NCBI RefSeq assembly: GCF_937873765.1
Contig: NZ_CALMZC010000039.1
Coordinates: forward strand, 124,001-188,000
Direction: 5' to 3'
From: an uncultured Thiothrix sp.
GTDB taxonomy: Bacteria; Pseudomonadota; Gammaproteobacteria; Thiotrichales; Thiotrichaceae
DNA: 64,000 bases
Positions 1-64,000 of the stretch are shown one piece after another (within the stretch, counting starts at the first letter, position 1; the number at the start of each line of letters is the position of its first letter). Under the pieces are notes generated by a model that saw only the letters and a program-made list of their open reading frames with translations, was not told the DNA's origin and did not search any database. Both the position numbers and the translations under genes were made by a program.

Positions 1-407
1 TGCATATCTTAGATTCGCACTGGAAAGAGCATCTTGCAGCGATGGATTATCTGCGCCAAGGTATAGGTTTGCGTGGCTATGCGCAAAAGAATCCGAAGCA
101 GGAATATAAGCGTGAAGCCTTTGAGATGTTTGAGGAGCTACTCACGCGCCTCAAGCATGACGTAATTACTTTCTTGGTGCGGATTCAAATTGGTGAGCCA
201 CCGCCTGCGCATGAAACGGTACAACAAGATGTACAGTATACTCATGCAAATCCTGATGCTTTTGCAGACGATGATGAAGTTGTGGATGCATTCACACCAG
301 CACAAGAGAAAACAGCCGTTAATTCTGAGCCGAAAGTTGGGCGTAATGATCCTTGCCCCTGTGGTTCAGGCAAAAAATATAAGCAATGTCATGGGAAGTT
401 AAGTTAA
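1..407 (+). CDS. secA: Protein translocase subunit SecA, C-terminal part (5' end outside window)
   Basis: The frame is open from the first base; the first whole codon is at position 3. SecA is the ATPase motor that drives preproteins through SecYEG. The visible part is the end of the helical scaffold, with the family signature [15 protein letters not shown] and [18 protein letters not shown]. An acidic linker follows, then the C-terminal zinc-binding motif [13 protein letters not shown] that contacts SecB and ribosomes. The stop codon overlaps the argJ start by one base (TAATG), so the two are probably co-transcribed. Confidence 0.97.
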
Positions 408-1615
408 TGGCTGTCAATTTAAGCTTTAATGAGGATTTATTGCCCATTGCGGGTGTGCGCTTAGCGACTTTGAATGCAGGCATTCGTTATAAAGGGCGTG
501 ATGATCTGTTAGTGATGGAGCTGGCCGAAGGCAGTTCTTGTGCTGCGGTCTTCACGCGTAATGCTTTCTGTGCAGCTCCAGTGACGGTTGCTCGTGCACA
601 TTTAGCAAGTGCTAGCCCACGGTATCTGCTAGTGAATGCAGGCAATGCGAATGCAGGCACAGGTGAACTCGGTCTTGCTGCAGCTAAAGCTTGTTGTAAT
701 GCTTTGGCAGAAGTAGGGCAGTGTAAGCCAGAGCAAATTTTGCCATTTTCTACGGGTGTGATTGGCCAACAGTTGCCCGTCGATAAAGTTGTCGCTGCTT
801 TACCTGCGGCGATGGCTAATCTTAAAGAGGATAATTGGTTAGCTGCAGCAAAAGCCATTATGACCACCGACACTATCGGTAAGGCCATGAGCAAGCAAAT
901 TGAACTGGGCGGCAAGTCAGTGACCATCACAGGCATCGCTAAAGGTGCGGGGATGATTCACCCGAATATGGCTACTATGTTGTCTTATGTAGCCACCGAT
1001 GCTCAGGTTGAACCGAGTTTATTACAAGCCATTTTAAGTGAAGTGGTTGAAGAAACCTATAACTGCATCACGATTGATGGTGATACTTCAACCAATGATT
1101 CTCTGGTGTTAGCAGCTACTGGAAAATCAGGTTCAGTGGTGGATGCGAGTAATCGTGCTAGCTTCCAGCAAGCGGTGCAGGATGTTTGTATGTATCTTGC
1201 GCAAGCGATTGTGCGTGATGGTGAAGGTGCTACCAAATTCATTAGTGTGGTGGTGGAGGGTGCTAACGATCGTGCAGAAGCGCGTGTGATTGGGAATACG
1301 GTCGCTTTATCACCTTTAGTGAAAACCGCGATGTTTGCCAGTGACCCTAACTGGGGACGGATTTTAGCAGCAGTTGGGCGTAGTCCAATTGATAAGCTAG
1401 ATGTGAATGCAGTCACGATTTGGTTGGGAGATACTTTACTGATTGAGAAGGGGCAGCCAGCTCCCTCTTATCGTGAAGAATTAGGCCAAGTGGAAATGAA
1501 GCGTGATGAAATCAATGTTCGCATTCAGATGGGAAGAGGGGCGGCGAGTGCAACCACTTGGACTTGTGACTTCTCTTATGATTACGTCAAAATTAATGCT
1601 GAATACCGTAGCTGA
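407..1615 (+). CDS. argJ: Bifunctional ornithine acetyltransferase / N-acetylglutamate synthase ArgJ
   Basis: ArgJ moves the acetyl group from N-acetylornithine to glutamate in the cyclic arginine pathway; many versions also make N-acetylglutamate from acetyl-CoA. The ATG at 407 (MAVNLSF) has GGAAG about 9 bases upstream; an in-frame codon at 386 lies inside secA and is less likely. The protein is 402 aa, normal for the family. The self-cleavage site is visible in GMIHPNMATML: the Ala-Thr bond, with Thr near residue 190 as the new N-terminal nucleophile. Its stop overlaps the mutT start (TGATG). argC lies 43 kb away in the window. Confidence 0.97.
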   Translation: MAVNLSFNEDLLPIAGVRLATLNAGIRYKGRDDLLVMELAEGSSCAAVFTRNAFCAAPVTVARAHLASASPRYLLVNAGNANAGTGELGLAAAKACCNALAEVGQCKPEQILPFSTGVIGQQLPVDKVVAALPAAMANLKEDNWLAAAKAIMTTDTIGKAMSKQIELGGKSVTITGIAKGAGMIHPNMATMLSYVATDAQVEPSLLQAILSEVVEETYNCITIDGDTSTNDSLVLAATGKSGSVVDASNRASFQQAVQDVCMYLAQAIVRDGEGATKFISVVVEGANDRAEARVIGNTVALSPLVKTAMFASDPNWGRILAAVGRSPIDKLDVNAVTIWLGDTLLIEKGQPAPSYREELGQVEMKRDEINVRIQMGRGAASATTWTCDFSYDYVKINAEYRS

Positions 1616-2031
1616 TGTCTGAAGTTTCATCTGTTTGGATTCATGTGGTGGCGGCGGTTATTTATAACAGTCGCCAGCAAATTTTGTTGGCACAGCGACC
1701 TTCGCATAAGCACCAAGGTGGTAAATGGGAGTTTCCCGGTGGCAAAGTAGAGCCTACAGAAACTGCGACTATTGCTCTAAAGCGAGAACTCTTTGAAGAG
1801 CTGGGCATAGAAGCTGATCTGCCAAGCATGCAGCCTTTAATTGAAATTAGGCACATCTATCCGGATAAAAATATCCATTTAGATGTGTGGGCTGTCTCTC
1901 AATTTCAACATGAGCCAGTTGGTAAAGAAGGGCAAGACATTGCTTGGTTTGAGTTAGCAGAACTTGCAAGCTTAGATTTCCCTGCCGCTAATCAGCCTAT
2001 TATTAAAAAACTACTCGCGCTAGCTTCTTAA
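1615..2031 (+). CDS. mutT: 8-oxo-dGTP diphosphatase MutT (Nudix hydrolase)
   Basis: A single Nudix domain of 138 aa, close to E. coli MutT (129 aa). MutT removes oxidised dGTP from the nucleotide pool and so prevents A:T to C:G transversions. The complete Nudix box is present around residues 42-65 as GGKVEP-TE...RELFEELGI, with the glutamates that bind metal. The start overlaps the argJ stop by one base, so translation is probably coupled. It is the last gene of the secA-argJ-mutT run and converges on the DUF465 gene seven bases downstream. The MutT identity rather than another Nudix enzyme rests on length and on its position behind secA, common in gammaproteobacteria. Confidence 0.9.
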   Translation: MSEVSSVWIHVVAAVIYNSRQQILLAQRPSHKHQGGKWEFPGGKVEPTETATIALKRELFEELGIEADLPSMQPLIEIRHIYPDKNIHLDVWAVSQFQHEPVGKEGQDIAWFELAELASLDFPAANQPIIKKLLALAS

Positions 2032-2038
2032 ATTCACT

Positions 2039-2248
2039 TTAGGCATTCATATCTGGAATCAGTTGGCTACTGAGTTTTTGAATCATATCTTTTAAAAGTA
2101 ATTTACGCTTTTTCATGCGTGAGAGCATAAATTGATCATAATCTGGGGTCATGCGTAAGACCTCGATCGCAGTATCCAGATCGCGATGTTCTTGGCGTAA
2201 ATCAAATAGCTTTTGGCGGAGCAAATGCTCTTCTTCTAGGCTTAACAT
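2039..2248 (-). CDS. Small DUF465 (YdcH-like) protein
   Basis: A 69-residue, mostly helical, highly charged protein. It has the DUF465 pattern: LxxEHRDLDTAIEVL, then DxxMLSRMKKRKLLLKDMI and a C-terminal LIPD. The family is widespread in proteobacteria; members form a helical hairpin and their cellular role is not established. The gene is 13 bases downstream of the DEAD-box-like gene on the same strand, so the two are probably co-transcribed. No signal peptide or membrane segment is present. Confidence 0.85.
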   Translation of the reverse strand: MLSLEEEHLLRQKLFDLRQEHRDLDTAIEVLRMTPDYDQFMLSRMKKRKLLLKDMIQKLSSQLIPDMNA

Positions 2249-2261
2249 AGGGATAAGTGCA

Positions 2262-3743
2262 CTATTTGACTAGATTTCGCCGCTTTTCTTTATAGCGGAT
2301 CACAACTTTCTTATCAGCGGTTGCCGCTTGCTTAGGAACATAATCTTGCTTTTCCCAGCTACCAATTTCATAACCTGCATCAGAGGCTGATTGCCCTGAA
2401 CCTTGTTTACGTTGTGCCCCTCCATTTAAACGCCCATAAGGTCCTTTGCGTCCTCGCTGTTTATCGTCCGTCCCAGTACGTGGAGTGGCTGTGCCATTAT
2501 TTGGAGTCGCTGGCTTGCTACCACGGCTATTTTGCGGGCGACTCGATTTCTCAGCATTTGTAGCACTACGTGGATTAGTGCTGGGTTTACGAGGTGCACG
2601 TGTATTTGGCTTAGCACCACTGCGATTAGTCTGTTTCGGTTCTAAACCCGGAATCGTACGCTGATTGATCGCTTCGCCTTGAAACTCTTCAATCTTCTTC
2701 AAACCATCACGATCGCTTGGGCCTGCTAATAAAATCACCGGCTCTTGGCGTTCTGTACCTAACACGCTTTGTAAACGGTTTAAGTAAGTATCAGTTTTTT
2801 CCGGCAACTCAAAATGAATAACAGGTTCATTGCCACTTAACTCGGGAATAAAGTCCTCTTGATCAGGCACAATTAAAATTGGACAGGCTTCTAAATTACG
2901 TTCCTCATCAGGTAATAAATGAGTTGAATCAGCAGTATGCCCGTGATTTGCTAGATTATCGGCTAAGGTTTTTGCTGTTTTACTAGTGACTGTGAAAATA
3001 ACTGTAGGCTTGCCTTTTAAGCCATCAAGAATGTAATCAATCAGCGCTAATTTGTGTGTGTAGTCATCTGCTTGATGCACGACTTGTGGCAAGCGTAAGA
3101 GCTGGCTTTTTTCATCCTCAATGAGGATTTCTTCGCAGTTTGGAATAATGCGACGTGCATAAGGGGTGACTTCATCATCATGGCGCACGAAAGCAATCAC
3201 CGGTGCGGTCGCCGGCTTTTGTTCAACAATCCGATCTATCAAGCTGTGTAAGCCTTTCTTATAAATGGCGGTCAGATCATCGATAATCAGCAGCTCAATA
3301 TTCGAGAAATCGGCTTTGTTATTATCGACCAAATCATTTAAACGCCCCGGTGTAGCAATCATTAAATCCAAGGGGCGACGTAGTAGGCGCATTTGTGGTT
3401 GATAAGGGCGACCACTTACAATAAAGCCGGTACGGATTTGCTGGCCTTCACCGAGTAAACGCTTGATAGTGTAGGTAATTTGATTGACACGATCACGGCG
3501 CGAAGTCAGGACTAAGATGCGTGCACCTTGATGTTCAGGCAGCGGATTATTAAAAATATAGTTAATCGCAGGAATTAAAAAAGCCCCCGTTTTGCCTGCT
3601 GCAGATTGCGTCCAAACAATGGCACTTTTACGCTGTGCCATTAGGGGGATAAGCTGTTGTTGTAGTTCTGTCGGGGTCTCATAGCCTGCTGCGTCGATAT
3701 TATCGGCGAAAGCACCCTGTAGACCTAAATCAATAAATGACAA
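2262..3743 (-). CDS. Degenerate RhlE-like DEAD-box protein with basic low-complexity tail
   Basis: 493 aa. The N-terminus (MSFIDLGLQG..., YETPTELQQQLIP) aligns by eye with the Q-motif region of RhlE-type RNA helicases. Motif I keeps GKT (QSAAGKT, residues 46-52) and ATPGRL (130-135) is intact. Other catalytic motifs have decayed: motif II is DDLT (155-158) instead of DEAD, motif Ia is TSRRD instead of PTREL, the SAT motif is replaced near AFVR (184-187), and the HRxGRxGR motif VI is absent (LNRLQSVLG). From about residue 370 to the end the protein is Pro/Ser/Asn/Arg/Lys-rich and likely disordered and RNA-binding. The frame is fully open, so it is under selection. It may bind RNA without being a normal helicase. 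Confidence 0.8.
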   Translation of the reverse strand: MSFIDLGLQGAFADNIDAAGYETPTELQQQLIPLMAQRKSAIVWTQSAAGKTGAFLIPAINYIFNNPLPEHQGARILVLTSRRDRVNQITYTIKRLLGEGQQIRTGFIVSGRPYQPQMRLLRRPLDLMIATPGRLNDLVDNNKADFSNIELLIIDDLTAIYKKGLHSLIDRIVEQKPATAPVIAFVRHDDEVTPYARRIIPNCEEILIEDEKSQLLRLPQVVHQADDYTHKLALIDYILDGLKGKPTVIFTVTSKTAKTLADNLANHGHTADSTHLLPDEERNLEACPILIVPDQEDFIPELSGNEPVIHFELPEKTDTYLNRLQSVLGTERQEPVILLAGPSDRDGLKKIEEFQGEAINQRTIPGLEPKQTNRSGAKPNTRAPRKPSTNPRSATNAEKSSRPQNSRGSKPATPNNGTATPRTGTDDKQRGRKGPYGRLNGGAQRKQGSGQSASDAGYEIGSWEKQDYVPKQAATADKKVVIRYKEKRRNLVK

Positions 3744-3945
3744 GATAAAACTCCCTGGCTGAACAAGCAGGCAAGTGATCCATAACTTACTTCTTCATGA
3801 ACATGTGAATAAGGCGATTGTGGCAAGGAAACCTGTTAGGGCGGACCAAACCGAATTTGTGAGTAAAATTACGCCCCAGAATGTTCATAAAGCTATTATA
3901 TATGTGGTTTTGAGTCAACAATTATGCGATTGGCGTGTTGTATTT

Positions 3946-5310
3946 TTACATCAATGCCGCCATCGCTTCCTCTAAACGAGTCACTGCAGTGACTCTCATG
4001 CCTTGAATTGCATGATGTGGTTTATTCGCTTTAGGCACAATCGCCTGCTTAAAACCATGTTTGGCAGCTTCTCTTAGCCGCTCCTCACCATTAGGTACGG
4101 GGCGAATTTCTCCTGCTAAGCCAACCTCACCAAAGATGACTACATCGGCTGGAAGTGGCCGGCTACGAAAACTTGATAAGGCAGCTAGCAGTAAGGGTAA
4201 ATCAGCGGCAGTTTCTGAAATCTTAACACCGCCAACAATATTAATAAAAACATCTTGATCATACATAGAAATCCCACCATGTCGATGCAAGACGGCTAAG
4301 AGCATGGCCAAGCGGTTTTGCTCCATCCCTAAAGTCACACGGCGGGCATGACCGGCATGACTGGTATCGACTAAAGCTTGGACTTCAACCAACAAAGGCC
4401 GTGTACCTTCACGTGTTACCATGATAGCACTACCAGAAACAGGCTCTTCATGCCGAGAGAGGAAAATAGCCGACGGATTGCTAACTCCCTTTAAACCTTG
4501 CTCGGTCATGGCAAACACACCAAGCTCATTCACGGCACCAAAACGGTTTTTGACAGCGCGTAAAATCCGATAGCGTCCGCCGGGATCGCCTTCAAAATAG
4601 AGCACTGTGTCTACCATATGCTCGAGAACGCGCGGGCCGGCTAGCGTACCTTCTTTGGTCACATGGCCTACAATAAAGAGTGTAGTTTGGGTTTGCTTAG
4701 CAAAGCGAACTAATTGTGCAGCGGACTCGCGAATTTGGCTGACAGACCCGGGGGCAGATTGTAATTGTTCGGTGTAAAGGGTTTGAATCGAGTCAATAAC
4801 CATGATTTGGGGCTTTTCAGCTTGTGCTAAAGCTAAAACGGTCTCAACACCTGTTTCAGTGAGTAAGCGCAAATGATCAGCATTTAAACCTAAGCGCCGC
4901 GCTCGTAAACTCACTTGTTGGAGTGATTCTTCACCGGTGACATACAGACTGCTGATTTGTGGCAAGTCACATAAAGTTTGCAAAAGAATAGTCGATTTTC
5001 CAATACCTGGATCACCACCAATCAAGACGACTGAACCTGCGACTAAACCCCCACCTAAAACTCGATCTAATTCTTGTACACCGGTTGGCGTGCGTGGGTC
5101 TTCTTGAATGTGAATTTCTTTAATGCTGCGAATACTAGCGGGTTCGCCAGCATAACCGGTAAAGCGTGGATTTTTAGGTGTAGCGTTAGCAGGGGGCGCA
5201 ATACTTTCTTCTAAGGTGTTCCACGCGCTACAGTCCGAACATTGTCCATTCCATTTGCTATGCACACTGCCACAAGCGGTACAATAATACTGCAGTTTAG
5301 TTTTTGCCAT
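3946..5310 (-). CDS. radA: DNA repair protein RadA
   Basis: 454 aa, the usual length. RadA is a RecA-like ATPase and branch-migrating helicase that processes recombination intermediates. In order: an N-terminal zinc finger (YYCTACG...GQCSDC), the Walker A loop GGDPGIGKST near residue 98, the RadA-specific KNRFG motif, and a C-terminal Lon-protease-like domain without peptidase function. The start MAKTKLQYYC overlaps the end of the corB remnant upstream (5297-5310). In an intact ancestor radA would probably have followed corB in one transcription unit; its present promoter is unclear because of the upstream rearrangement. Confidence 0.97.
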   Translation of the reverse strand: MAKTKLQYYCTACGSVHSKWNGQCSDCSAWNTLEESIAPPANATPKNPRFTGYAGEPASIRSIKEIHIQEDPRTPTGVQELDRVLGGGLVAGSVVLIGGDPGIGKSTILLQTLCDLPQISSLYVTGEESLQQVSLRARRLGLNADHLRLLTETGVETVLALAQAEKPQIMVIDSIQTLYTEQLQSAPGSVSQIRESAAQLVRFAKQTQTTLFIVGHVTKEGTLAGPRVLEHMVDTVLYFEGDPGGRYRILRAVKNRFGAVNELGVFAMTEQGLKGVSNPSAIFLSRHEEPVSGSAIMVTREGTRPLLVEVQALVDTSHAGHARRVTLGMEQNRLAMLLAVLHRHGGISMYDQDVFINIVGGVKISETAADLPLLLAALSSFRSRPLPADVVIFGEVGLAGEIRPVPNGEERLREAAKHGFKQAIVPKANKPHHAIQGMRVTAVTRLEEAMAALM

Positions 5311-5548
5311 GTTCGGATTCCTTCTGGCTGGGTGTTGGCAGCGCTGGATAGATAATTAAAGTTTTGATTGCATTTTTACGCGTTTTACGGATTTCCATAG
5401 GATGCTGCTCAATCAAGACAGTTATACCTAGTACAGGCAGATATCCCAAATGCTCCATAATTAAACCATTAATGGTTTTTAGACCATCTAGAGGCAGCTT
5501 GAGCTTGAGGGATTGATTGACTTCACGGATAGGTGTTATCCCATCCAA
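5297..5548 (-). pseudogene. corB: 3' remnant of CorB-type HlyC/CorC/CBS membrane protein
   Basis: 83 codons survive, matching only the very C-terminus (CorC_HlyC domain) of CorB/YfjD-type proteins: TPIREVNQSLKLKLPLDG, then TINGLIMEHLGYLP and PMEIRKTRKNAIKT. Family members are normally over 400 aa with an N-terminal DUF21 membrane domain and a CBS pair; all of that is missing. Directly upstream is a transposase relic, then ypjD. In E. coli corB follows ypjD on the same strand, so the position agrees with the homology. The piece has an ATG but is most simply read as a remnant left after insertion and deletion. Confidence 0.8.
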
Positions 5549-5980
5549 CTAAGCACTATCATCGGGCATTATCAGGGTAAGTCCATTCTCTTATTCGCAA
5601 ACCTGCTCTACCTTTCGGACTGTTGACGGAAATACTGCCGCAACTCGAACAAGCTTGGGTCGTGTACTTTTCATTCACTTCTTCAAACCATACCCCTGCG
5701 TTCACGCATTTATACCGAAGCATGGTTTTAAAACTTCCCCAACCGGCATTTAACACGGATTTAGCCATCTTGGTTTTGGCTAGGGCTTTTGAACTCACAT
5801 CGCCTATGAAAATTGCAGCATAGGCTTTGACTAATTCATCTCGGTTGAGCACTGAAGCATGTTGGTCTTTGATACGCAATTTCAGAGTTTTCATCGGTTT
5901 GATTATACTAAACGGCACAATCTGTGAATAGATCGGCTAGCGCCGATGCGCCTTATAGCTCCCGCCCTAAAGGGCGATGT
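5549..5980 (-). mobile_element. Remnant of an IS200/IS605-type insertion between ypjD and corB
   Basis: This stretch holds the transposase relic plus about 85 bases on its 5' side that end in a compact hairpin, CGCCC-TAAA-GGGCG (5963-5976). Such hairpins are typical of the subterminal ends of IS200/IS605 elements. No tnpA gene and no intact second end are visible. The outer limits are approximate: the left limit is where corB similarity begins and the right limit is placed just beyond the hairpin. The element appears immobile. Confidence 0.55.
5559..5894 (-). pseudogene. Internally deleted OrfB/TnpB-type transposase relic
   Basis: The ATG at 5894 (MKTLKLRIKD) is a typical OrfB/TnpB N-terminus. 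After about 20 residues the sequence jumps to a C-terminal block containing GWGSFKTMLRYKC and the first half of the zinc ribbon, TTQACSSCG. It ends at REWTYPDNAR, where the second Cys pair of the ribbon (normally W-x-CPxC) and the final RuvC aspartate should be. Intact proteins are about 350-400 aa; here 111 codons remain. The relic therefore has both an internal deletion and a lost 3' end. An in-frame start at 5918 is possible but does not match the family. Confidence 0.8.
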
Positions 5981-6056
5981 CTTACGACGTGGAGGATAAG
6001 TTGGAAGATGTGTCGACTAAGGAGTGTCATTTGCAGGCTAAGAGATAGCTGCAAGT

Positions 6057-6857
6057 TCATGGCTGTTTTAAATATTCTAAAACAAATTTACTGCCAAAAA
6101 AGGCAAGCATTAACATAAAGAAACCCGCTAAAGTCCAACGAATTGCTGTTTTACCCCGCCAGCCATATTGCCAATGCCCGTAGAGTAGTATTGCAAATAC
6201 CAGCCAAGCCATAATTGAGAGAATGGTTTTATGTGCTACATGTTGGGCGAAGAGATTGTCTAAATACATAAATCCACTGAACAGGCTTAAGCTCAACAAT
6301 ACCCACCCTAACGCGATCACTTTAAAGAGTAGTGATTCCATATCCTGTAAAGCTGGCAAAGTTCTGACTAATATATTGGGTTTATGATCATGGAGTTGCC
6401 GGATTTGTAAGCCGAGGAGTAGTGCATGTAAGGCAGCCAAGGTAAGCATGCTATAGGCGAGTAGTGAGCTAAAAATATGAATGCCTAAGCCATTATCTAA
6501 ATTTAAAGTAGCACTATTGGTGCTTAGGAAATAACTGCCTAATAAGGTTGGCGGGATAAAGGGAATGATCAGTAACCCCAAATTTTCCAAAGGACGGCTA
6601 AGCTGAGTAAGAAATAGTAAGAAGCAAGTTAGCCATAAAACGACTGATAGCGCAGCAAAGAAATCAATAAAACCATGTTGCTGGCTAAACCAAGTCAGGA
6701 TTAAGCTTGCACCTTGTACAATTAAAGCTAACAGCCAAAGACTGTTGAGTAGCCAAGTAGGTGGCCTCGTTGCAGGAGGCTTGCGTAGGCGTAAAGCAAT
6801 TACGAGCCAGGTCGACATCCAAGCCGCCATGACTATCAAGGTCATCGTTATTGTCAT
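6057..6857 (-). CDS. ypjD: CcsA/YpjD-type inner membrane protein (cytochrome c assembly family)
   Basis: 266 aa with about eight hydrophobic segments, e.g. residues 2-22, 38-58, 66-85, and several near the C-terminus. It belongs to the CcmF/CcsA-like family (YpjD/CorE); in the core, GLGIHIFSSLLAYSMLTLAALHALLLG gives the expected histidine-containing helix. It is divergent from ffh, as in E. coli, where ypjD is followed by corB. Here corB is only a remnant beyond the IS relic. The function is not firmly known; cation efflux together with CorB has been proposed for the E. coli pair, so loss of CorB may leave this protein without its partner. Confidence 0.85.
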   Translation of the reverse strand: MTITMTLIVMAAWMSTWLVIALRLRKPPATRPPTWLLNSLWLLALIVQGASLILTWFSQQHGFIDFFAALSVVLWLTCFLLFLTQLSRPLENLGLLIIPFIPPTLLGSYFLSTNSATLNLDNGLGIHIFSSLLAYSMLTLAALHALLLGLQIRQLHDHKPNILVRTLPALQDMESLLFKVIALGWVLLSLSLFSGFMYLDNLFAQHVAHKTILSIMAWLVFAILLYGHWQYGWRGKTAIRWTLAGFFMLMLAFFGSKFVLEYLKQP

Positions 6858-6952
6858 TCTAGATACAGATTAGCTTCTCATCGATGTGACGATACAGTTT
6901 AATGCTATGATAGCAATTTGTTCTCGATTGGGACTAGCAGAAGACCATAATC

Positions 6953-8341
6953 ATGTTTGAAAATTTAAGTGATCGTCTTTCGAAAACGGTAAAAAAACTA
7001 CGTGGGCAAGCGCGTTTAACCGATGAAAATATAAAAGATGCCTTGCGTGATGTGCGAATGGCTTTATTAGAGGCGGATGTTGCACTGCCAGTGGTGCGTG
7101 ATTTTATCGGTCGTATCCGTGAACGTGCAGTCGGACAAGAAGTTTTAGAAAGCCTTACCCCCGGTCAAGCTCTGATTAAAGTCGTTCATGAAGAGCTGAT
7201 TGAGATTATGGGGCAGGCAAATGAAACTCTCAACCTGAATGCTCAGCCACCTGCTGTTATTTTGATGGCTGGCTTACAAGGTGCGGGTAAAACTACTACC
7301 GTAGGTAAATTAACTCGCTTTTTGAAAGAAAAAAGTAAAAAAACGGTGATGGTTGCTAGCTGTGACGTGTATCGTCCTGCGGCGATTAAGCAGCTAGAAA
7401 CTATTGCTAAGCAAACTGAAGCAGTGTTTTTCCCCAGTGAACCCCATCAAAAGCCTGCTGATATTGCTTTAGCGGCACTCGCGCAAGCTAAACGCCAGTA
7501 TATGGATGTTTTGATCATCGATACTGCAGGCCGTTTGCATATTGATGCGGAGATGATGGAGGAGATCAGCCAGCTCAATACGCTGCTCAAGCCGGTTGAA
7601 ACATTGTTCGTTGTCGATAGTATGACTGGGCAAGATGCGGCCAATACCGCTAAAGCTTTTGGTGATGCTTTGCCTTTAACGGGTGTAGTTCTGACTAAGA
7701 CCGATGGTGATGCACGCGGCGGTGCGGCTTTGTCGGTGCGGCATATTACCGGCAAGCCCATTAAATTCATGGGGGTAGGTGAAAAGCTTGATGCTTTAGA
7801 GCCTTTCCATCCGGATCGGATGGCTTCACGTATTCTAGGCATGGGCGACGTGCTCAGTTTAATTGAGCAAGCCCAGCATAAAGTTGACCATGAAAAAGCT
7901 CAAAAGCTAGCGCGTAAACTCAATAAAGGCAAAGGTTTTGATTTCGAAGATCTGCGTGACCAGATGAATCAAATGCTAAAAATGGGTGGCATGAGTAGCT
8001 TGTTGGATAAGTTACCCGGTATGGGCGCTATGCCTGCGCATGTGAAAGAGCAAGCCAATGATAAAGAAATTCGCCGTATGATCGCGATTATTAATTCAAT
8101 GACCTTAGAAGAGCGCCGTAATCCTGAACTCATTAAAGCCTCACGTAAACGTCGCATTGCCACCGGCAGTGGTCTGCAAGTTCAGGATGTGAATCGTTTA
8201 CTCAAGCAACAACAGCAAATGAGTAAAGTCATGAAGCAGTTTTCAAAAGGTGGTGGGATGCGTAGACTAATGCAGAATATGAAAGGGAAGTTACCGACTG
8301 GGAGTGGTTTTCCTCCGCTAGGAGGTGGTTTCTCTGGTTAA
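6953..8341 (+). CDS. ffh: Signal recognition particle protein Ffh (SRP54)
   Basis: 462 aa, full length. Ffh binds signal sequences at the ribosome together with 4.5S RNA and delivers nascent membrane proteins to FtsY. The N domain (MFENLSDRLSKTVKKLRG) is followed by the G domain with GLQGAGKTTT near residue 107, DTAGRLHID, and TKTDGDARGG. The M domain is methionine-rich (QMNQMLKMGGMSSLL, GMGAMPAHVK, RRLMQNMKGK) and ends in a Gly-rich tail. The start matches the family; no strong Shine-Dalgarno is visible upstream. The ribosomal/tRNA-modification genes that usually follow directly are here separated by a 5.5 kb accessory block. Confidence 0.98.
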   Translation: MFENLSDRLSKTVKKLRGQARLTDENIKDALRDVRMALLEADVALPVVRDFIGRIRERAVGQEVLESLTPGQALIKVVHEELIEIMGQANETLNLNAQPPAVILMAGLQGAGKTTTVGKLTRFLKEKSKKTVMVASCDVYRPAAIKQLETIAKQTEAVFFPSEPHQKPADIALAALAQAKRQYMDVLIIDTAGRLHIDAEMMEEISQLNTLLKPVETLFVVDSMTGQDAANTAKAFGDALPLTGVVLTKTDGDARGGAALSVRHITGKPIKFMGVGEKLDALEPFHPDRMASRILGMGDVLSLIEQAQHKVDHEKAQKLARKLNKGKGFDFEDLRDQMNQMLKMGGMSSLLDKLPGMGAMPAHVKEQANDKEIRRMIAIINSMTLEERRNPELIKASRKRRIATGSGLQVQDVNRLLKQQQQMSKVMKQFSKGGGMRRLMQNMKGKLPTGSGFPPLGGGFSG

Positions 8342-8591
8342 AAACTTGCCCTTTCTCTAAAAATTCATGATTTCAACTGTTTACCTAGTGAGGGCTGCGC
8401 TGTATGATTTAGTTGTGCCAAAGTTACAACTAAATGCTTAGGTTTGTTGGCTTTTGGCAACATTTAGAGCTGAATGTTAGGCATTTCCATAGAAATATTC
8501 TGCTTAGTCATTAGGTCGATCAATGATTAGAGGGTGGGTTCCCGTCTAGTCTTTATTGCTTCACATTTAACAACGAAAGAGATTAAAAGCC

Positions 8592-9155
8592 ATGAAAATC
8601 AAGACTCCGTATACTTTAGCGGCGATCTTTGCGGTAAGTGTGTTTGCCTCTGGCTGTAGCCAAATGGCAGCACAGCAAGCTGCACCAGCTCCTGAAGCCA
8701 AACCAGCCGCACCAAAAACAATCGTTGACTGCAGCAAGTGCCATAAACCAGCTCCAGCCCCAGCGGCTACTCCAGCAGGTGGTGCACATACCCATCCAGC
8801 AATTCCTGGTTGTACTAATTCTACTACCCATACTCATCCCTTTACTAACGCTAAACATCAGCATGCGTATAGTTGTAAAGGTGGTAAAAAAACAGTTACT
8901 AAGCGTGTAGTGAAGCAAACTAAAAAGACAGCAGTTGCTAATAAGTGGGCACATACCCATCCAGCGATTCCTGGTTGTACTGATTCCATCACTCACACCC
9001 ATCCTTACAACAATGCTAACCACTCACACCATTACAGTTGCAAAGGTGGTCAAAAACAACAGCACATTGTAGTGCCCCAAGTTAAAGCAAAAGGTAATTT
9101 CAAGGGGCCAGTTCAAATTGATACGGGTGTAATGCAAACTTACAAAAAACCGTAA
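8592..9155 (+). CDS. Outer-membrane-type lipoprotein with two His/Cys-rich repeats
   Basis: 187 aa, family not recognised. The signal peptide ends in the lipobox FASGC, followed by SQMAAQQ, the same start as two neighbours (10717 and 11393). The body holds two 30-residue units beginning H-T-H-P-A-I-P-G-C-T and ending H-x-H-x-Y-S-C, at 8787-8876 and 8952-9041, exactly 165 bp apart. A C-terminal block VKAKGNFKGPVQID...M..Y is shared with three other lipoproteins nearby. The many His and Cys residues suggest metal binding or disulfide-stabilised repeats. The start ATG is preceded by the purine-rich AACGAAAGAGA also found before the 11393 gene. Confidence 0.85.
   Translation: MKIKTPYTLAAIFAVSVFASGCSQMAAQQAAPAPEAKPAAPKTIVDCSKCHKPAPAPAATPAGGAHTHPAIPGCTNSTTHTHPFTNAKHQHAYSCKGGKKTVTKRVVKQTKKTAVANKWAHTHPAIPGCTDSITHTHPYNNANHSHHYSCKGGQKQQHIVVPQVKAKGNFKGPVQIDTGVMQTYKKP
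8787..9041 (+). repeat. Two 30-codon His/Cys units, period 165 bp
   Basis: Unit 1 is 8787-8876 and unit 2 is 8952-9041. Both start at H-T-H-P-A-I-P-G-C-T and end at Y-S-C. Each has six to eight histidines and two cysteines. The spacer encodes a Lys/Thr/Val-rich linker. The same units with the same 165-bp spacing occur in the paralogue at 11651-11905. Confidence 0.85.
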
Positions 9156-9214
9156 AATGAGTGATTTTTGAGTTGCAGAAAGCTTCTGTGATTCAATAAA
9201 ATCTACCCATACCA

Positions 9215-9245
9215 GCCCGATGTCAGATGATATCGGGCATTTTTA
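9215..9245 (+). terminator. Rho-independent terminator after the first His/Cys lipoprotein
   Basis: GCCCGAT (9215-9221) pairs with ATCGGGC (9232-9238), followed by ATTTTTATT. The 10-base loop is followed by a short T tract, so the 8592 gene is probably monocistronic. Confidence 0.8.
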
Positions 9246-9362
9246 TTAGTAGCTTCTTTATTTTTATAAAACGGTTAAATTTGGTAATGTTGTAAATAAT
9301 CAGTTACTGTTGCACTCTTGCCTCACAACTGTATTGGTTCTTGTCGCACAAGCATAGAAATT

Positions 9363-10601
9363 ATGGATAAATTTAAAGCGTTATTACTACTTTTGGTGTG
9401 GATTTGCTTAGCACCGTTTAGCTCCGCCTTTGCATCTGTTTGGAGTTCTGACTCGCAATGGGATGAATCTTGGGAAAATCGCTATCGCCAATGGGTAGTT
9501 CAAAACTGGAAAGATGATATCTTCATGAATCCAGCCAAGCCTATCTATTACAAATTTGAAAACGACTGTGCTGATGCAACTTATATGATGCGCCTCATTT
9601 TCTCTTATGAGCATAGATTGCCTTTCGTAGTAAATAATCAGCAAACGCCAAGCCAAGTGATTAGCAATAATATGGGCATTTGGGACAATCTACCTGAACC
9701 ACAACGTGTGCGCCGTTTTATGGATTATGTTGCTGATATGACGAGCACTAAGTCCTTAAGACAAGATACTTATCCGGTTGCGTTGAATGACATTAAAGCG
9801 GGTGACGTTTATGTAGCACCGGGTGTACACTCTTATCAAATTGTAGAGGTGACTGAAACCGGTATTGCTGAAGTCATGGCCTCGACTACGCCAAAAACTT
9901 CACGTTTCTTACTACGTACTCCATCCTTTCCGTTTTATGTACCCGAAGATAAGACATTTGCTGATGGTTATCGTCGCTTTAAGCAACCTCAAAATATTCG
10001 TCAGCCTGCCAGCGCACAGCCGGGTTATAGCGAAGAACAGTTCCAGTTAGCGGCTGATTTGAAATACGACTATGTGGCGTTCACTGATATTATTTCTAAA
10101 AAGCTAGGCAAACGCTCAGAGCGCCCTGATGAAAAAACTACTCGTTTATTATTAGCACTTTGTATGTATGCTAATGATCGTAGCGTTTACGTATATGATG
10201 CACTGTGGCATCTACAGGAGATTCGTAAAGGTGGACGTCAATGTATGAGTGCTAAAGAGTTTGATGATTATTCAACGCCAGGACGCGATAAACGTTTAGG
10301 CATGTTCTTTAGTTCCATTCGCCATCACCTAGATCGCATTGGCCGCTTTGATCCACAATCCCAACCTGCCCGTTGGGCGAAAGCGGTGTTCTCGATTGAT
10401 GAGCCACCAGCCGGTGAAATGAAACATTTAAATGATTTCTGCATGGTACAAATGACCTTAGGCGAAGAGTTATATATGAGTTTGCGTGAGTTACGCAAAA
10501 ACTTAGAAGGTGGTCACTTAGTATCTGACCCTCATGCACCACTACAGTATCGTTGGGGCATAGTTAAAACACCTTACGCACCTACTTGCCCAACTTATTA
10601 A
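9363..10601 (+). CDS. Secreted protein of unknown family, possible papain-like/transglutaminase-like fold
   Basis: 412 aa from the ATG at 9363. That start places a clean signal peptide (KALLLLLVWICLAPFSSAFA) at the N-terminus; an upstream TTG at 9318 would add 15 residues ahead of it. I do not recognise the family. A cysteine in NDCADATYMMRLIF (Cys at about mature residue 60) followed by GDVYVAPGVHSYQIVEV resembles the Cys and His blocks of NlpC/P60 or transglutaminase-like hydrolases. The C-terminal half is helical and charged with no recognisable motif. It lies between members of the lipoprotein family and may act on or with them; that link rests on position only. Confidence 0.75.
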   Translation: MDKFKALLLLLVWICLAPFSSAFASVWSSDSQWDESWENRYRQWVVQNWKDDIFMNPAKPIYYKFENDCADATYMMRLIFSYEHRLPFVVNNQQTPSQVISNNMGIWDNLPEPQRVRRFMDYVADMTSTKSLRQDTYPVALNDIKAGDVYVAPGVHSYQIVEVTETGIAEVMASTTPKTSRFLLRTPSFPFYVPEDKTFADGYRRFKQPQNIRQPASAQPGYSEEQFQLAADLKYDYVAFTDIISKKLGKRSERPDEKTTRLLLALCMYANDRSVYVYDALWHLQEIRKGGRQCMSAKEFDDYSTPGRDKRLGMFFSSIRHHLDRIGRFDPQSQPARWAKAVFSIDEPPAGEMKHLNDFCMVQMTLGEELYMSLRELRKNLEGGHLVSDPHAPLQYRWGIVKTPYAPTCPTY

Positions 10602-10664
10602 GTAATTAGGGTGATTGTTGTAAAAAAGTCAGGGGAATTGTTTTATCTTACCAACAATTTTGAA

Positions 10665-10688
10665 TATACTTGTAGAACCTTGTTCCCT
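10665..10688 (+). promoter_or_regulatory. Predicted promoter and leader of the Pro-rich lipoprotein
   Basis: TATACT at 10665-10670 is preceded by TTTTGAA and followed after 11 bases by GTTCCCT (10682-10688). The same arrangement, TTTGACTATACT then GTTCCCT, stands before the 11393 gene. No convincing -35 hexamer at 17 bases is visible. Confidence 0.45.
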
Positions 10689-10716
10689 AATTAACGTTAT
10701 ATAGAGACCGAAGACT

Positions 10717-11103
10717 ATGAAGATGAAAGCTCAACTCTCTCTCGCAGCAGTTATTCTGGCTGGTTTATTAGCATCTGGTTGTAGCCAAATGAGTGCTCAA
10801 CAAGTCGTAGAGCCACCGCCAGCACCAACTCCAGATAAAGTTGTCTTAGATTGTAGCAAATGTGGCCCAGCACCTGTTGTAAAACCACGTCCAGTTGTGA
10901 AACCACGCCCAGTGGTACGTCCACGTCCAGTGGTACGTCCACGTCCAGTTGTGAAGCCACGTCCTCCAGTTGTTGTTCGTCCACAACCACGCCCACCAGT
11001 TGTGGTAGTACCACCAGTAAAAGTACCACCAGTGAAGGCAAAAGGTACCTATCGTGGTAAGATCCAAATCGATCAAGGCGTGATGAAGCAATACCAACAG
11101 TAA
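10717..11103 (+). CDS. Proline-rich lipoprotein with PVV(K/R)PR repeats
   Basis: 128 aa, family not recognised. Lipobox LASGC is followed by SQMSAQQ as in the neighbours. A DCSKC motif follows, as in the 8592 and 11393 products. The middle is five tandem PVV(K/R)PR hexapeptides (10873-10962) and further Pro/Val/Arg-rich sequence. The C-terminus VPPVKAKGTYRGKIQID...M..Y is the shared terminal block. The rigid, positively charged polyproline stretch would suit spanning or binding the peptidoglycan layer, but this is inference. Its own promoter and terminator are visible, so it is probably transcribed alone. Confidence 0.85.
   Translation: MKMKAQLSLAAVILAGLLASGCSQMSAQQVVEPPPAPTPDKVVLDCSKCGPAPVVKPRPVVKPRPVVRPRPVVRPRPVVKPRPPVVVRPQPRPPVVVVPPVKVPPVKAKGTYRGKIQIDQGVMKQYQQ
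10873..10962 (+). repeat. Five tandem 18-bp repeats encoding PVV(K/R)PR
   Basis: Five in-frame copies of an 18-bp unit (consensus CCAGTTGTGAAACCACGT, with K/R variation) encode PVVKPR, PVVKPR, PVVRPR, PVVRPR, PVVKPR. Copy number is likely to vary between strains. Confidence 0.85.
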
Positions 11104-11151
11104 GAATTGATGTGGCTAAGCTTTTGTAGCTAAACCACAACAAAACTGCTC

Positions 11152-11187
11152 AAGCCCTTTACTTTGTAAAAAGTAAGGGGCTTTTTG
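11152..11187 (+). terminator. Rho-independent terminator after the Pro-rich lipoprotein
   Basis: AAGCCCTTTACTT pairs with AAGTAAGGGGCTT and is followed by TTTTTG. The stem tolerates one bulge. It ends transcription of the 10717 gene. Confidence 0.8.
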
Positions 11188-11346
11188 TTTGTGAGTTTTG
11201 AACCCCAGAAGCAAGCTACTACAAGGATTTGCTAGACGATTGCTTGTGCATTGAACAGTTGAGTGGGGGTTAGAAAAAAATATAAAAAATGTCGTAAAAA
11301 AAACTCAAAACTCGGTTTTATGCGCATCAATTTTAAAAACTTTGAC

Positions 11347-11368
11347 TATACTCGAGAGTGCGTTCCCT
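11347..11368 (+). promoter_or_regulatory. Predicted promoter and leader of the second His/Cys lipoprotein
   Basis: TATACT at 11347-11352 within TTTGACTATACT, then GTTCCCT at 11362-11368. It matches the element at 10665-10688. The leader continues with AACAACGAAAGAGA just before the ATG at 11393, a stretch also found before the 8592 gene. Confidence 0.45.
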
Positions 11369-11392
11369 TAAACAACGAAAGAGACCACTATT

Positions 11393-12025
11393 ATGAAAAT
11401 GAAAACCCAATTTTCACTAGCTGCCATTTTTTTGGCAGGGCTACTCACTTCTGGTTGTAGTCAGATGAGTGCACAGCAGGTTGCACAAGCTGCACCTCCA
11501 CCAGCACCGGCTCCTGGCAAAGTTATTACCATTACTGACTGCAGTAAATGTCCTCCACGTCCACGTGTTGGTGGTGGTACAGTGCGTAAAGGTGGTGGGG
11601 GCGTACGTAGAGGAGGAGGGGTACGTAGAGGAGGTGGGTTAGGTGGTCGTCATTCTCATCCTGCGATTCCTGGTTGTACTAATTCAGTTACGCATAGTCA
11701 CCCATTCACTAATCCACGCCATACGCATAAATACAGTTGTAAAGGTCGCAAGCCCAATAGAGGGGGGAGAGGCCCAATTAGAAAGCCATTACCTCCAACA
11801 GGTGGCAAATGGGCACATACCCACCCAGCGATCCCTGGTTGCACTAACTCTATAACTCATACTCATCCATATACCAATCCTAACCACTCACATCATTACA
11901 GCTGTCGTGGTGGGATGCGTCCTCAGCAACAACAGCAAATTATTGTTCCGCCTGTTAAAGCCAAAGGCAATTTCAAAGGCCCCATTCAAATCGATCAAGG
12001 CACAATGAAGCAATATCGCCAATAA
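11393..12025 (+). CDS. Lipoprotein with two His/Cys-rich repeats and Gly/Arg-rich linker
   Basis: 210 aa, a paralogue of the 8592 product. Lipobox LTSGC, then SQMSAQQ and DCSKC. A Gly/Arg-rich linker (GGGVRRGGG repeated) precedes two 30-residue His/Cys units at 11651-11740 and 11816-11905, again exactly 165 bp apart. Each unit begins H-x-H-P-A-I-P-G-C-T-N-S and ends Y-S-C. The C-terminus is the shared VKAKGNFKGPIQIDQG-T-M-K-Q-Y block. The conservation of repeat spacing and ends, against divergent linkers, indicates duplication followed by functional constraint on the units. Function unknown; metal binding is plausible. Confidence 0.85.
   Translation: MKMKTQFSLAAIFLAGLLTSGCSQMSAQQVAQAAPPPAPAPGKVITITDCSKCPPRPRVGGGTVRKGGGGVRRGGGVRRGGGLGGRHSHPAIPGCTNSVTHSHPFTNPRHTHKYSCKGRKPNRGGRGPIRKPLPPTGGKWAHTHPAIPGCTNSITHTHPYTNPNHSHHYSCRGGMRPQQQQQIIVPPVKAKGNFKGPIQIDQGTMKQYRQ
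11651..11905 (+). repeat. Two 30-codon His/Cys units, period 165 bp (paralogous copy)
   Basis: Units at 11651-11740 and 11816-11905, homologous to those at 8787-9041 with the same spacing. Diagnostic residues are H-x-H-P-x-I-P-G-C-T at the start and H-x-H-x-Y-S-C at the end. Confidence 0.85.
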
Positions 12026-12060
12026 AAGGCTGTAAGCAAGCATTAGGAAACAATAGCTAA

Positions 12061-12094
12061 CAAGGTACCCATTCTAAGAGAGTGGGTATCCTTG
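12061..12094 (+). terminator. Hairpin after the second His/Cys lipoprotein
   Basis: CAAGGTACCCATTCT pairs with AGAGTGGGTATCCTTG with small bulges. No T tract follows, so termination is less certain than for the neighbours. Confidence 0.45.
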
Positions 12095-12250
12095 CCGTTT
12101 ATCTAGTAGTCATTTAACAACTGCCGATAAAATTTATTGGTTAAGCTGTCATTAGGGCGGGTCTTAGCATAGTAAGGCTGTCTGCAATGGGCTTATAAGA
12201 TACCTAGCGTATTTTTAATAACAATAAATTTTAAATAGAGGCAACCAATA

Positions 12251-12568
12251 ATGAAAATTAAGAATCGGCATGTAGCTATGGCTATTTTGATTGCGGGTAT
12301 AGCCGCGGCAGGTTGTAGCCAACAGCAAGCAGCGCCACCGGTTGAAACGGTTCCAGAGCCAATTGTTGAAGCTCCCCAACCAGAGCCTGTGCCCGTCATT
12401 GAAGAGCCAGCCCCGATTGTACAACCAGCACCACCTGTACAGCGCCCTCGTCCAGTCCACCGGCCGGTTCAGCGTCCGCCCGTCAAAGTGCCACCTGTTA
12501 AGGCTAAGGGTAATTACCGTGGTGCAGTGCCTATTGATCGTCGTGCTATGCAGCAGTATCAATACTAA
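12251..12568 (+). CDS. Short Pro/Glu-rich lipoprotein with the shared C-terminal block
   Basis: 105 aa, fourth member of the family. The lipobox is AAAGC followed by SQQQA; the middle is Pro/Glu/Val-rich (EPIVEAPQPEPVPVIEEP), then Pro/Arg-rich. The C-terminus VPPVKAKGNYRGAVPID...M..Y is the same block as in the three paralogues. The middle differs from the 10717 product by being acidic first and basic later. It lacks the GTTCCC leader seen before its paralogues. A purine-rich ATAGAGGCAA precedes the ATG. Confidence 0.8.
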   Translation: MKIKNRHVAMAILIAGIAAAGCSQQQAAPPVETVPEPIVEAPQPEPVPVIEEPAPIVQPAPPVQRPRPVHRPVQRPPVKVPPVKAKGNYRGAVPIDRRAMQQYQY

Positions 12569-12579
12569 AAAACTGTTAC

Positions 12580-12612
12580 TGTTATGGTTGAGTATGGTAC
12601 TCAACCATAACA
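12580..12612 (+). terminator. Perfect 15-bp hairpin downstream of the Pro/Glu-rich lipoprotein
   Basis: TGTTATGGTTGAGTA (12580-12594) pairs perfectly with TACTCAACCATAACA (12598-12612) across a 3-base loop. No T tract follows. It may terminate or protect the mRNA 3' end, or be a protein-binding palindrome. Confidence 0.6.
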
Positions 12613-12791
12613 ATGTAAATGGAAGCCGACTGACAAGAATTATGAATAGCTAAAGTTTTTTGTTAAACCCCATGCATTAAAAAATTAATGTTCCTGAAGC
12701 TAGTATTTGCTAGATATTTATTATAAAACTACGTGCGCACGGGTTGGGGATGTGCGTTCCTTCTAGATTATTTATTCCTTTGGGTGGAGTT

Positions 12792-13727
12792 ATGGTGAAC
12801 TCTTTTGTCAATACAGCTTTAAAAAGAAAGATTAGTTTTGTGGCTTATGGCAGTGCTATTTTAGCCTTAGCGAATTTAGCAGGTTGTTCTACGAACACGG
12901 TCGAAACAGAAGCAAAGCCTTCGACACCACAGAAATTGGCGACCACTAAGCCGCAAACTTCTATCAGAATTATTCAAAGGAATCTTGCTGTAACAGCACA
13001 ATCGTCACCACCACGCCGTGGCAAAGATCAGCATCAATTGGAGTTCGAACAAAAACAGCGTTGGTATCATCAACAATGGGAAGTTGCCCAGCGTGCGAAT
13101 GAAGCCAGACAACGTGCACAAATGGCTTGGCAAATACAACGTTCGCAACGTGTAGTTAACACGGATTATTCTGAACGCTTGGCTGAAGCTGCAGTGGATC
13201 GTTTACGTTATCGCGTTAGCTATAATGGTGCGTATATTCCTATAAGTTATCCGAATGGCGATGTCCCTTCCAATATTGGCGTTTGTACTGACACCGTTAT
13301 TCGTTCTTATCGTCGCTTGGGTGTCGATTTGCAACGTCTAGTCCATGAAGATATTTCGCGCGCATTCTATTCTTATCCAAATTTGCCGAAGTGGGGCTTG
13401 CAAGGTCCGGATACTAATATCGATCATCGGCGTGTCCATAATTTAAAAGTCTTTTTCACTCGTCATGGTCAACGTTTACCTGTCACTGGTAATCCTAGTG
13501 ATTATCGTCCTGGTGATTTAGTCACTTGGAGTTTGGGGGGTGATCAAGAACATATTGGCATTGTGGTCGATCAGCGCTCGCCTTCTGATCCACGCCGTTT
13601 CATGATCGTGCATAATATTGGCCAAGGTGAAAAGCTAGAAGATGTACTCTTCAAAATGCCTATTAGCGGTCACTATCGCTATTTCCCAGGCTCACGTCAG
13701 CCACAACTGGCTTCAGTTCAGTATTAG
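12792..13727 (+). CDS. DUF1287 lipoprotein, predicted NlpC/P60-like hydrolase
   Basis: 311 aa from the ATG at 12792, which has GGTGGAG just upstream; a TTG at 12744 is rejected. The lipobox LAGC lies near residue 31, then a Gln/Arg-rich linker. The C-terminal about 190 residues are a clear DUF1287 domain: YPNGDVPSNIGVCTDTVIRSY, LVHEDISRAFYSYP, NIDHRRVHNL, GDLVTW, EHIGIVVD, VHNIGQG, GHYRYF. The family shares the Cys (GVCTD) and His (HIGIV) pattern of NlpC/P60-like amidases, but its reaction is not established. It closes the lipoprotein block and could act on cell wall or lipoprotein substrates. Confidence 0.85.
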   Translation: MVNSFVNTALKRKISFVAYGSAILALANLAGCSTNTVETEAKPSTPQKLATTKPQTSIRIIQRNLAVTAQSSPPRRGKDQHQLEFEQKQRWYHQQWEVAQRANEARQRAQMAWQIQRSQRVVNTDYSERLAEAAVDRLRYRVSYNGAYIPISYPNGDVPSNIGVCTDTVIRSYRRLGVDLQRLVHEDISRAFYSYPNLPKWGLQGPDTNIDHRRVHNLKVFFTRHGQRLPVTGNPSDYRPGDLVTWSLGGDQEHIGIVVDQRSPSDPRRFMIVHNIGQGEKLEDVLFKMPISGHYRYFPGSRQPQLASVQY

Positions 13728-13738
13728 GGCTAATTTTG

Positions 13739-13764
13739 CTAAGCCCCACAAACTTGGGGCTTAG
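13739..13764 (+). terminator. Hairpin after the DUF1287 gene
   Basis: CTAAGCCCCA (13739-13748) pairs perfectly with TGGGGCTTAG (13755-13764), loop of six bases. It separates the accessory block from the ribosomal operon. There is no T tract. Confidence 0.6.
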
Positions 13765-13882
13765 AACACGGTTTATTTGTCAATACCCTCTTCACATTTC
13801 TCAAAAAAACCGTACAATTGCGCGTTTGCTTTTGGCAGCGCTCTGTCGATCGGTATTTGAATTTAACTAAGGTCTTTGATTT

Positions 13883-14134
13883 ATGGTCAATATTCGTCTG
13901 GCTCGTGGTGGTTCTAAAAAGAATCCATTCTATAGCATAGTGGTCACTGATAAACGCAAGCCTCGTGACAGCGGCTATATTGAGCGTGTGGGTTTCTTTA
14001 ATCCAGTTGCTCGCGGTCAAGAAATTCGTTTACACGTTGAGCAAGAGCGTGTGCAATATTGGATTTCTAAAGGTGCACAACCTAGTGAGCGCGTAGCAAA
14101 GTTGTTGAGTGAATCAGCAAAAGCAGCTGCTTAA
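13883..14134 (+). CDS. rpsP: 30S ribosomal protein S16
   Basis: 83 aa, full length. S16 helps assemble the 5' domain of the small subunit. The start [17 protein letters not shown] and the block [14 protein letters not shown] are diagnostic. It is first in the conserved operon rpsP-rimM-trmD-rplS; 13 bases separate it from rimM. Confidence 0.98.
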
Positions 14135-14147
14135 GTAGGTTTTCTAG

Positions 14148-14663
14148 ATGCTAGCTCAATCTGAAGCCATGGTTGTACTTGGAAAAATTTCCGGTGCGTT
14201 TGGTGTTAAAGGTTGGGTAAAAGTCCATTCTTATACTGAAAATCTGGCCGATATTTTTAATTATCAGCCTTTATATTTCAAAGTTAATCAAGAATGGAAA
14301 GCTGTAAAGCTTATTGACCATCAACAGCAATCCAAAGGCCTGGTCGCCAAATTTGAACATGTTTTAGACCGTAATGCAGCGATTAAGCTGACTGGCACTG
14401 AGATTGCTGTATTACGTAGTCAATTACCTGTTCTAGCAGCCGATGAGTATTATTGGTCTGATTTAGAGGGTCTAACAGTGAAAACTATCACTGGCACGGT
14501 CTTAGGTAAGGTAGATCACTTATTTGAAACGGGAGCTAATGATGTCCTAGTAGTTAAACATGCTACTGGCGAACATTGGTTGCCTTGGGTAATGGATTCA
14601 GTGATTAGGCGTGTTGATTTGGCTACTAGTTTAATCGAAGTCGACTGGGATCCAGAGTTTTGA
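14148..14663 (+). CDS. rimM: Ribosome maturation factor RimM
   Basis: 171 aa. RimM binds S19 and helps 30S head assembly. The N-terminal RimM domain has [22 protein letters not shown]; the C-terminal PRC barrel runs from about residue 97 ([11 protein letters not shown]) to the end ([14 protein letters not shown]). A second ATG at 14169 would give MVVLGKIS and is also possible; AGTAGG lies upstream of the ATG chosen. Second gene of the operon. Confidence 0.96.
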
Positions 14664-14670
14664 GCTTAAA

Positions 14671-15423
14671 ATGCAGTTTGCAGTACTGACCCTGTTTCCG
14701 GAGTTAGTACAAGCGGTAACTCAGCATGGTATTGTGCGACGAGCTATTGAGCAGCAAGCTGTCGAGGTTAGTTGTTATAATCCACGCGATTATACGTTGG
14801 ACGTACATCGTACTGTAGATGATCGCCCTTATGGCGGTGGCCCAGGAATGGTAATGAAGTCCGACTGTTTATTGCGAGCGATTCGTGATGTACGAAAGCG
14901 GCATCTGGGTCGATTAGTTTATTTAAGTCCACAAGGTATACCTTTAACACAAGCCAAAGTCCGTGAGTTTGCGCAAGAGTCAGGGTTAGTCTTACTGTGT
15001 GGACGCTATGAAGGCATTGATGAGCGCATTATTCAATTAGAAGTAGACGAAGAATGTTCCATCGGTGATTATGTACTTAGTGGTGGTGAGCTAGGGGCAA
15101 TGGTACTGATTGACAGTGTCACCCGTTTACTACCCGGAGTATTAGGGCATGAAGATTCTGCTGAGCAAGATTCATTCGCAGAAGGTTTGTTAGATTGTCC
15201 ACATTATACCCGCCCTGAGCTCATTGAAGGGTTGGGGATTCCTGCTGTTCTTAAAAGTGGGAATCACGCTGCTATTGCTCGTTGGCGTAAAATGCAAATG
15301 TTAGGGGCGACATGGTTAAAACGTCCTGATTTGCTAGCAAAAAAAGATTTAAGTGCAGCAGAACAAGCCCTGCTGAATGAATTTAGACAGGAATACAAGG
15401 TTTCTTCAGAGGTTATCTCATGA
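14671..15423 (+). CDS. trmD: tRNA (guanine-37-N1)-methyltransferase TrmD
   Basis: 250 aa. TrmD makes m1G37 in tRNAs reading CUN, CCN and CGG and so prevents frameshifting. The trefoil-knot SPOUT motifs are present: [21 protein letters not shown], and [15 protein letters not shown]. The catalytic Asp lies in the downstream D-S-F-A segment ([12 protein letters not shown]). Its last four bases overlap the rplS start (ATGA), indicating coupled translation. Confidence 0.98.
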
Positions 15424-15764
15424 ATACGATTATTCGTCAGTTAGAACAAGAGCAAATGAATAAGGATATCCCTAATTTTGCTCCCGGTGATACAGTAGTA
15501 GTACAGGTTCGCGTAAAAGAGGGTGATAAAGAGCGTTTACAAGCTTATGAAGGCGTGGTTATTGCTAAACGTAACCGTAGCTTACACTCAGCATTCACCG
15601 TACGGAAAATGTCTTATGGCGAAGGTGTGGAGCGCGTATTCCAAACTTACAGTAATAGCATTGCTAGCATCGAATTGAAACGTCGTGGTGATGTGCGTCG
15701 TGCAAAACTGTACTATCTACGTGGCTTGACTGGTAAAGCGGCACGGATTAAAGAAAAAGTTTAA
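15420..15764 (+). CDS. rplS: 50S ribosomal protein L19
   Basis: 114 aa. L19 sits at the 30S-50S interface. Diagnostic blocks are [39 protein letters not shown] and [20 protein letters not shown]. It overlaps the trmD stop by four bases and is followed by a strong terminator, so it ends the operon. Confidence 0.98.
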
Positions 15765-15793
15765 GCTCCTAAGTCGTAGCTCAAAACTGTCAA

Positions 15794-15829
15794 AAGCACT
15801 ATCAACGCTCTAGTTATAGTGCTTTTTTT
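15794..15829 (+). terminator. Rho-independent terminator of the rpsP-rplS operon
   Basis: AAGCACTAT pairs with ATAGTGCTT and is followed by seven T residues in total. A clear intrinsic terminator. Confidence 0.9.
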
Positions 15830-15988
15830 ATGGGTGAAGTTTAGAAAATTCGCGCTAAGCCCCGAAGATTACCGCGCCTATCTGGTCAGTCTATACAGGC
15901 TATAAACTGCTCTTTATGATAGATCCATCAAAAAAATAATTTATAGTAGTCGGGGTATGATTAAGTGATTGAAACTGGGGTTCCATCC

Positions 15989-17818
15989 ATGTGGACTCAG
16001 TCTCTTTGGTATCTAGCAATTGCTGTCTCACTGCTAGGCTCTATTGGTGCAGGCATTTGGTTCTTTCTGCGTCAACGTGGTGGTTCACGGCGAGTTTCGG
16101 TGGATCAAGAGAATATCTTGATTGCAGCCTTGATGGATGTAGAGGAAGCTGCCGTGCTTGCTAACAAGCACGGCTTCATTGTTTTAATTAATCCCGCAGC
16201 CGAAAAACTCTTACGCCAGCGTGCGCGCAGTACCCGTGGTAAATATCATACCGAAGTTTTTCACTTATTGGATCCTGCTAAACATTCGCCTATCCCTTGG
16301 ATGGAGCGTAATCATATGATTCGACAGCAAATCTTCCGTGATTGCTTATTCAATTGTCATGGTTTACAAGATGTCGAGATAACCTATCTGGTTAAACCCT
16401 TGTCTTTAACGGGAAAAGACGATGATCATATTTTGCTGCTATTAAAAGATCAATCAGAGTTAAGGGCTTTACAGGCTCATCTGAATTATGTGCAGATGAA
16501 TGATCCACAAACCAAGCTATTGAATCGTAAGAGTTTTGAGCTTAAATTAAAAACTGCCTTGGATGAGGCACGACAACAAGGAGTTAAGCACTCGTTTTGT
16601 CATGTGGCTCTTGACCAATTTAAGCTAGTCAATGATACCTTGGGTCATAGTGCAGGAGATGCTTTCATTGAGCGCATTTCCCACCTGTTGAAAAACTCCA
16701 TTGATAAACGCCGCGATGTATTAGCACGCATTGGTGGCGATGAGTTCGGAATTTTGTTCCGTGAGGCTGAGCCAATTGATGCGTTACGTAAAGCGGAAAG
16801 TTTGCGTAATGCAGTAATGCGTTATAATTTTGTTTGGGATGGGCAGCCACATAAAATCACTGCTAGTGTCGGCTTTGTACCCATTCACAAGCAATCAGGT
16901 ACACCAAATCGTGTCTTTTCTTTAGCGGATGCAGCTTGTCGGGTCGCGAAAGCCAAGGGTGGTAATCGCTTACATCTCTATCGTCCTGATGATGTTGAAA
17001 TTAATAAACATCGTGGGCAATTAGTTTGGATTGGGCGTTTGCGTAAAGCTTTTGAAAGTGGGGAGTTTCGGCTCTATGCGCAACCGATTCAACCCCTTGA
17101 ACCTAGGGCTTTCCTCAAGCCCTTTCATCATTATGAGATTTTACTGCGACTCTTTGATGCGGAAGGTAAAGCGATTTCACCGGATGAATTTATCCCAGTC
17201 GCCGAATACTATTCGATGATGCCGAAATTGGATCGTTGGGTAGTCAAAGAACTCTTAACGCATGTTAGACGAATCGCCAAGTGCAATCCTTTGCCGATTT
17301 TTGCCATTAATTTATCCGGACAAAGTTTGGATGATCCTAGTTTCCTGAAATATGTGTTGGATATGATTAAATGGGCCGCCGTGCCACCGAATATGTTGTG
17401 CTTCGAGATTACTGAGCGGGTTGCAATTAGTAACTTAGCCTTGGCACATAAATTTATTGATACACTAAAATTATTAGGCTGTAGCTTTTCTTTAGATGAC
17501 TTCGGTACAGGGGTAAGTTCCTTCGCTTACCTTAAGCAGTTGCCAGTAAATTACTTAAAAATTGATGGCAGCTTTGTAAAGGATATTGCCACTGATGACG
17601 TAGGGCGTGCTATGGTGCAGTCAGTGCATCAAGTCGGACAGTTGATGTCGGTTAAAACGATTGCTGAATATGTTGAGAATGAGCAGATTATCCGTATTCT
17701 ACGGGATATTGGGATTGAATTTGGTCAAGGCTATGGTATTTCGCGCCCCATCCCTTTACCCGATGTGATCGCAACTCATCTGCAACCAACTGTAACTGCA
17801 GCAACTGATAAGACCTAA
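15989..17818 (+). CDS. Membrane-anchored PAS-GGDEF-EAL cyclic-di-GMP protein
   Basis: 609 aa. One membrane helix (about residues 5-25), a PAS-like region (about 35-150, VEEAAVLANKHGFIVLINPAAEKLL), then a GGDEF domain with intact GGDEF at 249-253 and an EAL domain. In the EAL domain the signature is EIL (from residue 383, YEILLRL) rather than EAL; the metal-binding FEITER and DDFGTGVSSF motifs are intact. It could therefore make and/or break c-di-GMP; which activity dominates cannot be read from sequence. A GTG at 15965 could extend it by eight residues; the ATG has GGGG at a suitable distance. It stands alone upstream of mpl by 13 bases and may be co-transcribed with it. Confidence 0.9.
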   Translation: MWTQSLWYLAIAVSLLGSIGAGIWFFLRQRGGSRRVSVDQENILIAALMDVEEAAVLANKHGFIVLINPAAEKLLRQRARSTRGKYHTEVFHLLDPAKHSPIPWMERNHMIRQQIFRDCLFNCHGLQDVEITYLVKPLSLTGKDDDHILLLLKDQSELRALQAHLNYVQMNDPQTKLLNRKSFELKLKTALDEARQQGVKHSFCHVALDQFKLVNDTLGHSAGDAFIERISHLLKNSIDKRRDVLARIGGDEFGILFREAEPIDALRKAESLRNAVMRYNFVWDGQPHKITASVGFVPIHKQSGTPNRVFSLADAACRVAKAKGGNRLHLYRPDDVEINKHRGQLVWIGRLRKAFESGEFRLYAQPIQPLEPRAFLKPFHHYEILLRLFDAEGKAISPDEFIPVAEYYSMMPKLDRWVVKELLTHVRRIAKCNPLPIFAINLSGQSLDDPSFLKYVLDMIKWAAVPPNMLCFEITERVAISNLALAHKFIDTLKLLGCSFSLDDFGTGVSSFAYLKQLPVNYLKIDGSFVKDIATDDVGRAMVQSVHQVGQLMSVKTIAEYVENEQIIRILRDIGIEFGQGYGISRPIPLPDVIATHLQPTVTAATDKT

Positions 17819-17831
17819 GGACAAGGGCTAG

Positions 17832-19190
17832 ATGAAAATTCATATTTTAGGTATCTGTGGTACCTTTATGGGTGGTATTGCTTTATTAGCGCGGACGCAG
17901 GGAATTGATGTGACTGGTTCTGACGCGAATGTCTATCCGCCGATGAGCACCATGCTAGAGGCAGAAGGGATTAAACTTAGCGACGGTTATGACCCTGTTC
18001 ACTTACCATCTGATGCCGATACAATCGTCGTAGGCAACTTCATGCGCCGTGGAATGCCGATTATTGAGCAGGTTTTGGATCAGAACTTACCTTATATTTC
18101 TGGTCCCCAATGGCTCTATGAAAATATCTTGCGCGAACGTTGGGTGTTAGCCGTGGCAGGGACGCATGGTAAAACTACGACTGCTAGTCTGTTGGCTTGG
18201 ATTTTAGAATATGCGGGTTTAAAACCCGGCTTCTTAATTGGTGGTGTGCCAGAAAACTTTGGTATTTCAGCACGTTTAGGGGATTCACCGTTTTTTGTAG
18301 TCGAAGCAGATGAATATGATACGGCTTTCTTCGATAAGCGTTCTAAGTTTGTGCACTACCATCCACGTACCGTCATTTTAAACAACCTTGAGTATGATCA
18401 CGCTGATATTTTTCCTGATGTGCAGGCGATTAAAACGCAGTTCCATCACTTGCTGCGGATGGTTCCTAGGAATGGCTTGGTGATCAATCATGGTACTGAT
18501 GCAAATCTCAAGGCGACTTTGGCAATGGGCTGCTGGACGCCTGTAGAGACTTTCATTGAAGGGGATTGGCAGGCTGAGTTGCTTAAAGCTGATGGTAGTG
18601 AGTTCCACGTTTTATACCAGGGTCAACGAGTCGGTTCGGTCAGTTGGGATTTGTTAGGCACGCATAATGTCCATAATGCTTTAGCTGCTTTGGCTGCAGC
18701 ACGACATGTCGGCGTACCTGTTGAGCATGGTCTAGCAGCTTTACCTAATTTCAAGGGCGTGAAGCGGCGGATGCAGTTGCGTGGGCAAGTTCAGGGTATT
18801 GCGGTGTATGATGATTTCGCGCATCACCCAACCGCTATTGCTACCACTCTAGCAGGGTTAAGAGCAAAAGTTGGGCAAGGCCGCATTATTGCTTTATTAG
18901 AACCACGCTCAAACACGATGCGTTTAGGTACACATAAAGAACAACTCGCTCATTCACTCATAGATGCGGATCAAGTTTGGTTGTATCAGCCAGCCGGTTT
19001 AAACTGGGACTTAGGTTCAGTACTTGAGGGGTTAGGTGCTAAAGCTCAACTGGAGCAAGATATTGAGCACCTAGCCATAAAAGTGGCTCAGACGGCACAG
19101 ATCGGCGACTCTATACTCATTATGAGTAATGGTGGCTTTGGCGGGATTCACGATAAAGTTTTAGCTGAGTTAGCTAAGCGTTATGCCTAA
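17832..19190 (+). CDS. mpl: UDP-N-acetylmuramate:tripeptide ligase Mpl (murein recycling)
   Basis: 452 aa. Mpl joins the recycled tripeptide L-Ala-gamma-D-Glu-meso-DAP to UDP-MurNAc. It is a Mur ligase: N-terminal nucleotide-binding fold (MKIHILGICGTFMGG), ATP loop AGTHGKTTTASLLAW near residue 113, middle-domain NNLEYDHADIF, and the C-terminal DDFAHHPTAIATTL. The GICGTFMGG start distinguishes Mpl from MurC. The ubiX start lies within its last eight bases. Confidence 0.97.
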   Translation: MKIHILGICGTFMGGIALLARTQGIDVTGSDANVYPPMSTMLEAEGIKLSDGYDPVHLPSDADTIVVGNFMRRGMPIIEQVLDQNLPYISGPQWLYENILRERWVLAVAGTHGKTTTASLLAWILEYAGLKPGFLIGGVPENFGISARLGDSPFFVVEADEYDTAFFDKRSKFVHYHPRTVILNNLEYDHADIFPDVQAIKTQFHHLLRMVPRNGLVINHGTDANLKATLAMGCWTPVETFIEGDWQAELLKADGSEFHVLYQGQRVGSVSWDLLGTHNVHNALAALAAARHVGVPVEHGLAALPNFKGVKRRMQLRGQVQGIAVYDDFAHHPTAIATTLAGLRAKVGQGRIIALLEPRSNTMRLGTHKEQLAHSLIDADQVWLYQPAGLNWDLGSVLEGLGAKAQLEQDIEHLAIKVAQTAQIGDSILIMSNGGFGGIHDKVLAELAKRYA

Positions 19191-19794
19191 AACCATCACT
19201 TTAATGATGACCGGTGCTTCAGGAGCACAATATGGACTGCGTTTATTAGAGCAGTTGTTGGCTTTACAATGCAAAGTGTATTTGCTGCTTTCGCGTCCTG
19301 CATTGTTGGTGATTAATACTGAAACTGAGTTTAAAGCACCAGCCCGTGCTCTTGAAATTGAACAGTATTTTTCAAGTTTGTTTGCTGCCAAAGCGGGGCA
19401 GTTAAGCGTATTTGAGCGCGAGCAATGGATGGCACCGATTGCTAGTGGCAGTGCAGTAGCGGATGCTACCGTCGTGTGCCCTTGCACTACCGGTACTTTA
19501 TCAGCCATTGCCTGTGGGAGTAGTCGAAATTTAATTGAGCGTGCCGCAGATGTTGCACTTAAAGAACGGAAGCAGTTAATTCTCGTGGTAAGAGAAACAC
19601 CGTTTTCCGAAATCCACTTAGAAAATATGCTAAAACTTACTAGGATGGGAGCGGTGATTATGCCAGCTAACCCCGGATTTTATTTTCGTCCTCAGTCCAT
19701 TAATGATTTAGTCGATTTTATGGTCGCACGGATTTTAGATCATTTGGGTTTAGAACATCAAATGCAGCCGCGTTGGGGCGAAACTAAGCAGTAG
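19183..19794 (+). CDS. ubiX: Flavin prenyltransferase UbiX
   Basis: 203 aa. UbiX makes prenylated FMN, the cofactor of UbiD decarboxylases in ubiquinone synthesis. Family motifs include TLMMTGASGAQYGLRLLEQL, the ASGSAVADATVVCPCTTGTLSAIACG region, and LVVRETPFSEIHLENMLKL; the C-terminus has GFYFRPQSINDLVDFMVARILDHLG. The start overlaps mpl by eight bases. ubiD is not in the window. The mpl-ubiX pair is a common gammaproteobacterial arrangement. Confidence 0.95.
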   Translation: MPKTITLMMTGASGAQYGLRLLEQLLALQCKVYLLLSRPALLVINTETEFKAPARALEIEQYFSSLFAAKAGQLSVFEREQWMAPIASGSAVADATVVCPCTTGTLSAIACGSSRNLIERAADVALKERKQLILVVRETPFSEIHLENMLKLTRMGAVIMPANPGFYFRPQSINDLVDFMVARILDHLGLEHQMQPRWGETKQ

Positions 19795-19872
19795 CTTGCT
19801 GATACTTTTCCGGCAAATCATTTGTCAGGCAACGATTAGCATTAATGGTCACTAAAAAATAAGGAGCTTGCT

Positions 19873-20241
19873 ATGGCAACTGAAAATGTAACTGCCGCTG
19901 AATTTAATGAGTTAATCAGTGATAATGAGATTGTGATTATTGATTTCTGGGCCCCTTGGTGTGGACCTTGTCGCTCGTTTGCGCCGATTTATGAAAAAGT
20001 CTCAGATAAGCATACTGATATTGTTTTTGCTAAAGTGAATACCGAGGAAGAGGAGGAGTTATCCAACCATTTCCAGATTCGCTCGATTCCTACTTTAATG
20101 ATTTTCCGTGAGCAAGTAGTATTATTTGCTCAGCCGGGGATGTTATCTGAAGGACAATTGGAAGAGGTGATTGGTAAAGTACGCGAAGTCGACATGGCTA
20201 AAGTATACGAAGAAATCGCTAACCAAGAACGTTCTGAATAA
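19873..20241 (+). CDS. Cytoplasmic thioredoxin-family protein
   Basis: 122 aa, slightly longer than TrxA. The active site is WAPWCGPC (residues 28-35), and the cis-proline loop SIPTL is intact, so it should be a dithiol reductase/oxidoreductase. There is no signal peptide. The acidic EEEEEL stretch and a C-terminal charged extension differ from canonical TrxA, so it may be a second thioredoxin rather than the main one. AAGGAG lies ten bases before the ATG. A shared hairpin follows the stop. Confidence 0.9.
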   Translation: MATENVTAAEFNELISDNEIVIIDFWAPWCGPCRSFAPIYEKVSDKHTDIVFAKVNTEEEEELSNHFQIRSIPTLMIFREQVVLFAQPGMLSEGQLEEVIGKVREVDMAKVYEEIANQERSE

Positions 20242-20254
20242 TCGTAAAAATCAA

Positions 20255-20283
20255 ACTAGGGGAGCAGTTTTTATTCCCCTAGT
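20255..20283. terminator. Bidirectional hairpin between thioredoxin and convergent membrane gene
   Basis: ACTAGGGGA (20255-20263) pairs perfectly with TCCCCTAGT (20275-20283). The loop contains TTTTT. It overlaps the last codons of the 20271 gene and can serve both convergent genes. Confidence 0.6.
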
Positions 20284-20807
20284 GAGTTGTTTGGTTTTTT
20301 GGATAAAAAACCTGTTGTTTCCAAGCCTACTTTCTGCCGTTGCTCAGTGAGAAGTTGAATCACATAACCGTTACTACTAGCCAAAAATACGGGTAAGACA
20401 GCAAGCGGTTCTAAACTGATATAAGCGGCTAGTGTAATAAACATCGGTAAGCCAATAATCGCGCTTAAGCTATGTGTGTAGTCACGGTATAAAGACACAC
20501 GGTCAACAATCCACCAAGCTCCTTGAAACAATAAATAGGTTGCTAGCCAAGCAATCAATAAGTCGCTAGGTCGGTAAGTGTACATAATCAAAGGGATACC
20601 AAAGGCAGCAATAATGCTAACTAGGCGCACCATCCAATAAGAAGAGGAGGACGGCCGTTGAATATTGGGCAAATGCACACCCACGAAACCGCTTAAACCA
20701 ATGAATACGAGGGCTACCCAGTCTAATTCTGGCAAAAGGTAATGACTAATTAAACTAGCACCTACACCAATACCGATAGCAAGTGCATGTTGACTTTTTG
20801 AGCCCAT
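20271..20807 (-). CDS. Integral membrane protein, possible degenerate DUF457/YdjM-like
   Basis: 178 aa with about five hydrophobic segments. The pattern GVHLPNIQRPSSS near residue 43 and RDYTHSLSA near 111 resembles the (PDxDH...R-x-x-THS) metal-binding frame of YdjM-type membrane hydrolases. The acidic residues of the first motif are replaced (HLPNIQ), so metal binding is doubtful. Alternatively it is an unrelated membrane protein. A cytoplasmic C-terminal tail is basic and polar. It converges with the thioredoxin gene. Confidence 0.75.
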   Translation of the reverse strand: MGSKSQHALAIGIGVGASLISHYLLPELDWVALVFIGLSGFVGVHLPNIQRPSSSSYWMVRLVSIIAAFGIPLIMYTYRPSDLLIAWLATYLLFQGAWWIVDRVSLYRDYTHSLSAIIGLPMFITLAAYISLEPLAVLPVFLASSNGYVIQLLTEQRQKVGLETTGFLSKKPNNSLGE

Positions 20808-21031
20808 TTTCTTGATCCCCTATATTTATTTATATCATTTTATGGAGCCAACTCTTTAGCCCTGAGTTGGGTTATCTACTAATTATTTATTAGTCGGCAT
20901 TATGACATAAAGACAAAAGCAATAAGGGGGAGTTCAACAGCAGTTAAGGAAAAAGTATGGCTTCAAAATAAGCCCGACCTCACCCGAAGGTAAGGAGGGG
21001 GTTAGATGGAGGAGAGCATCAAGATAAAAGA

Positions 21032-21364
21032 TTAATCAACAGGAATACTAATTTTATTGGTGGTATCGGCCATCACATAAAAGTCCCGTTTACGTTCAGT
21101 TTGACCATGGCGTTTGGCGACTGCGGTATAACGGCCAGGAGCTAAAGAGCTAATGGTGAATACATGACGATCCGACTGATACGTCTCACCTTTACCATCA
21201 ACACGGTAGACTTTCCAAGTAATGGGCTGGAAGGCCGGACCATTATTAATGGTTGCCACCAAACGTACTTCTGCTGAGCGGCTATCCGCCCAAGCTGCAT
21301 TACAGACTCCAGTAGCACCTAGCAATAAGTTAGCTACTATTAAAATGTGGAAGGTTTTTTTCAC
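21032..21364 (-). CDS. Small secreted protein, probable single beta-sandwich domain
   Basis: 110 aa starting at GTG 21364, with a strong AAGGAGGA five bases upstream. A signal peptide (HILIVANLLLGATGVCNA) is likely cleaved after residue about 23-26. The mature part has ITWKVYRVDGKGE and FTISSLAPGRYTAVAKRHGQ, the pattern of carboxypeptidase-regulatory-like or Ig-like folds used in extracellular proteins. I cannot name a family. A perfect FNR/ANR-type box overlaps its ribosome binding site, suggesting control by oxygen. Confidence 0.75.
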   Translation of the reverse strand: MKKTFHILIVANLLLGATGVCNAAWADSRSAEVRLVATINNGPAFQPITWKVYRVDGKGETYQSDRHVFTISSLAPGRYTAVAKRHGQTERKRDFYVMADTTNKISIPVD

Positions 21365-21693
21365 AGAAATCCTCCTTGATAAGTATCAAGTACACAGCAA
21401 TTAAAATGAATTTATTGCCGAGATAAGCGAAATTTTTTCCATAAAATCAACGCCTACCAGTTAGGTTCTCTTTTTTACGGAGAGTTCTAGACAGAGACTA
21501 TATTAAGTTTCTATCGGGTTTGATCTTGGCTTATCGGTAGAGTTATCTACTTGGTTGGGGGGCAGCAACACCAAGCTAACCTTATATTACAGTATAGTAG
21601 GCAGGGTACAGACGTAGAGGTTTAGCCCATTAAAAAGCTAAAACTCTCTGATAAGCGGTAGGATAATCAGCTTATGTTGAGGAGCTAATCAGT
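21365..21693. other. Intergenic region, 329 bases
   Basis: Apart from the FNR-type box and ribosome binding site at its left end I see no gene, RNA or clear promoter. A weak inverted repeat (ATAAGC...GCTTAT) lies near 21652-21676, just downstream of recN, and could be part of its 3' end. Confidence 0.4.
21376..21389. promoter_or_regulatory. FNR/ANR-type box TTGAT-AAGT-ATCAA
   Basis: Exact match to the FNR half sites TTGAT-N4-ATCAA, part of a longer palindrome CTTGATA..TATCAAG. It lies 12-25 bases before the GTG of the 21032 gene and overlaps its Shine-Dalgarno, a position that would fit repression better than activation. Confidence 0.5.
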
Positions 21694-23364
21694 TTAATCA
21701 GCCCTTTCTAGCATTTCAGTAGCGAGAGCACGAGTTGTTGCAGTGATTTCAGTGCCGCCAATCATGCGCGCAATTTCCTCTACTCGCTCAGTGGAAGGTA
21801 AATAAATGATGCCGGTGTTAGTACTATCCGCTGTTTTGATTTTAGTGACTTTATAATGATGATGCGCTTGTGAAGCAACTTGTGGTAAATGTGTGACACA
21901 CAGGACTTGGCGGTTCGTCCCTAAGCTGCGTAATTGCGAACCTATTACTTCGGCAATACCACCACCAATTCCTGTATCCACTTCATCAAAAATCAAAGCA
22001 GGTAGAGTCATTCGTTGGGCTGCGATCATTTGAATGGCTAGGCTAATTCGGGATAGTTCACCACCGGAAGCGACTTTAGTTAATGGCTTGAGAGGCTGGC
22101 CGGGATTTGCACTCACTAAGAATTCAATTTGATCCATACCATAAGCATGCGGTGTATCATCTTCGTTGGGGCTAACCTGAATTTGAAATTGTCCGCCTTG
22201 CATGCCTAAAGTTTGCATCGTAGTACTTACACCGTTCGACAACTGATCAGCTGCTTGCATGCGTGCTTGACTTAAACTTTGGGCAACTACTTTATAGGCT
22301 TGTTGAGTAGCCTCCAATTTAGTCTTTAAAGTTTCTAGGTCGTAATCATCACTCGCTAAACTTGCCAACTCAGCTTGTAAACGTGTTAACTGCTCTGGAA
22401 GTAGTTCTGGTTCTAAACGATATTTGCGCGCCATATTACGAATATCAGCAATACGTGCCTCTACTGTGCTTAAGCGCAAAGGGTCTAAATCCACGGCTTG
22501 TGCATAGTCACGCAAGATCCACGCAGCTTCTTGGATTTGGATTTGTGCACTATTCACTAATTCTAAGGGGGTTGTTAAAGCCTGATCAACACGTGCTTGA
22601 CGGCTTAACTCTTGACTGAGTTGACTAAGTGAAGAATATAAAGAACGCTCGTTTTCATAAAGTTGTTGATAGCTATGCTCTGCAGTAGCCTGTAACTGTT
22701 CAGCATGTCCTAAGCGATTCAGCTCTTCATCGAGCGCGGTGATTTCCCCTTGCTCTAAAGCGAGTTCACTTAATTCTTGTACTTGAAAATTCAGTAAATC
22801 TAAACGCTCCTGAAGTTGACTGCTTTGGGTAGTGAGTTGTAGATAACGTTCATTTAAGTTTTTCCACTGTTTATAGGCTTCCTGCGTTTGTTTGAGCAGG
22901 TTTTCATTCGTGGCATAAGCATCGACCATTCCACGTTGCATATCACGCTTCATCAGGGATTGATGTTCATGCTGACCATGAATATCTACCAGTTGTTCGC
23001 CTAATTCACGTAATGCAGTCAGTGTTGTACTGGAGCTATTAATCCACGCACGTGATTTACCCGTATTTGTGACTACGCGTCTTAAAATACAGAGATCTTC
23101 ATCGCTTAATAAATCTTGTTCAGCGAGCCATTGTTTAGCTTGCGGTGTATTGTTGAGATCAACACTTAAGGTAATCTCAGCTTTTTCAGCACCATGGCGC
23201 ACACTACCCGCATCCGCTTTATCGCCTAAGACCAAACCAATCGCATCTAATAAAATAGATTTACCCGCACCGGTTTCACCGGTTAAAGCCGTCATACCCG
23301 CCTGCAATTCCAGCTCTAAATCAGTAATAATCGCGAAATCACGAATGTGGATATAAGTCAGCAT
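21694..23364 (-). CDS. recN: DNA repair protein RecN
   Basis: 556 aa, full length. RecN is an SMC-like ATPase that holds broken DNA ends together. Walker A is ETGAGKSILLDAIGLVLGDKAD near residue 30. Coiled-coil arms surround the middle. The C-terminal part has VASGGELSRISLAIQ and the Walker B DEVDTGIGGGIAEVIG, then LCVTHLPQVASQAHHHYKV. Its start overlaps the nadK stop (TAATG), so the genes form an operon. No LexA box was identified by eye upstream. Confidence 0.97.
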   Translation of the reverse strand: MLTYIHIRDFAIITDLELELQAGMTALTGETGAGKSILLDAIGLVLGDKADAGSVRHGAEKAEITLSVDLNNTPQAKQWLAEQDLLSDEDLCILRRVVTNTGKSRAWINSSSTTLTALRELGEQLVDIHGQHEHQSLMKRDMQRGMVDAYATNENLLKQTQEAYKQWKNLNERYLQLTTQSSQLQERLDLLNFQVQELSELALEQGEITALDEELNRLGHAEQLQATAEHSYQQLYENERSLYSSLSQLSQELSRQARVDQALTTPLELVNSAQIQIQEAAWILRDYAQAVDLDPLRLSTVEARIADIRNMARKYRLEPELLPEQLTRLQAELASLASDDYDLETLKTKLEATQQAYKVVAQSLSQARMQAADQLSNGVSTTMQTLGMQGGQFQIQVSPNEDDTPHAYGMDQIEFLVSANPGQPLKPLTKVASGGELSRISLAIQMIAAQRMTLPALIFDEVDTGIGGGIAEVIGSQLRSLGTNRQVLCVTHLPQVASQAHHHYKVTKIKTADSTNTGIIYLPSTERVEEIARMIGGTEITATTRALATEMLERAD

Positions 23365-24230
23365 TATAGTTGCGTACCCCAGTGCAATTTTGAGCGCAGT
23401 ATATGATAGTAGTCGTAATGACGGGGATGAAGTAAGCGCATTTTTTTCGGGGAGGCGTTGATTTTAATCCGATCACCAGAAATGAGCGGAATATCGTGAT
23501 GTCCATCAAAGGATAATAAAGCTTCTACCGGGCGATCACTACCCATTTCAATTTCAATCGAACTTTGATTAGGAATAACAATCGGGCGGCTAGTTAAAGT
23601 ATGAGGACTTATCGGTACTAAAATACTGGCCTCCAGCGAGGTATGTAAAATAGGGCCTCCACTCGATAGCGCATAAGCCGTCGAACCCGTTGGAGTGGAA
23701 ATCACCAAACCATCTGCCCGTTGGGTATTCACAAAGAATCCATCAATGTAGGTGGTGAATTCAATCATGCGTACTTCATTACGTGCATGTAGTACCACAT
23801 CATTTAAAGCAATATTTTGCCCTAGCTTTTCTTCACCACGCCAAGCACAAGCTTTTAATAAGCAGCGCTCATCCTCTAAGTAATCACCCTGTAAAATGGC
23901 AGTCAACTGTTCCTGCATTTGTGCAGGTAAAACATCGACTAGAAAGCCCATACGTCCTAAGTTAACTCCCACAATGGGTACTTGAAAGTCAGCAAGTAGG
24001 CGTCCCGCAGTGAGTAAAGTACCATCACCCCCAACCACAATCGCTAAATCAATTTGCTGTGCTAGTAGCTCATCGGGAACCGCAGTATTTTGCAGTAAAT
24101 GCGCGGCTTGAGTATTGAGTAGAATTTTTAAACCTTGTTGGCTTAAAAACGCATAGAGCTTGTGTAAGGTGGCGGTAACGGCTTCGCCATCCTGCCTAGA
24201 AAATATGCCAGCGGTAGTGAATAAAGTCAT
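23364..24230 (-). CDS. nadK: NAD kinase
   Basis: 288 aa. NadK phosphorylates NAD to NADP. The active-site motif VVGGDGTLLTAGR is near residue 62; TPTGSTAYALSSGGPI binds NAD and SFDGH near the C-terminus is typical. It lies upstream of recN with one base overlap and is divergent from hrcA, the usual gammaproteobacterial order. Confidence 0.97.
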   Translation of the reverse strand: MTLFTTAGIFSRQDGEAVTATLHKLYAFLSQQGLKILLNTQAAHLLQNTAVPDELLAQQIDLAIVVGGDGTLLTAGRLLADFQVPIVGVNLGRMGFLVDVLPAQMQEQLTAILQGDYLEDERCLLKACAWRGEEKLGQNIALNDVVLHARNEVRMIEFTTYIDGFFVNTQRADGLVISTPTGSTAYALSSGGPILHTSLEASILVPISPHTLTSRPIVIPNQSSIEIEMGSDRPVEALLSFDGHHDIPLISGDRIKINASPKKMRLLHPRHYDYYHILRSKLHWGTQL

Positions 24231-24425
24231 AATTGTATTGCACCTGTTTAAAAATAATTAAGATGCGGCGCTCAAGGCGCGTTATTGTAGCGAGCTGCCG
24301 AATAAAAGGCTAAAGTGACCGTGGCGCTATTCAGACAAAATCTCTGAGTTGTTTGTAAGCAAAGCCTTGAATTTCCTGTCTAAGCATCTATTGTGACATT
24401 ATGTAGTGGGGATAATACAGGTCAA

Positions 24426-25490
24426 ATGGCAGTAAACCGTCAAACTAGTGATTTAAGTGAGCGTGCTCAGCACTTATTAAAAGTGTTAGTGGAGGCTTAT
24501 ATTGCCGATGGACAGCCAGTGGGATCACGGACTTTAGCTAAACGTAGTGGTCTTGATTTAAGTGCAGCGACGATCCGCAATGTGATGGCAGATCTTGAAG
24601 AGCTAGGGTATATCCGCTCACCGCATACCTCTGCAGGTCGTGTGCCGACCTCACAAGGTTATCGCTTATTTGTGGATACTTTGTTACAAGTCCAACCTTT
24701 AGAAAATCATGCGATTGATATTCTCCAAGGGCGTCTAAGTGCTGGCTTAGATTCTCAAGTCCTCATCCACTCAGCCTCTAGTTTATTGTCGGGGATTACC
24801 TCGCTTACAGGGGTAGTGACGGTTCCAAAACGGAATCCTTCTTCTTTGAAGCAAATCGAGTTTTTGCGTTTATCCAGCCATCAAGTATTGGCGATTTTGG
24901 TATTTACCCGTAATGAAGTACAAAATCGTATTATTCAGCTTGAGCGCGAAATGACCTTGTCTGAACTGCAGCAAGCGGCTAATTTTTTAAATGAGTGTTT
25001 AGTAGGTAAAAATATCCATAGCGCCCGCCAAGCCTTGTTAGATGAAATGCGTCAGCATAGCGAAGATATGAATCGCTTAATGCGGTCGGCGATTGAGTTA
25101 GGTGAATTAGCCTTTGCAGGGCTACATACTCAGCAAGAAGAAGATTGTGTGATCGCGGGTGAAACCAATCTGATGGGGTATGATGATCTCTCAGACATTA
25201 GCAAGCTGCGTGATTTATTCGGTGCTTTCAATCGTAAGCGTGACATTTTGAGCCTACTGGATAAAACCATTCAGGCTGATGGTGTACAAATTTTTATTGG
25301 TCGCGAAGCCGGTTATTCAGTATTTGAAGATTGCAGTCTTGTCACCGCTCCTTATTCCTTAGGTGATGAGCATGTGGGGGTGTTAGGGGTGATTGGCCCT
25401 AAGCGCATGCCTTATGAGCGTGTGATTCCTGTCGTGGATTTGACGGCACGCTTGCTCAGTGTAGCCTTGCAATCTCAATATTCACACTAG
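24426..25490 (+). CDS. hrcA: Heat-inducible transcription repressor HrcA
   Basis: 354 aa from the ATG at 24426 (an upstream GTG at 24393 would add 11 non-conserved residues). HrcA binds CIRCE operators and is kept active by GroEL. The winged helix is in SERAQHLLKVLVEAYI, GQPVGSRTLAKRSGLDLSAATIRNVMADLEELGY; next comes the conserved SPHTSAGRVPTSQGYRLFVD. The C-terminal GAF-like domain includes GVLGVIGPKRMPYERVIPVVD. A perfect CIRCE element lies 2.4 kb downstream, in front of rpoH; none was seen before hrcA itself. Confidence 0.97.
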   Translation: MAVNRQTSDLSERAQHLLKVLVEAYIADGQPVGSRTLAKRSGLDLSAATIRNVMADLEELGYIRSPHTSAGRVPTSQGYRLFVDTLLQVQPLENHAIDILQGRLSAGLDSQVLIHSASSLLSGITSLTGVVTVPKRNPSSLKQIEFLRLSSHQVLAILVFTRNEVQNRIIQLEREMTLSELQQAANFLNECLVGKNIHSARQALLDEMRQHSEDMNRLMRSAIELGELAFAGLHTQQEEDCVIAGETNLMGYDDLSDISKLRDLFGAFNRKRDILSLLDKTIQADGVQIFIGREAGYSVFEDCSLVTAPYSLGDEHVGVLGVIGPKRMPYERVIPVVDLTARLLSVALQSQYSH

Positions 25491-25493
25491 GCG

Positions 25494-27803
25494 TTAAAAC
25501 GCTCCTGGTTGAATACCTTTTATTTGCTGACTGAGTTTGAAGATCAACTCTTCTTTAGCTATTAAGTTTTTATCTTTCATCGTCAACTGTTGATTGAGTT
25601 GTTGAATCATTTGTTCTTTCAGTTGAATCACTTTTTCCCGTTGCTCAACAAGCTGCTGATAAGGTTTAGTATCTTCAGACGTTGCTGTGCTGACTTTCTG
25701 AGCCTGCAGTTGTTCAGATATATGTTTCAAATCCACTAACACGCGTTTTTTCCAAGCTTCTTGATCGGTAGGGCGATAGGCTATCAACTGCCTTGCAAGA
25801 TCACGCAGGTATTCAACTAGTTCAGTATGGCGCTGCTGTTGTAGTTCATTAGTACCTTGTCCGAGTTGCTCGTTCAGATCTTGAAGTTGATCAAGCAGAA
25901 TCGCGAGTTTATCTTGGCCGCCTTCAATATTGCTTTGTTTGATTAGCTCACTATGCTGTTCTATCTGCCCCATAACCTGTTGTTGTTGCGCTTGAGTTTG
26001 CTGGCGTTGTTGTAAATCTTGATGATAAAGCTCAGTGAGAGCTGCAAGCTTCTCTTGATAATGAGTGTATTGTTGCTGCATTAACGCTTCAATCATTTTA
26101 GCAATCAGCTTCAACTGACGTTGTTGATCACCAATTAATTGCTGTGCTTCGGTGCGAACTTGCTCAAACGTTTGATTGATATATTGTTCAGAGCGCTCCA
26201 CTAGAGCTTGACGATGCGTTTGCTCTTGGCTCGTTAACGTATGGAAAGAAACTAACTGCTCATTGAGTTGTACCACCAATTGATTACGTTGCTGCTCTAA
26301 CTGCTGCAGTTTCACATCACGCTCTGCCAATTGATTTTCATGCGCTTGTTGTTGAGCGATTTGCTTTTTTAACTGTGCCTCTTCTTCCATCAACTGCGTG
26401 GCTAGGCTATTCAACTGCTGTTCTTTTTGCTGCAGTTGTTCGGTTTTTTGCTGCACTTCTTGAGTACGTTGTTGTAGTTTCATATCGTGTTCAACCAGCA
26501 ACTTTTTGCGTTGATCAAGTAATTCATTCAGTTGCTGAATAGTTGTATCGCGTTGGTGCAGCAGTGCGTCTTTGGTCTGTACAGTTTGTTGGATTTGGCT
26601 AAATTGTTCATGTTGTTGCTGCAAATAAGCTTGCAATTGATCAACTTGCTGCTGGTGTGTAGCCATTTGCTGTTGCTGCGAGTGAGTGCGCTGATGGATC
26701 AGCTCGAGTTGACGGACTAACTCAGCAATTTGCGTATCCCGCTTGCTTAGTTCTCGGTCACGCTCTTGCAACTGCATAAATTGAGCGCTGATTTGTGTAT
26801 CCCGCTGTGTAAGTTGTTGGCTGTGATGAGTAATCGCTTGTTCGAGCACTAGCAGTTGTTGGTCTTTTTCAATCAGCAATTTCTCGCGTTGCTCTAGCAT
26901 CTGATGGTATTGCATCGCATTTTGTTCTTTCTCATGCAAGATGCGGGTTTGCGCAAAGAGTTGTTCATTACGAATGCTGATGTGCTCGATTTTTTGCTTG
27001 ATGAGTTGATCACGTTCTTTCAGTTGCTCATCGCGTTCACGCAGCGATTCGTCGCGTTGTTGCAGTTGTTGATGGGCTTCTTGTAAATATTGATCTAATT
27101 CTAACAGTTGCTGCTGAGTTTCTTGGAGCAGGGTATCACGCAGGCTGATTTGCTCATCGCGTGCTGCAATAATTTTTTTCTGTTCATGCTGTTTGTGCTG
27201 ATAAGACAAAACCCACTGATTAACCTCATGGAGTTGACGCTCATATTCATTTAAGGAGCTGTCACGGCGGGTGATCTGTTTATCGCGATTTTCTAATTCA
27301 CGGTCGCGCTTTTCTAAATGCCGTTCTTTCTCTTCTAATAAACGGTCACGCTGCTTGATCTGTTCCTCACGTTCACGCAGAATTTTTTCACTTTGAAAGG
27401 TATTCTTTTCAACTTCGTGTAAGCGTTTTTCCAGTTCACGAATTAGTTGCTCACGCGAACGAATGGCTTCATCGCGTTCTTTAATAATCCGTTCACGTTC
27501 TACTAAGCGCTGTTCATATTGCTCAGCTTTACTTTGATAAGCCTGATCAGCCGTCTGATTTTTTTGCAGAATTTGCTCTTTACTGTGAATTTGTTGCTCA
27601 CGCAAAGCCAATGCACGCTCTAAATCTTCAATGACAGTATCGCGATTGTGTAAGCGCGTAGTAAGTTGCTTCGCTTGCTCACGTAAGCTTTGCGTTTCGT
27701 CCTGAAAACTATTAATTAAACTCAGCAGACTCTGCCGGTCTTCATTGGTCAGGAAGCGATTGCCACTGATTTTTTCTAGCAAGGCGGTGTGATCTATGCT
27801 CAT
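25494..27803 (-). CDS. Large cytoplasmic coiled-coil protein
   Basis: 769 aa, family not recognised. From about residue 35 to 480 it is almost uninterrupted coiled coil with a frequent seven-residue pattern around R/K-E-R-D-x-x-L/I (ERERIIKERDEAIRSREQLI, LRERDEQLKERDQLIKQK). It then becomes strikingly Gln-rich (QQKTEQLQQKEQQLNSLA). No signal peptide, membrane helix or nucleotide motif was found. The C-terminus has a short globular-looking stretch (DLARQLIAYRPTDQEAWKK). It is convergent with hrcA (three bases apart) and divergent from rpoH. It could be a filament or scaffold protein, but function is unknown. Confidence 0.8.
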   Translation of the reverse strand: MSIDHTALLEKISGNRFLTNEDRQSLLSLINSFQDETQSLREQAKQLTTRLHNRDTVIEDLERALALREQQIHSKEQILQKNQTADQAYQSKAEQYEQRLVERERIIKERDEAIRSREQLIRELEKRLHEVEKNTFQSEKILREREEQIKQRDRLLEEKERHLEKRDRELENRDKQITRRDSSLNEYERQLHEVNQWVLSYQHKQHEQKKIIAARDEQISLRDTLLQETQQQLLELDQYLQEAHQQLQQRDESLRERDEQLKERDQLIKQKIEHISIRNEQLFAQTRILHEKEQNAMQYHQMLEQREKLLIEKDQQLLVLEQAITHHSQQLTQRDTQISAQFMQLQERDRELSKRDTQIAELVRQLELIHQRTHSQQQQMATHQQQVDQLQAYLQQQHEQFSQIQQTVQTKDALLHQRDTTIQQLNELLDQRKKLLVEHDMKLQQRTQEVQQKTEQLQQKEQQLNSLATQLMEEEAQLKKQIAQQQAHENQLAERDVKLQQLEQQRNQLVVQLNEQLVSFHTLTSQEQTHRQALVERSEQYINQTFEQVRTEAQQLIGDQQRQLKLIAKMIEALMQQQYTHYQEKLAALTELYHQDLQQRQQTQAQQQQVMGQIEQHSELIKQSNIEGGQDKLAILLDQLQDLNEQLGQGTNELQQQRHTELVEYLRDLARQLIAYRPTDQEAWKKRVLVDLKHISEQLQAQKVSTATSEDTKPYQQLVEQREKVIQLKEQMIQQLNQQLTMKDKNLIAKEELIFKLSQQIKGIQPGAF

Positions 27804-27926
27804 GGGCTTATTGTTATTGTGGTCTTAAGTAGAGATTCTAACAGGTTTAACTAAATATAAAATTAAACAGAATCAAGCGGTTTGTTTTATAGGATTAAGC
27901 GTCTGTGTAGTGAACTCGTGCAAGCA

Positions 27927-27953
27927 TTAGCACTCTAAGTAGAAGAGTGCTAA
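27927..27953. promoter_or_regulatory. CIRCE operator upstream of rpoH
   Basis: Perfect inverted repeat TTAGCACTC (27927-27935), nine-base spacer, GAGTGCTAA (27945-27953): the textbook CIRCE arrangement bound by HrcA. It sits 36 bases before the rpoH ATG, in the expected 5' leader position. hrcA is encoded 2.4 kb upstream. The nearest other start is the divergent coiled-coil gene, 123 bases away. Confidence 0.9.
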
Positions 27954-27988
27954 CATACCATTTAATGATTAATAGGAGAGCAACTTAT

Positions 27989-28852
27989 ATGACACAAGCC
28001 CTAACGCTACGTGGACAGACTTTGCCTTCCCCCGTTGGAAGTTTAGAGAGTTATATCCACGCCATTCATGCCATTCCAGTATTGGAGGCTGAAGAGGAGC
28101 GTGAGTTGGCGATAAGCCTGCGCCAAGATAATAATCTTGAAGCGGCTCGGCAGTTAATTTTGCACAATTTACGCTTCGTGGTGAAAGTTGCGCGTGGTTA
28201 CAATGGCTATGGTTTACCTTTAAGTGACTTAGTCCAAGAAGGTAACGTCGGTCTCATGAAAGCTGTTAAACGCTTCGATCCTGAAATGAATGTACGCCTG
28301 ATTTCCTTTGCAGTGCATTGGATTCGTGCTGAAATTCATGAATTCATTTTGCGCAACTGGAAGATAGTTAAAGTCGCGACCACCAAAGCACAGCGTAAAC
28401 TGTTCTTTAATTTGCGCAGTAGCAAGGCACGTTTAGGTTGGTTATCGAATGACCAAGCTCAAGAGGTTGCCAATGATTTGGGGGTAAGTAAAGCTGATGT
28501 TCTCGAAATGGAACAGCGTTTAGGCTCCCAAGATGTATCTTTTGATCTATCTAATGACCATGATGAGGATGAGCGTTTTTATTCGCCAAGTCAGTACTTA
28601 GCGGCTGAATCTGCTGATCCTGCTGAAACTTTAGAAGCAGAGGAATGGGAAACCTATACCCACGATCGTTTTGAAGAAGCGCTAGCGAATTTAGATGCGC
28701 GTAGTAAAGACATCTTGGTTAGTCGTTGGTTGGCGGATGAAAAAGCCACTTTACAAGATTTAGCAGATAAATATGGAGTTTCTGCTGAGCGGATTCGTCA
28801 GCTTGAGAATGTAGCGGTGAAAAAGCTGCGTACTGCTGTTGGCGAGTTCTAA
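27989..28852 (+). CDS. rpoH: RNA polymerase heat-shock sigma factor RpoH (sigma-32)
   Basis: 287 aa from ATG 27989, with AGGAGAG eight bases upstream. A GTG at 27947 lies inside CIRCE and is rejected. Region 2 has [20 protein letters not shown] and [20 protein letters not shown]. The RpoH-specific box is present as QRKLFFNLR. Region 4 has [27 protein letters not shown]. RpoH directs transcription of heat-shock genes such as clpB in this window. The upstream CIRCE predicts HrcA repression of the sigma factor itself. A strong terminator follows. Confidence 0.97.
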
Positions 28853-28875
28853 ACGATGACTTGCTAGTAATTTAA

Positions 28876-28900
28876 AAGGCCGCATTAAGCGGCCTTTTTT
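28876..28900. terminator. Terminator of rpoH (bidirectional shape)
   Basis: AAGGCCGC (28876-28883) pairs with GCGGCCTT (28889-28896) and runs into TTTTTT; on the other strand the AAAA before the stem gives a T run. It can serve rpoH and the small gene at 28918 on the minus strand. Confidence 0.9.
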
Positions 28901-28917
28901 ATATCCGTTTCTAAGAC

Positions 28918-29016
28918 TTAGCTAAAAAAAGCAACCGATAAAAAGCTAAACCACGACCAAGCAATCAGCAACCAAACCAGCAGCATGGGAATGCCAAATT
29001 CCAAATCAAGTTTCAT
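28918..29016 (-). CDS. Single-helix micro-protein A (32 aa)
   Basis: ATG at 29016, TAA at 28918-28920. The product is one hydrophobic helix: a short polar start (MKLDLE), FGIPMLL, and a tail AWSWFSFLSVAFFS. It is a clear paralogue of the next micro-protein 138 bp upstream: both contain G-[IL]-P-M, A-W-x-W-F-S-F and S-V-x-F-F-S at the same distance. The shared ends with different codons argue for a protein-coding gene. CGGAATT precedes the ATG and AGGA lies slightly further up. A palindrome TTATCA-N8-TGATAA (29041-29060) is upstream. Function unknown; an accessory subunit of a respiratory membrane complex is a possibility. Confidence 0.7.
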   Translation of the reverse strand: MKLDLEFGIPMLLVWLLIAWSWFSFLSVAFFS

Positions 29017-29092
29017 AATTCCGTGTTCCTATCATCATCGTTATCAAGGACAAATGATAAACAAAGCGACTTGATAGAACAAGCGCAAACAG

Positions 29093-29122
29093 AAAAGCCC
29101 TACTAAGTATGCTTAGTAGGGC
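29093..29122 (-). terminator. Terminator between the two micro-protein genes
   Basis: GCCCTACTAAG (29097-29107) pairs perfectly with CTTAGTAGGGC (29112-29122); read on the minus strand it is followed by TTTT (29096-29093). It ends micro-protein B, so A needs read-through or its own promoter. Confidence 0.85.
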
Positions 29123-29153
29123 AAGTGGAACTCTTTAGGTTTGGACGAAAACC

Positions 29154-29249
29154 TTAAGAGAAAAACACCACGGAGAAGAAGCTAAACCATGCCCATGCAA
29201 CTAAAGCCACGATGAGCGCCATTGGCAAACCATAATCAAAACTTAGCAT
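29154..29249 (-). CDS. Single-helix micro-protein B (31 aa)
   Basis: ATG at 29249, TAA at 29154-29156, with AGGA six bases before the start. Composition: MLSFDY, GLPMALIV, then AWAWFSFFSVVFFS. It shares the G-L/I-P-M and A-W-x-W-F-S-F...V-x-F-F-S pattern with micro-protein A. It carries its own strong terminator. Two FNR/ANR-type boxes lie 66-139 bases upstream, which suggests induction or repression by oxygen limitation. I know no matching named family. Too short for usual gene callers. Confidence 0.72.
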   Translation of the reverse strand: MLSFDYGLPMALIVALVAWAWFSFFSVVFFS

Positions 29250-29314
29250 TGTGCAGTCCTGTCTAAATAATGAAGTAATGCTTAAGAGTTTGTATGATCT
29301 GCTGACAGGGCTTT

Positions 29315-29328
29315 TTGATATGCGTCAA
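29315..29328. promoter_or_regulatory. FNR/ANR-type box TTGAT-ATGC-GTCAA
   Basis: Matches the ANR form TTGAT-N4-[AG]TCAA exactly. It is 66 bases upstream of the micro-protein B start and 172 bases upstream of the HNH gene on the other strand, so it could control either. Confidence 0.55.
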
Positions 29329-29374
29329 AACTCTCCAGTTATCAGCTTTAAACTAGTTAAAACTTACAGGCTAT

Positions 29375-29388
29375 TTGATTTATATCAG
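29375..29388. promoter_or_regulatory. Second FNR/ANR-type box TTGAT-TTAT-ATCAG
   Basis: Nine of ten half-site bases match TTGAT-N4-ATCAA. It is 60 bp from the first box. Two boxes in one 250-base intergenic region strengthen the case for a regulated divergent promoter. Confidence 0.45.
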
Positions 29389-29499
29389 GAATTGGACACT
29401 ATCTAATTGCACTATGCAAACTAACAACAAGGCGCTTATCACAATCTAGTCACCTAAGCGTGCTACGGTGGTAGCGCCAACCAATCAGGAGTTAAGTTC

Positions 29500-30090
29500 A
29501 TGACGAACTTGCAGCAACTAATTTTGCGAACGGATATTAGCGGAATGCCTTTGGAATGGATTCATTTCCAAACAGCGGTCAAGCTTTATTACGCTAAACA
29601 AGTGGCTTATACCTGTGGTAGTTCGCTGTTACAGGTACATGGCGGGATTAATGCACGCACAGGTTTACGCAGCGAATTAGTCCTAAATTCCATTATTGCC
29701 ACTTATGGCAGTAAACAAGGCTTATTCGGTGAGTCTTATGTGCCACCTTTAAATAATCCGACTTTATTCCGTCGGGATAATCATCTGTGTTTATACTGCG
29801 GTGGGCATTTTAGTGCACATGATTTATCTCGTGATCACGTCATTCCGATTGTCAAAGGTGGAAGAGATCATTGGACAAATGTGGTTACAGCCTGCAAGCA
29901 ATGCAATAGTAATAAAGGTGGACGCACGCCTGAGCAAGCGAATATGCCCTTATTAGCAGTACCGTTTCAACCTACTTATGTTGAGTATGTGTTTTTGCAA
30001 GGCAGGAGTATTTTAGCCGATCAAATGGAGTTCTTGAGTGCACATTTTCCGCGTACTAGTAGTTTACGGAAGCGCTGTTTGCAGTCCTAA
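29500..30090 (+). CDS. HNH endonuclease family protein
   Basis: 196 aa. An HNH domain occupies about residues 90-145: LCLYCGGHF (first Cys pair), DHVIPIVKGGRDHWTNVV (catalytic His and support), ACKQCNSNKGGRTPEQA (second Cys pair and the Asn). The N-terminal 85 residues are less conserved. Such small HNH proteins are common in proteobacteria, and their substrate is usually unknown; neither a phage context nor a methylase is present here. CAGGAG precedes the ATG. No signal peptide. Confidence 0.9.
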   Translation: MTNLQQLILRTDISGMPLEWIHFQTAVKLYYAKQVAYTCGSSLLQVHGGINARTGLRSELVLNSIIATYGSKQGLFGESYVPPLNNPTLFRRDNHLCLYCGGHFSAHDLSRDHVIPIVKGGRDHWTNVVTACKQCNSNKGGRTPEQANMPLLAVPFQPTYVEYVFLQGRSILADQMEFLSAHFPRTSSLRKRCLQS

Positions 30091-30120
30091 AAAAAGATAA
30101 AGGCTTTGAGCCTTTATCTT
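30089..30120. terminator. Hairpin between the HNH gene and the convergent surface-protein gene
   Basis: AAGATAAAGGCT (30094-30105) pairs with AGCCTTTATCTT (30109-30120), loop of three. On the minus strand it is followed by a T run, so it mainly terminates the 30150 gene and also lies directly after the HNH stop. Confidence 0.85.
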
Positions 30121-30149
30121 CATTATAGTTAGCTTAATAATCCTAACTA

Positions 30150-33100
30150 TTAATCCACCGTCACGGTAATGACTAAGTTTACAGTCTGGCCGGTGCTTAA
30201 ATTACCTAAATCCCAAATTCCAGTCACTGGATCATAACTTCCTTGCTGTGCCAGTGGAGCAACACCTGTCTTTAAACTCACACCGCTAGGTAATTGGTCA
30301 GTAATTTTTATCTGAGTCGCTGTACTTGGGCCTTGATTCGTCGCGGTTAACTCATAGGTCAAAGTATCGCCACGCTTAGCCGTGCTCGCGCTTAAGATTT
30401 TCGTGAGCTGTACATCAACTAATTTAGGCAGAGTACATTGTTCATCAGGAAAGACATAATTCGTTGGAACGATTAAGTCTTGGCGGCTCGTATCGGTTTG
30501 ATTATGTAACCAATAAACTTCAGTGATGCTATATTGAGTTTGACCATTTGCACCTTGAGTTCTGTCTAAAATTAACTGACCTAAGGCTTTCATGGCGATT
30601 TTCTGGCTGGCTGTCCAAGCAGTGTCATCAATAGCTGTTTCAACTTTGCTATAGTCTTCATTCCAGTTGGTGTAATACCAGACTAGATTTTGTAAGAGGG
30701 TATCGAGGCTTTGCGTGGCAGTACCAAACTCGGTTTTGACACTGGCTAAGACTTCAAGATCACCTAAAGCGCTGAACAAGCGTCTTAAATGATCAATTCG
30801 CGTAGCACTCAAGCTTTGACGGTCTGAAGCATTGACTTTGAACCGATCATCCACGATTGGATCAGCGTCTTGCTTCTCTAGGCAGAAGCCAATCAGATTA
30901 AGATCACCAACTTCCACATTGTAAGCATTAGGATGATGCCAAGGGCTAGTACCATACGCAGGCATGATCGCTTGGCTGCCCATAGGAACTAACGGTGCGG
31001 TACATTGCGCATGGAATAAACCCACATCGTAACTATAGTCGGTAGCAGTCAGATTAATATCTTTAATGACAAACTGATTCGCAATTCCAGTGACTACTGC
31101 ATCTGAGTCTAATAAATCACCAGTGGTATCTGCAGGGCTTAAAACCCAGTTATTGGGAGCGGTGAATTTTAAGCAGTAACTAGTATTGACTAGGTTATTA
31201 AACTCATACCAACCCGTTTTAGTCGTCATGGTGTTAGCGATTTCAGAGCCGGTACAAGTGGCGTTGTCATAGAGTGCTACTGAGATTTGATCAATCCCCG
31301 CTTCATTTGCATCTTGGATTCCATCCATATCTTGGTCATACCAGACATAGTTGCCGAGGCTAAAATTGGGTTTAAAGCCAAAATCAAAGCCTTGGTTGTC
31401 CTTACCAGTGCTATCTGCGGTAAAATCAATGCTAGCAAGTCCGCTATTAAAGCTGGCATCATTGTCTTTGAGATCTGTGACACGATCATTGCTAGAGTCC
31501 CCCTCTGCATTTGTGCTAGTGAGTGGATAATTCACTAAATTGGCTTCATTAGGATCAATGCTCAGTGTACAACTCGCACCTGATAGTAGAACGTTGGCTG
31601 CATTGCCGCCGGCCAAATTACTGAATTGATATAAGCCGGCTTCATTTTCTGGTGTAGAGGCATTATCAGCTAAGGTAGTCGTGGTAACTGACTTAGTGCC
31701 ACATTGAAGTTTAACTTGTACTCCCGGAATTCCAGTTTCATTAGGATCTTGCAGACCATCACCGTTGGTATCTAACCAAACAAAATTACCGATAGCATTT
31801 GGCACAATCGTCACGCTCACATCATTGGCGATGACTTGTAACGACAGTTCAGGAACCCGCCCACCAAAGTTATTGGTGTAGATATCACCCGTTGAAGCTG
31901 CAGTCACTTTGCCATTAGCATCAAGGTCAGGCGTACCACCGATATTGCCTGTTGGGCTTAATTGTACTAACACTGATTTGCCGCCAGCAGCTCCTGTTAA
32001 AGCGGGTGTAGTGAAGCGCAGACCAGTAATCGATTCAGGGGTTAAAGCACCACAGCTCAGTGGAGCAAGGCTGGTGCAAGCAGTCCATGGAGTAGCGCCT
32101 GTCCCAGAAACATTACCACCAGCATATTTATTACCATTGTTCACATACATCAGATAACACAAGTCACCTGCTGCGGGAATTTTGCCTGAGGGTTGATTGC
32201 TCTCATGGCAAGGATCTTGTTGTATGCTGTTAGACGCAGCATTAGTTGCATAGAACACTTCGCTATGGCTAGCCGTGACTTTGCTTACCGCATAAATACC
32301 GTTGAATTTGCTGCTTGGGTGGCGGGTGCTCGCTAGACCACTGGAGTTTTGCCCACTACCATCATTGTTATAAGGCAAAATATCAATGAAATCGCCGCTA
32401 CTATAATCTTCTCCACCTAAGTTGGTATATACCAACTCAAACTCGAATGGTTCATTCCGCCCATGGATTGGATAATCAACGTCTTTGAAGACATCTAAGC
32501 CAAAGTTAGCCAAGATATTCAGTTGATATTTTACCTTAACAGGATCACTAGCTGTATCAGCATCACTGCCATCAACACCAATGTCTGAAGTGAGTGTGGC
32601 ATTATTGATAAAAGTACCAGTGGTTAGTTTTGGATCTACGTCTACGCTATAGCGGATCATGGGGAGTTGGTCACCCGTATTCACATCCGCAAAATCCCAT
32701 TTTAATGAGCGCAGGGCGGTATTTTCTGCTGAACTTAAACTGACGCTAGGAGTAGAGGCTAAATAGTCGGCACGATTTAACCAAGTTGTACCTCCATCCA
32801 CGGAGAATCGTTCAGAGCCAAGTACGTAATCAGTACCGACAGGTAGGCTATCCGTTAAAGTTGCCGTGGTGATACTCGGGTTCCAACTGCCGAAGACTTG
32901 AGGCTTTAGAATGAACTGTACCCGGTCACCCCCCCTTACGACTTTGAGACCGCGTGGCTCAGTGTATTTTTCCAAGGCAATGGAAGAGGGGACAATTACA
33001 ACCCGATCTGCATCGTAGCCAGCATAAGAGAAGCCTGCATTATCAGGATCAATCGAAATACCACTCATATCCTTCCAAGCACCCCAAGTACCTGTAGAGC

Positions 33101-35153
33101 CATCATTGCGAATAGCCATATAATTGGGTAAATAAGTAACTCCTGTGGTTGAGTTAGTATAGCCTGTTGCAGAGGGCTTAATCTTTAATAAATGATTGGT
33201 AATAAAGGCCATGCGGGTAGTGGTAGGGTCAAGGCTCAGCAAAAAGCTCTTATTCAGAACAGTTTGCATACGTAATTTACTAACCTTGGCTGTTCCCCCT
33301 ATTAAGGCCGGATCAGTGACCCAATCATTGGGAGCATCTGCTAATTGACTCGTCTGATTGACACCATCTAAGACGAACTTGCCATCCCCATTCACATCAT
33401 CCTCACAAGTTTCATCACGCTGTGCGAGCAAGCCGGAGTGCGGATCATCTGAATATAAGTAGGTTATTAAACCTAGTTTATCTGCACTATAAGTATTGAC
33501 TGTTGGCCCCCAACTCACAATGTTAGGGTTGTATTCGGTATGATTCCAACCGTAACCTAAATCTGTACGATTGGGTTCAGCTAGGCCAACGTATTCAAAT
33601 TGGTCGGTATCGAGTTTTTCGCATAATTGTGACCTAGCGCCATTAATAAAGCGGTAATCCCAAATATTTAGCAGTATCGGAATCGTGGCTCCCAGTGCAT
33701 ATTTCTTCGCTCCGGTTTTGCTGGGAGGCCAAGGGCCGTCAAAACCTTTAGCTGCAGTCCAGCTACCTGGGCCACTATAAATGAGTGGATAAGTTACATA
33801 ATCTGGGAAAGGCTCACCAACGCCATTGTAATTAAGTAAATTATTATTAGAGACATCTTCTGTTGATACAGGATTGAAACCAATAACTTTAGGTGTTCCA
33901 GAGGTGGAGTCGTAAACGCCTACCGAGTTAATTGTTTGTACGGTACAAGGATAGGGGGGGCAGCCTTGATGAGTCGCAATATCAGCCGGTTCGCTATACC
34001 AAACATTAAGGCGTAATTCGATTAAATTAGAATCATTATCGGGGTCACGCACATCGATATTTTTCAGATCAATGGCAATATTCGGATCATTCACCCCATC
34101 CGGTGTGAGCGTTGGCCCTAATTGATCAAGAATATGATTCACCTGTGTACAAGTCACACTAGCATTAGGGCCATGATTGCCGACTAATTCACAAGCTGGT
34201 TTTTTCGAGTCCCAAGTATAGAGGACTGCATTGGTGGACACGTTAATGGGTACACCTGAGCTAGAAGTCACTGCTTTAGTATTATTATTATTATTGTCAT
34301 CGGTATAATGATCGAGTAGCAAATAATCCTGCTCAAAATCACCGCCGGCTTCATTCGGTGCATCGGCTAGCATCGAGCCTTTTTGGTATTTAACTTTAAT
34401 GACATACTCGACGACTGAACCATTGGTAGTGCCGTCCGCCCCTTTATGTGCGGGTGCAATATACAGCGGCTTACCGGTTGCCGGATCAAGTGCAGTGACT
34501 TGTAATTCTTTAGTAGTGTCAACCCGGAAGTTAGCGGTAACGGTGACATCTGTAGGGCCAGCCGTCGCAACATTCGAGCCTTGAGCTTGAGATGAAACCG
34601 TTGCATTCACATGCTGATCATTCAGAGTAATCTCGCTGCCATCATACGAGGCTGCAATGGCTCGCGCCACTGGATAAAAAGCACGGGTCGTCCCTTCTAC
34701 AGCAGGGCCAAGATTACAAAATAGTGTCCGTTTATCTGTAGAAATACTCGAGACTGGATTCACTTCTTGCGGATCAGTTTTACAGCCTGTGGGAATCTCA
34801 ATCCAAGCTTGGCGTTTATCCAACTGTACGGTGCTAGTCAGGCTCTGCACGTCATTGTCATTGACTGAGACCTCCACCAGATAAGTGATCGAGTCTTGTA
34901 AACGCGTGACTTTATTATCTTCGCTCGCATCCATACCCGCAGTGGCTAGATTACCGTCCCAAGTCGTGCTATCAAAGGGTTCTGAGCCAGTTTTAGCCAC
35001 CGAAATAGTCGTGTTGACAACCGGAGCTGCGGTATTACCTGCCGCATAGGATCGGGGGCTGAACCCTAGGATAAGAAGAAAAGTGAGCAGCAGTGGAGCT
35101 AAAACTAAAAAACGTGCCCAAAAAGGAATACGCACAGCAAGGTTCTGATTCAT
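30150..35153 (-). CDS. Very large secreted surface protein with DUF11 and SdrD B-like domains
   Basis: 1667 aa. A long signal peptide ends near residue 38 (FSPRSYAAG). The first 1100 residues are a series of beta-rich segments with DUF11-like traits (RGGDRVQFILKPQV, TATLTDSLPVGTDYVLG). Two SdrD B-like/Cna-B-like domains begin near 1121 (IGNFVWLDTNGDGLQDPNE) and 1266 (LGNYVWYDQDMDGIQDANE), each with an Asp-rich calcium-type loop. A mostly helical insert (about 1405-1570) contains GFCLEKQ (Cys 1424) and LQNLVWYYTN (Gln 1488), reminiscent of thioester adhesin domains. A DUF11 repeat ends the protein (about 1577-1667). No autotransporter barrel, sorting signal or membrane anchor is seen. Likely an adhesin or matrix protein. 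Confidence 0.85.
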   Translation of the reverse strand: MNQNLAVRIPFWARFLVLAPLLLTFLLILGFSPRSYAAGNTAAPVVNTTISVAKTGSEPFDSTTWDGNLATAGMDASEDNKVTRLQDSITYLVEVSVNDNDVQSLTSTVQLDKRQAWIEIPTGCKTDPQEVNPVSSISTDKRTLFCNLGPAVEGTTRAFYPVARAIAASYDGSEITLNDQHVNATVSSQAQGSNVATAGPTDVTVTANFRVDTTKELQVTALDPATGKPLYIAPAHKGADGTTNGSVVEYVIKVKYQKGSMLADAPNEAGGDFEQDYLLLDHYTDDNNNNNTKAVTSSSGVPINVSTNAVLYTWDSKKPACELVGNHGPNASVTCTQVNHILDQLGPTLTPDGVNDPNIAIDLKNIDVRDPDNDSNLIELRLNVWYSEPADIATHQGCPPYPCTVQTINSVGVYDSTSGTPKVIGFNPVSTEDVSNNNLLNYNGVGEPFPDYVTYPLIYSGPGSWTAAKGFDGPWPPSKTGAKKYALGATIPILLNIWDYRFINGARSQLCEKLDTDQFEYVGLAEPNRTDLGYGWNHTEYNPNIVSWGPTVNTYSADKLGLITYLYSDDPHSGLLAQRDETCEDDVNGDGKFVLDGVNQTSQLADAPNDWVTDPALIGGTAKVSKLRMQTVLNKSFLLSLDPTTTRMAFITNHLLKIKPSATGYTNSTTGVTYLPNYMAIRNDGSTGTWGAWKDMSGISIDPDNAGFSYAGYDADRVVIVPSSIALEKYTEPRGLKVVRGGDRVQFILKPQVFGSWNPSITTATLTDSLPVGTDYVLGSERFSVDGGTTWLNRADYLASTPSVSLSSAENTALRSLKWDFADVNTGDQLPMIRYSVDVDPKLTTGTFINNATLTSDIGVDGSDADTASDPVKVKYQLNILANFGLDVFKDVDYPIHGRNEPFEFELVYTNLGGEDYSSGDFIDILPYNNDGSGQNSSGLASTRHPSSKFNGIYAVSKVTASHSEVFYATNAASNSIQQDPCHESNQPSGKIPAAGDLCYLMYVNNGNKYAGGNVSGTGATPWTACTSLAPLSCGALTPESITGLRFTTPALTGAAGGKSVLVQLSPTGNIGGTPDLDANGKVTAASTGDIYTNNFGGRVPELSLQVIANDVSVTIVPNAIGNFVWLDTNGDGLQDPNETGIPGVQVKLQCGTKSVTTTTLADNASTPENEAGLYQFSNLAGGNAANVLLSGASCTLSIDPNEANLVNYPLTSTNAEGDSSNDRVTDLKDNDASFNSGLASIDFTADSTGKDNQGFDFGFKPNFSLGNYVWYDQDMDGIQDANEAGIDQISVALYDNATCTGSEIANTMTTKTGWYEFNNLVNTSYCLKFTAPNNWVLSPADTTGDLLDSDAVVTGIANQFVIKDINLTATDYSYDVGLFHAQCTAPLVPMGSQAIMPAYGTSPWHHPNAYNVEVGDLNLIGFCLEKQDADPIVDDRFKVNASDRQSLSATRIDHLRRLFSALGDLEVLASVKTEFGTATQSLDTLLQNLVWYYTNWNEDYSKVETAIDDTAWTASQKIAMKALGQLILDRTQGANGQTQYSITEVYWLHNQTDTSRQDLIVPTNYVFPDEQCTLPKLVDVQLTKILSASTAKRGDTLTYELTATNQGPSTATQIKITDQLPSGVSLKTGVAPLAQQGSYDPVTGIWDLGNLSTGQTVNLVITVTVD

Positions 35154-35458
35154 TATTATTGCCTAGCCAGTTTTTGTTATTGATTCAACAGTAGCATGTG
35201 AAAAGAGCAAACTAGAGGTATATTGCCCATTCTTGCCTGATGCGTACCTGAATAGATTGGATTACTTTAACAATTCATCAAGACGCAATTAGTTTGTTCG
35301 GTCTGTTGTTGCAAAGCCGACATTGATTTTTTTCATAAGCTCAGCACAGATCATCAGCATCCACTATTATTGAAGTGAGTAGGCATTTGAGAATAGCTCA
35401 TAACCGGTGATGAACTGCTCAGATTTAAACACTTACTCCGGTTTAGGAGAGTAACTGA
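35154..35458. other. Divergent intergenic region, 305 bases
   Basis: It lies between the large surface protein (minus) and a lipoprotein gene (plus). The right end holds a strong Shine-Dalgarno (GGAGAG) for the lipoprotein. No gene, RNA or clear operator is visible. Confidence 0.4.
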
Positions 35459-35983
35459 ATGATGGCAAGGCCACTGTATTCCTTAATACTGTTAATCTGC
35501 TTAGGGATTGCTTTGCTATTAGTCGCTTGCCAAGAGGAGCAGGTTAAATCGACTCAGATGACGCAAGATTTAAAAATTCCCGAGCGTCTATCGCCTATCT
35601 ATATTACTGACCAAGTGAATATTGCCGGGCAGGTTTTGTCTATATGGTTTAATACCGGACGTTGTCAGCTCCAAGCTAAGCACCCCAAACTTAAAGTTGA
35701 GCCGATTTGGTTAAAGTCTAAAGCTCCGTGTTATTTCATCAAATCTCCTGGAACGGATAGCGTGCAAGTCTATCAGCGCGATAAAACAAACCGAGTGTTA
35801 GCTGTCGTAGGGACACCTAGTCAAGAAACTGCTGTTGGCAAGCGTTGTGGGACTGAAATCGAAGGCGTGGTGATTGATGCGGCGGGTAAAATGCGTGTGT
35901 CGAATGTAATGCGCAGTGGCTCAATTTTCTGTGCTGATCAAGGTTTAGACAATGCTCAATATGAACTGTTTGCTAGGGATTAG
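35459..35983 (+). CDS. Lipoprotein of unknown function
   Basis: 174 aa. The signal peptide YSLILLICLGIALLLVAC ends in the lipobox LVAC at about residue 24. The mature protein contains four further cysteines (GRCQLQ, APCYFI, KRCGTE, IFCADQ), which may form two disulfides in the periplasm. Beta-strand-rich composition; family not recognised. GGAGAG lies seven bases upstream of the ATG. Its last four bases overlap the convergent SPOR gene. Confidence 0.8.
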   Translation: MMARPLYSLILLICLGIALLLVACQEEQVKSTQMTQDLKIPERLSPIYITDQVNIAGQVLSIWFNTGRCQLQAKHPKLKVEPIWLKSKAPCYFIKSPGTDSVQVYQRDKTNRVLAVVGTPSQETAVGKRCGTEIEGVVIDAAGKMRVSNVMRSGSIFCADQGLDNAQYELFARD

Positions 35984-36651
35984 TGGTATTCAGTCTCAAC
36001 CAGCATCACAAAGCTTTTGGCTAGAGTCTGAGGATAACGGCGGCGTAATTGATCACGTACTGCAAAAGCGGTGTAGCGCTCTTTATAACGTCCGACTCGC
36101 ACCTTAAATAATACCCCTTTGCGGGTACGCAATTCACGAATATGGGCAAGCGTATAGCCATCTTTTTTTAAAGCGGCGCGTAAATCATAAGCATGCTTAG
36201 AGTTGTAGCCGGTGAAAACTTGTACCGTGTAATAGCCACGGCTTAAACGCGGTGGGTATTGCTGGTCATAAGTATAACTCGGCTTAGGAACACCGGAATT
36301 ATCGCTATACAAATTATCGTTGTATTCTTCTAAAACGGGCGCTTGAGTCGTTTGTCGTTGTTGCTGTTGAGGTGAATTCGGTTCAATCACCCAGATATCG
36401 GCATCAGTATCTTCGGGTTCACGGTAATAGCTCACATTGGACGCTACAGGTTCTGTGTAGTCCGGTTGATAGTGGCTGTAGTCTTGGCCTTTATTAAAAT
36501 TAAAACTATTAGGAAGTGTGTAGGTGAAAAAGCTCATGCCTTTTGCATTGATAAATAATGCAAACCCGACCACCACCAACACAATGAGGAGGACATGCCA
36601 AAGTTTAAAGACACCGCTTTGTTTGGACAGTGGGGGCAATGCTGGTTTCAC
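35980..36651 (-). CDS. SPOR-domain inner membrane protein
   Basis: 223 aa, type II membrane topology: a short basic N-terminus, one helix (about residues 16-34, LWHVLLIVLVVVGFALFI), a Pro/Gln/Asp-rich periplasmic linker, and a C-terminal SPOR domain (about 143-220, YYTVQVFTGYNSKHAYDLRAAL... FKVRVGRY). SPOR domains bind denuded septal peptidoglycan, so a role at the division site is likely. It is not an obvious FtsN or DedD. Convergent with the lipoprotein gene. Confidence 0.85.
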   Translation of the reverse strand: MKPALPPLSKQSGVFKLWHVLLIVLVVVGFALFINAKGMSFFTYTLPNSFNFNKGQDYSHYQPDYTEPVASNVSYYREPEDTDADIWVIEPNSPQQQQRQTTQAPVLEEYNDNLYSDNSGVPKPSYTYDQQYPPRLSRGYYTVQVFTGYNSKHAYDLRAALKKDGYTLAHIRELRTRKGVLFKVRVGRYKERYTAFAVRDQLRRRYPQTLAKSFVMLVETEYH

Positions 36652-36744
36652 TCAAGTTCCTGTTTTGGCTCGATCAGCTTAGAGAGGATTATGCCATAGA
36701 TTAATGCAAATACAGCGACCGTCGATAAGGGAATTCGTTAGCGC

Positions 36745-36777
36745 TCACCTTGAATTTGCTGATTCTGTCCCCTATAT
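36745..36777 (+). promoter_or_regulatory. Sigma-32 (RpoH) promoter of clpB
   Basis: CTTGAAT (36749-36755), 13-base spacer, CCCCTATAT (36769-36777); preceded by CTCAC. This is close to the RpoH consensus CTTGAAA-N13/14-CCCCATNT and lies 55 bases before the clpB ATG. Confidence 0.75.
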
Positions 36778-36831
36778 GCATAGGTAGTTAAAGTAGTAGC
36801 TTTTAAAAAAGTTTTATGAGGAATAATCCAC

Positions 36832-39432
36832 ATGAGAATGGATAAACTGACCAGCAAATTCCAACTCGCTCTACAAGATGCGCAGTCGCTTGCTTTAGGG
36901 CGGGATCAGCAATTTATTGAACCGATTCATTTAATGACCGCTTTACTGGATCAAGATGGAGGTTCAGTACGTGGCCTATTGACTAAAGCCGATGTAAACG
37001 TCAATCAGTTACGTTCTAAATTAGGTCAAGAAATTGAGCGTTTGCCCACAGTGAGTGGCGGTGATGCAGGTTCGGTATCGGTATCGAATGATTTGGCGCG
37101 TTTGCTCAATGTCACTGACAAAATCGCACAGCAACGTAAAGATCAATACATTACTTCTGAAGTTTTCGTGTTAGCCGCTTTGGAGGATAAAGGGACGCTT
37201 GGGAATTTATTGCGCGAAACGGGCGCCACTAAAGGTGCGCTCGAGAAAGCGATTGAAACCATGCGGGGCGGACAAACGGTGAATGATCCGAATGCCGAAG
37301 ATCAACGCCAAGCCTTGCAGAAATACACCATTGATATTACCGAGCGTGCCGAGCAAGGTAAGATTGACCCTATTATTGGGCGTGATGAAGAAATTCGCCG
37401 CATGATTCAAATTCTGCAACGCCGCACCAAGAATAATCCGGTGGTGATTGGTGAGCCGGGGGTAGGGAAAACGGCCTTAGTCGAAGGTTTAGCGCAGCGG
37501 ATTGTGAATGGCGAAGTGCCGGAAGGTATTAAAGGTAAGCGTTTATTATCTTTAGATTTGGGCGCTTTATTAGCCGGTGCGAAATTCCGTGGGGATTTTG
37601 AAGAGCGCTTGAAAGCAGTGCTGAATGATATTGCCAAAACCGATGGCAATACCATTCTATTCATTGACGAGATTCATACCTTAGTCGGTGCAGGTAAAGC
37701 CGATGGCGCAATGGATGCGGGCAATATGCTCAAACCAGCCTTAGCTCGCGGTGAATTGCATTGTGTGGGTGCGACCACTTTAGACGAGTATCGCCAATAC
37801 ATTGAAAAGGATGCGGCTTTAGAGCGGCGTTTCCAGAAAGTGATGGTCGATGAGCCAAGCGTGGAAGACACCATTGCGATTTTGCGCGGTCTTCAAGAAA
37901 AGTATGAAGTGCATCATGGGGTAGAAATTACCGACCCCGCTTTAGTGGCAGCCGCTACCTTGTCGCATCGCTATATCACCGACCGTAATTTGCCCGATAA
38001 GGCGATTGACTTGATTGATGAGGCGGCCTCTCGGATTCGGATTGAAATTGATTCCAAGCCGGAAGCGTTGGATATGCTGGATCGGCGTTTAATTCAATTG
38101 AAAATTGAACGGGAAGCGCTGAAAAAAGAGAAAGACGAAGCCTCGATTAAGCGCCTGAATAATTTGCAGGAAGAAATTACTCGCTTAGAAAAAGAATCGT
38201 CTGACCTAGATGAAGTTTGGAAGGCTGAAAAGGCAGCGATGCAGGGCACGACGCATATCAAGGAAGAGTTAGATCAAGCGCGGATTGAGTTTGAAACGGC
38301 GAAGCGGGCAGGGAATTTGCAGCGCATGGCAGAATTACAATATGGGCGGATTCCTGAGTTGGAGGCGCAATTAAAGCAAGCGGATGCAACTGAGGCTTCC
38401 GCTAGTCAAAATCAGCCGAAGCTCGTCAAAAATCGTGTCACGGAAGACGAAATCGCAGAAATTGTCGCACGTTGGACAGCTATTCCCGTCAGCAAAATGA
38501 TGGAGTCTGAGCGCGATAAATTGCTGCGCATGGAAGATGAATTACGAAAACGTGTAATTGGTCAGGAAGAGGCGATGGTGGCAGTTTCCAATGCGATTCG
38601 GCGCGCACGGGCGGGTTTGTCTGATCCGAAGCGTCCCAGTGGTTCTTTCCTCTTCCTCGGTCCAACGGGTGTGGGTAAGACGGAGTTAACCAAGGCGTTA
38701 GCGACTTTCTTATTCGATAGCGATGATTCCATGGTGCGGATTGATATGTCTGAGTTCATGGAAAAACACTCTGTGGCGCGGCTGATTGGTGCACCTCCGG
38801 GCTATGTTGGCTATGAAGAAGGTGGCTATTTGACCGAAGCCGTGCGGCGGCGTCCTTATTCGGTGATTCTGTTAGATGAGGTTGAAAAAGCGCATCCAGA
38901 TGTGTTCAATGTTTTGTTGCAAGTGCTGGATGATGGCCGTTTAACCGATGGGCAAGGGCGCACGGTTGATTTCCGGAATACGGTGATCGTGATGACCTCG
39001 AACCTAGGCTCGCATCTGATCCAAGATATGACCGGTGAAGAAAACTACGACAAGATGAAAGCTGCGGTGATGGAGGTGGTGGGGACACATTTTCGTCCTG
39101 AGTTCATCAATCGGATTGACGAAGTGGTGGTCTTTCATCCCTTAGATAAGGCTGAAATTCGTCAGATCGCGAATATTCAATTAAATAGCTTGCGTAAGCG
39201 TTTAGCAGTGCGCGAATTGAATATCGAATTCACTGATGCGGCGCTGGATCATATTGCGGATGCAGGCTTTGACCCTGTCTATGGGGCGCGTCCCTTGAAA
39301 CGTGCAATTCAAAGCCAAGTAGAAAATCCATTGGCTCAGGAAATTTTGGCAGGTAAATTCTTGCCGGGTGAGACGATTAAAGTGGATGAAAAAGAAGGCT
39401 TACTGGTGTTTGATGAAACAGTAGGTCGGTAA
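36832..39432 (+). CDS. clpB: ATP-dependent disaggregase ClpB
   Basis: 866 aa, the usual length. ClpB pulls polypeptides out of aggregates with DnaK. In order: N-terminal domain, first AAA+ module ([18 protein letters not shown] near 206; [13 protein letters not shown]), the coiled-coil M domain (about 405-530, including [17 protein letters not shown]), second AAA+ module ([14 protein letters not shown] near 607; [15 protein letters not shown]), and the C-terminal domain ending [21 protein letters not shown] predicted RpoH promoter precedes it and a hairpin follows it, so it is monocistronic. Confidence 0.98.
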
Positions 39433-39454
39433 GTAAGCTTGATGAGTTGGTTTA

Positions 39455-39482
39455 GAGAACACCGCCAAACAGCGGTGTTCTC
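39455..39482 (+). terminator. Hairpin after clpB
   Basis: GAGAACACCGC (39455-39465) pairs perfectly with GCGGTGTTCTC (39472-39482), loop of six. No long T run, but position and strength fit a terminator. Confidence 0.75.
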
Positions 39483-39527
39483 ATTTGAACGATAAGAAAG
39501 TTCTACTAAAAAGCATTTGTTTAAAGC

Positions 39528-40001
39528 TCAAATATGCTTTTCTCGCCATAGGATCAGCAATCCCCACAAGCAAACTAAACAAATTGCTAATAAAACTCCG
39601 TACTGTGGGCCATCAAATATATAACATTTACGCATGGCGGCATCATAATAATCCGTCATTCTTGACCACGTATAGCCTTGAAATAAATGCTTCTGTGTCC
39701 AAGTTTGGTTAATGCCAACAAAAGCACAGGTTATTGCAAAACCAATGGCTAAATATAGCCATGACCTGACTCGGAAAAGTAGGATGCTAACTCCTATGAT
39801 CAAAAGACTCGTGATTACTAATAGTAAGCGCAGCGTTAATTCAAATTGTCCCTCTACAGCCAGGGCAGATTCAAAACAAGAGCCGCCTAGCAAATAAAGC
39901 TCATTATCAAGATAAGGGGAGGTATTAATAAAAAATAAAAGCGTTAGAGCCGCTAGCAAATAAATGACTCTAGCACCCCAGAGCAGGAAGGTGTTATTCA
40001 T
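39528..40001 (-). CDS. Four-helix membrane protein of unknown function (AT-rich)
   Basis: 157 aa with four hydrophobic helices (about 10-27, 57-77, 79-96, 132-150). A polar periplasmic loop with Cys and aromatic residues (QKHLFQGYTWSRMTDYYDAAMRKCYIF) lies before the last helix. No family recognised. Its start overlaps the end of the upstream hydrolase-like gene by eight bases, so the two are translationally linked. Base composition is noticeably richer in A+T than in the surrounding genes, suggesting acquisition by transfer. It could protect against, anchor or export the neighbour. Confidence 0.75.
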   Translation of the reverse strand: MNNTFLLWGARVIYLLAALTLLFFINTSPYLDNELYLLGGSCFESALAVEGQFELTLRLLLVITSLLIIGVSILLFRVRSWLYLAIGFAITCAFVGINQTWTQKHLFQGYTWSRMTDYYDAAMRKCYIFDGPQYGVLLAICLVCLWGLLILWREKHI

Positions 40002-40716
40002 TCTTTTTAGTAGTCTGTAAGGTAGAAGAGATAGTTTTTAAAATTTCATCTTTATTAATAGTTTCCATATGACGGTGGAGATGAGTCTTGTATTCTTCGT
40101 TAGTTAAACTATCCAGTTGTGTTTTATGGTTAATTACAGTTGTGGTTAAGGGTGACTCAGCCTGCATGGTTGCCCCGCTAGGGCATTTACGAATACCACA
40201 TTCATCATTTTGATAGAAATTCTGATGTAGTTTTACATTAGCGGGTGTAGTAGAGTCTACTGTTGTATTATGATTTCCAAAAAACTTACTCTTTGCGTCT
40301 GTTGCATCAACAGTGATTAATAAGTCGACGGGCTTTTTTTGCTTTTGTAGTTCTGTGACTAAATCCATTGCACATCTCCCCCCATTACTGTATCCGTAGA
40401 CAATAATAGAATCATCCTTTTGGTAATTTTTGTTGATGAAATCTGATGCAGTTTTAACAGAGGTTTCGCAGGTAGTCCCTGGGGCAATAAATTGAGAGTC
40501 TATTTTTTGATCAATTGATTTGGCTATAGCGTCAACTGCTAAGAATATTTTCTCTGTTGGGCTACCATTAGGACTCACGAAACTGGTTCTATCTTCGCCC
40601 TGAAATGTGAAATTCCCTGTAATAGCTAAAAATATAGGTTTGTGATTATTATTGCTGATATCTTTATTTGAATTCAATGAGGTAATGGGGTTTTTGTCCT
40701 TAGCATTTAAATTCAT
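39994..40716 (-). CDS. Predicted alpha/beta-hydrolase of unknown substrate (AT-rich)
   Basis: 240 aa. A nucleophile elbow VYGYSNGGRCAMDLV fits the G-x-S-x-G rule. A candidate acid is in LLITVDATDAK and a His-rich end (THLHRHMETI) supplies a candidate His, so a lipase/esterase fold is likely. There is no signal peptide; the N-terminus is Asn/Lys-rich and polar. The gene overlaps the following membrane-protein gene by eight bases. Codon use and composition are AT-rich relative to neighbours. The pairing of a lipase-like protein with a membrane protein resembles effector-immunity pairs, but no secretion genes are nearby. Confidence 0.75.
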   Translation of the reverse strand: MNLNAKDKNPITSLNSNKDISNNNHKPIFLAITGNFTFQGEDRTSFVSPNGSPTEKIFLAVDAIAKSIDQKIDSQFIAPGTTCETSVKTASDFINKNYQKDDSIIVYGYSNGGRCAMDLVTELQKQKKPVDLLITVDATDAKSKFFGNHNTTVDSTTPANVKLHQNFYQNDECGIRKCPSGATMQAESPLTTTVINHKTQLDSLTNEEYKTHLHRHMETINKDEILKTISSTLQTTKKNE

Positions 40717-40868
40717 AATGACTAGTCCTTTAATTGCTTATTTATATATAGATACAATGTAATTAATTTTTAAGAAAAAAAGGTATTGTAATTACTCAGC
40801 GTCATAAAAATGGAGACAAATGGGGAGGCTTGATTAAATATCAAGGCTACTCACTACTTAGTCTCTGA

Positions 40869-41768
40869 TCATCTCTCTATTAGGAGTGCTAAGTTTTTTG
40901 TCCACTTAGTAAACACACCATTCGCTAAGGCTGTACCCGTTAAAATCACCGCACAACCCACCATCATGTCCCAAGTAATCGGCTCATGTAAAACTAAGGT
41001 TCCCCAAATCATCGCAAATAGGGGAATCATGTAAGTGACTGTCACCGCACGCGCTGCGCCCACCATCCGAATCAAGCGAAAATACATTAAATACGCTAAA
41101 GCTGTGGAGAAAACGGCTAAAGCGACTAGAGCTAACATTGCTTTTAAAGAGGGCAAGGCGGCTGGCATGCTAAAGGGTAATAAGGGAATAAACACTAAAG
41201 TCGCGGCTAATTGACTACCGACAGCAATGACCACGGAGGAAACACCCACTAATCTACGTTTAATATAAGTAGCTGAGATTGCATAGAGTAGAGCGGCGGT
41301 TAAACTAGCTAATACGGCTAACCAAAAATAGGAGTTAGGAGTGGATGTGTGCCAACCTAAGAGAATGCCGACTCCAGTAAAGCCTAATACAAAACCGCCG
41401 ATTTGTGCCGGAGATAGTTTTTCTTGATTAAAGCCTATTAATACCAGTAACACCCCAAATAAGGGCACGGTTGCATTTAAAATTGAGGTGAAGCCACCTG
41501 TTAAAATAGTGGTCGCATAAGCGAAACCTAAAAAAGGTAAAGCGGAGTTAAAAAGGCCAACTATTAGTAGCGGCTTAGCATGTTTGTGCAGGTCTGCTAG
41601 TAAGCCTTGATGGATTAAAACCGGTAATAGTAATAATCCTGCTAAGAAGACACGCCAAGCAATCAACCAAATCGGGCCAAACTCTGGGACTGCAACGCGC
41701 ATGAATAAAAAAGAAGCGCCCCAGAGCGATGCTAAAGCAATTAGCTCGAAAAAATAACGCAGATTCAT
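40869..41768 (-). CDS. EamA-family (DMT) transporter
   Basis: 299 aa with ten predicted helices in two EamA repeats, e.g. LIALASLWGASFLFMRVAVPEFGP and LYAISATYIKRRLVGVSS. The drug/metabolite transporter family exports amino acids or metabolites; the substrate cannot be told from sequence. The ATG at 41768 (MNLRYFFELIALASLWG) is chosen; a TTG at 41780 would add four residues. It follows the small lipoprotein gene closely, so the two are probably co-transcribed. Confidence 0.9.
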   Translation of the reverse strand: MNLRYFFELIALASLWGASFLFMRVAVPEFGPIWLIAWRVFLAGLLLLPVLIHQGLLADLHKHAKPLLIVGLFNSALPFLGFAYATTILTGGFTSILNATVPLFGVLLVLIGFNQEKLSPAQIGGFVLGFTGVGILLGWHTSTPNSYFWLAVLASLTAALLYAISATYIKRRLVGVSSVVIAVGSQLAATLVFIPLLPFSMPAALPSLKAMLALVALAVFSTALAYLMYFRLIRMVGAARAVTVTYMIPLFAMIWGTLVLHEPITWDMMVGCAVILTGTALANGVFTKWTKNLALLIER

Positions 41769-41780
41769 GGATGTAATCAA

Positions 41781-42164
41781 TTAACGGCAATCCATAATTC
41801 GTGCATTGAGTAAGAGTACACCCGAGGCATAAGCAGGATGGCGTTCTTTAGCCACAAATTGACAAGTTTGATATTGGCCGGGGAGGACTTGATCGGGTAA
41901 AGTTTCAACAGAGATAGTTTGGGTAGGTTCAATGTAATCATTACCCCGTGCTACAGATTGCACCACCACACTTAGACGATAATTAAACATTCTACCTGTG
42001 GCTGCTCCTCGACCGATATCAATCCGGTTAGCAGCTTGGACAGTGCCAGTAAACACATAGTGTGGCTCACCATCACTTGGAGACGAATGCGTTTCTGGCA
42101 TAGGGATACTGACGCAAGCAGTCAAACAAGTGGTGAGTGCCACCGAACTTAATAATTGTTTCAT
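41781..42164 (-). CDS. Small lipoprotein
   Basis: 127 aa from the ATG at 42164. The signal MKQLLSSVALTTCLTAC ends with the lipobox LTAC. The mature part has YVFTGTVQAANRIDIG and YRLSVVVQSVARG, a beta-barrel-like pattern, and two later cysteines (YQTCQF, IMDCR) that could form a disulfide. No family recognised. A TTG at 42182 is rejected because the ATG gives the clean signal peptide. Confidence 0.75.
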   Translation of the reverse strand: MKQLLSSVALTTCLTACVSIPMPETHSSPSDGEPHYVFTGTVQAANRIDIGRGAATGRMFNYRLSVVVQSVARGNDYIEPTQTISVETLPDQVLPGQYQTCQFVAKERHPAYASGVLLLNARIMDCR

Positions 42165-42215
42165 GTGGTTAAGTCTCTGCAATAAGTTAACAATAAGCCC
42201 AAACTTAAGTTTTAA

Positions 42216-42638
42216 TTAAAACGGTTTTACCACTGCAAAAATCACAATCAAAATCAGCAAGAGACCCGGAATCTCATTGAAATAGCGATACCATTTGTGA
42301 CTATGCAGATTCTCTCCAGTTCGGAAGGTTTGCATTAAACGCCAGCAGAAATAGTGATAAACGATCAACAACAGCAGGAGCAATGCTTTGGCATGAAACC
42401 AGCCCATCTGTAAAATCACGCCTTCACTAAGGATAATCATCCAAATCCCAAACACGGCTGTCAGTACTGCACCGATAGTCATAATGCCGAATAAGCGCCG
42501 TTCCATCACTTTGAAAAGTTCAAAGCTAGACTTATTTTCTGGCATAGCGTGATACACATATAAGCGTGGCAGGTAAAACAAACCCGCAAACCATGTCACC
42601 AAAAAGATGATATGGAAGGCTCTAATCCATTCGTACAT
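42216..42638 (-). CDS. hemJ: Protoporphyrinogen oxidase HemJ
   Basis: 140 aa, four to five helices. HemJ oxidises protoporphyrinogen IX in bacteria without HemG/HemY. The family signature is at the start: KAFHII-type RAFHIIFLVTWFAGLFYLP, then RLYVYHA, and MGWFHAKALLLLLLIVYHYF in the middle. Conserved histidines in helices 1 and 3 likely bind heme. It sits among small membrane and redox genes, 15 bases downstream of the TlpA-like gene. Confidence 0.92.
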   Translation of the reverse strand: MYEWIRAFHIIFLVTWFAGLFYLPRLYVYHAMPENKSSFELFKVMERRLFGIMTIGAVLTAVFGIWMIILSEGVILQMGWFHAKALLLLLLIVYHYFCWRLMQTFRTGENLHSHKWYRYFNEIPGLLLILIVIFAVVKPF

Positions 42639-42653
42639 AAGTTATCCTAAGTT

Positions 42654-43151
42654 TTAGAGCAAAGTTTTAATGCGTTCACGCATATCATCGACTTTAAAAT
42701 CGCCTAATTGCTGCAACACGATTTTGCCATCACCGGAAACCAAGAAATTGGTGGGAGTAACCCGCACGCCTCCAAAAGCCTTTGCCAAGACGCCACCTTG
42801 ATCCCAAGTGATAGCGTAGTTCATGCTTTTTTGCTCGCGCATGGTTTTAATCAAAGGCAACTCGTCGTATTCCATTGCAATCGCTAGTACTTTGAAGCCA
42901 TCTTTGCCAAATTCGTTTTGCAGCTCAACTAACTGCGGAATTTCTTTCACACAGCCCGAACAGCTAGTCGCCCAGAAGACTGCGAGGTAAGGTTTGCCTT
43001 TCAATTGCTCAGTGGCAATTTTAGTCCCATCAATCGTGGTGATTTCTGCATTAGGTGCTGCTTGTGTACCTTGGCTCGGCATCAATAAAAAGAATAATCC
43101 AGCACCAACAATCACCGCCAGAATCAATAAAGCTTTAATATCGAGTTTCAT
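42654..43151 (-). CDS. TlpA-like membrane-anchored thiol-disulfide oxidoreductase
   Basis: 165 aa from ATG 43151. One N-terminal helix (LLILAVIVGAGLFFLLM) anchors a periplasmic thioredoxin fold. The active site is SCSGC in FWATSCSGCVKEIPQ, with the cis-Pro in RVTPTNFLV. The family (TlpA/ResA/CcmG) supplies reductant to cytochrome c maturation or other periplasmic thiols. Just upstream of hemJ, which supports a heme/cytochrome link. A TTG at 43157 would add two residues and is not needed. Confidence 0.9.
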   Translation of the reverse strand: MKLDIKALLILAVIVGAGLFFLLMPSQGTQAAPNAEITTIDGTKIATEQLKGKPYLAVFWATSCSGCVKEIPQLVELQNEFGKDGFKVLAIAMEYDELPLIKTMREQKSMNYAITWDQGGVLAKAFGGVRVTPTNFLVSGDGKIVLQQLGDFKVDDMRERIKTLL

Positions 43152-43224
43152 AGTCAAAACTTGTGAATCAAAAAGGATGGGGTATTATACAAAAGATTCT
43201 AATGAATAGAGATAAAGGACTACT

Positions 43225-44262
43225 GTGAAAAAGGTTGCTGTTGTTGGGGCTACCGGTTACACCGGTGTCGAGCTATTACGCTTATTAGTCAATCACCCAC
43301 AAGTGCGGATCAGTCAGGTAACTTCGCGTGAAAACGCAGGTACACGTGTCGATGCTATGTTCCCCAATCTGCGTGGTTTTTTGGACTTGGATTTCACAGC
43401 GCCTGAAGTCGAGCAATTAGCGGACAATGATTTGGTGTTCTTCGCCACTCCCAATGGTGTCGCGATGAAGAGCACCCCCGCTTTATTAGCAGCCGGTACA
43501 AAAGTCATTGATCTGGCTGCCGATTTTCGGATCAAGAACATTGAGATTTGGGAAAAATGGTATGAAATGAAACATGCCTGCCCAGAGCTGGTTGAAGAAG
43601 CGGTCTACGGTTTACCTGAACTGAATCGGGTAGAGATTGCCAAAGCCCGCTTAATTGCAAATCCGGGGTGTTATCCGACTGCAGTGACGCTCGGTTTAGT
43701 CCCTTTAATTGAACAGGGTCTAGTCGATCTAGATATTATTGCCGATACTAAATCGGGTGCGAGTGGTGCAGGACGCAAGGCCAGCGTGGCGCATTTATTG
43801 TGTGAGTCAGCGGATAGTTTCAAAGCTTATGGTGTTTCTGGACATCGTCATCAGCCGGAAATTGCGCAAACCTTAACTAAGCTTGCGGGTGAGCCAGTTG
43901 CTTTAACTTTTGTACCACATTTACTGCCGATGATTCGCGGAATTCACGCCACTCTTTATGCAGATCTGACTGCTAGTGGACAAGAGGCGACTTCTCTGCA
44001 GTCTCTATACGAAGAGCGCTATAAGGGTGAGGCTTTTGTCGATGTCATGCCTTTTAAATCACACCCAGAAACGCGTTCAGTACGTGGTGCTAATACTTGC
44101 CGGATTGCCTTGCATCAACCTCAAGATGGTAAGCGTTTAGTGGTGCTTTCAGTGATAGATAATCTAGTGAAGGGTGCTGCGGGACAAGCTGTGCAAAATA
44201 TGAACTTAATGTTTGGTTATCCAGAAACTACCGGTTTACTGAGTCCGGGCTTATTGCCTTGA
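43225..44262 (+). CDS. argC: N-acetyl-gamma-glutamyl-phosphate reductase ArgC
   Basis: 345 aa starting at GTG 43225, with AAAGGA upstream. ArgC makes N-acetylglutamate semialdehyde with NADPH. Motifs: [18 protein letters not shown] for NADP, the active-site Cys in [13 protein letters not shown] near residue 152, [11 protein letters not shown], and the catalytic His in SGHRHQPEI. First gene of the conserved argC - membrane coiled coil - bactofilin - erpA series. No ArgR site could be identified by eye. Confidence 0.97.
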
Positions 44263-44281
44263 TAAGCTATACTAAACCTGT

Positions 44282-45103
44282 ATGAGTCTTGAGTATCGAA
44301 TCGATCATCGAGGTGTGGTTCAAGTACAGGCCGCGCGCCAACGCAATGTGTGTTGGCCGCTATTAGTGAGCTTATTATTATTGTTATTAGTAGTTATGGC
44401 TTGGCTATATGTCAGTGGGTATCTAACTCCTGTTGATTCCACAAATGGTATGCAAGCATTCTCGCTACGCGGCAAAATGAACGAGCAAGCGCGCTTATTA
44501 GCAGAGCAACAGCACCAAATTATTAAGCTCGAAAGCCAAGCAGCGTCTGCTATACGTTCTGAACAAGTCCAAGCGACTGCCAATGCAGAATTAAGGCGTA
44601 AACTAGAACTCGCTGAAACAGAGTTAGCTAATGCTAAAGACAACTTGCTGCTCTATGAAGATATTCTTTCCCCAAAAGATATTGAAGCGGGCTTGTCTAT
44701 TCGTTACTTGGGTTTAAAGCCACGTTTGGTCGATCTCGAAGGCAATAAACTGCCACATGAGCGCTTTTATCAGTATCAGTTAGTGCTGTCGAATGTGCGT
44801 GGCAGTGAGTTCGGAGTCGCTGGACAATACCATCTAGAGATTAAAGGTTTAAAGGCCGGTACGAGAGTAAACTTGCCACTTGATAGCTTGCGGGTGAAAT
44901 CCACTGGGCAGAATCAAGATGTTAATCGCTTTTCTTTGAAGTATTATCAGCGCTTCGAGGGGATAATTGAGTTGCCGCCCGAGTTTGTTCCAGAACAAGT
45001 CACGGTAACTTTGCGTCCTGAGGCAGGTGCGAACCCAGTAACGAAGAGCTATGCTTGGCAAGCATTTAATTTATCTAAAAAATCTGCAGTAAGTAAGGAG
45101 TAA
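44282..45103 (+). CDS. Bitopic membrane protein with coiled coil (DUF6776-like)
   Basis: 273 aa. One helix near residues 25-46 (WPLLVSLLLLLLVVMAWLYV), then a coiled coil (about 60-125, QARLLAEQQHQIIKLESQA... AELRRKLELAETELANAK), then a beta-rich domain (RFYQYQLVLSNVRGSEFGVAGQYHLEIKGL). It matches in topology and position the gene between argC and bactofilin in pseudomonads. It may couple the bactofilin filament to the envelope, which is inference from order. Ends six bases before bactofilin. Confidence 0.8.
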   Translation: MSLEYRIDHRGVVQVQAARQRNVCWPLLVSLLLLLLVVMAWLYVSGYLTPVDSTNGMQAFSLRGKMNEQARLLAEQQHQIIKLESQAASAIRSEQVQATANAELRRKLELAETELANAKDNLLLYEDILSPKDIEAGLSIRYLGLKPRLVDLEGNKLPHERFYQYQLVLSNVRGSEFGVAGQYHLEIKGLKAGTRVNLPLDSLRVKSTGQNQDVNRFSLKYYQRFEGIIELPPEFVPEQVTVTLRPEAGANPVTKSYAWQAFNLSKKSAVSKE

Positions 45104-45109
45104 ACGTCA

Positions 45110-45601
45110 ATGTTTGGTAAGAGTAATCCGAAGGTGAATCCACCAGCGACTACCAATAATGCAGTGGCACCCGCTGCTACCACCAACACCAATAATGCTG
45201 AAAAGGGTGGTAATCGTAGTGCGCGGATCGATACTTTAATTGGTCGTGGTACTACCATTGATGGCGACTTGACCTTTTCAGGTAATCTGAATATTGAAGG
45301 CACGATTAAGGGTAATCTGACTGCGGATAATGATGACTCCACTTTAATTTTAAGTGAGCAAGGTCGTATCCAAGGTGAAGTGCGGGTTTCTAGTATGCTG
45401 TTGAACGGTGCGATTGATGGTGATGTCTTTGCTAATGGTAAAGTAGAGTTATTCGAAAAAGCGCGCATCTGTGGTGATGTTTATTACAATTTGCTCGAAA
45501 TGGCGGTTGGTGCAGAAGTGAATGGTAAACTGGTGCGGCAAAAACCCAATGATGCTAGTAAACTACCTCCTCCTAAAGCACCAGAATCGACCAATAGCTA
45601 A
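45110..45601 (+). CDS. Bactofilin (polymer-forming cytoskeletal protein)
   Basis: 163 aa. The central beta-helix (about 35-140) has the bactofilin pattern: LIGRGTTIDGDLTFSGNLNIEGTIKGNLTA, GRIQGEVRVSSMLLNGAIDGDVFANGKVELF, ARICGDVYYNLLEMAVGAEVNGKL. The flanks are Asn/Ala/Pro-rich and disordered. Bactofilins assemble nucleotide-free filaments that localise wall enzymes or shape appendages. Six bases separate it from the upstream membrane gene, indicating one transcript. Confidence 0.95.
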   Translation: MFGKSNPKVNPPATTNNAVAPAATTNTNNAEKGGNRSARIDTLIGRGTTIDGDLTFSGNLNIEGTIKGNLTADNDDSTLILSEQGRIQGEVRVSSMLLNGAIDGDVFANGKVELFEKARICGDVYYNLLEMAVGAEVNGKLVRQKPNDASKLPPPKAPESTNS

Positions 45602-45707
45602 CTAATCTTGCTAGAAAAGAGGCTTTATTGACCCTGCTTTCAGCAGGTGCTACCGTCGTCTTCATCTTGATTTATCTTGATTTAGAATAGTTTGCAGGAG
45701 TTTTTAC

Positions 45708-46052
45708 ATGATCGTAGAGATGGCATCTCCGCTGGTTTTTACCAATGCTGCCGCAGCGAAGGTAAAACAGTTGATCGATGAAGAAAACAACCCAGCCTTA
45801 ATGCTGCGAGTGTTTGTGACAGGTGGTGGTTGCTCCGGTTTCCAATATGGTTTTACCTTCGATGAAGCAGAAGGTGATGGCGATACCATGGTAGAAAATG
45901 GAGGCGTGAAGTTGCTGATTGACCCGATGAGCTTCCAATACATGGTTGGTGCAGAAATCGACTATACCGAGGGTTTAGAAGGAGCACAGTTTGTGATTCG
46001 CAATCCTAATGCTACCACGACTTGTGGCTGTGGTTCCTCTTTTAGTCCTTAG
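45708..46052 (+). CDS. erpA: Iron-sulfur cluster insertion protein ErpA
   Basis: 114 aa. An A-type Fe-S carrier; the three cluster ligands are in [11 protein letters not shown] and [10 protein letters not shown]. ErpA delivers clusters to IspG and respiratory enzymes. The ATG at 45708 has GGAG seven bases upstream. It follows bactofilin after about 100 bases and ends in a strong terminator. Confidence 0.96.
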
Positions 46053-46078
46053 GATTAAGCGGGCTGAGGATTCTTTTC

Positions 46079-46110
46079 CAACCCCTCCAATGCGGAGGGG
46101 TTGTGTTTTT
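46079..46110. terminator. Terminator between erpA and ppc
   Basis: CAACCCCTCC (46079-46088) pairs perfectly with GGAGGGGTTG (46094-46103), followed by TGTTTTT. It serves erpA and lies just beyond the ppc stop. Confidence 0.9.
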
Positions 46111-46117
46111 AAGCCTA

Positions 46118-48952
46118 CTAACCAGTATTTCTCAACCCCGCTGCAATTGCATTAATCGTCCGCAATAGTGCTTCTAACCAAGGTGAGGCTTCGGTAGTTT
46201 GGGTTAAATGCTCGCGATGTCGGCGCAGTAACGTCACTTGAATATTATTTAACGGGTCAAGATAAGGATTACGCCGTAACACAGAATACTGCAATAAAGG
46301 CGTATCATCCATCAGCCGCGCTTGCTGAGTAATCAACAGAATTTCATTCACCGTTAATTCAAACTCAGTACGAATCGTTGCATAGATCTGTTTGGCTATC
46401 TCCTGATTTTCTACCAAGGAAGCGTACTCGTGCGCAATGTCCATTTCTGCTTTAAATAAGCCCATTTGGGTATTGCCTAAAAGCGATTTAAAGGCTGGCC
46501 AATTAGCATGCATATCGCGTAGGCGTTCTAATCCATCAGGATATTTTTGACGGAAACTTGCAAGTGCAGTACCGATCCCATACCAGCCGGGCAGAGTATG
46601 CCGTGCTTGTGCCCAACCGAATACCCAAGGAATGGCGCGAATCGAGGATTTATCCCTGACGGTTTGTTTGCGATGCGAAGGGCGTGAGCCTAAATTGAGT
46701 TGGCCGATTTCTTGGACGGGCGTGGCTTCATAAAAGTAATCCATCAAACCGGGAGTACGATCAGTCAGTTCACGATAACTATATTCGCCTGTGGCAGCAA
46801 TTTCATGCATCGCCTCATGATAGGATTCACTATAGGCAGTCCGTGGTAGGACTAAACCGGCACTTGCTTTCAAGAGTCCCGTTGCACCCACACCTAATTC
46901 ATAGACGGCAGTTTCTAGATTACTGTATTTAGCGGCAAGTACTTCACCTTGTTCAGTAAATTTAATTTGCCCACGTACGGTATTGGGTGGCTGAGCCACA
47001 ATCGCTTCATGGGTAGGACCACCTCCACGCCCTACGGTACCGCCACGCCCGTGGAATAGGCGGCAGGTAATGTCATATTTATCAGTTAAACTTAAGACTT
47101 CTTTTTGGGCGTTATACAGGTTCCAATTCGAGGCTAAGATGCCTCCATCTTTACAAGAGTCAGAATAGCCTAGCATCACTTCTTGTAAATTCCCTGAGGC
47201 TTGCAAGAGAGCTTGATAGGTCGGATCCTCGAATAAATTGGTGAGAACGCTCGTGATATGTTTTAAATCTTCGATGGTTTCAAAGAGCGGTGAAACCCGA
47301 ATATTGCAAAAGAGCTGGCGCTCAGCAGTGTAGCCGATTAAACCGGCCATTTTTGCCAATAACATCACTTCCATAATATGACTGGCGTGATGCGTCATGG
47401 AAATGACATAAGTACCAAAGATTTCTGAGCCTGCTTCTGCCCGCATTTCCGTCATGGTATCGAAGACCTCTAAGGCTTCTGCAGTGCGTGCGGTGAGATC
47501 AGGCCGATAAGGCATCGGCAGACGATTGCGCTGAATGAGTTCAGCGAGGAGGCCAATACGTTCAGCTTCGGGTAATTCCAAATAGTTACCGCATAAACCT
47601 GAGAGATTCAAAATCTCTGCTACGGTTTCGCTATGAATCGTCGATTCTTGGCGAATGTCCAGTTGGTAGAGACCAAAGCCACAGGTTTCAACTAAACGAA
47701 TTAAATCACGTAACTCACGCCCAGCGAGTAAACCATCATTATGACTACGCAGGGATTCATAAATAAGCTTGAGTTCGTGTAAGAATACATCGGCGTTATG
47801 ATAGGACTCTAAAGGTAAGACGGCTGATTGATTCGCAAGACGGGCACGTACTACCTCTAAAGTATTTTTTAAACGATAGCGCATAATCGTGAGTAAGCGC
47901 CGATAGGGTTCTTCGAGCAGTTGATCAGTTCGCTTTGTCAGTAAACGATTCCCCATTTGCTCATTAATGTTATCGAGATAACTAGAAAATTCAGCAGAAG
48001 GGGTAATAAATTCGGTAGAGTGTGAGAGAGAGTCACGCAGTACATCGACACGCTCAATGTATGCATATAAAGCTTCACTCATGCCTAAACGAATGGCATT
48101 ACGTGTCACTGTTGCCGTCACAAAAGGGTTGCCATCACGATCGCCACCAATCCACGAACCTATGCGCAGGAAACTTGGCACGATCACTGGTTGATTGCCA
48201 TAGGCATAGCGCATAGCACGCTCAAAGAAACGATAGAGCAGGGGAATCGCATCAAATAAACTTTCACGGAAATAATACAAGCCATAGTTCACTTCATCTT
48301 CGACGGTTGGCTTGCGAGTACGGACTTCATTAGTACGCCAGAGCATCTGAATCTGGCCTTTAATTTGGCGCAGGAGTGCGGCTTTTTCCTCCTCGCCCGC
48401 TTCTTCTAAAGACTCTAGCTGATTAATCATTAAGAAAATATGACGCTGAATACCCATCAAAGTCCGGCGTCGGGCTTCGGTTGGATGAGCAGTGAAGACG
48501 GGAATGTAACGCAACTGATTCATCAAGCTTTGCATTTGCTCCGCCGTTACGCCTTCGTCCCGTAGTTCTACAACGGTACGACGTGCTGAACCTTTCCATA
48601 ATAAAGGATCATCGCCATGAGCAAATTTGCGACGACGTTCACGCTCACGGAAATCTTCTTCCACAATATTGGAAATGACGTAGAAGGTATTGAAGGCACG
48701 AATAATTTTCTCAATATCTTTGACATCTAATTGCAGAATGAATTGCATTAATGCTTCGCGAAGTGCTGGGTCGTCTTTCTGGCGTAGCTGAATGTAGCCA
48801 CGGCGTAATTTCTCGACTGCTTCATATAAAACTTGACCCTCTTGTTCACGCAGGATTTCGCCAAGTAATTCACCAAATTGGCGGACACGGGCCTCTAATT
48901 CTTTGAGATTGGCTAGTTCATAGGGAGCGGCATAGGGAGCATTTGTCTGCAT
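46118..48952 (-). CDS. ppc: Phosphoenolpyruvate carboxylase
   Basis: 944 aa, normal length. Ppc fixes bicarbonate onto PEP to replenish oxaloacetate. Key motifs: VFTAHPTEARRRT (catalytic His), GGDRDGNPFVT, LGYSDSCKDGG, the flexible catalytic loop FHGRGGTVGRGGGPTHEAI, and the C-terminal LRNTG ending needed for allosteric inhibition by aspartate. AAGG lies before the ATG. Supports anaplerosis in an organism that probably uses organic acids or fixes CO2. Confidence 0.98.
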   Translation of the reverse strand: MQTNAPYAAPYELANLKELEARVRQFGELLGEILREQEGQVLYEAVEKLRRGYIQLRQKDDPALREALMQFILQLDVKDIEKIIRAFNTFYVISNIVEEDFRERERRRKFAHGDDPLLWKGSARRTVVELRDEGVTAEQMQSLMNQLRYIPVFTAHPTEARRRTLMGIQRHIFLMINQLESLEEAGEEEKAALLRQIKGQIQMLWRTNEVRTRKPTVEDEVNYGLYYFRESLFDAIPLLYRFFERAMRYAYGNQPVIVPSFLRIGSWIGGDRDGNPFVTATVTRNAIRLGMSEALYAYIERVDVLRDSLSHSTEFITPSAEFSSYLDNINEQMGNRLLTKRTDQLLEEPYRRLLTIMRYRLKNTLEVVRARLANQSAVLPLESYHNADVFLHELKLIYESLRSHNDGLLAGRELRDLIRLVETCGFGLYQLDIRQESTIHSETVAEILNLSGLCGNYLELPEAERIGLLAELIQRNRLPMPYRPDLTARTAEALEVFDTMTEMRAEAGSEIFGTYVISMTHHASHIMEVMLLAKMAGLIGYTAERQLFCNIRVSPLFETIEDLKHITSVLTNLFEDPTYQALLQASGNLQEVMLGYSDSCKDGGILASNWNLYNAQKEVLSLTDKYDITCRLFHGRGGTVGRGGGPTHEAIVAQPPNTVRGQIKFTEQGEVLAAKYSNLETAVYELGVGATGLLKASAGLVLPRTAYSESYHEAMHEIAATGEYSYRELTDRTPGLMDYFYEATPVQEIGQLNLGSRPSHRKQTVRDKSSIRAIPWVFGWAQARHTLPGWYGIGTALASFRQKYPDGLERLRDMHANWPAFKSLLGNTQMGLFKAEMDIAHEYASLVENQEIAKQIYATIRTEFELTVNEILLITQQARLMDDTPLLQYSVLRRNPYLDPLNNIQVTLLRRHREHLTQTTEASPWLEALLRTINAIAAGLRNTG

Positions 48953-49074
48953 AGTAGAGCCTTTTCTAGCGGGTTGGAGTCTTGATTATGCACTAGCTTT
49001 TTCGAGGGGACTATGGAAATTCAACGGTCATAAATTTGTACTAAACTTGCTGTAAAGGCCTAAATTTAAATCTT

Positions 49075-49090
49075 TTGTTGCAATGCACAA
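49075..49090. promoter_or_regulatory. Candidate PhaR operator upstream of the phasin promoter
   Basis: TTGTTGC-AA-TGCACAA. The core TGC-AA-TGCA matches copies at 49126-49134, 50510-50518 and 51471-51479, all next to PHB genes. It lies immediately before the -35 hexamer. Confidence 0.5.
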
Positions 49091-49097
49091 AAAATTA

Positions 49098-49134
49098 TTG
49101 ACAGCTCATTCTAACTTAGTTATTGTGCACTGCA
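49098..49134 (+). promoter_or_regulatory. Phasin promoter with overlapping TGC-N2-TGCA motif
   Basis: TTGACA at 49098-49103, 17-base spacer, TATTGT at 49121-49126. The motif TGCACTGCA (49126-49134) starts on the last base of the -10 element, well placed for repression by PhaR, which is encoded just downstream. Confidence 0.65.
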
Positions 49135-49209
49135 TCAAATGCTGAAAAGCAAAATGATTCTGAAAATAGAATCAGCTATCTACACTGACACACTAAGGGA
49201 TATACGACC

Positions 49210-49800
49210 ATGCAAAACGCTATGATGGATCTGTTCAAACAATTAAATGACAACGCTATGAGTTCTGCAAAACGCGTTGGTGAACTGAATATGAAAACTT
49301 TCGAAACTTTAACTGCAAAGCAAACAGCTTTACTGAGCAGTTGCTTCGAAGCGGGCACAAAAAATGCTGACGCATTATCAAAAGCAAAAGATCCTAAAGA
49401 AGTTTTCGCTCTGCAACAAGAAGTATTGAAATCTTGTGGCGAAAAATGGTTAGCAAACGTTCGTGAAGCCGCTGAGTTGTTAACTGCTACTCGTGACGAG
49501 TTAGTCGCTATCGCTGAAGAAGCTGCTAAATACGCTTCTCAAACGACTGAAAAAGCCACTGAATTAAGCAAGCAAGCCTTGACTGAAAATATGGAAAAAG
49601 CGTCTGCAGCCGTTGAAAAAGCTATGGCTAAAGCAACTGCTTTGACTCAAGAGGCTGCTACTGCTGGTAAAGAAGCTGCTGATAAAGCAATTGCGGCTGG
49701 CAAAGATGCAACTGACAAAGCGGTTGCTGCTACTAAAGAAGCTGCTGACAAAACTGTGGCTGCTACTAAGAAAGCTGCTGAAGACGTTAAATCAGCTTAA
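49210..49800 (+). CDS. Phasin (PHB granule surface protein)
   Basis: 196 aa. The N-terminal 120 residues are a phasin helical domain (MMDLFKQLNDNAMSSAKRVGELNMKTFETL, AKDPKEVFALQQEVLKSCGEKWLANVREAAEL). The tail is an Ala/Lys-rich series (AADKAIAAGKDATDKAVAATKEAADKTVAATKK), similar to histone-like PhaF-type tails and probably able to bind DNA or coat granules. Driven by a near-consensus sigma-70 promoter at 49098. It stands next to phaR, phaB, phaE and phaC. A strong terminator follows. Confidence 0.93.
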   Translation: MQNAMMDLFKQLNDNAMSSAKRVGELNMKTFETLTAKQTALLSSCFEAGTKNADALSKAKDPKEVFALQQEVLKSCGEKWLANVREAAELLTATRDELVAIAEEAAKYASQTTEKATELSKQALTENMEKASAAVEKAMAKATALTQEAATAGKEAADKAIAAGKDATDKAVAATKEAADKTVAATKKAAEDVKSA

Positions 49801-49874
49801 GCTTACAAGTTTAGCCAGCGATCGGGCACTCTCCTCCTCTCCTCCTCCTAGTGCTCGGTTGCTGAACTTATATA

Positions 49875-49905
49875 AATTACCCGCTACTAGCGGGTAATTT
49901 TTTGT
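49875..49905 (+). terminator. Rho-independent terminator of the phasin gene
   Basis: AATTACCCGC pairs with GCGGGTAATT across a five-base loop and runs into TTTTTTG. Confidence 0.9.
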
Positions 49906-49964
49906 TTGTTAAAAAACTATCGTGGTTGATGCTTGCTATAGACGACCAGGGGCTGCTTTAAGCC

Positions 49965-50429
49965 CTACTGATCGCGTTTACCCAAAGGTGACATACTTTT
50001 TAGAATGTCTTGTTGCATTTTGTTCCAAGCTTGTAGGTTGTGCTCACTCAGTTTTAGCCAATTATCCAAAGGAGTCCCTGCTAAAGCACGATGCATTTGT
50101 TCGCTAATGGCTTGTTGCTGAGTATTGAATAGTTGCATGCTTTGCTCCATGAAAGAGCTAAAACCTTGTTGAGTGGTAACGCCATAATTGCGAATAAATT
50201 TAGACAAAAGATCGCGACTAAATAACGGTTTACCACCTGATTCCTGCTCCATAATGATTTGCAGCAAAATACTCCGGGTGATGTCTTCGCTAGTCTGGCG
50301 ATCGACGACTTGAAAAGGTACTTCATTCATCACTAATTCGCGCACATCTGCCAGCGTGATATAGCAGCTTTGATGCGTATCATACAGGCGGCGATTAGGA
50401 TATTTTTTAATAATTCGGGTGTCGGACAT
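49965..50429 (-). CDS. phaR: PHB synthesis repressor PhaR
   Basis: 154 aa. The N-terminal PHB/PHA accumulation regulator DNA-binding domain is nearly invariant: IIKKYPNRRLYDTHQSCYITLADVRELV. The central part carries DLLSKFIRNYG and the C-terminus a helical PHB-binding region (GFSSFMEQSMQLF). PhaR represses phasin and PHB genes until granules titrate it away. A TGC-TG-TGCA motif 81-89 bases upstream (50510-50518) suggests autoregulation. Confidence 0.95.
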   Translation of the reverse strand: MSDTRIIKKYPNRRLYDTHQSCYITLADVRELVMNEVPFQVVDRQTSEDITRSILLQIIMEQESGGKPLFSRDLLSKFIRNYGVTTQQGFSSFMEQSMQLFNTQQQAISEQMHRALAGTPLDNWLKLSEHNLQAWNKMQQDILKSMSPLGKRDQ

Positions 50430-50509
50430 GCTCGTTCTTTACCAAAATTCTGGTGTGTTAATGTGGTGTGCACTAGGTCTGTGCATCTTCATTGTATAGG
50501 CTATTGTTT

Positions 50510-50518
50510 TGCTGTGCA
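50510..50518. promoter_or_regulatory. Candidate PhaR operator upstream of phaR
   Basis: TGCTGTGCA fits TGC-N2-TGCA. It lies in the phaR upstream region, 81 bases before its start codon. Further TGCA half sites lie nearer phaR, in GTGTGCAC and CTGTGCATC. Confidence 0.4.
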
Positions 50519-50573
50519 TACTCTTGATCAAGGATTTAAGAGTAAATTTCTGAGGATTTGCTTATTTTATATG

Positions 50574-50600
50574 CAGTAGCATAGCTTGACTATGCTACTG
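50574..50600. terminator. Hairpin downstream of phaB
   Basis: CAGTAGCATAG (50574-50584) pairs perfectly with CTATGCTACTG (50590-50600), loop CTTGA. No T run on the phaB strand. Confidence 0.6.
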
Positions 50601-50619
50601 AGAGAATATTCAGCACGAA

Positions 50620-51348
50620 TTAGTGCATGAATTGACCGCCATTTGCGCTGATATTTGAGCCAGTGATAAAAGCTGCATCATCAGAAGCTAAGAAAGCCGC
50701 AACGGCTGCGATTTCTTCTGGTTTGCCTAAACGCTTAACAGGAATCTGCTCAACAATCGCATTGCGGATGTCTTCGCGGATCGCCATGACCATTTCAGTA
50801 CCGATATAGCCTGGAGAGATAGTATTGACCGTTACGCCTTTACGTACTACTTCTTGGGCTAAAGCCATGGTAAAACCGTGTACGCCAGCTTTAGCTGCGC
50901 TGTAGTTGGTTTGGCCAGCTTGACCTTTTTGACCGTTTACAGAAGAAATGTTGATGATACGGCCAAAACCACGCTCAGTCATACCTTCAACGAATTGATG
51001 GCAGACATTAAATAAGCTGTTTAAGTTAGTAGCAATAACGGCTTGCCATTGATCTGGAGTCATACGGGTGAATTTTGAATCACGAGTAATGCCTGCGTTG
51101 TTGACGATTACATCAACTTGACCATGATCTCGTAAAATCTGCTCTTTCAGTTCTACACAAGAATTATAGTCGCTCACATTGCAAGGATAGAGATCCACAT
51201 CGTAATCTTGAGCTTCGGCCCAAGCTTTCGCTTTTTCTTCTGGCTCGAAGTAAGTTGTAATAATCTTGAAACCGTTAGCTGCTAAACGTTTACAGATAGC
51301 GGTGCCAATACCACCGGTGCCGCCAGTAACTAGTGCAACTTTACTCAT
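50620..51348 (-). CDS. phaB: Acetoacetyl-CoA reductase PhaB
   Basis: 242 aa short-chain dehydrogenase. PhaB makes (R)-3-hydroxybutyryl-CoA with NADPH for PHB synthesis. Motifs: NADP-binding TGGTGGIGTAIC, VNNAGITRDSKF, and the catalytic Ser and YSAAKAGVHGF. Residues EGMTERGFGRIINISSVNGQKGQ are typical of the PhaB group rather than FabG. It diverges from phaE across 193 bases containing a shared candidate operator. Confidence 0.93.
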   Translation of the reverse strand: MSKVALVTGGTGGIGTAICKRLAANGFKIITTYFEPEEKAKAWAEAQDYDVDLYPCNVSDYNSCVELKEQILRDHGQVDVIVNNAGITRDSKFTRMTPDQWQAVIATNLNSLFNVCHQFVEGMTERGFGRIINISSVNGQKGQAGQTNYSAAKAGVHGFTMALAQEVVRKGVTVNTISPGYIGTEMVMAIREDIRNAIVEQIPVKRLGKPEEIAAVAAFLASDDAAFITGSNISANGGQFMH

Positions 51349-51466
51349 ATACCAAATCTCCGTTAGACGATGATGTGAAAATCAACAATGTAGGCCATAC
51401 TTGATGGAGTATTCACAAGGGGGTTCTAGAACGAGTAGACTGACAAAGCAACCCGCTAGACTACTC

Positions 51467-51482
51467 TTGTTGCGCTGCACAA
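51467..51482. promoter_or_regulatory. Candidate PhaR operator in the phaB-phaE divergent region
   Basis: TTGTTGC-GC-TGCACAA is identical to the site at 49075-49090 except for the two central bases. It lies 119 bases from phaB and 60 from phaE. Confidence 0.5.
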
Positions 51483-51541
51483 ATTAGCATGATATGTTTG
51501 AATAGTACAGCCATTTTATCTTTAGGTTGGAGGAGACCGAG

Positions 51542-52567
51542 ATGAGTTCGAGGCAATGGTCAGAAGAAGCCATAAAAACATGGCTGGAAGCGCAGCAACG
51601 CTATTGGTCGACTCTTGCTACTAGTTTTAATCCCAACGCTACAACTGCTACGGTGAATAATTCGCAAGCTCCTGCATGGACGAATGATTTAACTAAGTGG
51701 TGGAATACAGTTAATCATGATTCACCACCACAAATCAAAGATGTGCTCAATCGTGTCATGGATATGGGCAAAGTTTATTTAGGTTTAGCTGAACAGGTCT
51801 ATAGTAACTCTAAGGCTGACCCTGATACCCCTAGCATTGAAAGCTGGATGCGCTCACTCGAAAATGGGTTTAATCAATGGCTTCAGCAAAGTGGGCAGAA
51901 CGCTAGCCAGCTAGGTTTAGGTCAATCCGTCTTTGAGGGATGGCAGCAACTCGTTGGTAACATGCAGGGCATGAACCTGTTCCGTGAAGTAGGAGCAGGT
52001 GGTCTAACTATGCCTAATGCGGGTCTATGGCAAGAGCATCTACAAAGGGCCTTAGCCACCCCAAGCTTTGGTTTATCGCACAAAAGCCAAGAGCGTTTAA
52101 AGAAGCTTGCAACCTTGGCATTACGCTATCAGCAGGCGCTGGATAAATACAGTGAAGCTTTTGCTACTCAAGGGCAGGAGTCGGTGCAAGCTTTACGCGC
52201 ACGCATTCAAAAGTTAGCAGATCAGGGAAAAAATATTAGTTCTCTACGCGAGCTATACGATTTATGGGTTGACGTTAGTGAAGATACCTATGCGCAGTTT
52301 GCGGCGAGTGAGCAATATCAAACCCTGTATGGCGAGTTAGTTAATGCTTTCTTGCTACTCAAGCAGGGTATGAATGAGCATTTAGATCATGAGTTTAAAG
52401 CGTTTGGCTTACCCGTGCGCGCTGACTATGAAGCGACTGTTAGGAAGCAACATGAGTTAAAGCGTGAAAATAATACCTTACGCCAACAGCTACGTGAATT
52501 AGATCAACGCCTAAAACGCCTTGAGCAAACCATACAAACGACAATTACTCAGGAGGCAGCAAAATGA
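51542..52567 (+). CDS. phaE: Class III PHB synthase subunit PhaE
   Basis: 341 aa from ATG 51542, with GGAGGAG upstream; a TTG at 51527 is rejected. PhaE pairs with PhaC to form the two-subunit synthase. It has the PhaE N-terminal helix region (WLEAQQRYWSTL), the central block including LYDLWVDVSEDTYAQF, and a C-terminal coiled coil (ELKRENNTLRQQLRELDQRL). It has no catalytic residues of its own. It overlaps phaC by four bases (ATGA). Confidence 0.93.
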   Translation: MSSRQWSEEAIKTWLEAQQRYWSTLATSFNPNATTATVNNSQAPAWTNDLTKWWNTVNHDSPPQIKDVLNRVMDMGKVYLGLAEQVYSNSKADPDTPSIESWMRSLENGFNQWLQQSGQNASQLGLGQSVFEGWQQLVGNMQGMNLFREVGAGGLTMPNAGLWQEHLQRALATPSFGLSHKSQERLKKLATLALRYQQALDKYSEAFATQGQESVQALRARIQKLADQGKNISSLRELYDLWVDVSEDTYAQFAASEQYQTLYGELVNAFLLLKQGMNEHLDHEFKAFGLPVRADYEATVRKQHELKRENNTLRQQLRELDQRLKRLEQTIQTTITQEAAK

Positions 52568-53631
52568 TTCCTTTTAATATGCGTCCTGAAGTACTTGCGG
52601 CTGAAGTTAAAGCTTTTAATGAAAAGTTAACTCAAGGCATGGGCAATATGCTCGCGATGCAAGAGAGCATGGGAGGGGTAACTCCGCATGAATTGGTCTA
52701 TCAAGAAGATAAGCTTAAATTGCTGCACTATACAGGTGACCCAGCAGTTGAGCGCAATCCTACACCTTTGTTGATTGTCTATGCGCTAGTTAATCGTCCG
52801 TACATGACCGATTTACAAGAAAACCGCTCTACCATTAAGGGCTTATTGGATGCGGCACAAGATGTTTATCTGATTGACTGGGGCTATCCAGATGCTTCTG
52901 ATCGCTATCTAACGATGGATGATTACCTGAATGGTTATTTGGATCGTTGCATCGATCAGCTATGCGCACGCCATCAAGTTGAACAAGTTAACCTTTTAGG
53001 AATATGCCAAGGTGGTGCTTTTAGCTTGTGCTATAGCGCTTTGCATCCTGAGCGTGTGAAAAATTTAGTTACTATGGTAACACCCGTCGATTTCCAAACA
53101 CCTGACAATATGTTGAGTAGTTGGATTCAAAAAGTTGATGTGGATTTAATGGTGGATACCCTAGGAAATATTCCAGGTGAAATGCTCAACTGGACTTTTT
53201 TGAATCTAAAACCATATCAACTGATGGGTCAGAAGTATCTAGGTTTAGTAGATATGATGGATGACAAGGATGTCCTGAAAAATTTCCTGCGGATGGAGAA
53301 ATGGATTTTTGATAGTCCAGATCAAGCGGGTGAAACTTTCCGTCAGTTCATGAAAGAGTTTTTTCAGCAGAATAAATTGATTAAAGGTGAAGTTGAGATT
53401 GCAGGGCGTACAGTGAAGCTTGCTAATGTCACTATGCCAGTCTTGAATATTTATGCGGATCAGGATCATCTAGTGCCACCTGACGCGTCTAAGGCTCTCG
53501 CTCAGTATGTGGGGTCTAAGGATTATGCAGAGCTAAGCTTCAATGGTGGGCACATCGGAATTTATGTCAGTGGAAAAGCACAGAAGATGATTCCACCGGC
53601 GATTGGTTATTGGTTAAACGAACATGCTTAA
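52564..53631 (+). CDS. phaC: Class III PHB synthase catalytic subunit PhaC
   Basis: 355 aa. PhaC polymerises (R)-3-hydroxybutyryl-CoA. The lipase-like box LLGICQGG has the catalytic Cys at residue 148; the Asp is in YADQDHLVPP and the His in NGGHIGIYVSG. Short length and the phaE partner define class III, as in Allochromatium. The start overlaps phaE by four bases. Confidence 0.96.
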   Translation: MIPFNMRPEVLAAEVKAFNEKLTQGMGNMLAMQESMGGVTPHELVYQEDKLKLLHYTGDPAVERNPTPLLIVYALVNRPYMTDLQENRSTIKGLLDAAQDVYLIDWGYPDASDRYLTMDDYLNGYLDRCIDQLCARHQVEQVNLLGICQGGAFSLCYSALHPERVKNLVTMVTPVDFQTPDNMLSSWIQKVDVDLMVDTLGNIPGEMLNWTFLNLKPYQLMGQKYLGLVDMMDDKDVLKNFLRMEKWIFDSPDQAGETFRQFMKEFFQQNKLIKGEVEIAGRTVKLANVTMPVLNIYADQDHLVPPDASKALAQYVGSKDYAELSFNGGHIGIYVSGKAQKMIPPAIGYWLNEHA

Positions 53632-53718
53632 CTTGTATTTTTCTGCTTGACGACTGCAATTTCGATCTGTATATTTTGCGGTCTTGAAACATCAAGCAGC
53701 GAAAGTTGCAACTCAAGT

Positions 53719-53795
53719 CGGGGTATAGCGCAGCCTGGTAGCGCGTCTGTTTTGGGTACAGAATGTCGGGAGTTCGAATCTCTCTACCCCGACCA
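53719..53795 (+). tRNA. tRNA-Pro (anticodon TGG)
   Basis: 77 bases with encoded CCA. The acceptor stem CGGGGTA pairs with TACCCCG; the anticodon stem TCTGT/ACAGA encloses loop TTTGGGT with anticodon TGG. First of four tRNAs upstream of tig. Confidence 0.95.
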
Positions 53796-53846
53796 CTTTT
53801 TCAAAGTGGTCTATGATCAAGTTAAATCTTATATAGTCTGCCTTCT

Positions 53847-53923
<77 letters not shown>

Positions 53924-53963
53924 TTGTTGTCCCGATGAGCCTCGATCAATAAAGTTTCCAGGT

Positions 53964-54040
53964 GGTGGCTGTAGCTCAGTTGGTAGAGTCCAGGATTGTG
54001 ATTCCTGTCGTCGTGGGTTCGAGTCCCATCAGCCACCCCA
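53964..54040 (+). tRNA. tRNA-His (anticodon GTG)
   Basis: Acceptor GTGGCTG/CAGCCAC with an encoded extra G at -1 (53964) opposite C73, the histidine identity pair. Loop TTGTGAT carries GTG. CCA is encoded. Confidence 0.95.
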
Positions 54041-54140
54041 ACCTTACTCTACATTTGGTTATACATCTGGCAATTTGCTGTGTATAATCGCCTCCTTTCT
54101 AGATTTATGGGTAACTACCACCTTTTATCTAGCGAAATAT

Positions 54141-54225
54141 GCGAAAGTGGCGGAATTGGTAGACGCACTGGATTTAGGTTCCAGCGCCGCAAGGCGTGAG
54201 AGTTCGAGTCTCTCCTTTCGCACCA
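54141..54225 (+). tRNA. tRNA-Leu (anticodon TAG)
   Basis: 85 bases with a long variable arm (CGCCGCAAGGCG). Acceptor GCGAAAG/CTTTCGC; loop TTTAGGT carries TAG; CCA encoded. A TATAAT at 54083-54088 suggests a separate promoter for this tRNA and perhaps tig. Confidence 0.95.
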
Positions 54226-54300
54226 CGATTAAAACAATCCAAATATTTTGATGATAACCCCTCCAACCTTTTGTTTGTGGATGGGGAGATGAGGTATGGC

Positions 54301-55605
54301 ATGCAAGTTTCAGTAGAGTCAACAGGAAGTATCGGGCGTAAAATGACAGTAGAAGTGCCTGCCGAGCGTATTGAGCAGAGCGTTGAGTCACGTCTGAGGT
54401 CAATGGTCAAGCGCGTGCGTCTTGACGGTTTCCGTCCCGGCAAAGTTCCTTTCAATGTTGTAAAGTCTCGCTATGGTGATTCTGTACGCCAAGAAGTAAT
54501 CGGTGAAGTCTTAGAGCATACTTTCCGTGATGCCTCTGTTCAGCAAAATCTACGGGTCGCTGGCCTGCCACAAATTGAATTACAAGCTTTAGCTGTTGGT
54601 CAACCTTTGGTTTATGTGGCGAACTTTGATGTTTATCCAGAATTTACGGTTGCTGATGTAGCTGGCTTAGAAGTCAAACGTCCGGTTGCTGAAGTTCAAG
54701 ACGCTGACATCGACAAGATGCTAGATACCATTCGCAAGCAGCAACGTGAGTGGAAAGATGCTGATCGTGCTGCACAAAGTGGCGATTTGGTTCTAATCGA
54801 TTTTGAAGGTACTTTAGACGGCGAAGCTTTTACTGGTGGTACTGCACAAAATTACTCTGTTGAGTTAGGCGCTGGTCGTATGCTGCCAGACTTTGAAGCT
54901 GCTTTAATTGGCATGCAAGTGGGTGAAACTAAAACGGCTGATGTGTCGTTCCCCGAAGATTATCAGGCTGAGAATCTGAAAGGTAAAACGGCTCAATTCA
55001 AGCTGACTGTGCATAAAGTTCAGGAAGAGTCTTTGCCAGAAGTCAATGCGGAGTTTATTAAACAGTTCGGCGTAGAAGATGGCAGCATGGAATCTTTCCG
55101 CGAAGAAGTGAAGAAAAATATGACTCGCGAATTGGGTAATGCTCTAAAGGCGCAAGTCAAGCAACAAGTCATGGAAGGTTTGTCTAGCTTACATGAAATT
55201 GAATTACCTAGTGCTTTAGTGAAAGACGAAATCCAACACGTTCGTGAGGAGTTTTCGCAAAGCACAGGCACTCCAGCTAATAATATCCCTGATGATTTAT
55301 TCCAGCCGCAAGCAGCGCGTCGGGTGAAGTTGGGTTTGATCGTTGGCGAAATTATTCGTCAAAAAGGTCTGCAACGTGATCCTGCACGGGTCGATGCTAT
55401 GCTGGAGACTTTGGCTGCCTCTTATGAAGACCCAGCCGCTTTGATTAATTACTACCGCACTAATCGTCAAGCTATGCAGACTGTGGAAGCAGCTGTGATG
55501 GAAGATATGATTGTGGAGTGGGTTTTAGATCAAGCGCAGGTCACTGACGAAGCGCGCGATTTTGAATCTGTCATGAATCGTAAACAGGAACCGGCAGCCG
55601 CTTAA
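54301..55605 (+). CDS. tig: Trigger factor (ribosome-associated chaperone)
   Basis: 434 aa from ATG 54301, with GAGG six bases upstream. Tig holds nascent chains at L23. The ribosome-binding signature is GFRPGKVP in RLDGFRPGKVPFNVVKSRYG near residue 42; the PPIase domain lies around 160-240 (GDLVLIDFEGTLDGEAFTGG); the C-terminal arms follow. An upstream in-frame start in the tRNA-Leu gene is rejected. It leads into clpP after 26 bases. Confidence 0.97.
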   Translation: MQVSVESTGSIGRKMTVEVPAERIEQSVESRLRSMVKRVRLDGFRPGKVPFNVVKSRYGDSVRQEVIGEVLEHTFRDASVQQNLRVAGLPQIELQALAVGQPLVYVANFDVYPEFTVADVAGLEVKRPVAEVQDADIDKMLDTIRKQQREWKDADRAAQSGDLVLIDFEGTLDGEAFTGGTAQNYSVELGAGRMLPDFEAALIGMQVGETKTADVSFPEDYQAENLKGKTAQFKLTVHKVQEESLPEVNAEFIKQFGVEDGSMESFREEVKKNMTRELGNALKAQVKQQVMEGLSSLHEIELPSALVKDEIQHVREEFSQSTGTPANNIPDDLFQPQAARRVKLGLIVGEIIRQKGLQRDPARVDAMLETLAASYEDPAALINYYRTNRQAMQTVEAAVMEDMIVEWVLDQAQVTDEARDFESVMNRKQEPAAA

Positions 55606-55631
55606 TAAGCTAATGTACAGGTGAAATAATA

Positions 55632-56252
55632 ATGTCTAAGTTCAATGGTGCACTAGGAACTCAAGCCTTAGGTATCCCTTATGTGATCGAAAAAACTTCT
55701 CGCGGGGAGCAAGCTTATGATCTTTACTCTCGACTACTGAAAGAGCGAATTATTTTCTGTGTCGGTGGTATTGAAGACTATATGGCGAACTCCATTGTGG
55801 GGCAGCTATTGTTTTTAGAATCTGAGAATCCAGAAAAAGACATTCACCTGTACATCAATTCACCCGGTGGGGTGGTGACAGCAGGGATGGCGATTTACGA
55901 TACTATGCAATTTATCCGTCCACAGGTGAGTACCTTGTGTATTGGGCAAGCGGCGAGTATGGGGGCGGTCTTATTGGCTGCAGGTGCTCCGGGTAAACGG
56001 GCTTGCTTGCCGCATTCACGGGTGATGATTCATCAGCCCTTAGGTGGGTTCCAAGGTCAGGCTTCTGATATTGAAATTCATGCCCGTGAAATTTTAAAAA
56101 TTCGTGAAGAGCTGAATTTAGTCTTATCCAAGCATACCGGACAGCCTTTAGAGAAAATTAGCCAAGACACTGATCGAGATAATTTTATGACAGCTCATCA
56201 AGCGAAAGATTATGGCTTGATTGATTTGGTTTTGGATAAACGTAGTGCTTAA
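55632..56252 (+). CDS. clpP: ATP-dependent Clp protease proteolytic subunit ClpP
   Basis: 206 aa. Serine peptidase that forms a 14-mer with ClpX. The catalytic Ser is in [14 protein letters not shown] and His in [13 protein letters not shown]; the Asp follows in TDRDNFM. Co-transcribed with tig; a terminator follows. Confidence 0.98.
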
Positions 56253-56280
56253 ACACAAATTTTTCTAAAAAATTACTTAA

Positions 56281-56308
56281 AAACAGCCTGTTCATCAGGC
56301 TGTTTTTG
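56281..56308 (+). terminator. Rho-independent terminator after clpP
   Basis: AAACAGCCTG pairs with CAGGCTGTTT, loop TTCAT, then TTTGTTTT. clpX therefore needs its own promoter in 56310-56460 or partial read-through. Confidence 0.9.
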
Positions 56309-56460
56309 TTTTAATAGACATACAAAGCATAGGCTTCTTGTTATTCAAGCCCATACTCGTAGATAATAAGGCTTGAAGTTCTTGTTTTTAGCATTACATA
56401 GCAGTTTTAAGCTATTTAAGCACATTCGCCAGATAGTTCTGGTGCAGGCAGAGGTTCTGA

Positions 56461-57744
56461 ATGAGTAAAGACAAAAAGGGTAACCAAGACACTGGAAAGT
56501 TACTGTATTGTTCGTTTTGCGGAAAAAGCCAGCACGAAGTCCGTAAATTGATTGCAGGACCTTCGGTATTTATCTGTGATGAGTGTGTCGACCTGTGTAA
56601 TGACATTATTCAAGAAGAAATGCACTCTACTCAGAGTGAGACAGATGACAAAACTAATTTACCGACACCGCGTGAGCTTAGTCAGAACCTAGACGAATAT
56701 GTGATTGGTCAAGAGTTAGCCAAGAAAGTTTTATCGGTAGCCGTCTATAACCATTATAAGCGCCTATTCAAAAAGACTAGTAAAGATGACGTTGAGTTAG
56801 CTAAAAGTAATATTTTGCTGATTGGCCCTACAGGTAGTGGTAAAACTCTGTTGGCTGAAACCTTAGCCCGCTTATTGAATGTGCCTTTCACGATTGCAGA
56901 TGCGACTACTTTAACCGAGGCGGGTTATGTGGGAGAGGATGTGGAAAATATCATCCAAAAGCTCCTGCAAAAATGTGATTATGATGTAGAAAAAGCTCAA
57001 ACCGGCATTGTCTACATTGATGAAATCGATAAAATTTCCCGTAAATCTGACAACCCATCGATTACCCGAGATGTATCGGGTGAAGGCGTGCAGCAAGCTT
57101 TATTGAAATTAATTGAAGGGACAATTGCCTCGGTTCCGCCTCAAGGTGGACGTAAACATCCTCAACAAGAATTCCTGCAAGTTGATACCAAAAATATTCT
57201 CTTTATTTGCGGTGGTGCGTTTGCGGGTATGGATAAAGTCATTCGTGATCGTACCGAAAAGGGCAGCATCGGTTTCTCTGCAGCGGTAAAAAAGCCTGAA
57301 ACTAGTAAGCCTTTTGGCGATGTGATTAAAGATATCGAAGCTGATGACTTAGTACGTTATGGTTTGATTCCAGAGTTTGTTGGGCGTTTACCGGTGGTGG
57401 CTACTTTAGAAGAATTGGATGAAGCTGCTTTAGTACAAATTTTAACTGAGCCACGGAATGCTTTAACTAAACAGTATGGTCGCTTGTTTGAAATGGAAGG
57501 TACTGAGCTAATCTTTAGAGAAGAAGGGTTACATTTAATTGCACGTAAAGCGATGGAGCGTAAAACGGGTGCGCGTGGTTTAAGGACTATTCTTGAAAAA
57601 ATTCTTTTAGACACTATGTACGAACTTCCATCTGAGCAATCCGTTAGCAAGGTCATTGTAGATGAGGCTGTGGTGCGTGGTGAGTCAGAGCCTTATCGTG
57701 TTTATGAAAATGCTGAGCCTAAAATGGCTGCAGCCGGTGAGTGA
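56461..57744 (+). CDS. clpX: ATP-dependent Clp protease ATP-binding subunit ClpX
   Basis: 427 aa. N-terminal zinc-binding domain ([29 protein letters not shown]), then the AAA+ domain with [17 protein letters not shown] near residue 118 and [11 protein letters not shown]. The conserved pore and ClpP-binding segments are present. ClpX unfolds substrates for ClpP. A 9-bp hairpin follows. Confidence 0.98.
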
Positions 57745-57756
57745 TTAATTTCTTGA

Positions 57757-57781
57757 CTAGGCTCTGGTACTGAGAGCCTAG
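57757..57781 (+). terminator. Hairpin after clpX
   Basis: CTAGGCTCT (57757-57765) pairs perfectly with AGAGCCTAG (57773-57781), loop of seven. No T run; may reduce read-through into lon. Confidence 0.5.
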
Positions 57782-57860
57782 ACTCTTACCTTTGCTGATG
57801 GTTGTTCAGTCCGCATCATAAGACGCGCTTAGCGCCACATCAGGGCCTATGAGGTTACAA

Positions 57861-60293
57861 ATGTCTGATAAAAATACTGATATGGACAGATTGGTTGTCC
57901 CCGTTTTACCCTTACGGGATGTGGTTGTTTACCCGTATATGGTGATTCCTTTGTTTGTTGGTCGGCAGCGCTCGATTCAAGCGCTAGATGCTGCGATGTC
58001 CACGGACAAGCAAATTCTTTTAGTTGCACAAAAAAGTGCTGAAGTCGACGATCCTGAGCTAACGGATGTACACACTTTAGGAACGTTGGCGACCATTTTA
58101 CAATTACTGAAACTACCGGATGGGACTTTAAAAGTTTTAGTCGAAGGGTTAGAACGTGCAGAAATGGTAGCGATTGATGATGAAAGCCCTTATTTTTCAG
58201 CAGAAATCGAAATACGTCCTTCGGTTTTGGAGGCTGAAGAGCGTAAAGTCGAAGTGCTGGGGCGTTCATTGATTAATCTTTTTGAGCAATATGTGAAGCT
58301 CAATAAAAAAGTCCCGCCGGAGATTTTATCCTCACTTGCGAGTATCGAAGATCCTGTACGTTTGGCGGATACAGTCGCCGCGCACTTAGGCTTGAAAATT
58401 ACGCAAAAGCAAGCGTTACTTGAAACTCTAAATGTAGAAGAACGTATCCATAGCCTAGTTGAGCACATCGAAAATGAGCTAGATCTTCTACAAGTTGAGA
58501 AAAAAATTCGGGGCCGAGTGAAACAGCAAATGGAGCGTAGTCAGCGCGAGTACTATTTGAATGAGCAAATTAAAGCCATTCAGAAAGAACTCGGTGATAT
58601 GGATGAAAGCCCTAGTGAAATTGAAGAGTTGTCTCGACGTATCAATAAAGCAGGGATGACTAAAGAGGCGCGTAACAAAGCCGCCGCCGAACTCAATAAA
58701 CTAAAAATGATGTCACCGATGTCCGCTGAAGCCACAGTGGTACGTAATTATATTGATTGGATGGTGGGTTTACCTTGGAAGAAAAAATCCAAGGTACTTT
58801 CTGATTTATCGGTAGCTGAAAAGATTCTCAATGAAGATCACTATGGCTTAGACGAAGTTAAAGAGCGTATTTTAGAGTTCTTGGCCGTACAGCAGCGCGT
58901 TAAGAAAATCAAAGGGCCGATTCTTTGTTTGGTGGGACCTCCTGGGGTGGGTAAAACTTCGTTAGGGCAGTCAATTGCCCGTGCGACCGGGCGTAAATTT
59001 ACGCGTATGGCTTTAGGTGGAGTACGTGACGAGGCGGAAATCCGTGGGCATCGGCGTACTTATATTGGCTCACTGCCGGGAAAAATTATTCAGAATTTAT
59101 CACGAGTAGGTACACGTAATCCGCTGTTTTTGTTGGATGAGATCGACAAAATGTCGACGGATTTCCGCGGTGATCCGGCTTCAGCCTTGCTAGAAGTGCT
59201 TGATCCAGAACAAAACCATACTTTTGCTGATCATTATCTTGAGGTTGACTTCGACTTATCGGATGTAATGTTTGTAGCTACTTCAAACAGTATGCGTATT
59301 CCTGGGCCTTTATTGGATCGGATGGAGGTTATTCGTATTCCGGGCTATACCGAAGACGAAAAGCTGAATATTGCGCGGAATTATTTGCTTCCTAAACAGT
59401 TGAAAGCAAATGGTTTGAAAGAGGGGGAGCTTGCGATTAGCGATGCCACAGTGCTAGATATTATTCGCCACTATACCCGTGAAGCAGGGGTACGTAACTT
59501 AGATCGAGAGATTTCTAAATTATGTCGCAAAGCAGTGAAGCAACATTTACTAACCAAGAAGACCAAATCAACGGTGACACCCAAAAATCTTGAAAAATAT
59601 TTGGGTGTACAACAATTTGATTATGGGCGGGGCGGTAAAGAGAATCAAATCGGCCAAGTAACAGGTTTGGCTTGGACTTCAGTGGGGGGCGATCTTCTAA
59701 CTATCGAAAGTGCTCTTTTACCGGGTTCTGGGGCAATCAAAAGTACTGGCCGCTTAGGCGAGGTTATGAAAGAGTCCATTTATGCTGCGGAAACGGTAGT
59801 GAAAAGCCGTGCACAGTTGCTCGGCATTTCGCGTAATTTCCTGCGTAAGCATAATGTGCATATTCATGTGCCTGAAGGTGCGACTCCTAAAGATGGTCCT
59901 AGTGCAGGTATTGGCATGGTCACGGCCATTGTTTCGGCGATGAGTGGGATTCCAGTGCGGGCGGATGTAGCCATGACGGGTGAGATCACTTTACGTGGTG
60001 AAGTACTGCCTATTGGTGGCTTGAAGGAAAAACTATTAGCAGCGCACCGTGGAGGAATTCGTTTAGTGCTAATCCCTAAGGACAACGAAAAGGACTTAGT
60101 CGAAGTTCCTGAAACGGTGAAAAAGGGTTTAGATATTCGTCCGGTGAAGTGGATTGACGAGGTTTTAACTTTGGCTTTGGAGCGAATGCCTGAACCTGTA
60201 GCAGATGTCGCAGATGAAGATGAAGGCGAAAATGCGACAAATCCAGTGGTATCAACGAATGAGGAAGAGCTGGAAAATACCCGAACCCATTAA
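57861..60293 (+). CDS. lon: ATP-dependent protease Lon
   Basis: 810 aa from ATG 57861 (GAGG upstream; an in-frame ATG at 57849 would add four residues). N-terminal LAN domain, AAA+ domain with [17 protein letters not shown] near residue 350, and the protease domain with catalytic Ser in DGPSAGIGM and Lys in [13 protein letters not shown]. Lon removes damaged and short-lived proteins. Its acidic tail ([10 protein letters not shown]) is longer than in E. coli. Confidence 0.97.
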
Positions 60294-60331
60294 GAAACCT
60301 AGGGAAAACGCCATGTTACGCTGTCATTTAG

Positions 60332-60361
60332 TTGACACCTTTTCAAGGTCGCTGGTATAAC
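60332..60361 (+). promoter_or_regulatory. Predicted sigma-70 promoter of hupB
   Basis: TTGACA at 60332-60337, 18-base spacer, TATAAC at 60356-60361; it lies about 100 bases before the hupB ATG. Confidence 0.6.
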
Positions 60362-60458
60362 AGTCAAACATATTCACACTAGTCGTTTTTTTGCTACAGG
60401 ACGGTAGTGGAGGAGTGTTCCGGTTTCCCTGAAATAACGAATTCAAAGGACTCTTTTA

Positions 60459-60731
60459 ATGAACAAAACAGAATTGATCGATGCAGTTTCTGCGAAGTCA
60501 GGCCTGACTAAAGCAGACACCGACCGTGCGTTCAAGGCTATGGTAGAAGCAGTCACTGAAGCTTTAGCCAAAGGTGACCAAGTTTCTTTAATTGGTTTTG
60601 GGACTTTCCTTGTTCGTGAGCGTCAGGCACGTTCTGGGCGCAATCCACGCACTGGGGATACTATTGAAATTGCTGCTGCAAAAATTCCTTCATTTAAAGC
60701 TGGTAAAGCTTTGAAGGATGCAGTACAATAG
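60459..60731 (+). CDS. hupB: DNA-binding protein HU-beta
   Basis: 90 aa. HU bends and compacts DNA as a dimer. [21 protein letters not shown] and [21 protein letters not shown] with the intercalating Pro of the beta arm are diagnostic. Gene order lon-hupB-(tRNAs)-ppiD is usual. tRNA-Val begins 15 bases after its stop. Confidence 0.97.
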
Positions 60732-60746
60732 CGGCCTTCCAACAAC

Positions 60747-60822
60747 GGGTGATTAGCTCAGTTGGTAGAGCGTCGCCCTTACAAGGCGAATGTCGGGGGT
60801 TCAAGTCCCTCATCACCCACCA
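60747..60822 (+). tRNA. tRNA-Val (anticodon TAC)
   Basis: 76 bases with encoded CCA. Acceptor GGGTGAT/ATCACCC; loop CTTACAA carries TAC. Probably on the hupB transcript. Confidence 0.95.
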
Positions 60823-60842
60823 TCGTTGTTGATAGCTTTCGC

Positions 60843-60919
60843 GGAGTGGTAGTTCAGTTGGTCAGAATACCGGCCTGTCACGCCGGGGGTCGCGGGTTCG
60901 AGCCCCGTCCACTCCGCCA
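60843..60919 (+). tRNA. tRNA-Asp (anticodon GTC), copy 1
   Basis: 77 bases. Acceptor GGAGTGG/CCACTCC, G73, CCA encoded. Anticodon arm CGGCC-TGTCACG-CCG gives GTC. Identical to copy 2. Confidence 0.95.
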
Positions 60920-60929
60920 ATTATTTCTA

Positions 60930-60956
60930 AAGGATGCTTATTCAGCATCCTTTTTT
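60930..60956 (+). terminator. Terminator between the two tRNA-Asp copies
   Basis: AAGGATGCT (60930-60938) pairs with AGCATCCTT (60944-60952) and runs into TTTTT. It lies only 20 bases before copy 2. Confidence 0.85.
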
Positions 60957-60975
60957 ATATCTAAAGTTCTGTCGC

Positions 60976-61052
60976 GGAGTGGTAGTTCAGTTGGTCAGAA
61001 TACCGGCCTGTCACGCCGGGGGTCGCGGGTTCGAGCCCCGTCCACTCCGCCA
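60976..61052 (+). tRNA. tRNA-Asp (anticodon GTC), copy 2
   Basis: 77 bases, identical to copy 1 133 bp upstream, including TCGC before it and CAA after the CCA. A strong terminator sits directly upstream and no promoter is evident in the 20 bases between. Confidence 0.95.
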
Positions 61053-61165
61053 ACCTTTCAATCGTTGCTTTTTTCTTCCTCTCACGCTAGGCATTTTGTA
61101 TGATGCGTCATGCCCTAAGGGCGGGCAGTTCTGATTATTTCAACTTAAATAATACGTAGAAAAAT

Positions 61166-63043
61166 ATGTTACAAACGATTCATGATAAAGCCAAAGGCTG
61201 GATTGCCTATGCCATTGTAGGGTTCATCAGTATTCCGTTTGCACTTTGGGGCATCAATTCCTATATGGAAGGTGGTTCCACTAAGGCAGCGGCGGTGGTG
61301 AATGGTGAGGACATACCTGCACAAGAGGTTCAGCAGGAATTAGCACAGATTCGTCAGCAATTTGGGCAAATGGCGGCACAGTTAGGTGACGATAATTTAA
61401 AAAAAATGGCTTTAAATAATGTCGTAAATCAAGTGTTGCTACGTCAGAAAGCAAAAGATGAGGGTTACCGGGCTAGCACGGAAGATGTTGCCACAGCGAT
61501 TGCAGAAATTAGTGTGTTCCAAAAGGACGGTCAGTTTGATAAAGCCACTTATGAAAGCTTTTTAGCTTCGCAGCGGCGTAATCAAGGGGCGTTTGAAGAG
61601 CAAATGCGTACTGACATTACTAATGGACAATTCCGCGATGGTCTGCAAAGTACTGCTTTCGCAACTAAGGCGCAAATGGAACAGTATCAAACTCTACGTA
61701 ACCAAAAGCGTGATGTTGAGCTATTTACTATCAAACTCGCTGATTTTGAGCCACAAGTACAAATTACCGACGAGCAAATCAGCAAGTATTACGCTGAGCA
61801 TAAAAGCCAATTTATGACTGAAGAAAAAGTCAAAGTGGCTTATATCGACTTAAATCAAGAAGCATTAGCTAACACCGTTACCGTTGATGAAGGTGGCCTG
61901 CAAACTTATTATGATGAACATAAGGATCGTTATTTAACCCCTGAAACCCGTAATACCAGCCATATCTTAGTAGCAGTTGCAGATCCTGCACAGGATGCTG
62001 AAGCTAAGAAGAAAATTGATGCTATCTATGCCGACATGCAAGCGGGTAAAAAGACCTTTGAGGATGCTGCTAAAACTGACTCGGATGATAAAGCTACTGC
62101 GGAGGCAGCAGGTGTTGTGGGTGAGGTTGCTGCAGGGAGTTGGGATCCTGAGTTTGAAAAGGCTGTATTTGCCGCTGAAGTGAATAAAATAACAGAACCT
62201 GTCAAAACAGGCGCTGGTTATGAAATTATTCGTGTCAATAGTGTGAAAGCTGCAGTGCAAAAGCCCTATGAAGAAGTGAAGACTCAAGTCGAGCAGGATT
62301 ATCGTCGTGCAGAAGCTGAAAAGCTCTTCTTAGATGCAGCAGAAAAATTACAAACCATTGCTTATGAGCAAAGTGGTGATTTAGCGCCTGCTTCTAAAGC
62401 CGTGAATGTACCTGTGCAAGAATCAGCTTGGCTAAGACGTTCTAAAGGTGAGGGTGTGTTAACTGACCCTAAGTTATTAGCTGAGGCTTTTTCCGATGAA
62501 GTATTAAAGGAAGGCAAAAACTCACAAGTGGTGCAAGTCTCGGATACGCAAGCGATTGTATTGCGCTTGGCGGGTCAAGAACCTGCTGCACAAAAGCCTT
62601 TGGATGAAGTGAAAGCAGAAATTACTACTTTGCTTAAAGCACAAGAAGCCCGCAAGTTAGTCACCCAAAAAGGCGACGAGTTATTAAAGCAACTGAAAAC
62701 GACTGGCTGGACGGCTTTGGATGCTTCTGGTTTGGGTAAAGCAGAAACGATTGAAAAGCCGGGCTTTGTGCAACGCACAGGTAGTACAATTGCCCCTGAG
62801 GTCATTGAGAAGATTTTCACGTTGCCTCGTCCTGTTACTGGTCAATTAGATTGGGATAAAGTGGTGTTAGCGAACGGCGACTACACGGTCATTTCACTGA
62901 AAGCGGTTGAAGATGGCCCGAATACCCTTGAAGAAAACAGCCCACAAATGTACGGCAGTGTAAGTGGTGCGCGTGAATTAGAGGCCGCTTTAGAAGATTT
63001 ACGAGCACGCTCAGAAATTGTATTGCATCCAGAAAACATTTAA
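61166..63043 (+). CDS. ppiD: Periplasmic folding chaperone PpiD
   Basis: 625 aa. An N-terminal anchor helix (WIAYAIVGFISIPFALWGINSYM) is followed by a SurA-like N domain (about 40-190, NGEDIPAQEVQQELAQ), a parvulin domain (about 260-360, TPETRNTSHILVAVADP... GSWDPEFEKAVFA), and a second folded part. PpiD assists proteins leaving SecYEG. Downstream of hupB and tRNA genes, as in other gammaproteobacteria. Confidence 0.95.
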   Translation: MLQTIHDKAKGWIAYAIVGFISIPFALWGINSYMEGGSTKAAAVVNGEDIPAQEVQQELAQIRQQFGQMAAQLGDDNLKKMALNNVVNQVLLRQKAKDEGYRASTEDVATAIAEISVFQKDGQFDKATYESFLASQRRNQGAFEEQMRTDITNGQFRDGLQSTAFATKAQMEQYQTLRNQKRDVELFTIKLADFEPQVQITDEQISKYYAEHKSQFMTEEKVKVAYIDLNQEALANTVTVDEGGLQTYYDEHKDRYLTPETRNTSHILVAVADPAQDAEAKKKIDAIYADMQAGKKTFEDAAKTDSDDKATAEAAGVVGEVAAGSWDPEFEKAVFAAEVNKITEPVKTGAGYEIIRVNSVKAAVQKPYEEVKTQVEQDYRRAEAEKLFLDAAEKLQTIAYEQSGDLAPASKAVNVPVQESAWLRRSKGEGVLTDPKLLAEAFSDEVLKEGKNSQVVQVSDTQAIVLRLAGQEPAAQKPLDEVKAEITTLLKAQEARKLVTQKGDELLKQLKTTGWTALDASGLGKAETIEKPGFVQRTGSTIAPEVIEKIFTLPRPVTGQLDWDKVVLANGDYTVISLKAVEDGPNTLEENSPQMYGSVSGARELEAALEDLRARSEIVLHPENI

Positions 63044-63087
63044 TAACGGATGGCAATCGCACCATTAACCCCTAAACTGCAATTGCC

Positions 63088-64000
63088 ATGAAAATACACT
63101 TAAAAGCTTTAGGTTGCCGACTCAATGAAGCTGAGTTAGAGCAATGGTCACAAAGTTTCCGTGCGGCAGGACATGCGGTTGTCGCTGCTGCACCGGATGC
63201 TGATGTGGTGGTTCTGAATACTTGTGCAGTGACTCAAGAAGCTTCGGCTAAATCTCGACGCTTACTCAATCGTTTATATCGGGAAAATCCGGCGGCAAAA
63301 TTGATCGTTAGTGGTTGCTACGCCACTTTACAAGCTACTGAAGTAGCGAATACTTTAGGCGTTGATTTGGTAGTTCCTAATACGGAAAAAGATCAGCTTC
63401 CCCATAAAGTAATGGAAACTTTTGCTCTGCCAGTAATGCCAGAAATTGCTACTGAGCCGGGGGAAAATAGTTTATTTGTGCGTGGCCGCCATCGGGCTTT
63501 TATCAAGATTCAGGACGGTTGCCGCTATCGCTGTACGTTCTGCATTGTGACTGTGGCACGGGGTGAAGAACGTAGTCGTACTGAAGTTTCCATTATTGAA
63601 GAGATTAACCAGCTCACTAGCCAAGGTGTGCAAGAAGTTGTGCTCACAGGTGTGCATGTGGGGGGGTATGGTAGTGATTTAGTTGATAGTTCGCTTTATA
63701 GCTTAGTGCAACGGATTCTGACAGAAACGGATATTCCACGGATTCGTTTTGCGTCCGTTGAGCCTTGGGATTTGCCTGAGGATTTCTTTGCACTGTTTAG
63801 TAATCCACGCCTAATGCCACATATGCACTTGCCGATTCAAAGTGGGGCCGATTCGGTGTTGCGCCGGATGGCAAGGCGTTGTAAAACCACTGAGTTTGCT
63901 CAACTCGTCGCCCAAGCCCGTACTGCTATCCCCGAGTTTAATGTCACCACGGATATTATTGTCGGCTTCCCGGGTGAAACTGAGGAGGAGTGGCGTGCGA
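63088..64000 (+). CDS. mtaB: tRNA t6A37 methylthiotransferase MtaB, N-terminal part (continues past window)
   Basis: Open from ATG 63088 to the window end, 304 codons. MtaB converts t6A37 to ms2t6A37 in tRNAs reading ANN. The MTTase N domain has LKALGCRLNEAELEQW, NTCAVTQEA, VSGCYATLQ (three cluster cysteines). The radical-SAM motif is KIQDGCRYRCTFCIV (C-x3-C-x2-C), followed by LTGVHVGGYGSDL and LPIQSGADSVLRRMARR. Distinguished from MiaB and RimO by the start and by GCRLN. Confidence 0.93.
   Translation, partial: MKIHLKALGCRLNEAELEQWSQSFRAAGHAVVAAAPDADVVVLNTCAVTQEASAKSRRLLNRLYRENPAAKLIVSGCYATLQATEVANTLGVDLVVPNTEKDQLPHKVMETFALPVMPEIATEPGENSLFVRGRHRAFIKIQDGCRYRCTFCIVTVARGEERSRTEVSIIEEINQLTSQGVQEVVLTGVHVGGYGSDLVDSSLYSLVQRILTETDIPRIRFASVEPWDLPEDFFALFSNPRLMPHMHLPIQSGADSVLRRMARRCKTTEFAQLVAQARTAIPEFNVTTDIIVGFPGETEEEWRA

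Follow-up and report, generated by a model that had tools for sequence, protein, structure and literature searches.

Thiothrix and its relatives form multicellular, often sheathed filaments, and to our knowledge the genes that shape their envelope have been little studied. In a 64,000-nucleotide stretch of DNA from an uncultured Thiothrix sp. (the window), four lipoprotein genes are interleaved with those of two predicted cysteine hydrolases, one of them a secreted protein that we call EnzA. A sequence-only reading of this DNA suggested that the lipoproteins form a single surface or periplasmic layer, and that the two enzymes process or anchor it. The locus raises the question of whether the six genes belong together, and what the products of the conserved part might do.

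All six genes of the block are present between positions 8592 and 13727 (Table 1), separated by spacers of 115-289 nt. For EnzA, we used an ATG start codon at 9363, and a longer frame is possible from the TTG at 9318. Strong terminator-like hairpins follow Lpp1 and Lpp2, and the six genes may well not be transcribed as a single unit; a hairpin of the kind found between Lpp1 and EnzA occurs in 14 of 42 equivalent spacers of relatives, versus 0.7% of shuffles. The block had been described as an interruption of the usual ffh-rpsP neighbourhood, which agrees with the gene order elsewhere: scoring distance only and disregarding small intervening genes, ffh ends 0.1-1.0 kb 5' of rpsP in 10 of 17 other genomes, 15 of which belong to the same GTDB family (9/15 within that family); in the remaining 7 of the 17, ffh was not seen within up to 1.5 kb upstream of rpsP.

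Table 1. Predicted features of the lipoprotein/enzyme block (window coordinates)
Feature	Position	Strand	Description
Lpp1	8592-9155	+	Lipoprotein SGC-SQM, two His/Cys modules, shortened PG_binding_1 tail; core gene adjoining EnzA upstream
His/Cys module 1 of Lpp1	8778-8882	+	DNA family D1
His/Cys module 2 of Lpp1	8943-9047	+	DNA family D1
C-terminal block of Lpp1	9063-9152	+	Shortened PG_binding_1
Terminator-like hairpin with T run, Lpp1-EnzA spacer	9215-9238	+	
EnzA	9363-10601	+	Secreted protein, predicted NlpC/P60-like domain and helical C-terminal domain
Lpp2	10717-11103	+	Lipoprotein, Pro-rich (PRPVVRP) middle, tail as in Lpp1
Terminator-like hairpin 3' of Lpp2	11152-11183	+	
Lpp3	11393-12025	+	Lipoprotein, two His/Cys modules, tail as in Lpp1
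His/Cys module 1 of Lpp3	11642-11746	+	DNA family D1
His/Cys module 2 of Lpp3	11807-11911	+	DNA family D1
C-terminal block of Lpp3	11933-12022	+	Shortened PG_binding_1
Lpp4	12251-12568	+	Short lipoprotein AGC-SQQ, Pro-rich, tail as in Lpp1
DUF1287 (PF06940) lipoprotein	12792-13727	+	ATG at 12792, LAGC-STN; papain-like amidase family

The conserved unit is a pair of genes, a CSQ-type lipoprotein followed by the secreted EnzA. Among orthologues of EnzA from Thiothrix, Thiolinea, Thiofilum, Leucothrix, Cocleimonas and relatives, 42 of the 43 testable ones have such a lipoprotein, usually with a His/Cys module, just 5' on the same strand. This lipoprotein, recognized by its module and/or its tail, lies 181-738 nt from EnzA; the gap exceeds 600 nt at L155 and L159, and that of L155 contains another possible gene. 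The lipobox matched the pattern in 36 of the 42, was recognized by eye in five more, and was cut by a contig end in one. The sole exception, L149, is a second EnzA copy; the first copy of that assembly, L139, does have the upstream lipoprotein. No such upstream lipoprotein was found in 33 loci of low-identity relatives; the count was 0/21 for testable loci of the murJ-side paralogue or of other gammaproteobacteria, and 0/12 for Bdellovibrionota. In the EnzA tree, the 43 EnzA rows make up a single clade (100/99) that spans four chromosomal contexts, ffh-rpsP, atp-glm, metG-lptD and dapB-htpG; the 19 atp-glm rows form a clade of their own, as do the 5 metG-lptD rows. The pair has therefore remained linked across three or more relocations. 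Of 36 same-family genomes, 33 contain EnzA proper (at least 53% identity), and outside the family a relative was found in one of 21. The three same-family genomes without it (G027, G030 and G032) have the paralogue only, each in an assembly of at least 310 contigs, and G030 also shows the start of an EnzA gene at a contig end.

Regarding the earlier proposal, recurrence across genera was thus confirmed for the lipoprotein and one enzyme; the proposal holds in part, a layer, contact and processing being conjectural. Lipoproteins scattered without the enzymes, which had been held to speak against a system, were encountered in part: extra CSQQ/HC lipoproteins lie away from EnzA in some genomes (L227, L239, L240), but the same genomes keep EnzA-linked ones (L124, L121, L116). 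The second enzyme is a different case. Its assignment to DUF1287 is secure (PF06940, E 4.4e-64, 215.6 bits versus a cut-off of 25, profile positions 2-163 of 163), but it does not behave as a core member, since it was seen next to EnzA in 0/20 atp-glm loci (L158, L159 and L196 having little or no downstream DNA) and in 0/5 metG-lptD loci, of which L163 has a DUF1287 gene, but beyond lptD and surA. It is part of the block in the window, in all 12 ffh-rpsP loci where the downstream side is covered, and in one of two dapB-htpG loci. DUF1287 is an accessory gene that belongs mainly to ffh-rpsP loci.

What kind of enzyme EnzA may be was approached through residue conservation and a structure model (pLDDT 85, pTM 0.78). 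The NDCAD and VHSYQ motifs, previously singled out, hold Cys69 and His156, which together with Gly147, Thr175 and Pro177 are invariant in 78 of 78 EnzA proteins and relatives. In the model, Cys69 begins a helix (68-83) and His156 a strand (156-163), and a helical C-terminal domain with four conserved Cys covers about residues 253-412. The putative catalytic domain covers residues from about 28 to 210; in a structural alignment, six of the top nine rows, spanning model residues 22-209, were NlpC/P60 hydrolases (3h41, Z 7.0; SagA, 6.8; 4fdy, 6.3; RipB, 6.1; CwlO, 6.0; RipA, 5.8), values for which the aligner itself warns that a Z under 8 may reflect a common arrangement; in a Foldseek search, no PDB entry matched at E ≤ 0.001. 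In line with the Cys/His patterns noted earlier, the model predicts an NlpC/P60-like domain, with its Cys and His positioned as in such enzymes. EnzA would share with NlpC/P60 (PF00877) and DUF4846 (PF16138) the predicted fold, the Cys at a helix start, the His at a strand start and a GD motif, the last being remarked on for DUF4846 in PMC10318531. In contrast to members of these families, it gave no PF00877 match at E ≤ 1, and its only matches, DUF4846 (23.9 bits, cut-off 37, E 3.4e-5) and DUF3318 (16.2 bits, cut-off 25.9), stayed below their cut-offs; because no profile match exceeds its cut-off, we call EnzA NlpC/P60-like and do not file it as a member. Candidates for a third catalytic residue are Ser174 (77/78), Thr175 and Glu170. 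Residues specific to EnzA lie in the strand after His156 (A169-E170-V171), where E170 is present in 43/43 EnzA and in 0/35 others, and several more are in the helical domain.

The four lipoproteins have a common start (SGC-SQM in three, AGC-SQQ in one, with Ser after the lipobox Cys in 4/4, by pattern only), a common C-terminal block (KAKGxYxG) and two kinds of middle, as had been noted; in the DNA, the shared parts correspond to four copies each of families D5 and D7 and three each of D3 and D6. PG_binding_1 (PF01471) matched none of the four in a Pfam scan. The same profile exceeded its cut-off in seven of ten scanned EnzA-linked lipoproteins of relatives from other genera, covering 34-40 of its 57 positions; the three below the cut-off belong to g1, g2 and g4. 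When profiles of the two types of tail were compared (A4 versus A5), the window type matched the PG_binding_1 tails of relatives with a probability of 96.6 and E 5.8e-10. Judging from this similarity, the C-terminal block is a shortened PG_binding_1 domain, descended from PG_binding_1, in which the first helix is missing while the KAKGxYxGPI core remains, followed by a short end. The domain is recognizable in Leucothrix and Cocleimonas relatives and shortened in Thiothrix, Thiolinea and Thiofilum. A peptidoglycan-related tail fits the idea of anchoring; given the missing helix and the absence of a Pfam match, peptidoglycan binding may have been lost in the window proteins. Codon usage did not suggest production of the lipoproteins at structural levels, and the structure model of Lpp3 was poor (pLDDT 57).

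The His/Cys module is encoded by four 107-nt copies of DNA family D1 and has no match in Pfam, NCBIfam or PDB. A profile search of all available frames found 129 distinct full copies, of which 128 retain six His, arranged as three HxH motifs, a conservation that is partly by construction because the profile was built from copies gathered by patterns requiring most of these His. The number of Cys is even (0, 2 or 4) in 128 of 129 copies, and 13 of the 128 with three HxH motifs have no Cys whatever; degenerate modules without the third HxH occur in lipoproteins of L120, L126 and L237. With its even Cys and three HxH, the module is apparently a compact, family-specific domain, unnamed in the libraries searched. 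It was also found together with SH3_3, with PG_binding_1 inside an alpha-2-macroglobulin, and in a beta-propeller protein.

The pairing of lipoprotein and EnzA suggests an undescribed mechanism by which the cell wall is held or remodelled. We see about an even chance that the lipoproteins are outer-membrane proteins that hold peptidoglycan together with a partner wall hydrolase, EnzA. The lipid would fix each lipoprotein, presumably in the outer membrane, the Pro/Gln-rich linker would span the periplasm and the PG_binding_1-type tail would contact peptidoglycan. The His/Cys modules may be small units stapled by disulfides, whose three HxH motifs would bind metal and so tie neighbouring chains or a partner together. 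EnzA, as a dedicated NlpC/P60-like cysteine enzyme, would cut or trim peptidoglycan peptides at the lipoprotein sites, and the pair could thereby couple outer-membrane attachment with wall remodelling, perhaps affecting the shape of filament or septum. In the window genome, three further lipoproteins, making four, and another enzyme would have been added to this two-gene envelope module. It is doubtful that the His/Cys module, carried also by SH3-domain, alpha-2-macroglobulin and beta-propeller proteins, is in addition a new metal-bridging wall element, part of a metal and disulfide scaffold of outer membrane, wall and periplasmic proteins in which EnzA fixes or releases the lipoproteins. A lipoprotein/enzyme pair kept through chromosomal moves is a concrete, testable envelope candidate in these mostly filamentous sulfur bacteria.

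Other explanations weigh the same evidence differently. The lipoproteins could themselves be the substrate of a papain-like EnzA that cleaves or trims them, for instance to release them from wall or membrane, peptidoglycan not being the target. The near-obligate linkage of EnzA, not shared by its paralogue, is consistent with this, and so are the EnzA-specific residues (the E170 strand, the helical domain), as if the substrate had changed when the lipoprotein was gained. However, EnzA2, the paralogue, retains both invariant residues (Cys and His) in loci that have no such lipoprotein upstream, and it adjoins murJ in several genomes, both of which suggest that the wall was the original substrate. 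The best fold matches are peptidoglycan hydrolases; we consider this explanation unlikely. EnzA2 also argues against EnzA being a cross-linking acyltransferase of transglutaminase type, which would link the lipoproteins, through their Gln-rich N-termini, to one another or to the wall. Many lipoprotein copies do have a Gln-rich segment after the lipidated Cys, that of L120 has about a dozen QVAGG-like units, and PMC10318531 treats a transglutaminase family alongside NlpC/P60 among papain-like folds; but the segment is of low complexity and very variable, and we regard cross-linking as very unlikely.

The HxH motifs, kept even where Cys is absent in a set partly selected for His, could instead indicate a metal-handling layer, in which the lipoproteins buffer or sense periplasmic Zn, Cu, Ni or a similar metal and are adjacent to EnzA through co-regulation only. 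This seems improbable, since Lpp2 and Lpp4 have no module, modules are fused to peptidoglycan-binding domains, and no metal transporter or regulator was conspicuous as a constant neighbour in the maps, where most neighbours are not individually annotated; the neighbours that EnzA loci share are housekeeping genes. Plain shared ancestry, by which the two genes were neighbours that by chance never separated, draws on the relatedness of the families that contribute the loci, which means that the 42 linked cases are not independent. Against it, the pair is found at four unrelated sites with changing flanking genes, and the lipoproteins differ freely in number, length and middle; we give it hardly any credence.

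Among known systems, the closest comparison for the wall-holding reading is with NlpI, a TPR protein, and MepS, an NlpC/P60 enzyme. This and related E. coli pairs, as presented in PMC11211486 and PMC7049810, combine an outer-membrane lipoprotein with a peptidoglycan endopeptidase. The pair described here would likewise join a probable outer-membrane lipoprotein to a putative peptidoglycan enzyme. In contrast to NlpI, the four window lipoproteins gave no Pfam match to a TPR model at E ≤ 1. The lipoproteins of the pair are chains of low complexity that mostly carry His/Cys modules and have a wall-binding-type tail; EnzA includes an additional helical domain in which Cys are conserved, and the genes adjoin. 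Lpp and Pal are tethers between outer membrane and wall, a job that these lipoproteins may share; unlike them, the window proteins yielded no OmpA-like domain (Pfam) or Lpp-like helix and are linked to an enzyme. The lipoproteins of relatives resemble other PG_binding_1 lipoproteins in ending with this domain, of which the genus of the window keeps only the core and the short end. The 12792-13727 protein is a full DUF1287 member that differs from those elsewhere in being lipidated, by pattern, and in its longer N-terminal part; the other DUF1287 copy of this genome (G000:C37) is 51% identical to it over 183 residues and has a different N-terminus.

Six genes on the plus strand lie between ffh and rpsP in the window, which belongs to a genome of 4.01 Mb, in the order Lpp1, EnzA, Lpp2, Lpp3, Lpp4 and a DUF1287 lipoprotein gene; Lpp1 to Lpp4 are lipoproteins and EnzA is a secreted protein predicted to be NlpC/P60-like. 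Lpp1 to Lpp4 have in common a lipobox followed by Ser-Gln and a C-terminal block, and their middle is either a pair of His/Cys modules (Lpp1 and Lpp3) or a Pro-rich segment (Lpp2 and Lpp4), so that the block of four lipoproteins with common ends and two types of middle described in the sequence-only reading was confirmed in the window sequence. Of 15 family genomes tested, from genera that carry the lipoprotein-EnzA pair at other sites, 9 have the end of ffh at a distance of 0.2-1.0 kb upstream of rpsP; in the other 6, no ffh was seen in the stretch examined upstream of rpsP. That the ffh-rpsP interval had recently taken up foreign DNA was rejected, given a G+C content of 42-45% there against 40-47% in the rest of the window, and also the family-wide occurrence of the block genes.

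Coordinates of the features in the window and in other contigs
Feature	Location	Coordinates	Strand	Remark
ffh	window	6953-8341		upstream border of block
Lpp1	window	8592-9155	+	two His/Cys modules
Hairpin with T run	window	9215-9238		3' of Lpp1
EnzA	window	9363-10601	+	predicted NlpC/P60-like
Lpp2	window	10717-11103	+	Pro-rich middle
Lpp3	window	11393-12025	+	two His/Cys modules
Lpp4	window	12251-12568	+	Pro-rich middle
DUF1287 lipoprotein gene	window		+	
rpsP	window	13883-14134		downstream border of block
SdrD_B-like/DUF11 protein	window	30150-35153	-	1667 aa
tRNA cluster	window	53719-54222		four tRNAs
tRNA cluster	window	60747-61049		three tRNAs
SH3_3 protein	window's genome, G000	C54:73843-73995 (L005 1435-1983)	-	182 aa, one module
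Alpha-2-macroglobulin	L134 (G018:C11)	3957-9257		1766 aa
Secreted protein	L226 (G033)	5868-6278		136 aa

The recurrence of these genes was analyzed, after a first set of relatives, by an EnzA profile search of GTDB species genomes, from which the best 80 of 85 loci were used; the locus scan required one of two conserved peptides, and proteins of at least 53% identity were taken as EnzA. Linkage was scored when a lipoprotein with the His/Cys module and/or the KAKG tail (the C-terminal block) preceded EnzA in the same orientation. Among these 80 loci, the lipoprotein is found 181-738 nt upstream in 42 of the 43 testable EnzA orthologues, and the sole exception, L149, is a second EnzA copy in an assembly whose other copy (L139) has the lipoprotein upstream. 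It was found in none of the 21 testable loci of lower identity (19 of the murJ-side paralogue, EnzA2, and 2 of an unnamed gammaproteobacterial branch), nor in any of the 12 Bdellovibrionota loci. Four loci with too little upstream DNA (L150, L179, L188 and L197, one of them an EnzA orthologue) were excluded from the 43 and the 21. In the same set the pair occupies four chromosomal settings: ffh-rpsP (15 loci, and also the window), atpC-glmU/glmS (20 loci), metG-lptD-surA (5) and dapB-htpG (2), with 2 EnzA loci left unassigned. Pfam was used to check the identity of metG, glmU, lptD and murJ, and the names of atpD/atpC, glmS, surA, dnaJ, dapB, htpG and the trmA/rlmD-like gene come from inspection of their sequences by eye. 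A tree was built from 78 EnzA-type proteins (L175 and L196, which are partial, and L201 were left out as shorter than 300 aa). Its 43 EnzA rows group in a single branch (100/99), within which the 19 atp-glm proteins and the 5 metG-lptD proteins are one clade each (100/99), and the 20 paralogue rows form a separate branch (99/95). The simplest reading is a single gain of the lipoprotein, at the base of the EnzA branch, after which the two genes stayed together over three or more relocations.

The conserved unit is two genes, a lipoprotein and EnzA. The six genes had been proposed to be one system, to be judged by recurrence across genera; the pair does recur, in several genera, and the six-gene operon is rejected, since the core is two genes and terminator-like hairpins occur within the block. 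The DUF1287 enzyme, earlier counted as part of the system, is an extra by its distribution: it is in the block in 12 of 12 ffh-rpsP loci with the downstream side covered, as it is in the window, and in one of the two dapB-htpG loci, and none was seen beside EnzA in 20 atp-glm loci (three with little downstream DNA) or in 5 metG-lptD loci. At least one DUF1287 gene is present somewhere in all 36 same-family genomes. In PMC10318531, DUF1287 is given a Cys-His-His triad and grouped with amidases, its function being called unknown.

An EnzA-type protein is encoded in 36 of 36 same-family genomes and in 1 of 21 others, and EnzA of at least 53% identity in 33 of the 36; in the fragmented assemblies G027, G030 and G032 only the paralogue was found, G030 also carrying the start of an EnzA at a contig end. 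Among 369 genomes sampled across the class it was found in 7, of which 4 are outside the family, all in one other family. The closest named relatives among the best 80 loci are from Thiothrix eikelboomii ATCC 49788 (93% identity) and Thiolinea disciformis (78%). The AlphaFold2 model of EnzA (31 sequences) has a pLDDT of 85 and a pTM of 0.78. Foldseek gave no significant PDB match for it, and a second structure aligner placed residues ~28-210 on NlpC/P60 hydrolases in 6 of the top 9 rows (Z 5.8-7.0); the absence of transglutaminases among the structural matches listed carries no weight. At the sequence level, the PF00877 profile did not match EnzA, a PDB search gave chance-like matches only, and DUF4846 matched weakly, below the cut-off (E 3.4e-5). 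PMC10318531 suggests that DUF4846, too, is an NlpC/P60-like domain that modifies the wall, and notes its 'GD' motif; EnzA has Gly147-Asp148, and Asp148 is kept in 1 of 12 Bdellovibrionota. Cys69, which opens helix 68-83 in the model, and His156, which opens strand 156-163, are invariant together with Asp68, Gly147, Thr175 and Pro177 in 78 of 78 sequences, Bdellovibrionota included. EnzA has 17 positions that are constant in 42 or all of its 43 sequences and mostly different in the paralogue, the clearest being Glu170, in the strand just after His156 (43 of 43 EnzA, 0 of 35 other rows). The C-terminal part (~253-412) is helical in the model and has four conserved Cys (267, 294, 360 and 409). 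EnzA2 is a neighbour of murJ, of a trmA/rlmD-like gene or of both, and this location speaks for the wall as the substrate that the two proteins share.

The His/Cys module is, from its sequence, a candidate new small domain. A profile search in all frames gave 129 distinct full copies, with six His as three HxH in 128 and five in one; 111 copies have two Cys, 13 none, 4 four, and one (in L147) three. This agrees with an earlier pattern count of 134 distinct copies, flagged rows being judged by eye, in which 133 have an even number of Cys and L147 is again the exception. The patterns of the first gathering required most of the His, so their conservation is partly by construction; Cys was not required. 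Degenerate modules without the third HxH occur in L120, L126 and L237. The Cys form two alternative pairs, PxC…YxC and CHxH…HCH (both together in L023), and are gained or lost in pairs, as disulfides would predict. The module had no match beyond chance in Pfam, NCBIfam or PDB, so a known domain was rejected, and the whole lipoproteins matched NCBIfam and Pfam families only far below cut-off. A literature search by title, open-access, on Thiothrix lipoproteins, the Thiothrix filament or sheath, histidine-rich wall-binding lipoproteins and DUF1287 gave nothing on these lipoproteins among the matches listed. Among the 369 genomes of the class, three, all of the family, have the module, and there was a short match in G160, outside the family (23 positions in a 32-aa frame), taken as chance; in 398 phylum genomes it was found only in the window's own. 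Lpp3 modelled with AlphaFold2 (pLDDT 57) shows no more than hints of one hairpin per module. The module also occurs N-terminally in a beta-propeller protein, with SH3_3, as in a secreted protein of the window's genome and in proteins of relatives that carry as many as five copies (L029), and inside an alpha-2-macroglobulin, where it is followed by PG_binding_1 as if the two were an inserted wall-binding cassette. Some lipoproteins of the window's genus (L100, L102) have another small repeat with paired Cys, CWHGRNAxGQCxPxP, either in place of the module or in addition to it.

In other genera the lipoproteins linked to EnzA have the C-terminus LQxKLKAKGYYKGPIDGVVGxxTRxALQRFM, and 7 of 10 lipoproteins scanned passed the Pfam cut-off for PG_binding_1; the three below it are from the window's genus, Thiothrix (g2) and Thiofilum (g4). 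By direct alignment the window block VKAKGNFKGPIQID…MKQYRQ corresponds to the PG_binding_1 core but lacks helix 1 and several further residues, and the Thiothrix and Thiofilum tails are intermediate between it and the full form. Profile comparison of the window-type tail with that of the relatives gave a probability of 96.6 and an E of 5.8e-10 over 25 columns. The tail is thus a putative wall-binding remnant descended from PG_binding_1. A secreted protein without lipobox in a Thiothrix-type genome (L226), far from EnzA, ends in the KAKGNYKGPVQMD tail.

The pair probably works as follows: a lipid anchor would fix the lipoprotein in the outer membrane, from which a flexible linker would extend, the modules would be stabilised by metal and/or disulfides, the tail would bind the wall, and EnzA, as the NlpC/P60-like partner, would act on the wall in the vicinity. 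The linkage, the descent of the tail, the conserved residues and the predicted fold are shown by the analysis; the location, the metal, the disulfides, the contact, the activity and a role of the pair in filaments are inferred. In its proposed working the pair would most resemble outer-membrane lipoprotein/hydrolase pairs such as NlpI-MepS, a family to which it does not belong.

The Lpp1-EnzA spacer (fold z -3.1) includes a strong hairpin with a T run. Under a strict pattern such a hairpin is present in 14 of 42 lipoprotein-EnzA spacers of relatives and absent from 28, compared with a presence in 0.7% of shuffles, the L147 spacer being measured from a farther gene. This arrangement suggests that the lipoprotein may sometimes be made from its own short message, and EnzA in smaller amount. 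High expression of the lipoproteins from codon usage was rejected, the values being uninformative (0.60-0.68 vs 0.61-0.67 for rimM, trmD and the next gene).

In the Bdellovibrionota loci L202, L205 and L210 a short gene (212-228 aa, membrane-type N-terminus) comes after that of the EnzA relative and may encode a different partner. Two contigs titled Aquificaceae bacterium MAG 28 (L162, QOAQ01000056; L182, QOAQ01000089) carry Leucothrix/Cocleimonas-type EnzA and EnzA2 loci and are probably misbinned or mislabelled. Elsewhere in the window there are two tRNA clusters and a gene whose large product has SdrD_B-like and DUF11 domains and is probably located at the surface.

Follow-up and report, generated by a model that had tools for sequence, protein, structure and literature searches.

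Two tandem reading frames of about thirty codons, here termed A and B, lie on the minus strand of the window, a stretch of 64,000 nucleotides from an uncultured Thiothrix sp., and the question they raise is whether they encode proteins at all and, if so, which enzyme such proteins would serve. The pair is flanked by a convergent rpoH on one side and by a divergent HNH-domain gene on the other, and is laid out as follows.

29154..29249, minus strand: micro-protein A, 31 aa, MLSFDYGLPMALIVALVAWAWFSFFSVVFFS; ATG ORF with matches in relatives and across the class, under purifying selection
29097..29122, minus strand: intrinsic terminator of A, between A and B, with 11 pairs and a loop of 4, then TTTTCTGTTT (terminator scan)
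28918..29016, minus strand: micro-protein B, 32 aa, MKLDLEFGIPMLLVWLLIAWSWFSFLSVAFFS; ATG ORF, paralog of A, with orthologs in relatives and an AlphaFold2 helix
28874..28898, no strand: stem-loop AAAAGGCCGC-ATTAA-GCGGCCTTTT, between B and the convergent rpoH; read from the sequence and unreported by the terminator scan
27947..28852, plus strand: rpoH-type sigma factor gene (Pfam Sigma70_r2/r4), the convergent neighbour, listed as context and not as a functional part

A and B as protein-coding genes

The original prediction had described two related minus-strand ORFs in tandem, each with an ATG and ribosome-binding purines, and this description holds: the coordinates are confirmed, AGGA-type purines precede the ATG start of both, and a genome-wide search with B yields A as its sole significant relative (57% identity over 30 aa, E 3e-7). 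Its account of a terminator behind B was correct in that a stem-loop ends B but incomplete, in that this stem-loop is likely a terminator common to B and rpoH, and A has an 11-pair terminator of its own. Given that A ends at its own terminator and B at the stem-loop shared with rpoH, the two are probably separate transcripts. The window also encodes, beside rpoH, a repetitive coiled-coil protein of 769 aa (25494-27803), which matched no Pfam family above the cut-off and has relatives in 12 loci of the window's family (a family that includes Thiothrix, Leucothrix and Cocleimonas), as well as a surface-type repetitive protein of 1667 aa (30150-35153).

ORFs this short, with terminators on their flanks and without a family model, could in principle have arisen by chance, in a region of terminators or regulatory RNA, and yield no protein. 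We give this next to no credence, as the substitutions are those of coding sequence: over 33 independent ortholog pairs the in-frame pN/pS is 0.21 vs 1.08 and 2.50 in the other two frames, the changes by codon position number 170/86/392, and the frames stay intact across the class, almost all of them with an ATG start and most with a purine-rich stretch ahead of it. Between the window's genome (G000) and G005, gene A has 12 synonymous and 5 nonsynonymous changes and gene B 11 and 6, which bears out the earlier claim that the similarity is at the level of the protein. A and B are genuine protein-coding genes. The single helix that had been anticipated is found in the AlphaFold2 model of B, which consists of one helix spanning residues 8-31 at a mean pLDDT of 90, and together with the hydrophobic composition this makes the A/B family one of short proteins with a single predicted transmembrane helix. 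The members tried gave no NCBIfam match and no credible Pfam match, and this family of about 30 aa was found in no protein library searched.

Homologous frames in relatives, proposed originally as the check, recur in 34/57 relatives' genomes, often paired and with mostly silent changes, and a profile search detects the peptide family in 52/369 gammaproteobacterial genomes, the class-wide profile (A1) having been built from 43 members. Carriers include Thiothrix, Leucothrix, Cocleimonas and Competibacter relatives; a phylum-wide search gave no carrier outside Gammaproteobacteria among the genomes drawn, and a plasmid search with the peptide family gave no match. Copies resembling those of Thiothrix relatives and of Competibacter turned up on contigs assigned to Aquificaceae and Synechococcaceae MAGs (L283, L245), which are probably misbinned. 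Across two genera, g1 and g2, A and A share 66% identity and B and B 65%, vs 51% between A and B, with columns 11, 25 and 28 diagnostic for the A vs B orthologs; judged by these identities, the tandem pair arose through an old duplication, one that predates the g1/g2 split. A separate lineage also has tandem pairs, beside ccoS (L275, L281).

Linkage to ccoS and co-occurrence with CcoN

Outside the window's family, ccoS lies upstream of the peptide gene on the same strand in 45/49 loci, mostly at 43-150 nt as counted from the last aligned CcoS residue, and in the ccoS-linked loci the peptide gene is the last, at the 3′ end, of the ccoNOQP-ccoGHIS cluster of the cbb3 oxidase. A second, organism-named collection has ccoS adjoining the peptide gene in 37 of 58 contigs, a set that overlaps partly with the 49 loci, so that the two are not independent. 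Next in many cco-linked loci comes a convergent rpoH, then ftsX and ftsE, and a convergent rpoH within 1 kb is found in 28/49 of these loci and in 21/36 of those in the window's family, as would be expected if the gene were tied to rpoH, not to respiration, and the cco neighbourhood were a bystander. That explanation strikes us as very improbable: the peptide's co-occurrence follows CcoN, and 21 of the 45 ccoS-adjacent loci have no rpoH as immediate convergent neighbour, hence the peptide gene travels with ccoS and not with rpoH.

The window's family itself is arranged differently, with cco-adjacent peptide genes in 0/36 loci and the cco cluster elsewhere, the CcoN of the window's own genome being located at G000:C63:9454. 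There ccoS remains with cco, and the peptide gene often adjoins rpoH, its other neighbour being dxs-ispA or an HNH gene.

Co-occurrence points to the same enzyme as linkage, CcoN being present in all 52 peptide-carrying genomes of the class vs 228/369 overall (Fisher p 1e-12, kinship ignored). In a CcoN tree of 98 rows, a clade of 54 rows (support 98) contains all 31 linked loci of the tree, together with 22 rows from carriers that have the peptide elsewhere and the row of G035, which was first labelled peptide-free and has a divergent copy, MWDWTLPATIVFSLIVFGWLMFFSNFI. The 44 rows outside this clade comprise 37 without peptide, picked partly for TIGR00780 scores like those of the clade and not randomly, and seven whose genomes each have two CcoN copies, the second copies having been placed in the tree only in part and the other copy of G004 being a fragment. 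Within the window's family, G002 and G030 have neither peptide nor CcoN, G003 and G032, whose assemblies are incomplete or fragmented, have CcoN but gave no clear peptide match, and G008 and G025, with a completeness of 74% and 83%, have the peptide but gave no CcoN match. Peptide genes and CcoN genes do not go together in number, and a dependence of the one number on the other was dropped as a candidate.

The linkage to ccoS, the co-occurrence with one CcoN clade, the joint absence in G002 and G030, the pN/pS, the FNR-like boxes described below and the helix lead us to propose, with a probability of about 0.62, that A and B are isoforms of one single-pass inner-membrane protein of about 30 residues and that this protein acts for the C-type (cbb3) haem-copper oxidase, as an accessory subunit or a stable assembly partner. 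Several observations weigh against this proposal. The genomes are not independent, the gene numbers do not match, as just mentioned, and what connects the peptide with the oxidase in the window's family is co-occurrence, similar boxes and ancestry. Moreover ccoS is an assembly gene, and linkage to it accords nearly as well with an assembly factor.

Such a factor would act transiently with CcoS/CcoI in the insertion of haem or copper into CcoN and would be absent from the finished enzyme. The position directly 3′ of ccoS agrees with it, as do four loci (L124, L139, L140, L146) in which the ccoS-peptide pair is kept with no CcoI found upstream; on the other hand the window's family keeps ccoS with cco and the peptide gene elsewhere, and the peptide has no conserved Cys or His for metal or haem. 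We regard a transient role as an unlikely explanation, albeit one to be taken seriously.

Service to another oxidase has also to be considered. In two genomes, G029 and G023, second peptide copies adjoin DUF2189, CtaA and CtaB genes by Pfam (L066 5274-13190, L071 7329-11830), and two more genes near the second copy of G029 appear, from their sequence, to be CydA/CydB. These copies, and the lack of linkage to cco throughout the window's family, would suit a small membrane peptide that regulates a different respiratory enzyme, be it cytochrome bd, aa3 or a supercomplex, and whose linkage to cco is partly historical. This seems to us quite improbable, considering that the presence of the peptide follows the CcoN clade and that the cco cluster retains the peptide gene in most lineages.

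Further features were seen at these loci. A Tae4-type amidase gene (PF14113; L060 11235-12020) lies near peptide genes, in a cluster that recurs in eight loci. The ccoH of cco-linked loci (L137 12434-13261, L117 4132-4956) encodes a CcoH of about 270 aa with an extra N-terminal hydrophobic sequence ahead of the FixH domain, and in those clusters without peptide that were read, CcoH has 164-171 aa; the long CcoH could be another marker of this oxidase clade.

FNR-like boxes upstream of the peptide genes

Upstream of A, two boxes resemble the binding site of FNR/Anr.

29315..29328, no strand: FNR/Anr-like box, TTGACGCATATCAA as read on the minus strand, centred about 72 bp upstream of the ATG of A; other g1/g2 genomes keep it at -72 to -81
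29375..29388, no strand: second FNR/Anr-like box, CTGATATAAATCAA as read on the minus strand, centred about 132 bp upstream of the ATG of A, conserved at -132 to -140

Box pairs near those positions recur in G005, G022, G016, G009, G033 and G006, some of the boxes having two mismatches. FNR boxes are short, and hence only enrichment and conserved spacing were used as evidence. Defined as TTGAT-N4-ATCAA with at most one mismatch, an FNR-like box occurs in 14/44 upstream regions of peptide genes in the window's family vs 12/173 intergenic controls (p 5e-5), and 10/13 ccoN upstream regions of that family have one as well. Among the genes of the genome is one for an FNR-type regulator that has a CNNC-x5-C motif (L309), and in Rhodobacter capsulatus FnrL binds upstream of ccoN (PMC4634722). 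These boxes suggest that FNR may control gene A. A perfect FNR-like box, TTGATAAGTATCAA, was also noted elsewhere in the window (21376-21389).

The upstream boxes are conserved for A in both g1 and g2, and B is mostly without them, with the exception of the B of G005, which has a perfect box. A and B may divide labour. Put together, the duplication older than the g1/g2 split and the paired boxes conserved at A and mostly absent at B could be read as a clade-specific cbb3 subunit in two isoforms, of which A but not B would be induced by FNR at low oxygen, the small subunit being swapped with the oxygen supply. We hold this exchange of subunits to be a doubtful elaboration.

Comparison with other small oxidase proteins

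Small single-helix proteins are known from other haem-copper oxidases, and the references used here, CcoM and CoxIIa, were confirmed by full-length PDB matches (5DJQ chain N and 1XME chain C). CcoM of Pseudomonas stutzeri stabilises the cbb3 oxidase or its assembly (PMC8267372, PMC10433244). With its 36 aa it resembles A and B in being a tiny single-helix protein and it associates with a C-type oxidase; unlike CcoM, the A/B peptides are encoded after ccoS and carry an N-terminal Pro, some 12 residues ahead of a Trp, and a conserved W-x-S-F-x-S-V stretch. Homology of the two was rejected, as a profile search of the PDB sequences misses 5DJQ, although the chain is present, and the hhalign probability is 0.2%.

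Subunit IIa (CoxIIa, PF08113) of the B-type ba3 oxidases, of 34 aa in Thermus, is likewise a single helix of similar length and an oxidase subunit that is sometimes unannotated. Read from the sequences, its Trp stands about 11 residues from the C-terminus, compared with about 10 in the A/B family, and we treat this apparently shared ending as a lead only. CoxIIa is characterised by a P-x(1-3)-G-T/A motif and by a distance of about 18 residues from the Pro to the Trp, as counted from Pro12 and Trp30 (PMC3128077), whereas the consensus of the A/B family has neither P-x-G-T/A nor this spacing, its Pro and Trp being about 12 residues apart. The enzyme also differs in class, C-type, as proposed here, for A/B and B-type for subunit IIa. 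Homology of A/B to CoxIIa was rejected too: with the E threshold set at 10, none of 63 members matched PF08113, the hhalign probability is 0.6%, and a PF08113 search of the genome gave nothing at the peptide loci and nothing over the cut-off. CcoQ, CcoH and CcoS are, like A/B, small or membrane proteins of the cco cluster, but they are separate genes that coexist with the peptide gene in the same clusters. By analogy, the best reading is that the A/B family works like CcoM or subunit IIa and belongs to neither. As an accessory component of the cbb3 oxidase, the peptide would most likely add a helix that packs against the CcoN/CcoO/CcoP core, and it would stabilise the complex or its assembly in the manner of CcoM.

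The guess of a respiratory-oxidase subunit in the original prediction is thereby supported and made more specific, in that the family tracks one clade of cbb3 oxidase. The cbb3 oxidases are high-affinity enzymes that support respiration at very low oxygen in many bacteria. Catalogues of their small subunits are poor, since annotation misses genes of about 30 codons. Since outside the window's family the gene stands at the end of the cbb3 cluster, A and B probably represent small components or helpers of this oxidase that have been overlooked, and a conserved peptide that tracks one CcoN clade across the Gammaproteobacteria is a candidate cbb3 subunit as well as a marker for that oxidase clade.
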